From Rhodospirillales bacterium (lineage in GTDB: Bacteria; Pseudomonadota; Alphaproteobacteria; ATCC43930; CGMCC-115725), in the NCBI GenBank assembly GCA_947473305.1, contig CANJCB010000041.1, positions 1 through 35,916 on the forward strand: a stretch of DNA of 35,916 bases. Direction: 5' to 3'. The number at the start of each line of letters is the position of its first letter. Position 1 is the first letter of the stretch. The translations under genes and the position numbers were made by a program. Shown here in pieces: positions 1 through 35,916 of the stretch. The notes beneath the pieces were generated by a model. That model did no database searches. It had not been told where the DNA came from and saw nothing but the letters and a program-made list of their open reading frames with translations.

Positions 1-290
1 CTACAAGCCACCAGCCCCGGAGGTTTTTGTCCCAGCTCTTGCCGCGCGGTCGGCTGCGCAATCCCGACCAGCTACGCCGCCCGCGCTAGACCCTAAACCA
101 ACCATCCACTAACATTCAAACCGGACCAATCGATGGGGGCCGATCAATATCGTCCCCAAGGCTGGCGGTTAATCGCAGGCAGCGGTCATCGTGCAAATGA
201 ATTAATGGTATGTCAACCTGCCGCTGCTGGCCGCTGGAAGCCTGGCGGCGTTACAGGATATGCTTGCAGCCTACCTGATTTAGCTGAACC
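1..290. other. Left-edge region with no recognisable gene
   Basis: No reading frame here has the codon pattern of the genes to its right, and no tRNA, repeat or transposon end was recognised. The 67-residue frame at 133-336 is rich in Arg, Pro and Trp, resembles no family, and runs into the next gene in another frame. The last ~100 bases should hold the promoter of the CMD-family gene, but no clear -35/-10 pair was found. Confidence 0.4.
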
Positions 291-896
291 ATGGCTGTAC
301 GATCCAACGTCCCGACGTGGAAGAAGACCGGCATGACGCGCTTCCCTCCGATCCGGCCCCAGGACATGTATTTCGAGCAGAAGCAAGTCGCCGAGGCGAT
401 CAATCGGCGGCGCAAGCCGTCGGCATCGTCGAAAGGAGGGCTTACCGGCCCCTTCGCGCATCTCCTTTACGTCCCTGGCATTCTTGATCCCCTGCAGATG
501 CTGGGCGAGCATCTCCGCTTCGACACCGGCATACCGCCTAAATTGCGGGAACTCGCGATCCTGATCACGGCCCGTCATCTCCAGGCGCCGTTCGAATTTC
601 ATGTTCATGCGATCGAGGCCCGTGAGTTCGGGATTGCCGAGGAGGTCATCGCCGCCGTGGCCGCCAAGCGGCAACCGCCGAAGCTTGATGACGATGAGGT
701 TCTGGTCCATGACTTCTGCACCGAGCTGCATGCCAGAGGCCGTGTGTCCGACGAGGTATTCGCCCGCGCCGAAAAACGCTTCGGCAAGGCGGTGATCCTC
801 GATCTGGTCGCCACCTGCGGCTATTATGCGATGTTGGCCATGGTGCTCAACGTAACGCAGACCGTGCTGCCGGCTGACATTACGCCGCCCTTCTGA
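291..896 (+). CDS. Carboxymuconolactone decarboxylase (CMD/AhpD-like) family protein
   Basis: The 201-residue protein has the all-helical CMD core at about residues 80-130: RELAILITARH, then FEFHVHAIEAREFGI, where family members carry the E/W-x-x-H-x-x-x-A helix. A second helical pair ends in TCGYYAMLAMVLNVTQ. The CxxC redox pair of AhpD-type peroxidase partners is absent, so a decarboxylase-like or uncharacterised role fits better than a thiol one. The start is uncertain: neither ATG at 291 nor ATG at 333 (protein then begins MTRFPP) has a good Shine-Dalgarno sequence, and the conserved part begins after both. The gene stands alone ahead of the kdp operon, with a GC-rich hairpin just after its stop. 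Proteins of this type often sit in aromatic-acid catabolic loci, but the substrate cannot be read from the sequence. Confidence 0.75.
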   Translation: MAVRSNVPTWKKTGMTRFPPIRPQDMYFEQKQVAEAINRRRKPSASSKGGLTGPFAHLLYVPGILDPLQMLGEHLRFDTGIPPKLRELAILITARHLQAPFEFHVHAIEAREFGIAEEVIAAVAAKRQPPKLDDDEVLVHDFCTELHARGRVSDEVFARAEKRFGKAVILDLVATCGYYAMLAMVLNVTQTVLPADITPPF

Positions 897-906
897 TCCG
901 GTCCCC

Positions 907-925
907 CCGGGGCGCTTCGCTCCGG
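907..925 (+). terminator. GC-rich hairpin after the CMD-family gene
   Basis: An 8-bp stem (CCGGGGCG against CGCTCCGG, one G-U pair) closes a 3-base CTT loop 11 bases after the stop codon. No T-run follows, so it is a weak intrinsic terminator at best. It could instead be an mRNA 3'-end stabiliser or part of the kdp control region, since it ends 15 bases before a TATAAT box. Confidence 0.35.
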
Positions 926-940
926 CCTATATGACTTTCC

Positions 941-946
941 TATAAT
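941..946 (+). promoter_or_regulatory. Possible -10 box of the kdp promoter
   Basis: A perfect TATAAT lies 112 bases ahead of the first small kdp ORF. The region 17 bases upstream (CGCTCC at 918-923) does not resemble TTGACA. A good -10 with a poor -35 is what an activator-dependent promoter looks like, and kdp promoters need phosphorylated KdpE. No KdpE site was identified. Confidence 0.3.
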
Positions 947-1057
947 CGTCGGTCGCCAGCCGCTCTCGAATTTATATGCGGGAAGCTCGATCTTCCCAGG
1001 ACGATTGGCTGGGCAGGCGCCAACGATGCCGCCCCAGCGCATCCAAATGAGGTTGTC

Positions 1058-1141
1058 ATGTTCGATGTCGCCCTGATCGCAACGGGCCTCGGCGCTTTTG
1101 TCGTCGCCGTTCTCTACCTCGTCGCCTGCGACCGTCTCTGA
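1058..1141 (+). CDS. Small single-pass membrane peptide at head of the kdp operon
   Basis: The 27-residue ORF reads MFDVALIATGLGAF followed by VVAVLYLVACDRL. It has one hydrophobic segment (about residues 5-23) and a charged C-terminal tail ending in CDRL. A modest TGAGG lies 5 bases ahead of the ATG. The stop falls 10 bases before the ATG of kdpF, so the two should be co-transcribed and possibly coupled. It is not kdpF itself, which follows. Similar tiny ORFs ahead of kdpF are, from memory, seen in other alphaproteobacterial kdp operons, but no function is known to me. It may be an accessory stabiliser of the KdpFABC complex; that is inference. Confidence 0.55.
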   Translation: MFDVALIATGLGAFVVAVLYLVACDRL

Positions 1142-1151
1142 AGAGGAAATC

Positions 1152-1241
1152 ATGATCGTCGATTACGGACTTGGAGCGGTCGTCACCCTCGGCCTGCTCG
1201 CCTATCTCGTTTATGCCCTGATCCGCCCCGAGCGGTTCTAA
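1152..1241 (+). CDS. kdpF: KdpF, small subunit of the K+-transporting ATPase
   Basis: This is a 29-residue peptide with one transmembrane helix and the KdpF signature at its end: [15 protein letters not shown], matching the family's YL-x-YAL-x-x-PE-x-F pattern. KdpF packs between KdpA and KdpB in the inner membrane and stabilises the KdpFABC pump. AGAGGA lies 6 bases ahead of the ATG. The stop is followed at once by AAGGAGCC, the ribosome binding site of kdpA, so the two are in one transcript. Length and position agree with known kdpF genes. Confidence 0.88.
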
Positions 1242-1251
1242 GGAGCCTCTC

Positions 1252-2979
1252 ATGACCGTCAATGGCTGGATCCAGATCGCGCTCTTCTGCGCGATCGTCA
1301 CGGCGCTGACCAAGCCGCTCGGCGGCTATATGGCACGCCTCTTCAGCGGCGAGCGTACTTTCCTGAGCCCCGTGTTGGGGCCTGTCGAGCGGGCGCTCTA
1401 TCGCCTCGGCGGCGTAGACGAGAAGACGGAGCACCATTGGCTGACCTATGGGGTCGCCATGCTGTTCTTTAGCGTCGCGGGTTTCCTCGCGCTTTATGCG
1501 CTGCAACGACTGCAGGCGGTATTGCCCTTCAATCCGGCCGGCCAGGCGGCGGTCGAGGAGAGCCTCGCTTTCAACACCTCGGTCAGCTTCGTCACCAACA
1601 CGAACTGGCAGTCCTATGTGCCCGAAACCACCATGAGCTACTTCACGCAGATGGCGGGTCTGACGGTGCATAACTTCGTCTCGGCGGCGACGGGCATCGC
1701 GCTGGCCGTGGCGCTGGTGCGGGGCTTTGCCAGGCGCTCGGCGCAGACGGTGGGAAATTTCTGGGTCGATCTCACCCGCGGCACGCTCTATCTGCTGCTG
1801 CCGATCTCGATTGTCGTGGGGCTGTTCTTCGTCTGGCAGGGGATGCCGCAGAACCTCGGGGCCTATACCGAGGCGACGACCCTTGAAGGCGCCAAACAGG
1901 TGATCGCCCAGGGGCCCGTGGCCTCCCAGGAGGTCATCAAGATGCTCGGGACCAACGGCGGCGGGTTCTTCAACGCCAATTCCGCCCATCCCTTCGAAAA
2001 TCCGAATGCCCTGACGAACCTTGTTCAGATGGTGCTGATCTTCGTGATCGCGGCGGCGCTCACGAATATGTTCGGCCGCATGGTCGGCAACCAGCGCCAG
2101 GGCTGGGCGATCTTCGCGGTGATGGGGCTCCTCTTCCTGGCCGGCGTGGCGGTGCTTTATTCAGCTGAAGCGCCCGGCAATCCCGCCTTCGCCTCGCTCG
2201 GGATCGACCAAGCGGCGGGCGCGTTCCAGGCCGGCGGCAATATGGAAGGCAAGGAGGTCCGCTTCGGCATCGCCAATTCGGCGCTTTTCGCCACAATTAC
2301 GACCGATGCGTCCTGCGGTGCGGTAAACACGATGCACGACAGCCTCATGCCGCTCGCGGGGATGGTGCCGCTGGTCAACATCATGCTGGGCGAGATCATC
2401 TTCGGCGGGGTCGGTTCCGGGCTCTATGGCATGCTGCTCTTCGCGGTGCTCGCGGTTTTCATCGCGGGCCTGATGGTCGGCCGCACGCCGGAATACCTCG
2501 GCAAGAAGATCGAGGCCAAGGAAGTGAAGATGGCGATGCTCGCCATATTGGTCCTGCCGCTCTCGATCCTGGGGTTCACCGCCATCGCCACCGTCCTGCC
2601 AGACGGGCTGGCGGGACCAGCGAACCAGGGGCCGCATGGTTTCAGCGAGATCCTCTATGCCTATACCTCGGCCACCGGAAACAACGGCAGCGCGTTTGCC
2701 GGGATCAGCGCCAATACGACCTTCTATAATTCGACGCTGGGCATCGCGATGTTCGTCGGCCGCTTCCTGATGATCGTGCCGATGCTCGCCATCGCGGGTT
2801 CGCTCGCGGCGAAGAAGATCGTGCCGCCCTCGGGCGGGACCTTCCCGACCGACAGCCCGCTCTTCGTCGGACTGCTGGTCGGCGTGATCCTGATCGTGGG
2901 CGGCCTCACCTACTTCCCGGCTCTCGCTCTCGGCCCGCTGGTCGAGCACCTCGCGATGAACGCCGGCACCCTCTATTGA
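1252..2979 (+). CDS. kdpA: KdpA, K+-channel-like subunit of the KdpFABC ATPase
   Basis: KdpA is the 10-helix membrane subunit that binds and selects K+ in the high-affinity uptake pump. The 575 residues match the usual length. The pore-loop signatures of the four repeats are present: [14 protein letters not shown] with LTVHNF after it; [37 protein letters not shown]; and [12 protein letters not shown]. The third loop has C-G-A-V where many KdpA proteins have T-G-A-V, a small change next to the filter. The start ATG has a strong AAGGAG seven bases upstream. It lies 10 bases after kdpF and is followed by kdpB after 16 bases, so it belongs to one operon that KdpD/KdpE should induce under K+ limitation. 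Confidence 0.97.
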
Positions 2980-2995
2980 GCCCAAGGGGCATCAA

Positions 2996-5059
<2,064 letters not shown>

Positions 5060-5069
5060 GGATCCCATC

Positions 5070-5678
5070 ATGCTGAAACAGATACGCCCCGCCTTCATGA
5101 TGATCGTCGCCATGACGATCATCACCGGCCTGATCTATCCCCTGGGAATGACCGGGATCGCACAGATTCTCTTTCCCCATCAGGCGCAGGGCAGCCTCGT
5201 CTCTAAGGACGGCAAGGTGATCGGTTCCGACCTGATCGGCCAGAATTTCGCGGACGAAAAATACTTCCACGGGAGGCCCTCGGCGACGACCGATACCGAC
5301 CCCGGCGATGCCACGAAATCCGTGCCGGCGCCCTATAACGCGGCCAATTCCGCGGGTTCCAACGCCGGTCCCACCTCCAAGGCGCTGGTTGACCGGGTTA
5401 TTCAGGATGCCGAAAAACTGAAGGCCGAGAACCCGTCCCTGCCGATACCCGTGGACTTGGTGACCACCTCGGCAAGCGGCCTCGATCCCGACATCACGCC
5501 GGCAGGCGCCTTCTTCCAGGTTCCCCGGGTCGCCAAGGCCAGAGGGCTGCCTGAAGATCGCGTCCGGCAGCTTGTGAAGGATTCCATCCAGGACCGTCTT
5601 CTCGGAATCATCGGCGAGCCCCATGTGAATGTCTTGCGGCTCAACCTCGCTCTCGACACACTGACGGGAGTGAAATAG
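5070..5678 (+). CDS. kdpC: KdpC, accessory subunit of the K+-transporting ATPase
   Basis: KdpC is the single-pass subunit that caps KdpA on the periplasmic side and raises ATP affinity. The 202-residue protein starts with a short cytoplasmic tail and one membrane helix (about residues 10-33, containing the family's [14 protein letters not shown]). A soluble domain follows with the hallmark [23 protein letters not shown] and [15 protein letters not shown] stretches, then RVAKARGL and [11 protein letters not shown] near the end. Its start is 10 bases after the kdpB stop. The gap to kdpD is only 19 bases, which supports a kdpFABCDE transcript. Confidence 0.97.
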
Positions 5679-5697
5679 CCGGGCACGCCGGCCCCTC

Positions 5698-8382
5698 ATG
5701 AACGACGACCGTACCGACCGCGACAGCCGCCCCTCCCCAGACGCCCTGCTACAGCAGGTCTCGCGGGAGGCGCGTGGCCGCCTCAAGATATTCCTGGGTG
5801 CGGCGCCGGGCGTCGGAAAGACCTATGAGATGCTGAGCACCGCGCATGCGAAGCTGCGCGACGGCGTCGATCTCGTGGTGGGCATCGTCGAGACCCATGG
5901 ACGCAAGGAGACCGAGGCTCTCCTCGAAGGCTTCGAGGTAATTCCGCGCCGGAAGGTCGACTACAAAGGCCGGTGGCTCGACGAGATGGACCTCGATGCC
6001 CTTCTCCAGCGCCGGCCGAAGCTCGTGCTGGTGGATGAACTCGCCCATACCAACGCGCCGGGCAGCCGGCATCCCAAGCGCTATATGGACGTGGAGGAAC
6101 TGCTCGACGCGGGGATCGACGTCTATTCGACGCTCAATATCCAGCATGTGGAAAGCCTGAACGACGTCGTCGCCCGCATCACGCGGATCCGGATTCGCGA
6201 AACCGTCCCGGACAGCGTCATCGACCGGGCCGACGAGGTCGAGGTGGTGGACCTCACGCCCGAGGACCTCATCCAGCGCCTGAAAGAGGGCAAGGTCTAT
6301 GTGCCCGCCCAGGCCGAGCGGGCGGTGGGCCATTATTTCAAGCCCGGCAACCTGACGGCGCTCCGCGAACTCGCGCTGCGGCGGACGGCCCAGCGGGTCG
6401 ACGAGCAGATGGTCAGCTATATGCGGGCCCACGCGATCCAAGGGCCTTGGGCGGCGGGGGAGCGCGTGCTGGTCTGCATCGACGAGAATCCGACCTCCGC
6501 GTCGCTGGTGCGCCATGCGCGACGGCTCGCCGACCGCCTGCGTGCCCCCTGGATGGCGATTCATGTGCAGACGTCGCGCGAGCAGCGGCTGAGCGAGGCC
6601 GAGCAGGATCGCATCGCCGAATGCATCCGCCTGGCCCAGCGGCTCGGAGGAGAGGCGGTGACCCTGCCGGGAACCGATCCCGCCCGCGACATCGTCGCCT
6701 ATGCGCGGGACAACAATTTCAACAATGTGGTGATAGCGAAGTCGCGGCAGTCGCATTGGCTGGAATTGCTGCGGGGCTCCGTCACCCATAAGCTGATCCG
6801 CCTCGCGGGCGGGATCAGCGTCCATGTGATCGCCGACCGGGAGGAGACCGAGAAGCCCGAGCCCGCGCTCGCCCAGGCAAGCCCGCTTCCCGAATTTTCC
6901 CCCCTGGCCTATCTCGGCAGTCTTGCGATGGTCGCGGCGGCCCTCGGAGCGAGCGTCGTTCTGCAGGGATCCCTCGCGGTTTCCAATATCGCGCTGGTGT
7001 TCCTGACAGCCGTCCTGGCAAGCGCCATCACCTATGGGCTTCTCCCCTCGCTTTTCGCCTGTCTGGCGAGCGTGCTGGCCTATAATTTCTTCTTCCTTCC
7101 GCCGCTCCATACGCTGACCATCGCAGACCCCGAGAATGTGGTTGCCCTGGTCATCTTCGCGGTCGTGGCCACGATCGCGAGCAACCTGACCGCCCGGGTG
7201 CGCAGCCAGGCCGTCGCCGCCCGCCAGCGTGCCAAGACAACCGAGGATCTCTATCTTTTCAGCCGAAAACTCGCCGTCGCGGTAACGCTGGACGATCTTC
7301 TCTGGGCGACCGCCTATCAGGTCGCGCTCATGCTGAAGTTGCGGATCGTGATTCTGCTCGTCGAGGGCGGCACGATCGCTGTGCGCGCGGGCTATCCCCC
7401 GGAAGACGAACTCGACGAGGCCGATATCGCCGCCGCCAAATGGTGCTGGGAAAACAACCGGTCGGCGGGGAGGGGGGCCGATACGCTGCCGGGGGCGAAG
7501 CGGCTCTTCCTTCCCATGCGGACGGGGCGGGGAGTGGTCGGGGTGCTGGGTCTCGACAGCGACCGGCCGGGGGCCTTGCTGACGCCGGACCAGCGGCGGC
7601 TCCTGGATGCCTTGGCCGATCAGGCGGCGCTGGCGATCGAGCGGGTCAATCTCGCGGAGGACGTTGAAAAGGCCCGGCTCGTGGCGGAGACCGAGCATTT
7701 GAGATCGGCGCTTCTGACCTCGATCTCGCATGACCTCAGGACGCCTCTCGCCTCGATCCTGGGGTCGGCGACAAGCCTTCGGGACTATGGGGCCGCGCTC
7801 GACGAGGCAACCCGGGGGGAGCTGCTCTCGACGATCCAGGAGGAGGCGGAGCGCTTGAACCGCTTCATCGCCAATCTCCTCGACATGACGCGGCTCGAAT
7901 CGGGCGCCGTCGCCCCCCGGCTCGATCTTGTGGATCTGATCGATGTGGTGGGGAGCGCCTTGGGCCGGGCCCAGAAAGTCATGGCGGGACATAAGGTGGA
8001 GGTCCATCTGCCGGCGGATCTCCCGATGCTGAGGCTCGATCCTGTGCTTTTCGAGCAGGTGCTTTTCAACCTCCTCGACAATGCCGCGAAATACGCCCCC
8101 CAGGGCACGCGGATCGACCTCAAGGGTTATGCCGACCGGGATCGCGTCAGGATCGATATCATGGACGAGGGAGAGGGGATTCCCGCGCCGGACCTGGAGC
8201 GGATCTTCGATAAGTTCTATAGGGTTCACGCGATGGATCGGAAACGAGCGGGCACGGGGCTCGGGCTTGCGATCTGCCGGGGCTTCGTGGAAGCCATGGG
8301 GGGAACGATCACGGCGGGCAATAGGACCGATCGCAAAGGGGCGCTTTTCACCATCACTCTGCCAATCGAGAAGAACCCATGA
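5698..8382 (+). CDS. kdpD: KdpD, sensor histidine kinase for K+ limitation
   Basis: This is the membrane kinase that senses K+ limitation and phosphorylates KdpE. Domains run in the usual order over 894 residues: the KdpD N-domain with Walker A GAAPGVGKT (34-42) and Walker B LVLVDELAHTNAPGSRHPKR; a universal-stress-like domain (about 250-365); four membrane helices (about 400-500); a GAF-like linker; the dimerisation helix with His678 in SHDLRTPLASILGSATSL; and an ATPase domain with N-box LFNLLDNAAKYAP and G-boxes DEGEGIP and GTGLGLAICRG. All catalytic residues needed for kinase and phosphatase activity appear present. Its last codons overlap the kdpE start by 4 bases (ATGA), so the pair is translationally coupled. 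Confidence 0.97.
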   Translation: MNDDRTDRDSRPSPDALLQQVSREARGRLKIFLGAAPGVGKTYEMLSTAHAKLRDGVDLVVGIVETHGRKETEALLEGFEVIPRRKVDYKGRWLDEMDLDALLQRRPKLVLVDELAHTNAPGSRHPKRYMDVEELLDAGIDVYSTLNIQHVESLNDVVARITRIRIRETVPDSVIDRADEVEVVDLTPEDLIQRLKEGKVYVPAQAERAVGHYFKPGNLTALRELALRRTAQRVDEQMVSYMRAHAIQGPWAAGERVLVCIDENPTSASLVRHARRLADRLRAPWMAIHVQTSREQRLSEAEQDRIAECIRLAQRLGGEAVTLPGTDPARDIVAYARDNNFNNVVIAKSRQSHWLELLRGSVTHKLIRLAGGISVHVIADREETEKPEPALAQASPLPEFSPLAYLGSLAMVAAALGASVVLQGSLAVSNIALVFLTAVLASAITYGLLPSLFACLASVLAYNFFFLPPLHTLTIADPENVVALVIFAVVATIASNLTARVRSQAVAARQRAKTTEDLYLFSRKLAVAVTLDDLLWATAYQVALMLKLRIVILLVEGGTIAVRAGYPPEDELDEADIAAAKWCWENNRSAGRGADTLPGAKRLFLPMRTGRGVVGVLGLDSDRPGALLTPDQRRLLDALADQAALAIERVNLAEDVEKARLVAETEHLRSALLTSISHDLRTPLASILGSATSLRDYGAALDEATRGELLSTIQEEAERLNRFIANLLDMTRLESGAVAPRLDLVDLIDVVGSALGRAQKVMAGHKVEVHLPADLPMLRLDPVLFEQVLFNLLDNAAKYAPQGTRIDLKGYADRDRVRIDIMDEGEGIPAPDLERIFDKFYRVHAMDRKRAGTGLGLAICRGFVEAMGGTITAGNRTDRKGALFTITLPIEKNP

Positions 8383-9074
8383 GTGCGACGCCCGCGCTGC
8401 GCATTCTCGTGGTGGATGACGAGCCCGCGATCCGCCGCTTTCTGCGCGTGTCGCTCAGCGCTCAGGGCTATCGGGTTTTTGAAGCCGAGACCGGCGAAAG
8501 TGCCCTCGACCACATCGGCCGCGACCATCCGGAGATGATCGTGCTCGACCTGGGCCTTCCCGGGCTCGACGGGTTCGAGGTGATCCGGCGGTTGCGGGAG
8601 GCCGGCTCCTCGGTGCCGATCATCGTGCTGTCGAGCCGTGCCGACGAGCGCGGCAAGGTAGAGGCGCTGGACCTGGGCGCGGACGACTATGTGACCAAGC
8701 CCTTCGGTGTCGAGGAACTTCTCGCCCGTATCCGGAGCGCGTTGCGCCATCGGCTCCAGCAACAGGGCGAGCGCCCGGTTTTTCGAAGCGGCGATCTCAT
8801 GGTCGACATCGTCCGGCGCGTGGTCGCGGTCAAGGGCGAGGAGGTCAAGCTGTCGCCCCGGGAATACGAGATCCTTCGTCTCCTGGTCGCTCACGCGGGC
8901 AAGGTGCTCACCCATAAATTCATATTGCGCGAGGTCTGGGGAACGGAGACCGACGTGCAATATCTCCGCATCTATATCCGGGCGATCCGGCAAAAGATCG
9001 AGACCGATCCCGAACGGCCCTACCATATCCAGACCGAGCAGGGCGTCGGCTATCGGCTCCGCTCGCCCGAGTAG
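8379..9074 (+). CDS. kdpE: KdpE, response regulator of the kdp operon
   Basis: This is an OmpR/PhoB-class regulator of 231 residues. The receiver domain has the acidic pair Asp13-Asp14, phospho-acceptor Asp57 (IVLDLGLPGLDGFE), the conserved Ser/Thr in VLSSRADE and Lys in DYVTKPFG. The C-terminal winged-helix DNA-binding domain has LSPREYEILRLLVAHAGKV and the wing TEQGVGYRLR. The start overlaps the kdpD stop in an ATGA. It should activate the promoter ahead of the small ORFs near 1000. It ends the operon; no intrinsic terminator was recognised after it. An 11-base palindrome CATCGCCGATG (9085-9095) follows the stop but lacks a T-run. Confidence 0.97.
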   Translation: MSATPALRILVVDDEPAIRRFLRVSLSAQGYRVFEAETGESALDHIGRDHPEMIVLDLGLPGLDGFEVIRRLREAGSSVPIIVLSSRADERGKVEALDLGADDYVTKPFGVEELLARIRSALRHRLQQQGERPVFRSGDLMVDIVRRVVAVKGEEVKLSPREYEILRLLVAHAGKVLTHKFILREVWGTETDVQYLRIYIRAIRQKIETDPERPYHIQTEQGVGYRLRSPE

Positions 9075-9221
9075 CAGGAAGCGTCATCGCCGATGTGGCG
9101 GGAATGCTTCTGGCTGGTATAGTCCCCCCCGAAAGGCCGGCACAACGGCGCCACAAGTGCCTGCTCGACGTCGAATGCTTTGCCGGCCTCAGGGTGCGGG
9201 CCACTACTGAAGGAGAGATTG

Positions 9222-10160
9222 ATGCCGCAGGTCGATTTTCATCCCCGCCGCCTCGGGCACGTGAACGTTTATGGGGATGACTTCATGCGTTCCATGGATT
9301 TCTACGAGAAGGTGATCGGGATCGAGCCGGTTTGCATCGAGGAGCAGCTGAAAGCCGCTTTCCATTCCAACGGCAATACCCACCACGACATCGGCATCGT
9401 TGAAACCTCCAAGGGCGTGGACCGGATCGGCCGGGACGGCAAGATCCAGGTGCCGAAGACACGCGGCGTGAAGCCCGGCCTCAACCATCTCGGCTGGGAA
9501 ATGGAGAACGAGGCGCAGCTCATCGCCGCCTACAAGCGGTTCCAGGCGGCTGGCCTCACCACGACGGCGCTCTTCGACCATCAGATCAGTCACGCGATCT
9601 ACATCAACGATCCCGATGGCAACGTCCACGAGTTCTATGCCGACGCGATGAAGGACTGGCGGCGGGTCATGAACATGGAAAGCCGCGAGCTCATGACGAG
9701 CCAGTGGGACCCGCTCGCGGAGAAAAACCCGGCAACCGAGGCCAACTACGAGGAAAAGCCGAAAATCCGCAAGGTGCCGGCGGCCCCCCTGCATCCGTTG
9801 CACACCACGGGCGCTCTCTTCGACACCACTAATTTCGAAAGCATGACCCGGTTTGTCCTGGATGTGATCGGCCTGGCGAAGATCGAGGAGAAAACCGAGG
9901 GCAAGCTCCGCCGCGCCGTGTTCCAGGGCACGCACGGCAGCAAGGACCTGATCCTGCAGGAGGTCGAAGCCGGGCAACCCACAGGCTATCGCCGCTTCGC
10001 CATGGTGCTGGAGCCGCAGACGGATTTGGAAGCCGTGAAGACCCGGCTGAAGTCCCAGGGCATCGGAGCCATCGAAACCGTCGAGCATGACGGCCGCGTG
10101 GGGATCGTGCTGACGGACCCCGACGGGATGCAGGTCGAGCTTTACAAAACGGCGGCTTGA
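9222..10160 (+). CDS. Two-domain VOC protein, extradiol dioxygenase-like
   Basis: This 312-residue protein has two vicinal-oxygen-chelate modules. The first holds a full metal triad of the extradiol-dioxygenase/glyoxalase type: His13 (LGHVNVY), His89 (LNHLGWEM) and Glu137 (NVHEFYAD), with DPDG just before the last. The second module (about 190-312) ends in DPDGMQVELY, but has Thr-Thr where the first His is expected, so it probably serves structure or substrate binding. In classical two-domain catechol 2,3-dioxygenases the active module is the C-terminal one, so this arrangement is reversed. The start at 9222 is set by AGGAGA at 9211-9216; a longer frame from 9180 lacks such a site. A diiron-type oxygenase gene follows 32 bases later, and the two likely act in one oxidative pathway. 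Confidence 0.8.
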   Translation: MPQVDFHPRRLGHVNVYGDDFMRSMDFYEKVIGIEPVCIEEQLKAAFHSNGNTHHDIGIVETSKGVDRIGRDGKIQVPKTRGVKPGLNHLGWEMENEAQLIAAYKRFQAAGLTTTALFDHQISHAIYINDPDGNVHEFYADAMKDWRRVMNMESRELMTSQWDPLAEKNPATEANYEEKPKIRKVPAAPLHPLHTTGALFDTTNFESMTRFVLDVIGLAKIEEKTEGKLRRAVFQGTHGSKDLILQEVEAGQPTGYRRFAMVLEPQTDLEAVKTRLKSQGIGAIETVEHDGRVGIVLTDPDGMQVELYKTAA

Positions 10161-10192
10161 TACGGCGAACCACTAGTCAGGAGGATAGGCGC

Positions 10193-10909
10193 ATGGATGG
10201 GGCGGGTAAGCTCACCAGGAGCTATGAATCGGTCATCGAGGAATTGAATGCCATTCACGCGGCGAAGTCGCGTAAGAACCATCCGCTCTGGATCGGCATG
10301 ATGACAGGCAAGCTGTCACGTCCCCAGATCGCCGAATTCCTTCGCCAGTTCGCGGTGATCCCGCTCTACAACCACTTCTATCATGGTCCGCTCTATGTGA
10401 GCTGCCCGAACCCCGAATGGCGCCGCCGCATGGCGGAGGTCGTCTATGAGGAGGGCACGGGCTGCATCTATTCCGATGGCGTCGCGCATTACGAACTCTA
10501 TCTGCGCATGGCGGAAGCCTTCGGTGTCAGCCGCCAGGAAATGTATGCGACCGAATATTGCGGCGGCTCGCTGGCGGTTCGTCACTATCTCGAAAACATC
10601 TGCCGCACGAGCTTCCTGGAGGGCTATTCGGCCCTGTCGCTGGGTGGCGAGGCGCAGGCTCCCGGCATCGCCGGCAAAGTCTCCGAGGCCTTCATCAAGT
10701 ATTACGACCTGACGCCGGACCAGGCCATGTTCTACTCCGTCCACGAAATCGCGGATTCCGACCATTCCGGGGGCGGCATCGACTTCCTCAAGGAATTCGC
10801 CCCGACCGATCGTGAAGTGGCGCTGGTCGTCAAGTCGGTGCGCGATTGTGTCGAGACCCTTTGGACCATGTTCAACGACATCTGGGCGCGCTGCGAGAAG
10901 ATCAAGTAG
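10193..10909 (+). CDS. Heme-oxygenase-like diiron protein (TenA/PqqC/CADD-type fold)
   Basis: This is a 238-residue all-helical protein of the iron-containing redox family. The spacing of possible metal ligands fits the heme-oxygenase-like diiron set: Glu87 (YEEGTG), His99 (VAHYEL), Glu153 (LGGEAQAPG), then His184, Asp188 and His191 in VHEIADSDH, which is the H-x3-D-x2-H pattern of CADD-like diiron enzymes. PqqC itself lacks the metal set. Known members perform N-oxygenation, C-C fragmentation or self-sacrificing para-aminobenzoate synthesis. Which applies here cannot be told. The start is fixed by AGGAGGA 9 bases ahead of ATG 10193. It follows the VOC gene in the same direction and is probably in the same transcript. 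Confidence 0.75.
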   Translation: MDGAGKLTRSYESVIEELNAIHAAKSRKNHPLWIGMMTGKLSRPQIAEFLRQFAVIPLYNHFYHGPLYVSCPNPEWRRRMAEVVYEEGTGCIYSDGVAHYELYLRMAEAFGVSRQEMYATEYCGGSLAVRHYLENICRTSFLEGYSALSLGGEAQAPGIAGKVSEAFIKYYDLTPDQAMFYSVHEIADSDHSGGGIDFLKEFAPTDREVALVVKSVRDCVETLWTMFNDIWARCEKIK

Positions 10910-10942
10910 CGCCTTAATCGGCCCTGGCTGGGATGAAGAGGC

Positions 10943-10976
10943 GCGCCGCGGCTGGTTCAGATCCGGCTTGCGGCGC
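10943..10976 (+). terminator. Weak hairpin between the diiron-protein and binding-protein genes
   Basis: A 7-bp GC stem (GCGCCGC at 10943-10949 with GCGGCGC at 10970-10976) encloses a 20-base loop, followed by GGCTTTCC. The short T-run and long loop make it a poor intrinsic terminator, but it lies 34 bases after the stop of the diiron-protein gene. Confidence 0.22.
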
Positions 10977-11115
10977 GGCTTTCCGCGGCTTGGCTCTCCC
11001 GCCTCGGGGTGCCGGCCCTGGCTCCTTCCGCACAGCGTCAAAGCAAGATACGCTCTCCCTCATAAGTGAAACGCCAGCCTCGTTAGAAGAGGCGGAATGG
11101 CAACCGGAGGCGAGG

Positions 11116-12288
11116 ATGGCAGGACGCAACCAGGACATTACCAAGCAATACGAAGCGCTGAACGAGCGTTTCGGGAATGGCGATATCGACCGCCGGACGT
11201 TCCTGTCCTGCATCGGGCTGATGGCCATGGCGGCGGGTGCGGTGACGACGAGTTCGGCGCTCCTGTCCCGGGCGGCGAGAGCGGCGACGGATCAGGTGCG
11301 TTTCGACAGTTACGGCGGTTTTTCCGGCGCGGCCTTCCGGAAATTCGCTCTCGATCCTTTCACGGCGAAGACCGGCATCAAGGTGGCCGAGGGTTCCTAC
11401 GGCTCTCCCGACGAGATGGTCTCCAAGGTCCAGGCCGAGGGCTTCGGCATCTATAATTTCTTCTGGTCCTCGCAGCTGACCGCCATCTGGCGGGTGCGCA
11501 AGCTTGGGATTGGCACCGAGATCGACGAGAGCAAAGTGCCCCAGATGAAAAATCTGGTGCAGAAGTTCGTCACCCTCCATCGCGAGAAGCTCGGCGCGGG
11601 AAAGATGACCTCCGTGCCTTTCAGCCTCTCCGGCGCAACCATGGCCTATAATACGACTAAGATCGACAAGGCGGAGGTCGAGGCCAAGGGCTTCAAGATC
11701 CTGCTCGATCCCAAGTACAAGAGCGGCATCGTCGGCGACCGCGCCTATAACGCCCGGGTCTGGGTGGCGGCGCTGCAGACCGACCAGGATCCCAATAACA
11801 TCAAGGATCTCGACGCCGTCTGGGATGCGATCCGCCAGGCGAGGTTAAATTCGCTCAAGTTCTGGGGCAGCACCGCGGAGCAGGTGAAGCTCTGGACCGA
11901 AGGCGAGGCCTATCTGGGCGATGCCTGGTATGTGCCTTTCTACAATATGCGGAAGGGCGGCCTGCCGATCGCCGGGTATAAGAACCCGCAAACTCTCTAT
12001 GTGACGCCCGGCGGCGTCGTGGCACTCAAGGGCAGTCCGATGGATGCCTATTACGAGCTCTTGGACATTCTGTTGAAGCCGGAGGTCATGCTGAACTGGT
12101 CGCTCGCTTCGGGCAACCTGCCGCTGCTCGATCCGACCAAGGTCGAATTCCCGGCGGAAGTGCAGGCCATTCCTGGTTTCGACAAGACCGGCACGATGGA
12201 CGGCTTCCTTTGGACCGACCCGGAATATTGGGGCACCAACGCGGATATGTTCTCCAAGCAGACCCAGCGCATCCTGGCGGGGGCCTGA
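11116..12288 (+). CDS. Tat-exported ABC solute-binding protein, PotD/family-1-like
   Basis: This 390-residue periplasmic binding protein has a twin-arginine signal: DRRTFLS at residues 25-31, a hydrophobic stretch (32-50), and likely cleavage after ARA at about residue 56. The mature part resembles spermidine/putrescine-type receptors, with an early FDSYGGFSGAAFRK, a middle GATMAYNTTKI and a later VTPGGVVALKGSPMDAYY. The start ATG 11116 follows GGAGGCGAGG; an upstream in-frame extension to 10933 is low-complexity and unlikely. It is not followed by permease genes of its own type. The gene ends at a strong terminator facing a Liv-type transporter on the other strand. It may feed that transporter, which lacks a receptor gene, or a distant permease; either idea is inference. 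Confidence 0.85.
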   Translation: MAGRNQDITKQYEALNERFGNGDIDRRTFLSCIGLMAMAAGAVTTSSALLSRAARAATDQVRFDSYGGFSGAAFRKFALDPFTAKTGIKVAEGSYGSPDEMVSKVQAEGFGIYNFFWSSQLTAIWRVRKLGIGTEIDESKVPQMKNLVQKFVTLHREKLGAGKMTSVPFSLSGATMAYNTTKIDKAEVEAKGFKILLDPKYKSGIVGDRAYNARVWVAALQTDQDPNNIKDLDAVWDAIRQARLNSLKFWGSTAEQVKLWTEGEAYLGDAWYVPFYNMRKGGLPIAGYKNPQTLYVTPGGVVALKGSPMDAYYELLDILLKPEVMLNWSLASGNLPLLDPTKVEFPAEVQAIPGFDKTGTMDGFLWTDPEYWGTNADMFSKQTQRILAGA

Positions 12289-12297
12289 CATTTTAAA

Positions 12298-12331
12298 GCA
12301 CCGGCGAGTTTAACGCTCGCCGGCGCTTTTT
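12298..12331 (+). terminator. Strong Rho-independent terminator between convergent genes
   Basis: The stem GCACCGGCGAG / CTCGCCGGCGC (11 positions, one A-C mismatch) encloses loop TTTAACG and is followed by five T residues. It ends the binding-protein transcript from the left. The livM stop codon (TAA on the minus strand, 12310-12312) lies in its loop, so the last codons of livM form one arm. The minus strand has only a short T-run after the stem, so it should work mainly rightward. Confidence 0.85.
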
Positions 12332-13290
12332 CTTCCCATTCTGCGCCAAAGCCAGTTACCGGCCAGTCGGATGAGGCCGGCGACGCCCGTCGGCATGGCG
12401 TACATGAAGCCGATCAGGAAAACGCCGTAGATCGCCCAGGGCGCGGCTTTGGAAATCTGATCCGCCATATTGGGCACGAAGACGATGAAGACTGCTCCAT
12501 AGAAGGCTCCCGCGATGGTCGCCAGACCTCCGACAGCCACGCCGACGAGCAGGCTGATGCTGAAGAAGAGGTTGAAGCTGTCGGGCGCCACGAATTGGAC
12601 GACGATGGCTCCGAGCGCGCCGGCGACGCCGGTATAGAGCGCGCTGATCCCGAAGGTCATGGATTTCAGATAGGCCGTGTTTATCCCCATCGCGGCGGCG
12701 GCTGTGGGATGGTCGCGAATGGCGATCATCGCCCGGCCGAAGCGCCCCCGCAGCAGGTTCCATCCCAGAAGGAACATGACCAGCGTCACGGCCAGCACGA
12801 AATAATAGAGCCATTGGTCCGCATCGATGGGCAGTCCGAAGGGGGCCTCGGGCTTGTCCAGGACGATCCCTTGGGAGCTGCCGGTCCACCGGCTCATGCC
12901 CCGGTATTTGAGAAGCTGCGGTGTCGCGAGCGCGAGGGCGAAGGTTGCCAGAGCCAGATGGATGGTTCCCAGGCGCAGGGCCGGCCGGCCGAAAAGAAAG
13001 CCGGAGATCAGGCACACGACGGCGGCGGCCGGCAGCGTCGCCCAATAAGGCCAGGCCCCATGCTCCATCAGGATCGCCGCAGTATAGGCGCCGATCGCAT
13101 AGAAGGCACCATGGCCCAGCGAGATCTGGCCGTTGTAGCCGATCAGCATGTTGAGGCCGAAAACCGCGATGGCATAGATCAGCACGAGGGTGAACTGAAA
13201 GGTCCTGTACTGCTCGACCGCCAGCGGCAGGAGGCAAGCCGAAGCGATCAGCAGCACGAGCCCGAGACGCTTCCAGGTCGTGGTCTTCAT
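12310..13290 (-). CDS. livM: LivM-like branched-chain/amide ABC transporter permease
   Basis: This is one of the two inner-membrane permeases of a high-affinity Liv-type (HAAT) importer. The 326 residues include about eight to ten hydrophobic segments and the LivM signatures LNMLIGYNGQISLGHGAFY, the EAA-like loop GRFGRAMIAIRDHPTAAAA-MGI and GAFYGAVFIVF. The start ATG 13290 (MKTTTWKR) lies 8 bases after the livH stop; the open frame continues upstream into livH in another frame, but that part is Arg/Gly-rich shadow. It is last in the minus-strand order livG-livF-livH-livM, and its 3' end is shared with the terminator hairpin. The substrate could be an amino acid, urea, amide or aromatic acid; the family does not decide this. 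Confidence 0.92.
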   Translation of the reverse strand: MKTTTWKRLGLVLLIASACLLPLAVEQYRTFQFTLVLIYAIAVFGLNMLIGYNGQISLGHGAFYAIGAYTAAILMEHGAWPYWATLPAAAVVCLISGFLFGRPALRLGTIHLALATFALALATPQLLKYRGMSRWTGSSQGIVLDKPEAPFGLPIDADQWLYYFVLAVTLVMFLLGWNLLRGRFGRAMIAIRDHPTAAAAMGINTAYLKSMTFGISALYTGVAGALGAIVVQFVAPDSFNLFFSISLLVGVAVGGLATIAGAFYGAVFIVFVPNMADQISKAAPWAIYGVFLIGFMYAMPTGVAGLIRLAGNWLWRRMGRKSAGER

Positions 13291-13298
13291 CGGAAGCG

Positions 13299-14171
13299 CT
13301 AGACCCGCGACACGACGGTTTTGCCCAGGAGACCGTCGGGCTTCACCACGAGGGTGCCGATGATCGCCACCAGGGCGACCGTGAGTTTGAGTTCCGTGCC
13401 CACGACATAGGCCCCGGCCAGGTTTTCCAGCACGCCGATGATGAAGCCGCCGACGACCGCGCCCCACGGATTGTTGATGCCTCCGAGGAGCGCGGCCGCG
13501 AAGGCATAGACCAGAATGCCGCCCATCATATTGGGATCGAGGAAGACGATGGGTGCCACCATCATGCCGGCGACCGCGCCGATGGCCGCCGCGAGGCCCC
13601 AGCCCAGCGCTAGCATCCAGCCCACGCGAATGCCGACGAGGCGGCTTGAAACCGGGTTCTGCGCCGCCGCCCGCATGGCGAGCCCCAGCGAGGTGAAGCG
13701 GAAGAAGCTGTAGATCGCGACCAGCATGGCAAGCGTCACCCCCATCGATCCGAGCTCATGGTAGGAGAGGAGGCTGCTGCCGAAGGGCCGGCTATCGGGG
13801 AAGGGGCTCGGGAAGCTCCTGGTGGTGTAGCTGAACCACCAACCCGCAAGCGAATTGAAGATCACGAGGATGCCGATGGAAACGATCACGGCGGAAAGGC
13901 CCGGCGCATTCTCCACGGGGCGGATCACCACGCGCTCCAGCACGACGCCGCCCAGAAAGGCGAGCCCGACCGTCACCGAAAAGGCCGCCCAATAGGGCAG
14001 GCCCCCTTCGATCAGGCTCCAGGCGACATAGGTGGCGAACATCGCCATTTCGCCCTGGGCGAAATTGATGTGATTGGTCGCGTTGTAGATCATCACCAGC
14101 GCCAGCGCGACGGAAGCATAGATCCCGCCGGTGGCGAGGCCGGAGAAGACCTGATGAAGAAGGGCGTCCAT
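13299..14171 (-). CDS. livH: LivH-like branched-chain/amide ABC transporter permease
   Basis: This is the partner permease, 290 residues and hydrophobic throughout. It shows the LivH landmarks SGLATGGIYASVALALVMI and NATNHINFAQGEMAMFATY at the N-terminus, GLAMRAAAQNPVSSRLVGI (the cytoplasmic loop that contacts the ATPases), and NNPWGAVVGGFIIGVLENL near the end. The length is normal for the family. It starts 5 bases after the livF stop and ends 8 bases before livM, so the four genes form a compact operon. In this family LivH and LivM form the heterodimeric channel. Confidence 0.93.
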   Translation of the reverse strand: MDALLHQVFSGLATGGIYASVALALVMIYNATNHINFAQGEMAMFATYVAWSLIEGGLPYWAAFSVTVGLAFLGGVVLERVVIRPVENAPGLSAVIVSIGILVIFNSLAGWWFSYTTRSFPSPFPDSRPFGSSLLSYHELGSMGVTLAMLVAIYSFFRFTSLGLAMRAAAQNPVSSRLVGIRVGWMLALGWGLAAAIGAVAGMMVAPIVFLDPNMMGGILVYAFAAALLGGINNPWGAVVGGFIIGVLENLAGAYVVGTELKLTVALVAIIGTLVVKPDGLLGKTVVSRV

Positions 14172-14176
14172 CGCCG

Positions 14177-14889
<713 letters not shown>

Positions 14890-14893
<4 letters not shown>

Positions 14894-15705
14894 GCCGCCA
14901 TTCCCAGATAGGCGCGGATGACTTCGGGGTCGTGCTGCACCTCGGCAGGCGTTCCGTCCGCGATCTTGCGGCCGAAATCGAGCGCCACGACCTGGTCCGA
15001 TACCCGCATGACCAGATTCATGTGATGCTCGACCAGCAGCACGGTGAGCTGGAGGCTGTCGCTGATCTCCTGGATGAGGCCGCGCAGCGCATCGACCTCT
15101 TCGTGATTGAGGCCGGCGGCCGGTTCATCAAGGAGCAGGAGCTTGGGTTCTCCGGCCAGGGCACGAGCAAGCTCCACCCGTTTCTGCGTCCCGAAAGGCA
15201 GATCCATCACGCGGGCATCGGCGAGCTTGCCGAGGTCGAGCAGTTTGATGAGCCTCTCGGCCCTGTCCCGAAGCGTGCTCTCTTCCCGCGCGACACTCGG
15301 CCAGCGCAGGAAATTCGCCACATATCCCGTGGTGGTGCGGCAATGGCCGCCGACCAGGATGTTCTCCCGGACGCTCATGGTCTGGAAGAGGGCGAGGTTC
15401 TGGAAGGTGCGGCCGATGCCCAAAGCCGCCATGCCGTGGCGCGGAATGCCCGCCAGAGCGCGGCCGTCGAAATCGATGGTGCCGGCGTCTGAGGCATAGA
15501 TCCGGCTGAGGCAATTGAAGAGCGTGGTCTTTCCGGCGCCATTGGGACCAATGATGCCGCAAATGTCGCCTTGCCTGACCTCGAAGGAGATCCCGTCGAG
15601 GGCGACGATCCCGCCGAAACGGACGGACAGATCCCTAACCCGCAGAATGGGTGCCGCAGATAGAGTGCCGGCGTCAGTTATGGTCATGCCTCCCGGTGCG
15701 GCCAT
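14890..15705 (-). CDS. livG: LivG-like ABC transporter ATP-binding protein
   Basis: This is the first gene of the minus-strand transporter operon, 271 residues. Walker A is GPNGAGKTT (53-61), the signature is LPFGTQKRVELARAL in the degenerate form normal for LivG, Walker B is LLLLDEPAAGLNHEE, and the switch His is in VEHHMNLVM. The conserved domain begins at residue 20 (ILRVRDLSVRFGG). Two starts are possible: ATG 15705 (MAAPGG) and ATG 15687 (MTITDAG). Neither has well-spaced ribosome binding bases, so the first is used here. No LivJ-type receptor gene lies upstream; a gene remnant of another receptor class occupies that position on the other strand. Confidence 0.93.
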
Positions 15706-15837
15706 CCCTTGCGAGGATTTTTTTAGCAGGTCCGGTCACAGGACGTGGCCGGCAAAAATCATCGCGCATCTTGCGGCAAAGCTTCCAGCCGTACAACGTC
15801 GGCTTCTGCCGGTCCTTGTTGCCAGAGGGGCTTGGCG

Positions 15838-16002
15838 ATGAATAAGCCGGCGAAGGAATTCTGCAAGGAGATCCAGCCTATCATCACCGAGGATCTGCCG
15901 GTGCTGACCATCCGCGAATATCAGGCGCTCGATGCCACTTCGGTGAAGTTCAAGGGATTGTGGGGCACCGCCTTGGGATCCTGCCGGGCGGATGCCTGGC
16001 TT
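15838..16002 (+). pseudogene. 3' remnant of a dipeptide-type (family 5) binding-protein gene
   Basis: From ATG 15838 the + strand reads about 55 residues with good coding codon bias. They match the C-terminal end of SBP_bac_5 receptors: EIQPIITEDLPVLTIREYQA, then VKFKGLWGT and RADAWLS. Compare the end of the intact family-5 protein in this window: AKIADELPVVTLREKG and WADFWMEK. The first ~450 residues are missing. The frame has no stop where the family ends; it runs on into the antisense of the flavin-oxidase gene, whose stop codon lies at 16003-16005. Upstream bases (15706-15837) show no related sequence. A deletion or insertion that joined the oxidase gene to this tail would explain it. The alternative, a short functional peptide, is less likely. 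Confidence 0.5.
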
Positions 16003-17532
16003 TCACCCGAGCCCGAGAGCACCCGGATTCATCAGGCCTTGAGGATCCAAGGCCGACTTGATCCGGGTGAGAAGATCGAGGGAGCCTTCATCCACCGCAT
16101 CGGCAAGCCTGTAGAAGCGCCCGATCTGGACATGGACCGCGCCGAAGCCGTCCATCAGGTCCCGCAGGTCGCGGCGCAGGCTCAGGACGGTGTCGCGCGC
16201 CGGCTGGTTCACGGGACGTCCGCCGTATTTCTCCATCTGGCTCCCGGTGAAATAGCGCCAATGGACGGGGCCGAGCTCATCGAGCCAATAGATCATCGGC
16301 TCGATCAGAAGGTAAGGCCCCAGGGTCGACATGAGCCAGCTCACCCGGACGCCGACCGCTTCGAGTTCCGCGGCTCTTTCGGCAAGGCGTGCTTCTATCG
16401 CCTTCACGCAGCCTTCCGCCTGGGACAGCGAGAGGATGCCGTGGACCGGCACCCAGCGTTCGCCCTTGGGTCCCAGCGCGCCCCGGATCGTGAAGGGCCG
16501 GGCGCGCATGGCCTTGGGGAAGGCGGGATCGATCTCGGTGCCGTCCTTGGCGCAGATGGCGCGGGCTTCCTCGGCCTGAGCCTTGGCCCCCGCTTCGGTC
16601 GGGGATTCGATGGTGAGGTGAAGCGCCCAGGATTGCCGCCTCACTTCCGACCGCATCCGGCCGAGGCCGGCGACATCCCGGATCGCCTGGCGGAGCGATC
16701 CCGCCTGGCTGACGACCGCCGCGACGGTGCGGGCCGCCTCGCCGACGCCCACCTGTCCCGCGGTTTCGCTCAAGCCCCGGTCCAGGATGACGCTGCGGGT
16801 CGCGAAACCTTTGCGCTGAAGCGTCACCAGGGCGGTCATGAGCGTGGTGCTGTCCGCGAAAGTGAAGGACAGGAATTCGACGGGTTTGATCGTTTCGAGC
16901 CGCAGGGCGATCTCGGTCTTGACGCCCAGCGCGCCGCAATCGCCGACGAAGAGGCCGGTAAGATCAGGCCCGTGATGCCGCCAGAAGGGTTTGCTTCGGG
17001 GAAGCGCCCAGCTTCCCGTTCGCGCGACGGTTCCGTCCGCCAATACGACCGTAAGGCCGACGATGCCATCCGTGCCGCCCGGCAGGTTCTGGGCGATGGC
17101 TCCCCCGACCATGGAATGAAGGCCGGAAGTGGGCGGATTGATGGAGGTCTTGAGCCCCAGGGGCGTCAGAGCTTCCACGAGCTTTTGCCAGACGCAGCCC
17201 GCCCCCACCACGACGCAGAGATCGCTCGCGCGGATATCGATGAAATCGAGCCGGCTGGTATCGACGACGACACTCGGCCGATGCGGCACGGCGCCGCCGG
17301 TATAGGAGAGGCCCGCCCCTCTGGGCGTCACGGCATGCCCGGCCCGCGTGAGCGCCCCCATGGCGGCCGCCGTTTCCTCCGTGCTGCCGGGACGGAGCAC
17401 AAGATCGGGCAGGACCTGACCCGCCCAAGGAAAGACATCGCTGCCCGCCAACTGTCGCGCCGCGTCGTCGGTGAGGATGTTGGCCGCGCCGAGGATAGGC
17501 TTCAGGGCCTCCAGGGTTGCCTCGATGGTCAT
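16003..17532 (-). CDS. FAD-linked oxidase, GlcD/D-lactate dehydrogenase-like
   Basis: This 509-residue flavoprotein of the VAO/PCMH fold oxidises a 2-hydroxy acid or a phenolic/alcohol substrate. The FAD-binding domain (about 40-225) shows VTPRGAGLSYTGGAV, the flavin pyrophosphate loop, then VVVGAGCVWQKL, TSGLHSMVGGAIAQNLPGG and GDCGALGVKTEIALRL. The C-terminal substrate domain ends in the typical IKSALDPQGLMNPGALGLG. No GlcE or GlcF partner is nearby, so it is a single-subunit type. ATG 17532 has GGGAG 8 bases upstream. It is divergent from the small unknown gene to the right, and its 3' end directly abuts a binding-protein remnant on the other strand. Confidence 0.85.
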   Translation of the reverse strand: MTIEATLEALKPILGAANILTDDAARQLAGSDVFPWAGQVLPDLVLRPGSTEETAAAMGALTRAGHAVTPRGAGLSYTGGAVPHRPSVVVDTSRLDFIDIRASDLCVVVGAGCVWQKLVEALTPLGLKTSINPPTSGLHSMVGGAIAQNLPGGTDGIVGLTVVLADGTVARTGSWALPRSKPFWRHHGPDLTGLFVGDCGALGVKTEIALRLETIKPVEFLSFTFADSTTLMTALVTLQRKGFATRSVILDRGLSETAGQVGVGEAARTVAAVVSQAGSLRQAIRDVAGLGRMRSEVRRQSWALHLTIESPTEAGAKAQAEEARAICAKDGTEIDPAFPKAMRARPFTIRGALGPKGERWVPVHGILSLSQAEGCVKAIEARLAERAAELEAVGVRVSWLMSTLGPYLLIEPMIYWLDELGPVHWRYFTGSQMEKYGGRPVNQPARDTVLSLRRDLRDLMDGFGAVHVQIGRFYRLADAVDEGSLDLLTRIKSALDPQGLMNPGALGLG

Positions 17533-17547
17533 GCGATTTTCTCCCGA

Positions 17548-17576
17548 TTGACGGTCTCTGGAGGCGTTCCTATTGT
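17548..17576 (+). promoter_or_regulatory. Candidate sigma-70-like promoter for the gene at 17613
   Basis: TTGACG (17548-17553), a 17-base spacer and TATTGT (17571-17576) lie 36 bases ahead of the ATG, in the 80-base divergent gap. The fit is 5/6 and 4/6 to the E. coli consensus. Confidence 0.45.
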
Positions 17577-17612
17577 CCTCCTATCAGATCGACTGGCTTG
17601 GGCGGTAGGGTT

Positions 17613-17930
17613 ATGGAGAATGTCTGGACGGCCCATCTCGCGCAGCTGAGAGACAGCGATCAGGCAAGAAGCCTGGGGATGATGATGGCGCTCGCCGCCG
17701 AGGTCATGACCCTGAAGGCCGAAGTGAAGCGCCTGCAGATCGCTTTGAACGAAAAGAACGTGCTCAGTCACGAGGCGGAACTCGATGCGGGCGACGGCCC
17801 CGCCTTTCGCGCTTGGCTCCAGCGCGAGCAGGCCGAATTCTCCAAAGCTCTGCTCAAGGCCTGGGTCGAGACCGACGAAGCCCCCGATGTCAGCGCCATC
17901 GTTGCGGCCGAGGCTGCCGTCAAGGATTGA
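17613..17930 (+). CDS. Conserved-looking hypothetical protein, 105 residues
   Basis: I do not recognise this protein. It begins MENVWTAHLAQLRDSD and is helical and charged. LAAEVMTLKAEVKRLQIALN (about 30-49) has heptad spacing that could form a short coiled coil, followed by an Asp-rich turn and AWLQREQAEFSKALLKAW. There is no signal peptide, membrane segment or Cys/His metal motif. The start at ATG 17613 fits the upstream promoter; the frame is open to 17517, but that part has poor codon use and overlaps the oxidase start. Its stop lies 9 bases from the stop of the isochorismatase-fold gene on the other strand. It may assist the divergent flavin oxidase or act as a small multimeric adaptor; this is a guess from position. 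Confidence 0.6.
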   Translation: MENVWTAHLAQLRDSDQARSLGMMMALAAEVMTLKAEVKRLQIALNEKNVLSHEAELDAGDGPAFRAWLQREQAEFSKALLKAWVETDEAPDVSAIVAAEAAVKD

Positions 17931-17939
17931 CCCCTGCTG

Positions 17940-18641
17940 TCAGGCGGCGCCGCGCTTGGGTTCCGCTTCGATCGCTTTCAGGCGTTGGATGACCTCGGCG
18001 GTCGGCATCACATCGGCGTATTTCTCCGACATGTCGAAGAGATTGACCGCATGGGAGGCCGCGCTGCGGTCGTAGACGCATTCCTGGGGCACCACGACCC
18101 TGAAGTTATAGGAGAAGGCATCGACCACCGTGCCGCGCACGCAGCCGCTGGTGGTGCAGCCGGTGACGACTAAAGTATCCGCGCCCAGGTCTATGAGATG
18201 GCTCGCCATGGCCGTCGCGAAAAAGGCGCTGGGGTGCTTCTTGGGGATCAGGATGTCGCCGTCCAGCGGGGCAACCTCCGCAACGAATTCATAGCCCTTG
18301 GCCGGGATCGTCATGATCGCGGGCACCTTTTCCGCCAGGCGGCCACCGTCGTAGGAGGCCTTGGGCGCCACATGGGGATAGAGCACCGGCCATTTGTTGC
18401 GGCGGAACTCGGCGAGCAGCGGGGCGATATTGGCGACCGCCTTCCAGCCGACTTCGCCGCAGCTGGTCGGAAACTCCTTGATCGAGTCCCAGAAAGGACG
18501 GGAAACCGTGCCGACCGTTCGATACTGCACGTCGATGATCAGGAGCGCGGGGCGCTTGCCCCAGCCCGAAGGCCTGCCGAAGCCTGCCGCGCGATAGGCT
18601 TTCTGTTCGTCCTCGCTGATGATGCCGTCCCAGGGTTTCAT
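17940..18641 (-). CDS. Isochorismatase-fold amidohydrolase (N-carbamoylsarcosine amidase/NicF-like)
   Basis: This 233-residue cysteine hydrolase has the catalytic triad of the family: Asp37 in ALLIIDVQY, a Lys at 134/135 in LIPKKHPSAFFAT, and Cys167 in TGCTTSGCVRGTVVDAFSYNF-type sequence. The loop VVVPQECVYDRS after it is also typical. Members that cut carbamoyl or amide groups include N-carbamoylsarcosine amidase and maleamate amidohydrolase (NicF). The N-terminal extension GIISEDEQKAYRAAGFG resembles the carbamoylsarcosine-amidase branch. It is transcribed divergently from the hydantoinase-like gene, with an 89-base gap that holds a palindrome. Together they would hydrolyse a cyclic amide and then a carbamoyl or amide product; this pairing is inference. 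Confidence 0.85.
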   Translation of the reverse strand: MKPWDGIISEDEQKAYRAAGFGRPSGWGKRPALLIIDVQYRTVGTVSRPFWDSIKEFPTSCGEVGWKAVANIAPLLAEFRRNKWPVLYPHVAPKASYDGGRLAEKVPAIMTIPAKGYEFVAEVAPLDGDILIPKKHPSAFFATAMASHLIDLGADTLVVTGCTTSGCVRGTVVDAFSYNFRVVVPQECVYDRSAASHAVNLFDMSEKYADVMPTAEVIQRLKAIEAEPKRGAA

Positions 18642-18659
18642 CGGATCCGCTCCCCTTAT

Positions 18660-18672
18660 GTCGACTGTTGAC
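18660..18672. promoter_or_regulatory. Candidate operator palindrome, divergent gap
   Basis: GTCGACTGTTGAC is a 13-base inverted repeat with one mismatched pair. Its core TCGACTGTTGA matches, with one change, TCAACTGTTGA found at 20149-20159 ahead of the gntR-type gene. It ends in TTGACC, a possible -35 element for the rightward hydantoinase gene, although no good -10 follows at 17 bases. Confidence 0.4.
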
Positions 18673-18730
18673 CTTTTGCCACATCGGTTTGAAGCTCCGC
18701 AATGTTCCTGCGGTTCTGAGGATAGGTCCC

Positions 18731-20089
18731 ATGCAATTCGATACCGTCGTCGCCAACGGCACCGTCGTATTCCCCGAAACCGGGCCTGCGCCGGCCGATA
18801 TCGCCGTCAAGGACGGCAAGATCGCGGCGATCCTGACGGCGGGCCAGTCTGAGGGGACCGCGCGCCGGACCATCGATGCGACCGGACGGCATGTCTTTCC
18901 GGGCCTCATCGACGCCCATATCCATTTCGGCTTCGCGGAGCCCGTCACCGAATATACGACCGAGACGATCTATGCCGCCCAGGGCGGATTCAGTACGGTC
19001 CTCGGCTTCTTTCTCAACAATGAGCCCTATGGCGGCGTCTTCGAGCGAGAACTCGGCCACGCGCTGCCCCGGGCGCATGTGGATTTCGGCTTCCATTTCA
19101 GCACGGCAAGTCCCCAGCACCTTCAGGAGATGGAAAGCTACGTCCGCGACTACGGGGTCAATTCCTTCAAGTATTTCATGAATTTCAAGGGCGAGGAGGG
19201 TCGCTACCTCGGGCTCGACGGGACCGACGACAGCTACCTCTACGAGCTTCTGCAAGAGGCGGCGCGGATCGGGAATGTCACGGTGGTGCTGCACACGGAA
19301 AATATCGAGATCGTCAACAAGATGCGCCGCGACTCCCAGGCCGCGGGCAAGGATACGCTGCGCGACTGGTGCCTCGCGAAACCGGCCTTCACCGAGGCGG
19401 AGAGTGTTATCCGCGCCCTCTATTTCGCGGAACACCACGGCGCCACGATCTATATCCCGCATCTCTCCTCGGCCATGGCGCTGGAGGAGGTGCGGCGTTG
19501 GCGCAAGCGCTACGACCGGGTCTATGTGGAGACCTGCCCCCAATATCTGACCCATACGCTCGACAGCGACATGGGCAGCGTCGGCAAGGCGAACCCGCCG
19601 TTCCGCACGCAAGCGGATGTGGACGCGCTTTGGGAGGGCTTGGCCGATGGCTCGATCGATGTCGTCGCGTCGGATCATGTGCCCCGCAAGAAAGCCACCA
19701 AGGAGAAGCCGATTTGGCAGGCGTCTCAAGGCTTCCCGGGCACCGCGACGATCCTGCCCGTCCTGCTGGGGGAGGGCTATCACAAGGGCCGGCTCTCGCT
19801 GCAGCGCATCGCCCAGGTCCTGACTTCGGCTCCGGCGCGGATTTTCGATCTCACGGACAAGGGGGCGATCAGGGTCGGGCTAGATGCCGATCTCACCATC
19901 GCCGACCTCGGCCAGGAACGCATCGTCAAGGCGGAGGAACTCGGGTCCTTCTCGGACTACAGCCTCTACGACGGCTGGAAATTCAAGGGCTGGCCGCGTT
20001 TGACCATGGTTCGGGGAACCGTCGTGATGGAGGATGGAAAGATCGTCGGACCCGCGGGTCACGGCAAGTTTCTGGCTCGCGGTAAGTGA
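18731..20089 (+). CDS. Hydantoinase/dihydropyrimidinase-like cyclic amidohydrolase
   Basis: This 452-residue TIM-barrel amidohydrolase would open a cyclic imide or amide ring (hydantoin, dihydropyrimidine or allantoin type). The binuclear metal set is complete: His63 and His65 (GLIDAHIHFG), Lys147 in SFKYFM (the carboxylated lysine), His188 (VVLHTEN), His244 (YIPHLSS) and Asp315 (VVASDHVPR). The last third carries GLDADLTIADLGQE, normal for the small beta-domain. The start ATG 18731 follows GAGGATAGG; the frame is open to 18668 but overlaps the operator. Many true dihydropyrimidinases have HxH followed by T/D loops different from FGFAE here, so the exact substrate is open. The neighbouring divergent amidase fits the next hydrolytic step. 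Confidence 0.87.
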   Translation: MQFDTVVANGTVVFPETGPAPADIAVKDGKIAAILTAGQSEGTARRTIDATGRHVFPGLIDAHIHFGFAEPVTEYTTETIYAAQGGFSTVLGFFLNNEPYGGVFERELGHALPRAHVDFGFHFSTASPQHLQEMESYVRDYGVNSFKYFMNFKGEEGRYLGLDGTDDSYLYELLQEAARIGNVTVVLHTENIEIVNKMRRDSQAAGKDTLRDWCLAKPAFTEAESVIRALYFAEHHGATIYIPHLSSAMALEEVRRWRKRYDRVYVETCPQYLTHTLDSDMGSVGKANPPFRTQADVDALWEGLADGSIDVVASDHVPRKKATKEKPIWQASQGFPGTATILPVLLGEGYHKGRLSLQRIAQVLTSAPARIFDLTDKGAIRVGLDADLTIADLGQERIVKAEELGSFSDYSLYDGWKFKGWPRLTMVRGTVVMEDGKIVGPAGHGKFLARGK

Positions 20090-20148
20090 TTGGCTAAACG
20101 CGGGATCTATATATCCAATGGGGAATAACGCCAGTCCTTTGCAACCGA

Positions 20149-20184
20149 TCAACTGTTGAATGGCGACAGGCGATCTCCTATCCT
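20149..20184 (+). promoter_or_regulatory. Promoter of the gntR-type gene overlapped by a perfect palindrome
   Basis: TCAACTGTTGA (20149-20159) is a perfect 11-base inverted repeat around a central T. Its right half forms part of TTGAAT (20156-20161), a -35 element followed by a 17-base spacer and TATCCT (20179-20184). The arrangement suggests autorepression by the GntR/FCD protein encoded 90 bases downstream. The second copy of the core is at 18661-18671. Confidence 0.45.
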
Positions 20185-20273
20185 CGCGAGGCTCCGCGTG
20201 GAGGAGAGAGCGTCGGGGGGCCGGATCTGATGGTCCGGGCATCCTCGCGCGACGCAGAGAAAAGGACAAGAGC

Positions 20274-20990
20274 ATGTCGGCCCTGAAACCCATCGCCGTG
20301 GCGTCACTGGCGGAGGAGGCTTTCGAGAAGCTTACTCAGGCGATCTCGACGGGGGAGTTCCTGCCGGGGGAAAAGCTTTCCGAAGCCAACCTGTCGCGAC
20401 AATTGGCGATCAGCCGGGGCACTCTGCGGGAGGCGCTGGGACGGCTCGAAGGGCGGCTCGTCTCGCGCACGCCGAGGGTAGGCTTCCGGGTCATCGAGCT
20501 TTCGTCTCAGGATGTGGTGGAACTCTTTACCGTTCGGGAGGCCCTGGAGGGCATGGCTTGCCGTCTCGCGGCCGAGCGGATCACCGACCGCGAGATCAGG
20601 ACCTTGCGCGATCTCCTGGATCGGCACAGCAACGACAAGAAGGTGCTGGGTCCGAAAGGCTATTACCAGCGATCCCTCGACGAGGATTTCCATGCGCTGA
20701 TCGTGCGCTATGCCGGGCAGCGTCGGCTGGAGCAGATGCTCATGGAGCAACTCTATTTCCAGCTTCGCCTGCATCGCTTCCAGTCTAGCGAACGGCCGGG
20801 CCGCGCCGACCAGGCGTTCCAGGAGCACCGAGCAATCCTCGAAGCCCTGGCCACCCGCGATCCCGACAAGGCCGAGGCGGCCATGCGCCAGCACGTGCGC
20901 AAGGCGCTCGCCCAGACCCTGCTGCCGGCGGAAGGGATCCAGGATCCCGCGCGGATCGTGACAAAAACGCTGGCCCAACGCCGCCGATAA
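20274..20990 (+). CDS. GntR-family transcriptional regulator, FCD (FadR-like) subfamily
   Basis: This 238-residue repressor-type protein has an N-terminal winged helix (about 10-75) with the GntR signature FLPGEKLSEANLSRQLAISR, then GTLREALGRLEGRLV and a wing at RTPRVGFRV. The C-terminal FCD effector domain (about 80-225) holds the usual acidic/His ligand set: DFHALIVRYAG, EHRAILEAL and MRQHVRKAL, so a metal-bound carboxylate effector is likely. The start ATG 20274 has AAAGGA 7 bases ahead. It is 8 bases upstream of the methyltransferase gene, so they share a transcript. The palindrome over its own promoter, repeated ahead of the hydantoinase gene, makes it the best candidate for local control of the island. 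Confidence 0.9.
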   Translation: MSALKPIAVASLAEEAFEKLTQAISTGEFLPGEKLSEANLSRQLAISRGTLREALGRLEGRLVSRTPRVGFRVIELSSQDVVELFTVREALEGMACRLAAERITDREIRTLRDLLDRHSNDKKVLGPKGYYQRSLDEDFHALIVRYAGQRRLEQMLMEQLYFQLRLHRFQSSERPGRADQAFQEHRAILEALATRDPDKAEAAMRQHVRKALAQTLLPAEGIQDPARIVTKTLAQRRR

Positions 20991-20998
20991 AGGAGACC

Positions 20999-22126
20999 AT
21001 GATGCCCAAGGACGCTCCTGCCGGGGAAGGTGCGGCGCCGCTCGCCGATGCGACGGTGATGCCCTATGGCCTCGACGTGCTGTCGCGGGACGAGCGGTTC
21101 GAGCTCAGCATCTATCAGGGCTTCCTCGCTGGCGTGAAAACCTATTGGCGCGGCGATCTCTACGCCAAGGTGAAGGGCAAGGCGGAGGCCATCGGCGGCA
21201 ACGATCCCGAGGCCATTGAACGGAAAATGCAGGGCGATCCTGACTATTTTCTCTATTCCTGGCTGGAGCGGCGGGGGCAACAGTTCAAATATGGCGGCCG
21301 GGGCGGGCTCCAGACCTTGGCCACGAAGCATGCGGCGGAATTCGCCGCCCGGCTGCCGCCGCCGGACACCTCGGCGAAGGCCATTTCCACGGTTCCGGGC
21401 TATGTGAGCGATTTCGACGTTCACCAGCACCCCAAAGGGCTCTGGTCGGATATGGCCAATGCCGTCGCTCATGAATGGTATCAGACGGGCCATTCCTTCT
21501 CGGGCGTCGGGACCGATGCGATGGTCGATACTTATGTCGGCGCCATCGTCGATCATATGCCACCGGACGGGAGGGTTCTCGACCTGGGCTGCACGCTGGG
21601 GCGCATGTCGACAGCGCTGCGCCAAGCCGCGCCGGGCGCCACAATCGTCGGGGCGGATGTGAGCGAACCGGTGATCCGGCTCGCGCGGGTGAAGGCGGCG
21701 CAGCGCGGCCTCGATATCGCCTTCCATCAGGAAAATTCCGAGGATCTGCCCTTCGAGGACGTGAGCTTCGATGTGGTCGCGTCCCATTGGCTGTTCCACG
21801 AGCTGCCCAAGGCGGCGATCGGCAGGACGCTCGACGAGACGGCGCGGCTCCTGAAGCCCGGTGGCTGGACCGTGATCTTCGACATGTACCACGTGCCGGG
21901 CGGGACGATCGGCCAATGGTTCCATGCGGGCTATGGCGTCCGCAACAACGAGCCCTTCGGCGAGGGCTATGTGCATTACGACCTGCGGAGCGCGCTCGCC
22001 CGGCGCGGCTTCACCGATATCGAAATGTCGAATTTCGATCCTGAAATTGGCGGTCTGCGCTGGGTCGAAGACCTGCCGGCCAAGCGCACCCACTACAATA
22101 CCGTGGTGGTCGCCAGGAAAGCCTGA
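20999..22126 (+). CDS. Class I SAM-dependent methyltransferase
   Basis: This 375-residue protein has an N-terminal helical region (1-190) not recognised in detail and a C-terminal Rossmann methyltransferase domain. Motif I is VLDLGCTLGRMS (193-204), with C-T-L in place of the common C-G-x; then VGADVSEPVIRLAR (acidic loop Asp), ENSEDLPFEDVSFDVV, and the post-motif LLKPGGWTVIFDM. The long N-terminal part suggests recognition of a sizeable or carrier-bound substrate, or a dimerisation role. Two adjacent ATGs (20999 and 21002) share AGGAG at 20991-20995; the second has the better spacing. It follows the regulator by 8 bases and precedes the tandem hydrolase by 31 bases, so it is in the same operon. 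The methyl acceptor is unknown. Confidence 0.82.
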   Translation: MMPKDAPAGEGAAPLADATVMPYGLDVLSRDERFELSIYQGFLAGVKTYWRGDLYAKVKGKAEAIGGNDPEAIERKMQGDPDYFLYSWLERRGQQFKYGGRGGLQTLATKHAAEFAARLPPPDTSAKAISTVPGYVSDFDVHQHPKGLWSDMANAVAHEWYQTGHSFSGVGTDAMVDTYVGAIVDHMPPDGRVLDLGCTLGRMSTALRQAAPGATIVGADVSEPVIRLARVKAAQRGLDIAFHQENSEDLPFEDVSFDVVASHWLFHELPKAAIGRTLDETARLLKPGGWTVIFDMYHVPGGTIGQWFHAGYGVRNNEPFGEGYVHYDLRSALARRGFTDIEMSNFDPEIGGLRWVEDLPAKRTHYNTVVVARKA

Positions 22127-22157
22127 CCGCCAGTCAGTGCTTCAGAGCGGAGAAAAC

Positions 22158-23834
22158 ATGACGAACCGGGTGACGCGTCATTTCGTCAATGTCGAGGGCC
22201 GGCGGGTCCACTATAGCCGTGCGGGCGACGGGCCGCCCGTCGTGATGCTGCATGCCTCGCCGGTTTCCGGAAAGGCGATGAGCCTGCCGCAGGAAGTTTT
22301 CGCGGCCAATCACACGGCCATCGCCTTCGACAACCCGGGCTTCGGGCTTTCGGACCTCCTGGCCCTGGAACAGCCGGAGATCGGCGACCTCGCCGATGCA
22401 CTGGCGAAGACGCTCGATGCGCTGGGCATCGCGCAGACGGCGGTCTATGGCCGGCACACAGGCGCCGCCATCGGCGTCGAATTCGCGCGCCGCTATCCGG
22501 AACGCTGCAGCTTGGCCTTGAGCGACGGTTTCCCGCTCTGGGCGTCGGGCGTCGCCGAGGATCGCATCAAGTCCTATCTGACGCCCATCGTGCCGACCTG
22601 GGACGGGGCGCATCTCACCTGGATCTGGCTCAGGTATCGCGACCAATTCGTCTTCTGGCCCTGGCATGGACGGTCTGCCGACAAGCGCGCCGACCAGGAT
22701 GTGCCGGACCTCGATTTCCTGCAGCGTGGCGCCCTCGAATTCCTGGAGGCCGGGGATGGCTATCGGGTCGGCTATGCGGCGGCCTTCCGTTACAAGGGGC
22801 TGGAGACGATTTCCCAGGTGAAGGTGCCGGCCTGCTACGGCAACCGGCCCGGCGACAGCCAGTTCAAGACCATGGCGATGTATCCGCCGGAGGCCTGGAC
22901 CGCCGAGATCCCGCGCGAGGCCTATCCCGCCGCGGTGGCGGAACGGGAAATTCTGGGAAAACATCCCGCAAAAGGGGAGGTGCCTCCCGCTATTCCCTGC
23001 GGTGACCTGCCTGACCGCACGACGCTTGATTACGTCGATCTCGACGACAGCCAGATGCTGGTCCGGCGTTTCGGCGAGCAGGACAGCCGCACGGCTTTGG
23101 TGCTGATCCCGGACTTGCCGGGCTCGACCGCGCTGCATGACGATCTCATCAAGGCGCTCGGCCGTCATCGCCCAGTGATCGCGCTCGACCCGCCGGGTCA
23201 CGGCGAATCCGACTCGGCTCCAGGGTTCGAGCAAACCGTTGAAAGTTGGGCGGCGCGTGTCGTCGAGGCACTCGACCGGCTTGGCGTCAGGCGGTTTCAT
23301 CTCCTGGGCATGGGCACTGGTGCGACAGTGGCGGTGGAAATCGCCCATCGTATCAGGAGCCGGGTGGCCTCCTTGATCCTGAACGCGCCGCCGTCCCTGG
23401 CGCCAGGGGAGGGGGCGGCGCTCGCGCCCCGTTATGCGCCGTCGATCCTGCCGGAGTGGGATGGAACCCATATGGCCCGGCTCTGGCATCATCTGCGCGA
23501 CCAGGAACTCTGGTGGCCCTGGTTCGACCGCCGCCGCGCCACCATGCGCAGGACCGACCCTCGGATCGGAGCCGAGGAGCTGACCGCCCGGGTCCGTGAA
23601 GCCATGAAGCATCCGGAGACCTATCGCCCGGCCTGGGAAGCGGTTCTGACCTATCCGCTCCTGGCGCGGCTGGCGGCCACGGCCGTCCCGACCGTGCTGA
23701 TGACGGCGCCGGGAGACCTTTTCGCGCGTTTCATCGACCAGGCTGCCGAGGTCTGCCCCGGCGCGCCGGTTCTGCGGGTCGGCGATACGGCCGAGGAACG
23801 CGCTGCGGCGATCCTGTCCCACCTTCCGGGATGA
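22158..23834 (+). CDS. Tandem alpha/beta-hydrolase-fold protein without nucleophile serines
   Basis: The 558 residues form two alpha/beta-hydrolase units from a duplication. Both halves share PTWDGAHL (146-153) or PEWDGTHM (432-439), RDQ, and WPW at 167-169 and 453-455. The oxyanion region is LHASPVSG in unit 1 and IPDLPGST in unit 2; strand-4 turns are FDNPGFGLSD and LDPPGHGESD. The nucleophile elbow G-x-S-x-G is G-R-H-T-G (98-102) in unit 1 and G-M-G-T-G (384-388) in unit 2, so neither has Ser, Asp or Cys there. A catalytic His near the end of either unit is also not evident. It may be a non-hydrolytic lyase or binding protein, or use another mechanism. ATG 22158 follows CGGAGA. Its stop overlaps the next start by 4 bases. 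Confidence 0.82.
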   Translation: MTNRVTRHFVNVEGRRVHYSRAGDGPPVVMLHASPVSGKAMSLPQEVFAANHTAIAFDNPGFGLSDLLALEQPEIGDLADALAKTLDALGIAQTAVYGRHTGAAIGVEFARRYPERCSLALSDGFPLWASGVAEDRIKSYLTPIVPTWDGAHLTWIWLRYRDQFVFWPWHGRSADKRADQDVPDLDFLQRGALEFLEAGDGYRVGYAAAFRYKGLETISQVKVPACYGNRPGDSQFKTMAMYPPEAWTAEIPREAYPAAVAEREILGKHPAKGEVPPAIPCGDLPDRTTLDYVDLDDSQMLVRRFGEQDSRTALVLIPDLPGSTALHDDLIKALGRHRPVIALDPPGHGESDSAPGFEQTVESWAARVVEALDRLGVRRFHLLGMGTGATVAVEIAHRIRSRVASLILNAPPSLAPGEGAALAPRYAPSILPEWDGTHMARLWHHLRDQELWWPWFDRRRATMRRTDPRIGAEELTARVREAMKHPETYRPAWEAVLTYPLLARLAATAVPTVLMTAPGDLFARFIDQAAEVCPGAPVLRVGDTAEERAAAILSHLPG

Positions 23835-25114
23835 TGCCGGGCTTGCGGATCGGCCTCACGATCGCGCTGGTTGTTGCAGGTTTCGGCCTTACCCTCTGGG
23901 TCTTTTATCCCGGGGTCATGACCTATGATGCGCGGTTCCTCTATGAGGATATCGGGCGTCACACCCTGGGCGATTGGCAATCCCCGGTCATGGGCGTGCT
24001 TTGGGGGCTGGTCGATCCGATAGCGCCGGGATCGGGCAGCATCTTCCTGGTCACGGTGGCGATCTATTGGCTCGCGTTCGGGACACTGGCTCTGGCATTG
24101 CTGCGGCGCTCTTTGCCGCGCGCCCTCTCGATCCTCTTCCTGGCCTTGATGCCCCCGGCTTCCATTCTGGTCGGCGTCATCTGGCGGGACATTCTCTTCG
24201 CCGGGCTTTGGCTGCTGGCAGCCGCCTTGTGTTTCCTTGTGGCGGAGCGCCGGGGACCTTTGCGGCTGACCGCCCAGGCCATCGCCCTAGCGTTGATCGC
24301 GCTTGGCGTTCTGCTGCGCCAGAACGCGGTTATCGCGGCGCCGTTGCTCGCCGCCTATGCGATCTGGCCCACCAGGTTTGAATGGAAGCGGACGGCGCTC
24401 TTCTATCTGCCGGCGGCGCTCGCCTTCTATCTTCTCATCCCGGGCGTCTATTACGGGATGCTCGGGGCGCAGCGGCAGCATCCGCTCCAGTCGATCCTGG
24501 TCTACGATCTGGGCGGCATCACCCATTTCGCTGAAGAGAACCAATTCCCTCTCGCCTGGAACCCGGAAGAGGCCAAGCTGCTGACCTCAGGCTGCTACCG
24601 GCCAACGGAATGGAACGTCTATTGGTCCTATGGGCCTTGCCGCTTCGTAATGGAACGGCTTGAGGCGGAAAAACTCTTCGGCAGCGCCGCTTTGCCGGAA
24701 GCATGGATCAGGGCCGTGGCCCGGCATCCCATCGCCTATCTCCAGCATCGCCTAAGCTTCTTCGGTAATTTCATCGGGGGCGAGAACGTCACCCTCTGGC
24801 CTTGGAACCTCGACAAGCCGGGACAATTGATGTTTCAGGACCGGCCCGCTTTTGCGGCTTTGGTGTCGGGCCACGACGCGTTGAAGCCGACCCCGCTTTT
24901 CCGGTCGGGCACCTGGCTTGCGACGAGCTTGATCCTGGCCTTCTTTGCTTGGCCGCGAAGGAAGGGACCCGCCGGGACCTTCATGCTCTGCGTTTGCGGA
25001 TCCGCGGCGATCTATATGCTGACCTTCCTGCCCGTCGGGGTGGCCTCGGATTTCCGCTATGCCTATTGGGCCGTGCTCGCGACCTTCGCGGGCGTGGTCA
25101 TGATCCGGGCCTGA
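23831..25114 (+). CDS. Multi-pass membrane protein, GT-C glycosyltransferase-like
   Basis: The 427-residue protein has about nine to eleven hydrophobic segments. After the first helix it reads YPGVMTYDARFLYED, then GDWQSPVMGVLWGL: an acidic residue in the first periplasmic loop followed by D-W-x-x-P, a pattern seen in GT-C fold membrane transferases and their uncharacterised relatives. Other markers are MPPASILVGVIWRDILFA and LLRQNAVIAAPLLA. A large loop (about 225-310) lies between the later helices. Its ATG overlaps the stop of the tandem hydrolase (ATGA), so translation is probably coupled. A lipid-linked sugar transferase seems out of place in a catabolic cluster; an export or polymer function for this operon is therefore possible. 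The assignment is by overall pattern only. Confidence 0.6.
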   Translation: MMPGLRIGLTIALVVAGFGLTLWVFYPGVMTYDARFLYEDIGRHTLGDWQSPVMGVLWGLVDPIAPGSGSIFLVTVAIYWLAFGTLALALLRRSLPRALSILFLALMPPASILVGVIWRDILFAGLWLLAAALCFLVAERRGPLRLTAQAIALALIALGVLLRQNAVIAAPLLAAYAIWPTRFEWKRTALFYLPAALAFYLLIPGVYYGMLGAQRQHPLQSILVYDLGGITHFAEENQFPLAWNPEEAKLLTSGCYRPTEWNVYWSYGPCRFVMERLEAEKLFGSAALPEAWIRAVARHPIAYLQHRLSFFGNFIGGENVTLWPWNLDKPGQLMFQDRPAFAALVSGHDALKPTPLFRSGTWLATSLILAFFAWPRRKGPAGTFMLCVCGSAAIYMLTFLPVGVASDFRYAYWAVLATFAGVVMIRA

Positions 25115-25119
25115 AACTC

Positions 25120-26379
25120 TCAGGCGATCTCGAAATCGATCTTCTCGTCGATAGGGAGGTCGAAGAGATGGCGGCGCAGGCAATCGAGCCCCATCTCCAC
25201 CGCTCCCTGCAGGACCCATCCACGGCCGCCCCGCATCTTGGCTTGCCGCGTGACGGCACCGCCCTCCGTGGCGATGGCGAGGAAAATCGTGCCGCCCAGA
25301 TCGACGCGGTCGGGGCCTTCGTCGATCTGGAGAAGCACCGCCAGCCCGTGACTGGCCTTGGATTGCTGGCGAGCGGCCTTTGCCAGTTGCGCGGCGCCGG
25401 CGGCGGAAAAATCCGAGGGTGAGGCGCCCAGCAGATTGCCCAGACTTTCCGCGCTGGAGGCGATGGCGCCTTGGCGGAAAACCTGCGTGCCCTCGATATG
25501 CGTCGCCAGGCGCGCGGCGATCTGCCCCCCGGTCGCGGTCTCGGCCACGGCAATGCTGCCGCCACGCTGGCGCAGAGCTGAAACGATCACGCCTTCCAGG
25601 GTCTGATCGTCCTCGGCGAGGATGAAATTGCCGAGGTGCTTGCGGACTTCCGCCACGACAGGGGCAAGTTTCCGCTCGATATCCGCCTGATCGACGCCCC
25701 GCACGGCGAGCTTTGTTTCAAGCTGCGGGTAATGGGCGCGGAACCCGAGCTTCACCGTCCCATCCGGCACCATGGCCTCGATGCCGGTCAGCAGCGTATC
25801 CGCGCGGGATTCGCCGATCCCATAGGAATGGAACCGCTTCAGGTGGAGCGTCGCGGAAATGCCGCTCATGGCGAGGAGGCGAGGGATCACCTGCTCGTCG
25901 ATCATGCGGCGCATTTCACGTGGAACGCCGGGCGTGAAGAAGAAACGCGCCTTGCCGATCGGCAGGGTGAAGCCGCAGGCCGTCCCGATGGGGTTGTCCA
26001 GGATATCAACCGTCGCGGGCAGCATCGCCTGCTTGCGGTTATTGGCGGGCATGACTCGAGCGCGGCGCTGGAAATGCGCCTCCATGCGGGTAAGCCATTC
26101 CTCGTTCAGCACGAGTTCGACCCCGGCGGCCCGGGCAGCGACTTCCTGGGAGAGATCGTCCACCGTAGGCCCGAGGCCCCCGTTGACGATGACCGCATCG
26201 GCCCGGGCGGAGGCTACCTTGAAGGCTTCGAGCAGGGTTTCCCGGTCGTCTCCGACCGTCGTGCCCCAACGCACTTCAAGGCCCACGTCCTCAAGCCTTT
26301 GTGTCATGAAGCTGAAATTGGTGTTGATCGTCTTGCCGGTGAGCACCTCGTCGCCGGTGCAGATGACCTCGATGCGCAT
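25120..26379 (-). CDS. CinA-family protein with altered deamidase active site
   Basis: The 419 residues have the CinA layout. The N-terminal MoCF/molybdopterin-binding-like domain (1-170) has ICTGDEVLTGKTINTN, NGGLGPTVDD (66-75) and FFTPGVPREM. A middle part follows, then the C-terminal CinA domain (about 260-415). In active NMN deamidases the last domain has AES-x-TGG and a later YSN-x-x-K. Here these read AETATGG (279-285, Thr281 for Ser) and ASSAESL, so the Ser, Tyr and Lys are all changed. The N-terminal ADP-ribose pyrophosphatase-type domain looks intact. The gene converges on the membrane-protein gene with a 5-base gap and diverges from the flavin monooxygenase gene. No cinA symbol is given because the family role is uncertain. 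Confidence 0.85.
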   Translation of the reverse strand: MRIEVICTGDEVLTGKTINTNFSFMTQRLEDVGLEVRWGTTVGDDRETLLEAFKVASARADAVIVNGGLGPTVDDLSQEVAARAAGVELVLNEEWLTRMEAHFQRRARVMPANNRKQAMLPATVDILDNPIGTACGFTLPIGKARFFFTPGVPREMRRMIDEQVIPRLLAMSGISATLHLKRFHSYGIGESRADTLLTGIEAMVPDGTVKLGFRAHYPQLETKLAVRGVDQADIERKLAPVVAEVRKHLGNFILAEDDQTLEGVIVSALRQRGGSIAVAETATGGQIAARLATHIEGTQVFRQGAIASSAESLGNLLGASPSDFSAAGAAQLAKAARQQSKASHGLAVLLQIDEGPDRVDLGGTIFLAIATEGGAVTRQAKMRGGRGWVLQGAVEMGLDCLRRHLFDLPIDEKIDFEIA

Positions 26380-26517
26380 CGTGACCCTCGCCAGAATTCG
26401 AGGCGCAGACTAATCGCGCCGGCAACGTCCTGGAAGGGTGATATTCTTACGAGACTTACCTAACGCACCGGGTTTAGAGTTCGGCCGCGAAGGGTTTGGG
26501 GTTTGCGGAGCGGGTGA

Positions 26518-27726
26518 ATGGCAGGGGTATCGTCGAAGCGTCCTCATGTGCTGGTGATCGGTGCGGGGATCGGCGGTCTGACGGCGGCGATCGCGTTGCT
26601 GAAAAAGGGTTTCGACGTCGATGTCTACGAGCGCGCTTCTGAATTGACCGAGGTTGGCGCAGGGCTCCACCTGTCGCCGAACGGGACCAAGACGCTTTAC
26701 AACCTCGGCCTCAAGGAGGCGTTGGATCGGGTGGCGGTGAACCAGACCGACCGCGAGGTCGCGCTCTGGAATACCGGGCAGGCCTGGAAGATCGCAAATC
26801 ATGGGACGAGCGCCGCCAGCCGCTTTGGGGCTCCTTATCTCCTGATGCATCGAGGCGATCTCCATGCGCTGCTGGTCCAGGGCGTGAAGGACCTGAAGCA
26901 CGACGCCATCCATGTGAATGCCAAATGCACCGGCATCGAACAGGACGGCGCGGGCGTCACGATCACTTTCGAGAACGGCGAGACGGTGCGGGGCGATGCG
27001 CTCGTGGGGGCGGATGGTTTCCATTCGGCCGCACGGCACACCCTTTTCGGCCAGGACAATCCCCGTTTCACGGGCTACATCGCCTGGCGCGGACTCATTC
27101 CCATAGAGAAGGTGCCTCAAGGCATCGCGCATTATTCGGCGGCCTGGATGGGGCCGGCGGGGCAGATCACCCTCTATCCTGTCCATCGCGGCGAGCTTTT
27201 GAATTTCGTCGGGATCACGCTGCGCGACGACTGGCGGGTGGAATCCTGGACGGTGGCGGGCTCGCGGGACGAATGCGCCAACGATTTCAAAGGCTGGCAT
27301 CCAGCGATCCTGGAACTCATCAGGAATATCGACACGCCCTATAAGTGGGGCCTTTTCTCGCGCGACCCTATCCCCGGCTGGAGCCAGGGCCGCATCACCC
27401 TGCTGGGCGATGCCTGCCATTCCATGCTGCCTTTCCTGGGGCAGGGGGCCAATATCGCGGTGGAGGACGGCTTCGTCCTGGCCCGCTGCCTCGACGCAAG
27501 TCCAGAAGACATCCCCGCCGCCTTCGCCCGCTATGAAGCGGCGCGGCGGCCGCGGGCGACCCGGGTGGTGTTGGAGACGCTCGAACAGTGGAAAAAGGTG
27601 CGCCATCCCGATATCGGCGACCCCGAAAAGGCGCCGGGTTATGTCGAGCGCGAATGGTCCCCTGAAAAAATGAAGGGGCGCTACGACTGGATTTTTGAAT
27701 ACGATGTGGCCACGACGCCGATCTGA
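26518..27726 (+). CDS. FAD-dependent aromatic monooxygenase (group A, NicC/salicylate hydroxylase-like)
   Basis: This 402-residue flavoprotein hydroxylates an aromatic or N-heteroaromatic ring with NAD(P)H and O2. It has the dinucleotide fold VLVIGAGIGGLTAAIALLKKG (split at residues 11-31) with the acidic VYERA, the DG motif LVGADGFHSAARHTLFG, and the GD motif LLGDACHSMLPFLGQGAN with Asp298. Length and features resemble 6-hydroxynicotinate 3-monooxygenase, salicylate hydroxylase and the pyridine-ring oxygenase of vitamin B6 breakdown; the sequence alone does not separate them. ATG 26518 has GGAG 7 bases upstream. It opens a five-gene + strand run; the next gene, a NicX-like enzyme, begins 18 bases later, which favours a dihydroxylated pyridine-type product. 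Confidence 0.87.
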   Translation: MAGVSSKRPHVLVIGAGIGGLTAAIALLKKGFDVDVYERASELTEVGAGLHLSPNGTKTLYNLGLKEALDRVAVNQTDREVALWNTGQAWKIANHGTSAASRFGAPYLLMHRGDLHALLVQGVKDLKHDAIHVNAKCTGIEQDGAGVTITFENGETVRGDALVGADGFHSAARHTLFGQDNPRFTGYIAWRGLIPIEKVPQGIAHYSAAWMGPAGQITLYPVHRGELLNFVGITLRDDWRVESWTVAGSRDECANDFKGWHPAILELIRNIDTPYKWGLFSRDPIPGWSQGRITLLGDACHSMLPFLGQGANIAVEDGFVLARCLDASPEDIPAAFARYEAARRPRATRVVLETLEQWKKVRHPDIGDPEKAPGYVEREWSPEKMKGRYDWIFEYDVATTPI

Positions 27727-27744
27727 ACGGCCAGGAGGAATTCG

Positions 27745-28803
27745 ATGACTCTCGATTGCGACCGCTCGCTTCTCGCGGTAGGCGCGGATGTGCTGGTGCG
27801 GGACTTCATGTGCGTGACGCGCGGTGAATCCGTAGTGATCACGACCGACTGCGCCGGCGACATGCTGGGCGTCCAGGCCGTTTTCGACGCGGCGCGGGTC
27901 CAAGGCGCGAAGCCGACGATCCTGGTGGTGCCGCAGATGCCCTATCAAGGCGCGCTGGCCGATCCCTTCATCCCCGAGCCCGTGGCGGCGGCGGTCAAGA
28001 ACTGCGATGTCTGGATCGACATGGCCTTCCCCTATATGGCCGGTTCCAAGGCCCATGCGGAGGCAATGAAGACCGAGCGGGTCCGCTCCCTACAACTCGC
28101 GGATCTCGGCGCGGGGGGGATCGAGCGGCTCTATGCCCATGTGGATCTGGACCTGCTTTTCGAGTTGCAGGTCTCGCTGGACGCGGTGATCGGCAATGCG
28201 ACGGGGAAGATCTGCCGGGTCACGAACGAGAAGGGGACGGATGTTTCCTTCAAGATCGCCAAGCCCGCGACCAAGAAGCTGCGGCGGACCAATGTCCCGG
28301 GGACCTACACCCCGCCGGGTTCGGCTGTGATCTATCCCGATAAGGATACGGTCAAGGGCACCGTCGTCATCGACGCGACCTTCCACGAGTACCACACGCT
28401 CCTGAAGTCGCCGATCCGCCTGGAGATCGACGGCAAGATCCAGAACGTGAGCGGCGGCGGCTCCGACCGGCGCGTGCTGGAGCGGGCCTTGCGGCGCGCG
28501 GGCGGCGGGGAATATGGCTCGATCATCCATTTCTCCCATGGCTTCCATCCGGCCGCGCGGCTCGCGGGGCGGTCCTTCATCGAGGACATCCGGGTCGCGG
28601 GCAACAGCGCCATCGGCTTCGGTATCCCCTGGTGGGAGCCCGGCGGCGGCGAGAACCATCCGGACGGAGTGGTGACCATGCAGTCGCTGTCCATCGAAGG
28701 CGACGAGATCATCCGCGACGGCGCCATCGTTGCGCCCGCCATCGCCTGCCAGCTGGAGCGGGAACTCCAGGCAAATCTCCGTAAAGGTCCTCGAGGGAGT
28801 TGA
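27745..28803 (+). CDS. NicX-like (peptidase M29 fold) ring-opening dioxygenase or aminopeptidase homologue
   Basis: This 352-residue protein is of the M29 fold, which includes leucyl aminopeptidases and 2,5-dihydroxypyridine 5,6-dioxygenase (NicX). It has the strand-loop GTVVIDATFHEYHT with LEIDGKI after it, a His cluster in IIHFSHGFHPAARL (His262, His265, His268), and NHPDGVV with His305 and Asp307. NicX holds Fe(II) with one His of the first region and the H-x-D pair; that pattern is kept, though the distance between them is about 40 residues rather than the 53 I recall for NicX. Glu residues essential for M29 peptidases were not found in the expected contexts. ATG 27745 follows a strong AGGAGG. 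Following a flavin monooxygenase, a ring-opening oxygenase role is favoured over peptidase. Confidence 0.72.
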   Translation: MTLDCDRSLLAVGADVLVRDFMCVTRGESVVITTDCAGDMLGVQAVFDAARVQGAKPTILVVPQMPYQGALADPFIPEPVAAAVKNCDVWIDMAFPYMAGSKAHAEAMKTERVRSLQLADLGAGGIERLYAHVDLDLLFELQVSLDAVIGNATGKICRVTNEKGTDVSFKIAKPATKKLRRTNVPGTYTPPGSAVIYPDKDTVKGTVVIDATFHEYHTLLKSPIRLEIDGKIQNVSGGGSDRRVLERALRRAGGGEYGSIIHFSHGFHPAARLAGRSFIEDIRVAGNSAIGFGIPWWEPGGGENHPDGVVTMQSLSIEGDEIIRDGAIVAPAIACQLERELQANLRKGPRGS

Positions 28804-28805
28804 GC

Positions 28806-29819
28806 ATGGAAACCCGGACGGAAATCTATCGTCATCTGATCGAGACCCCCGACGCCTGGACCGGACCGTCGCTCGGCGGCAAGGAGGCTTTGGTTCATCC
28901 GCTCTCAGCCGCCCATCTTGAGGCGATCGACGAGCTTTTGAAGAAGACGCGGCACCTGAAACCGCAGGAGATCACCCGCGCGGACTTCGACCATCCGCTG
29001 CTGAACAAGCTGCTGGCCGACTATTACGAGACCATCATGAATGGTCGCGGCGTGGTGCTCATTCGCGGGGTAACGCAGGACCGCTACAGTCCCGAGGATT
29101 TCGAGCGGATCTATTGGGGCTTCGGGACCCATTGGGGCGATGCTGCCGTGCAGAGCACCAGGGGCGATCGCCTGGGACATGTGCGGGAAGACAAGGACAA
29201 TCCCGACGCGCGCGGCTACCGCACCTCGGCGGAGCTTGCCTATCATACGGATTCCTACGAGATCGTTGGCCTCATGTGCGTCGAGCGGGCGGAGAGCGGG
29301 GGCTACAGCCGGCTTACCAGCACGACCGCCATCCACAACGAGATCTTCAAGAACCGCCCGGAACTGCTGCCCGCGCTTTATCGCGGTGTGCCCCATGCGG
29401 TGCTGGAAGCCCGCCGCTCGGCCCAGCCGGTGACGCCCTATAACGTGCCGGTCTTCTCTTGCGTCGATGGCAAGGTGAGCTGCCTTTACAGCCGCATGTT
29501 CATGGTGGCCGCGGTGGAGCGGACGGGGATCGAGTTTCCGCCGGATTTTGCCGAGGTCTGCACCTATTTCGAGGAACTGGCCAAGAGCGACGAGATGAAG
29601 CTGAGCTTCGTGCTGGAGCCGGGCGAAATGCTGGTCTGGAACAATTTCACGACGCTCCATTCCCGCACCAAGTTCGAAGATTCGGAGAAGCACCAGCGGG
29701 ATCTGCTGCGGCTCTGGCTTAATGTCGAGAACGGCCGGCCGGTCGTGCCGGAACTCTTCACCTGGGCCAATATCTACAACAGTCTTTATAAGGATCAGGC
29801 CGTCGCCAAGGCGAGCTGA
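28806..29819 (+). CDS. TauD/TfdA-family Fe(II)/2-oxoglutarate dioxygenase
   Basis: This is a 337-residue non-heme iron oxygenase. The facial triad is His147 and Asp149 (LAYHTDSYEIVGL) and His285 (NNFTTLHSRTKF), and Arg302 in QRDLLRLWLNVE is placed to bind 2-oxoglutarate. The leading part GRGVVLIRGVTQDRYSPEDF is typical of the TauD superfamily. Likely chemistry is hydroxylation that leads to removal of an alkyl, sulfonate or amine group, or ring modification; the substrate is open. The start at ATG 28806 has GGGAG 6 bases upstream; a TTG two codons earlier would overlap the previous gene's stop. It lies 2 bases after the NicX-like gene and so is co-transcribed with it. Confidence 0.88.
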   Translation: METRTEIYRHLIETPDAWTGPSLGGKEALVHPLSAAHLEAIDELLKKTRHLKPQEITRADFDHPLLNKLLADYYETIMNGRGVVLIRGVTQDRYSPEDFERIYWGFGTHWGDAAVQSTRGDRLGHVREDKDNPDARGYRTSAELAYHTDSYEIVGLMCVERAESGGYSRLTSTTAIHNEIFKNRPELLPALYRGVPHAVLEARRSAQPVTPYNVPVFSCVDGKVSCLYSRMFMVAAVERTGIEFPPDFAEVCTYFEELAKSDEMKLSFVLEPGEMLVWNNFTTLHSRTKFEDSEKHQRDLLRLWLNVENGRPVVPELFTWANIYNSLYKDQAVAKAS

Positions 29820-29858
29820 TCTCAAAGACCAAACGACATGATCGACTGGGGGCTTCAA

Positions 29859-31472
29859 GTGACTGAACGGAAATCGACGGGACCGAAGGCCGTGGTAGCG
29901 GCTCTGCTGGCGAGCGGCGTATTGGCGGCAGGTTTCGCCTCGCCGGCCTTTGCCGATGCGACCACGCCGGTCAGGGGCGGCACGCTCATCACGACGCTGG
30001 GGGCTGATCCGCCCGGGCTCAATCCTGTCCTTTCAACGGCTCTGGGCGATTCGATCACGGGCTGCATGCTCTACTCGGCCTTGCTGTCGGTCACCAAGAC
30101 AGGCGAGCCCAAGCCTTATCTCGCCAAGAATTTCACCGTCAGCCCGGACGGGCTCACCTATACGCTGGAGCTCAACAAGGCGGAGTGGAGCGACGGCAAG
30201 CCCCTGACCTCCGAGGACGTCAAATACTCGCTGACCGAGGTCAATGCGAAATACGGCTCGCATTATTCGGCCGTTGCGCGGAGTCTAGAGGGGATCGAGA
30301 CCCCTGCGCTCGACAAGGTGGTCTTCAAGCTCAAGCATCCGACCGCCTATTTGCCGCTGTCGCTGGCCTGCGGCGGCGGCGGGGCGATCCTGCCGGCGCA
30401 TATCTTCCGCGGCACGAATGTGCTGCAAAATCCGGCCAATACCCAGACGCCGGTCGGCTCCGGCCCCTTCATGCTGAAGGAATGGAAACGCGGCGATCAC
30501 ATCCGCATGGTGCGGAACCCGAAATATTTCGAGCCGGACAAGCCCTATCTCGACGACATCGTCCTGCGGATCATGCCACAGGCGGGCTCCCGGACCCGGG
30601 CCCTCATCGCGGGCGAGCTTGATTATCTCTTCTTCTATTACCTGCCGGCGAGCGACCACACCCAGATCGAGAGCGATCCCAAGCTGAAGCTCGCGACCTC
30701 CACCATGCCGCCTGTGCTGGACATCATGTCCTTCAACGTTGCGCGCAAGCCGCTCGAAGACAAGCGGGTGCGTCAGGCGCTGATGATGGCGACCGACCGC
30801 GATTACCTGGTCAAGAACGCCTGGTCGGGCAAGGGCAAGGTCGGGACCATGCCCTTCACGACGGAACTCCCCTGGACCGTCAATCCGGATGTGGACTATC
30901 GGAAGCTCTATCCCTTCGACTATGCGAAGGCCAACGCGCTCCTGGACGAGGCGGGCTATCCGCGTGGAGCGAACGGCATCCGCTTCAAGCTCAAGATGGT
31001 CTATGCGACGGAAGAGGCTGAGTTGGCGCTGGCCGCGGTCGCTGCCAAGGCCATGTGGCGCAATGTGGGCGTGGATATGGAAGTCTTCGGCGAGGATCGC
31101 GCCGCCCAGCTTCAGAAGGTCTTCAAGGATCACGATTTCGACGTGACGCTCAACGGCTGCGGCACCTTCTTCGATCCGGCCCTGGGCCTGGAGCGCCTCT
31201 ACATCAAGGCCACCATCGGCAACGTCTATGGCAATGCCTCGAGCTTCATCAATCCGGAGATCGAGACCCTGCTGCATGACGCCGGAAGCGCCACCAAACA
31301 GGCCGACAGGACCAAGCTCTATCAGGTCGCCCAGGCAAAGATCGCCGATGAGCTGCCGGTGGTGACTCTGCGGGAAAAGGGCAATTTCAATGCGGCCTCC
31401 AAGAAGGTCCATTGGGACGAAACACTGACCGACCAGTGGCGGAACTGGGCGGATTTCTGGATGGAAAAATAG
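29859..31472 (+). CDS. Family-5 (dipeptide/oligopeptide-type) ABC solute-binding protein
   Basis: This 537-residue periplasmic receptor has a classical signal peptide: MTERKSTGPKAVVAALLA, a hydrophobic core and SPAFA, with cleavage before DATTPVRGG. The mature part has the SBP_bac_5 landmarks TLITTLGADPPGLNPVLSTA, KNFTVSPDGLTYTLELNKAE-W-S-DGKPLTSEDV, VGSGPFMLKEWKRGD and YPFDYAKANALLDEAGYP. GTG 29859 is preferred because a G-rich stretch (29848-29852) is well spaced and the signal peptide begins there; an ATG at 29838 adds seven residues without ribosome binding bases. No DppB, C, D or F partner is in the window. It lies within the oxygenase operon (40 bases after the TauD-like gene), so it presumably imports the pathway substrate through distant permeases. 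Confidence 0.9.
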   Translation: MTERKSTGPKAVVAALLASGVLAAGFASPAFADATTPVRGGTLITTLGADPPGLNPVLSTALGDSITGCMLYSALLSVTKTGEPKPYLAKNFTVSPDGLTYTLELNKAEWSDGKPLTSEDVKYSLTEVNAKYGSHYSAVARSLEGIETPALDKVVFKLKHPTAYLPLSLACGGGGAILPAHIFRGTNVLQNPANTQTPVGSGPFMLKEWKRGDHIRMVRNPKYFEPDKPYLDDIVLRIMPQAGSRTRALIAGELDYLFFYYLPASDHTQIESDPKLKLATSTMPPVLDIMSFNVARKPLEDKRVRQALMMATDRDYLVKNAWSGKGKVGTMPFTTELPWTVNPDVDYRKLYPFDYAKANALLDEAGYPRGANGIRFKLKMVYATEEAELALAAVAAKAMWRNVGVDMEVFGEDRAAQLQKVFKDHDFDVTLNGCGTFFDPALGLERLYIKATIGNVYGNASSFINPEIETLLHDAGSATKQADRTKLYQVAQAKIADELPVVTLREKGNFNAASKKVHWDETLTDQWRNWADFWMEK

Positions 31473-31490
31473 TCGACAGGAGGTGCTCCG

Positions 31491-33797
31491 GTGACGGTAC
31501 GTGGTGGTTCAGCCCTCGCCGGGGCGCTTTTCGGCCAGCCGCTCGAGCGGCGGGAGGATGCCAAGCTCCTGACGGGAGCCGGCTGCTTTACGGATGACGT
31601 CGACCTGCCGGGCATGGTCCATGCGACCATTCTCCGCAGCCCCATGGCCCATGCCCGGATCGTCTCGATCGATATCGAGGAAGCCCGTGCCGCTCCGGGG
31701 GTGATCGCCGTCATCACTGCCGCCGATACGGGAATGCTCCCGCCAATTCCCGTAAGACTGGCTCAGCTTCCCGGTCTCTTCCCTAAATTCTCCCAATTTC
31801 CCCTCGCGGGAGACCGGGTGCGCTATGTCGGCGAGCCCGTGGCGGTGGTGGTCGCGGAGGACCGCTATTTCGCCGAGGATGCGGCGGAACTCATCCAGGT
31901 TGATTACGAGGCTCTCCCCGTGCTGGTCAGCGCCGAAGAGGCGACCCGGGACGCGGTGCTGATCCATCCGGAACTCGGCACCAATGTGGCGTCCCGCTAC
32001 ACGGTGTCCCACGGCGATGTGGATGCGGCCTTCGCCGCGGCCGCCTATCGCCGCAAGGAGCACTTCCGCTGCCAGCGCCACACGGCCTTGCCGATGGAAA
32101 CCCGTGGCATCGTCGCTCATTGGGACGAGGCGGTGGATCTGCTGCATATCTGGGGGGCTGCGAAAGTTCCCTTCTCGACGCGCCGGATGCTGGCGGAAAT
32201 GCTGGCGATTCCCGTCGATTCCATCGACATGATCGGCCACGACATCGGCGGAGCCTTCGGGGTTCGGGGCGAATTCTATTCGGAGGACGTGCTGATCCCG
32301 CTGCTGGCGCGCAAGCTCAGGCGGCCGGTCAAATGGATCGAGGATCGCCGGGAACATCTCATGGCGACGAACCATGCCCGCGAGATGGAATGCGAGCTGG
32401 AAATCGCGGTTGATGCCCAGGGCAAGATCCTCGCCTTTCGTGGGGATCTCCTAGTCAATATGGGGGCCTATTCCCGCCCCAACGGCGGCGTCGCGCCCTC
32501 GCGGGCGGCCCAGACCATGCCGGGACCCTATAAGGTCCAGAATTTCGAATGCCGGGTCACGGCTGTCATGACCAACAAGACGCCGGCCGCCTCCTACCGC
32601 GGGCCGGGTCGCTACGAGGCGAATTTCTTCCGCGAGCGGCTGATGGACATGGCGGCCGCCGACCTTAGGATCGACCCGGCGGATTTCCGGCTTCGGAACC
32701 TGCTGCGGGCCGCCGACATGCCCTTCTCGCTGGGGGCGCTGGTGCCCTACATGAAAGCGCCAGTGATCTACGACACGGGCGACCATGTGGAGACGATGCA
32801 GGCGGCACTCGATGCCATCGATTACCCGGCTCTGCGGAAGCTCAGTGGCAAGCTGATCGACGGCAAACTGCACGGCGTCGGGATCGGCTGCTATGCCGCG
32901 TCGAACGGGGGCGGCCCTTCCGAATTCGCCAAGATCATCGTCTCAGGCAGCGGTACCGAAGTCCATGTAGGCGCATCGCCCTCAGGGCAGGGACATGAGA
33001 CCACCATGGCCCAATTGGTCGCCCATCAGCTCGGGCTCGATTACGAGCGGGTGACCATGGTGAACGGCGGGACCCGCTATCTGGAAAACGGCAATGGCAG
33101 CTGGCACAGCCGCTCCTTGCTGATGGGCGGCAGCGCCCTGAAGCTCGCCAGCGACAAGATCAAGGAACAGGCCCTGGCGCTCGCGGCGGAGCGGATGGCG
33201 GTGGGGCGGCAGGCGCTCGAATACAGGAACGGCGCGGTCTTCCTGATCGGCGAAGAGGAGCCGTCGCTTTCCCTTGAGGAGATCGCCGCAGAGGCGGGAT
33301 CCCTGGAGGCGGACGCCACCTTCGTGACCGACGACCTGACCTTCAGCTACGGCGCGCAGATCGCCCATGTGGCCGTCGATCCCGGAACCCTCCAGGTCGA
33401 GGTGCTGCGCTTCCTGGTGGTGGAGGACCTGGGCACCGTGCTGAACCCGCTCGTCGTGCATGGCCAGGCGATCGGCGGCACGGTCCAGGGCATGGGCAGC
33501 GCTCTGCTCGACGAACTCGTCTACGACGACATGGGGCAGCTTCTGACGGGCAGCCTCGCCGATTATCTCACGCCCACCAGTACCGAATTCCCCCGCGTCG
33601 AAGCGATCACGCTGGAGAACCATCCGACGCCTCAGAACCTGATCGGCTCCAAGGGCGCGGCGGAGGGCGGGATCGGCGGGCCGGGGGCGGCGCTCGCTAA
33701 TGCGGTCGCGGATGCGCTTCGGCCCTTGGGCGTAACGATCCGCGACCTGCCATTGAGCCCCGCCAGATTGTACGGGGCTCTGTCCGACGCCGCCTAA
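31491..33797 (+). CDS. Xanthine dehydrogenase-family molybdenum hydroxylase, large (Moco) subunit
   Basis: The 768 residues carry the molybdopterin-cytosine-type large subunit fold. Landmarks are LTGAGCFTDDVDLPGMVHA and GEPVAVVVAED at the N-terminus, HDIGGAFGVRGEF (near 253), ASYRGPGRYEANFFRERL (368-385; the form-II pattern, not the AYRCSFR of CO dehydrogenase), and GSKGAAEGGIGGPG with the catalytic Glu725. Such enzymes hydroxylate N-heterocycles or aldehydes at carbon using water. Partners normally needed, a 2Fe-2S subunit and often an FAD subunit, are not in the window. The GTG start 31491 has a perfect AGGAGGT 6 bases ahead. It ends the + strand run; its TAA overlaps the stop of the convergent aldolase-fold gene by 4 bases. 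Confidence 0.92.
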   Translation: MTVRGGSALAGALFGQPLERREDAKLLTGAGCFTDDVDLPGMVHATILRSPMAHARIVSIDIEEARAAPGVIAVITAADTGMLPPIPVRLAQLPGLFPKFSQFPLAGDRVRYVGEPVAVVVAEDRYFAEDAAELIQVDYEALPVLVSAEEATRDAVLIHPELGTNVASRYTVSHGDVDAAFAAAAYRRKEHFRCQRHTALPMETRGIVAHWDEAVDLLHIWGAAKVPFSTRRMLAEMLAIPVDSIDMIGHDIGGAFGVRGEFYSEDVLIPLLARKLRRPVKWIEDRREHLMATNHAREMECELEIAVDAQGKILAFRGDLLVNMGAYSRPNGGVAPSRAAQTMPGPYKVQNFECRVTAVMTNKTPAASYRGPGRYEANFFRERLMDMAAADLRIDPADFRLRNLLRAADMPFSLGALVPYMKAPVIYDTGDHVETMQAALDAIDYPALRKLSGKLIDGKLHGVGIGCYAASNGGGPSEFAKIIVSGSGTEVHVGASPSGQGHETTMAQLVAHQLGLDYERVTMVNGGTRYLENGNGSWHSRSLLMGGSALKLASDKIKEQALALAAERMAVGRQALEYRNGAVFLIGEEEPSLSLEEIAAEAGSLEADATFVTDDLTFSYGAQIAHVAVDPGTLQVEVLRFLVVEDLGTVLNPLVVHGQAIGGTVQGMGSALLDELVYDDMGQLLTGSLADYLTPTSTEFPRVEAITLENHPTPQNLIGSKGAAEGGIGGPGAALANAVADALRPLGVTIRDLPLSPARLYGALSDAA

Positions 33798-34579
33798 TCG
33801 CGGAAGTCGGTCTCGGGATTGATGAGCAGCCGCTTCAGCGCCTCGAAATGGTTCTCCGCCCCGGATTTGCCGTTGTAACGGGCCGGGACTTTCTGCTGGC
33901 CCAGGGTGAAGTCGACCATGTCCGGGGAGATATGCCTCAGCGGTTGGCCGGTCCAATAGGCATAGACCTGAAGCTGGGCGGCGCGCTCGATGTAGTAGAG
34001 GCGGTTATAGGCATCTGCCACCGTCTTGCCGATCGTCACGACGCCATGGTTCGCCATCATCAGCGCGGTCTTATCGCCGAGGATATTGGTGAGGCGCACG
34101 CCCTCGGCCGGATCATGGGCGAAGCCCTCATATTCTTCGTCATAGGCGACGCTGTCCACGAACTGGAGTTCGTTCTGCCCGATCGGCTGGAAGCGCTGGT
34201 TCTTCAGGCGGGTCAAGGTCGTGCAATAGAGCATATGGGTATGCATGACGCAGGCCGCTGCTTCGGGTTTGAGCCGGTGCATCGGCGCATGGATGCAGAA
34301 GGTGGAGCGCTCCACGTCGCCTTCGCCGCTCAGGATCTCGCCCGTGTTCAGGTCGACTTCCATGAAGCAGCTCGCGGTCACCTCCAGCCAATGGAGCCCA
34401 TAGGGGATCTGAAGATAGCGGTCGGGCTTGCCCGGGACGGCGAGCGTCAGGTGGTTGGCGATGCCGGAATGGTAATTGGCCTTGGCCGCGAGCCGATGGG
34501 CGGCGGCGAGGTCGACGCGGGCCCTCCATTCGGCGCTGTCCTGGCCGATACGCGGGGCCTTGGGCTGGAATGCTTTCAT
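33794..34579 (-). CDS. Class II aldolase/adducin-fold protein, possible decarboxylase
   Basis: This 261-residue protein of the class II aldolase/adducin family has metal ligands His113 and His115 (VMHTHMLY) and His178 (MMANHGVV). The N-terminal LAAKANYHSGIANHLTLAVPG stretch (about residues 30-50) is also typical of the fold. In fuculose-aldolase-type enzymes a PSSE-x-x-x-H segment supplies the acid/base Glu; the matching segment here is ERSTFCIH, with Thr in place of Glu, so a true sugar-phosphate aldolase is unlikely. The same fold includes the pyridine-dicarboxylate decarboxylase of vitamin B6 breakdown, which would suit this cluster, but that is inference. ATG 34579 has AGGAGA about 7 bases ahead; the longer frame to 34684 overlaps the upstream gene. 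It is 22 bases after the binding-protein gene and in its operon. Confidence 0.83.
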   Translation of the reverse strand: MKAFQPKAPRIGQDSAEWRARVDLAAAHRLAAKANYHSGIANHLTLAVPGKPDRYLQIPYGLHWLEVTASCFMEVDLNTGEILSGEGDVERSTFCIHAPMHRLKPEAAACVMHTHMLYCTTLTRLKNQRFQPIGQNELQFVDSVAYDEEYEGFAHDPAEGVRLTNILGDKTALMMANHGVVTIGKTVADAYNRLYYIERAAQLQVYAYWTGQPLRHISPDMVDFTLGQQKVPARYNGKSGAENHFEALKRLLINPETDFRD

Positions 34580-34601
34580 CTGAAATCTCCTGGTTCGCTG
34601 A

Positions 34602-35591
34602 TCAGTTGCCGGTAAAGCCTTTGGCGAATACTTCGTCGGGCTTGATATCGTTGTCGAGCTTGAAAGCTTTTTTGGTGAGTTCAATCGAGCGTAGCACGCG
34701 ATCTTCGGTCACGTTACCGAAACCATGCTGCTTCTTATAGGGCGTCTCGATCGCTTCGATGGAATAGCCCCATTGGATAAAGGTCGTCTCGCGGTCGAGG
34801 GTGGGATTGTATTTGACCATGATGTCGGTCGCCGCGTCCGGATTGGCGAGCGAGAAAGCGACAGCCTTGGCCGTTGCAGAGGCAAAGCCCTTGGCGTCCT
34901 GCGGTCGCTCGCTGAGAAGGCTCGTCTTGGCCATGAAGAGGAAACCAAGCCCGTCGTAGCCCCATTTCGCATAGGGGCTGTAGAAGACCTTCTTCCCCTG
35001 CGGCTTCAGGATCTTTTCCAGCACCGGCACGTCGCTGTCGAGTGCCGCTCCGAAAGCATCGACCGAGCCGTTCGCCACCAGCGTGATGAGGCTTGCGGTA
35101 TTGGCCGTGACCCATTGGAGCTTCTCGGGGTCCAACCCGTTGAGATCCATGATCACGGGCATGATCGACTTGGTCGAGCTCGTCGCCGGAGAGCCGATCT
35201 TGATGGTCAGGAGAGACTTCAGATCCGGGATCGGCTTCAGCGATGCAAGTCCGTTCGGTGTATCGACCACAAAGGCCTGGAACATCTTGATCTTAGCGCC
35301 CTTGGCCACGGCCTGGATCAAGGCGGTCGCTTCGATGAGGCCGAATTCGGCCTGACCCCCGTCGACTGCCGTGGCGACAAAGCCGCTGCCGCTCGACGGC
35401 AGGACCTGGAGGTCAAGCCCGACCTCCTTGTAATAGCCCTTTTCGATCCCTACGAAGAAAGGGGCGTGCCGTCCGGCAAGCGCATAATTGAGGAGAAGGG
35501 TGGATTTCTTCGGTGCCTGGGCCGAGGTCCCGCAGCCCCCTGCCAGAATCAGTGCGAGCGCTAGAAATGCGAGCCGCCCGTATTTTGCCAT
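34602..35591 (-). CDS. NMT1/THI5-like (SsuA/TauA-type) ABC solute-binding protein
   Basis: This 329-residue exported receptor has an N-terminal hydrophobic signal, LAFLALALILAGGCGTSAQA. It contains a cysteine in AGGC, not a canonical lipobox, so signal peptidase I cleavage after AQA is equally likely. The mature part starts with the family pattern LLLNYALAGRHAPFFVGIEK, then GYYKEVGLDLQVLPSSGSG and VDGGQAEFGLIEATALI. Relatives bind thiamine pyrimidine precursors, nitrate, alkylsulfonates or aromatic acids; N-Y-A-L-x-x-x-H-A-P-F is closest to the ThiY/THI5 type (from memory). ATG 35591 has GGGAG and AGGA upstream. No permease or ATPase of this class is in the window. It leads the two-gene minus operon with the aldolase-fold gene, suggesting uptake of that enzyme's substrate or precursor. 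Confidence 0.88.
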   Translation of the reverse strand: MAKYGRLAFLALALILAGGCGTSAQAPKKSTLLLNYALAGRHAPFFVGIEKGYYKEVGLDLQVLPSSGSGFVATAVDGGQAEFGLIEATALIQAVAKGAKIKMFQAFVVDTPNGLASLKPIPDLKSLLTIKIGSPATSSTKSIMPVIMDLNGLDPEKLQWVTANTASLITLVANGSVDAFGAALDSDVPVLEKILKPQGKKVFYSPYAKWGYDGLGFLFMAKTSLLSERPQDAKGFASATAKAVAFSLANPDAATDIMVKYNPTLDRETTFIQWGYSIEAIETPYKKQHGFGNVTEDRVLRSIELTKKAFKLDNDIKPDEVFAKGFTGN

Positions 35592-35649
35592 GTCCTGCTC
35601 CCTTGCTTTCGACGGTCGGCCGGGCGCTCGACGGGCCAGCTTTCGCAGG

Positions 35650-35679
35650 ATGATAAGAGGCTCGTGCCAAAAAGATCAA
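35650..35679 (-). promoter_or_regulatory. Candidate promoter of the NMT1-like receptor/aldolase operon
   Basis: On the minus strand TTGATC (35679-35674), an 18-base spacer and TATCAT (35655-35650) lie 59 bases before the ATG. The fit is 4/6 and 5/6 to the sigma-70 consensus. Confidence 0.35.
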
Positions 35680-35768
35680 TATGTTCAAAATTTGGTGGCG
35701 AACCCACTCCTGGCTTGGCCGATCTGTGCGGTCCATCACATTGTTTCAAGACCTTAACTACCATATCG

Positions 35769-35916
35769 GTAACAGGGGCAAAACCCTGGGCGCGTCAAGT
35801 TGACTCGCTGCAGCCGAAGGGCATTCCGCGCGGGGGCATTTTCTGATTCTGTGGTGGGATGTCGCCGCCCAATGATCTCGACAATCTTTCCGCCGCCGAT
35901 TTGAAGGCGCTGGTGC
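35769..35916 (+). mobile_element. Possible left end of an IS66-type insertion sequence
   Basis: The bases GTAACAGGGGC begin at 35769, 90 bases ahead of a transposase-like start, and IS66-family ends typically begin with GTAA. A perfect GTCAAGTTGAC palindrome (35794-35804) lies in this leader. Only one end is visible, so terminal repeats and the target duplication cannot be tested. The class call rests on the peptide that follows. Confidence 0.25.
35859..35916 (+). CDS. IS66-family transposase N-terminus (cut by the window edge)
   Basis: Only 19 codons are visible: MSPPNDLDNLSAADLKALV. IS66-type TnpC proteins often start with a similar Pro/Asp/Leu stretch, then SxAxLKALV and a long coiled coil. 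A GGTGGG lies just ahead of the ATG. The rest of the gene is outside the window. If right, it would be a single-ORF IS66 member because no tnpA or tnpB precedes it within the short leader. Confidence 0.42.
   Translation, partial: MSPPNDLDNLSAADLKALV

Follow-up and report, generated by a model that had tools for sequence, protein, structure and literature searches.

A two-unit alpha/beta-hydrolase-fold protein from a Rhodospirillales bacterium with a conserved histidine at the nucleophile elbow and a degenerate partner unit

In canonical enzymes of the alpha/beta-hydrolase (ABH) fold, a strand-8 histidine bridges the residue at the nucleophile elbow and the acid. Haloalkane dehalogenases, fluoroacetate dehalogenase, and epoxide hydrolases have an aspartate at the elbow together with this strand-8 histidine, and the Ndr family has the ABH fold without a catalytic triad and a non-enzymatic function. 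HOD-type dioxygenases cleave the ring of a 3-hydroxy-4-oxoquinoline with O2. The elbow residues given in a 2024 survey of the fold (PMC11878206, section 2.7) are Ser, Asp, and Cys, besides sites that have no nucleophile, among them a D/E-H dyad without Ser. The survey places the histidine on the strand-8 loop and gives the catalytic set of the epoxide hydrolases as D-D/E-H; its section 2.7 describes no elbow histidine. According to another report (PMC10548524), the cofactor-free ABH dioxygenases HOD and AqdC act on N-heteroaromatic substrates with a His-Asp pair and without an essential nucleophile; their histidine, residue 251, is on the strand-8 loop, and their elbow residue is Ser or Ala.

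Here we consider P0001, a protein of 558 residues encoded at 22158..23834 (+) of a 35,916-nucleotide contig (CANJCB010000041.1, assembly GCA_947473305.1), the whole of which is referred to as the window. Its family has a G-x-H-T-G motif at the elbow. Searches of titles and abstract beginnings in the open-licence PMC literature for an ABH His elbow or GxHxG motif, for nucleophile-less ABH proteins, and for tandem ABH proteins with a dead unit did not find this family, and those on the gene cluster and on pJE1 found nothing. As far as these searches reach, the family is undescribed within that literature.

Layout and predicted structure of P0001

The open reading frame of P0001 starts 5 nt after GGAG (22149..22152, +), a likely ribosome-binding site, and its start codon aligns with the start of the homologue L009. 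A gap of 31 nt separates it from the methyltransferase gene upstream (20999-22126). A membrane-protein-like ORF (23831-25114) overlaps its end by 4 nt (ATGA) and gave no Pfam or NCBIfam match.

A preliminary description of this DNA had proposed two homologous units in one chain. This is confirmed by the repeat blocks WDG (residues 148 and 434), RDQ (161 and 447), and WPW (167 and 453), all at an exact spacing of 286 residues, by the two stretches matched by Pfam PF00561 (Abhydrolase_1, 78.8 bits against a cut-off of 25.8), and by an AlphaFold2 model. Unit 1, the lead unit with the His elbow, spans residues 3-268 (22164..22961, +), and unit 2, the degenerate partner, spans residues 288-558 (23019..23831, +); their boundaries come from the model and its superpositions, their assignment from the conservation described below, and their sequences are 24% identical.

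The model, computed from a 12-sequence alignment, has a pLDDT of 90.0 and a pTM of 0.89, and the high pTM suggests that both units are packed in a defined way. In unit 1, strand 94-99 passes directly into helix 101-112, and in unit 2, strand 380-385 is followed by helix 388-398; because of this strand-then-helix order, residues 100 and 386 are identified as the nucleophile-elbow positions. The elbow motifs, read as in the preliminary description, are G98-R-H100-T-G102 and G384-M-G386-T-G388, and the structure prediction it called for puts both His100 (22455..22457, +) and Gly386 (23313..23315, +) at the elbow. Among the 50 matches listed, both halves superpose on solved ABH enzymes with VIA Z scores of 24-28. 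The matches of unit 1 are esterases and fluoroacetate dehalogenase, with Z up to 25.4, and those of unit 2 are haloperoxidase-type esterases, with Z up to 27.7. A single-unit relative of 275 residues, L019, gave a model (pLDDT 83.0, pTM 0.86) in which strand 92-97 and helix 99-110 make His98 the elbow residue; of the solved structures, this model superposes best on the enol-lactonase 2xua (VIA Z 29.2, rows within 1 Z being tied). No solved structure with an elbow histidine was seen in the 5 alignments inspected of 309 matches.

Regarding the other members of a canonical triad, the acid has a counterpart in Asp233 (22854..22856, +), at the canonical position after strand 7, and a second candidate is Asp123 (22524..22526, +), at the end of strand 6. 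The usual histidine after strand 8 is absent from both units, as the preliminary description had remarked, and residues 247-264 of unit 1 contain no His. In the corresponding stretch of 70 lead units, some His occurs in 24, with at most 7 in any one column.

Comparison with named families places P0001 within the fold. It scores 95.1 bits against the PcaD model TIGR02427 (cut-off 255.85) and 65.5 bits against the haloalkane dehalogenase model NF002938 (cut-off 241), and it reaches the curated cut-off of none of the named NCBIfam enzyme families among the best 25 of 33 matches. With enzymes of the PcaD enol-lactonase and haloperoxidase-esterase type it shares the fold, the cap position, and the strand-7 Asp; however, these have Ser at the elbow, whereas the P0001 family has His there and no conserved strand-8 His. 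Haloalkane dehalogenases, fluoroacetate dehalogenase, and epoxide hydrolases rank high among the matches of unit 1, by sequence as well as by structure, and have the HxxPxS loop in common with it, but both their elbow Asp and their strand-8 His are missing from P0001. The Ndr model PF03096 is passed at 29.2 bits (cut-off 23.3); P0001 differs from that family in its much better match to PF00561 and in its conserved elbow His-Thr and Asp233. Finally, the strand-8-loop His paired with Asp of the HOD type, as defined in PMC10548524, does not occur in the P0001 family, where the histidine is on the elbow instead.

Conservation of the lead unit and state of the partner unit

For the count of 70 lead units, the lead was assigned by position, except in L035, L038, L073, and L074, where the motif-bearing unit was taken, and in L043, where both units were. 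The elbow residue is His in 65 of them, Ala in 3, Ser in 1, and Lys in 1. Of the other positions, Asp58 is found in all 70, Thr101 in 69, Asp233 and Tyr206 in 64 each, Trp169 in 61, the cap residue Arg161 (22638..22640, +) in 59, and Asp123 in 57. A recount by position alone, which omits the five special cases, leaves 65 leads with His in 60, Thr in 64, and Asp233 in 60. In a nine-row alignment the strand-7 Asp and the cap Arg are invariant. The oxyanion-loop residues H32, P35, and S37 are largely kept, Ser37 being Ser in 56 of 63 units; these 63 units were chosen by their elbow motif and the rows of a further alignment (A2) were picked by hand, so that the His counts in the two sets are not independent.

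Elbows were read from 69 distinct proteins. The single-unit versions that the preliminary description had suggested looking for do exist, 24 of them, and 23 have the His elbow. Ten homologues that are 37-51% identical to P0001 keep it as well, and an eleventh, 29% identical, has Ser. The latter is the second copy in L018 (15537-17282, from a Woeseiaceae MAG), with a GASTG elbow and with the strand-7 Asp and cap Arg lost.

The strand-7 Asp is missing from 4 of the 5 lead units that have no elbow His, but from no more than 2 of the 65 that have it (Fisher p 8e-5, uncorrected for kinship). On the tree, with kinship allowed for, there are about 3 independent losses and the co-loss is not significant (median p 0.5), a test that cannot reach significance because the losses are so few. 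Significant co-evolution of His and Asp is therefore not upheld, and the association is suggestive only.

The window's own genome provides a control. An ABH profile search found 39 places, from which 30 distinct units were read, the remainder being duplicates or places without a locus. Their elbows are Ser in 24, Asp in 3, and His, Gly, and Phe in 1 each; Ser or Asp is thus present in 27 of the 30, and the single His and Gly are those of the two units of P0001. A single-unit relative in this genome (L002, 1161-2057, at C22:1281) has a Phe elbow, GIFTG, and is also without the usual nucleophile.

The partner units are in a different state. An earlier tally had 45 two-unit proteins; the second stretch of L063, L064, L073, and L074 has no profile match, and a recount without these four and L033 leaves 41 proteins and 40 profile-supported partner units. 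Their elbow residues are scattered (G 22, Q 4, N 4, D 3, W 2, S 2, and H, T, and E 1 each), and the strand-7 Asp is kept in 23 of the 40, with no His conserved at their elbows. The cap has fared better: the Arg equivalent to Arg161, Arg447 in P0001 (23496..23498, +), is kept in 39 of 40 by two alignment methods, with Lys in the remaining one, and the His equivalent to His152 in 33 of 40. Within the 41 proteins, the elbow His is found in unit 1 only in 35, in unit 2 only in 2, in both in 2, and in neither in 2, so that 39 have it in at least one unit. The two with His in unit 2 only are the Azospirillum plasmid pair L035/L038, where the degenerate unit comes first and the His-elbow unit second. 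Conservation is higher in unit 1 than in unit 2 (46% vs 35%) in all 91 pairs drawn from 14 close relatives.

A unit tree, which has many poorly supported branches and some long partner rows, puts 40 of 43 unit 1 rows in one group (SH-aLRT 81). A second group (SH-aLRT 93) unites 20 of the 24 single units with both L043 units and the His-elbow units of L035/L038, and the four single units left over fall with L073/L074. From this grouping, two-unit forms probably arose more than once. A set of GHHTG proteins (L073, L074, and L098-L101) has an N-terminal extra stretch of 200-300 residues. Pfam finds a single ABH stretch in L098, which is the same protein as L073, and in L099, the two that were checked.

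Judged by these alignments, the His elbow of unit 1 is a conserved substitution and not decay. The preliminary description had seen no nucleophile in either half and a loss in both. It was right that neither elbow has Ser, Asp, or Cys and that the site of unit 2 is eroded, as the 40 partner units show, but the site of unit 1 is occupied by a conserved His and is not empty. In the homologues, the H elbow proved conserved and the G elbow of unit 2 did not (22 of 40); scattered elbow residues, which that description had taken as a sign of decay, are those of the partner units. Its suggestion that His100, sitting at the elbow, belongs to a new catalytic arrangement gains support for unit 1 from the constancy of His100, Thr101, and Asp233 and from the single-unit proteins.

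Distribution and gene neighborhood of the family

The family is rare and patchy. A scan of 84,980 species genomes returned 13 loci, of which L009-L018 encode two-unit proteins (two copies in L018), L019 a single-unit one, and L020 and L021 ordinary relatives with Ser at the elbow. Of 99 related genomes searched whole at E 1e-40, 3 had matches, counting the window's own, and none of these was found at that threshold in the 38 other genomes of its family; at the class level matches occurred in 24 of 387 genomes (E 1e-22), and at the phylum level in 5 of 397 (E 1e-20). When the actinobacterial relative L036 was the query, 12 of 397 genomes had matches. Its six strongest loci (L098-L101, L104, and L110) have the His elbow, setting aside the own genome (Phe) and L102 (Ala), and its five weakest matches, at about 70-73 bits, have Ser or Asp, from which it appears that the family grades into ordinary hydrolases. 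In addition, 16 of 72,556 plasmid records matched, and each of the nine regions examined holds a His-elbow protein, annotated as an alpha/beta (fold) hydrolase in 7, as a hypothetical protein in 1, and unannotated in 1. A link of the family to phages was considered and dropped, with no match.

The relatives were found with the His-bearing queries P0001, L019, and L036, and the set is biased toward His elbows for that reason. Generic ABH proteins (L002, L003, L004, L005, L007, and L020) were excluded from the elbow, lead-unit, neighbor, and single-unit counts, L006, L008, and L021 fell below the profile threshold, and the near-identical pairs L032/L037, L063/L064, L035/L038, and L073/L074 were retained. 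The whole-genome searches scored at most 6 or 14 candidates per genome, which makes paralogue counts lower bounds. One 3.1 Mb genome, G071 (L022, L024-L031, L046, and L070), has at least nine two-unit members, some in tandem, along with single-unit ones, and its family (f31) is rich in relatives of P0001.

Directly upstream of P0001 is a class I methyltransferase gene (20999..22126, +), relatives of which occur near other family members, and before it come genes for a GntR/FCD regulator (20274..20990, +) and for a hydantoinase/dihydropyrimidinase-like amidohydrolase that stays below NCBIfam cut-offs (18722..20089, +). On the opposite strand are an isochorismatase-family amidase (17940..18641, -), for which the nearest solved structures are 3ot4/3uao and N-carbamoylsarcosine amidohydrolase, a VAO-type flavin oxidase (PF01565/PF02913; 16003..17532, -), and branched-chain-amino-acid-type ABC transporter genes (12310..15705, -), a possible uptake system. 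Across L009-L019, 11 loci in all, the flavin oxidase is present again in 8, the GntR regulator in 5, the hydantoinase in 3, the isochorismatase in 3, and the methyltransferase in 2.

The flavin oxidase is the window gene most commonly found near family members. Within 3 kb of the 69 proteins it occurs 27 times and the methyltransferase 8 times, never both, and these are lower bounds because most loci had flanks of 1.5 kb; 20 longer stretches were viewed apart from this count. In the window, 4.6 kb separate the oxidase from P0001, whereas the methyltransferase gene is directly adjacent. The main single-unit group has the oxidase nearby only on the plasmids L032, L037, and L040. The window's flavin oxidase, used as a query in five genomes, had 3-9 matches in each. 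The window's own is the single strong one in its genome (G000). Matches adjoin a family member in G207, G510 (contig 1), and G071 (contigs 6 and 43), but in G188 seven clear matches are away from the family members reported there. Other recurrent neighbors are Amidohydro_2 proteins (12 of 37 loci), AMP-binding enzymes, acyl-CoA dehydrogenase, and enoyl-CoA hydratase. The neighborhood of the flavin oxidase suggests a part in small-molecule catabolism, with a substrate in the window's version that is perhaps a cyclic or N-containing compound.

Elsewhere in the window, a second catabolic-looking run (26518-33797) comprises an FAD monooxygenase, a TauD dioxygenase, a peptide-type binding protein, and a molybdenum hydroxylase subunit. 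An ORF of this run, at 27745, presumably resembles NicX-type enzymes, but searches of Pfam, NCBIfam, and the PDB gave it no match at the thresholds applied. At 1252-8382 are ordinary kdp genes for potassium transport (KdpA, KdpB, and KdpD-like).

Proposed mechanism and alternative readings

The P0001 family is a real, conserved active-site variant within a known fold. Our preferred reading, which we judge about as likely as not, is that P0001 is a cofactor-free enzyme that works with an elbow-His/strand-7-Asp pair and carries a fused pseudo-subunit. In its favor are the elbow position in both models, the conservation in lead units and single-unit proteins, the Ser or Asp elbows of 27 of the 30 ABH units read in the own genome, and the linkage to the flavin oxidase. 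Against it stand the co-loss of His and Asp, which is not significant once kinship is allowed for, the variation of Asp123, the 23 partner units that keep the strand-7 Asp, the bias of the queries toward His, and the seven oxidase matches away from family members in G188. In such an enzyme, His100 on the elbow of the lead unit, probably paired with Asp233, would serve as a cofactor-free general base/acid, and the usual covalent step on Ser, Asp, or Cys would be absent. General ABH geometry implies that an elbow His could directly reach the strand-7 acid. As substrate, a small intermediate of catabolism, carboxylated or cyclic, would lie beneath the cap with Arg161 and Trp169. P0001 may work by analogy with the HOD dioxygenases, which rely on a His-Asp pair and can dispense with the elbow residue (PMC10548524), but it lacks the strand-8 His that defines them. 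Unit 2 would be a pseudo-subunit in which the active site has been lost; because its fold and cap Arg are kept, it probably makes the chain a built-in dimer in which it completes or stabilizes the active enzyme. The reaction would belong to a catabolic pathway, often together with a VAO-type flavin oxidase and, in this window, with the hydantoinase-like enzyme and the carbamoyl-type amidase as well. We hold a little more tentatively to the wider proposal that the catalytic His moved from the strand-8 loop to the elbow, giving a nucleophile-free dyad with the strand-7 Asp, and that the two-unit form has more than one origin and usually joins an active and a dead unit, in reversed order in Azospirillum.

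The main rival is that P0001 catalyzes nothing and is a binder, its ABH scaffold holding a ligand or a partner such as the product of the nearby flavin oxidase or methyltransferase gene, in the manner of Ndr-type pseudo-hydrolases. Neither elbow has Ser, Asp, or Cys, no His is conserved after strand 8, the Ndr match, weak as it is, exceeds its cut-off, and the linkage to one subfamily of flavin oxidases is frequent, all as a binder would have it. However, a binder has no obvious need of a near-invariant elbow His-Thr and strand-7 Asp, and Abhydrolase_1 is matched far better than Ndr (78.8 vs 29.2 bits), and on balance we think this reading rather unlikely.

We consider two other readings improbable. 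In the first, His100 is itself the covalent nucleophile, forming an acyl- or phospho-His as a one-for-one replacement of Ser, Asp, or Cys, which would agree with its place at the nucleophile site in a G-x-H-T-G turn in the models of P0001 and L019 and with the retention of most oxyanion-loop residues (H32, P35, and S37); yet the loss of the strand-8 His leaves no separate conserved general base, and the elbow residues given in section 2.7 of the ABH survey (PMC11878206) are Ser, Asp, Cys, or none. In the second, a standard hydrolase has relocated its nucleophile to Ser37, Ser34, or Thr101 and uses His100 as the base. The high conservation of Ser37 (56 of 63) and Thr101 (69 of 70) would fit, but the canonical epoxide hydrolase 7ac0 also has Ser at the position of Ser37 (aligned HGWPQS), so that this residue is not specific to the P0001 family, and Ser34 is Ala in L011, L013, L014, and L015; nothing in these data speaks against Thr101. 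The idea that unit 1 descends from a canonical hydrolase now in decay, its elbow His being a chance substitution, can be rejected as highly implausible, since only the 5 of 70 lead units without His speak for it, and it is contradicted by the presence of His in the other 65, across divergent chromosomes and plasmids and in single units too, and by the better conservation of unit 1 in 91 of 91 pairs.

If the conserved elbow His of the preferred, cofactor-free reading is catalytic, it would represent a different solution in one of the largest enzyme superfamilies. Since 7 of the nine plasmid proteins are annotated as alpha/beta (fold) hydrolases, the function implied by that name may be wrong for them. 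The fused pair of an active and a dead unit, its reversed order included, would moreover be well suited to studying how pseudo-subunits evolve.
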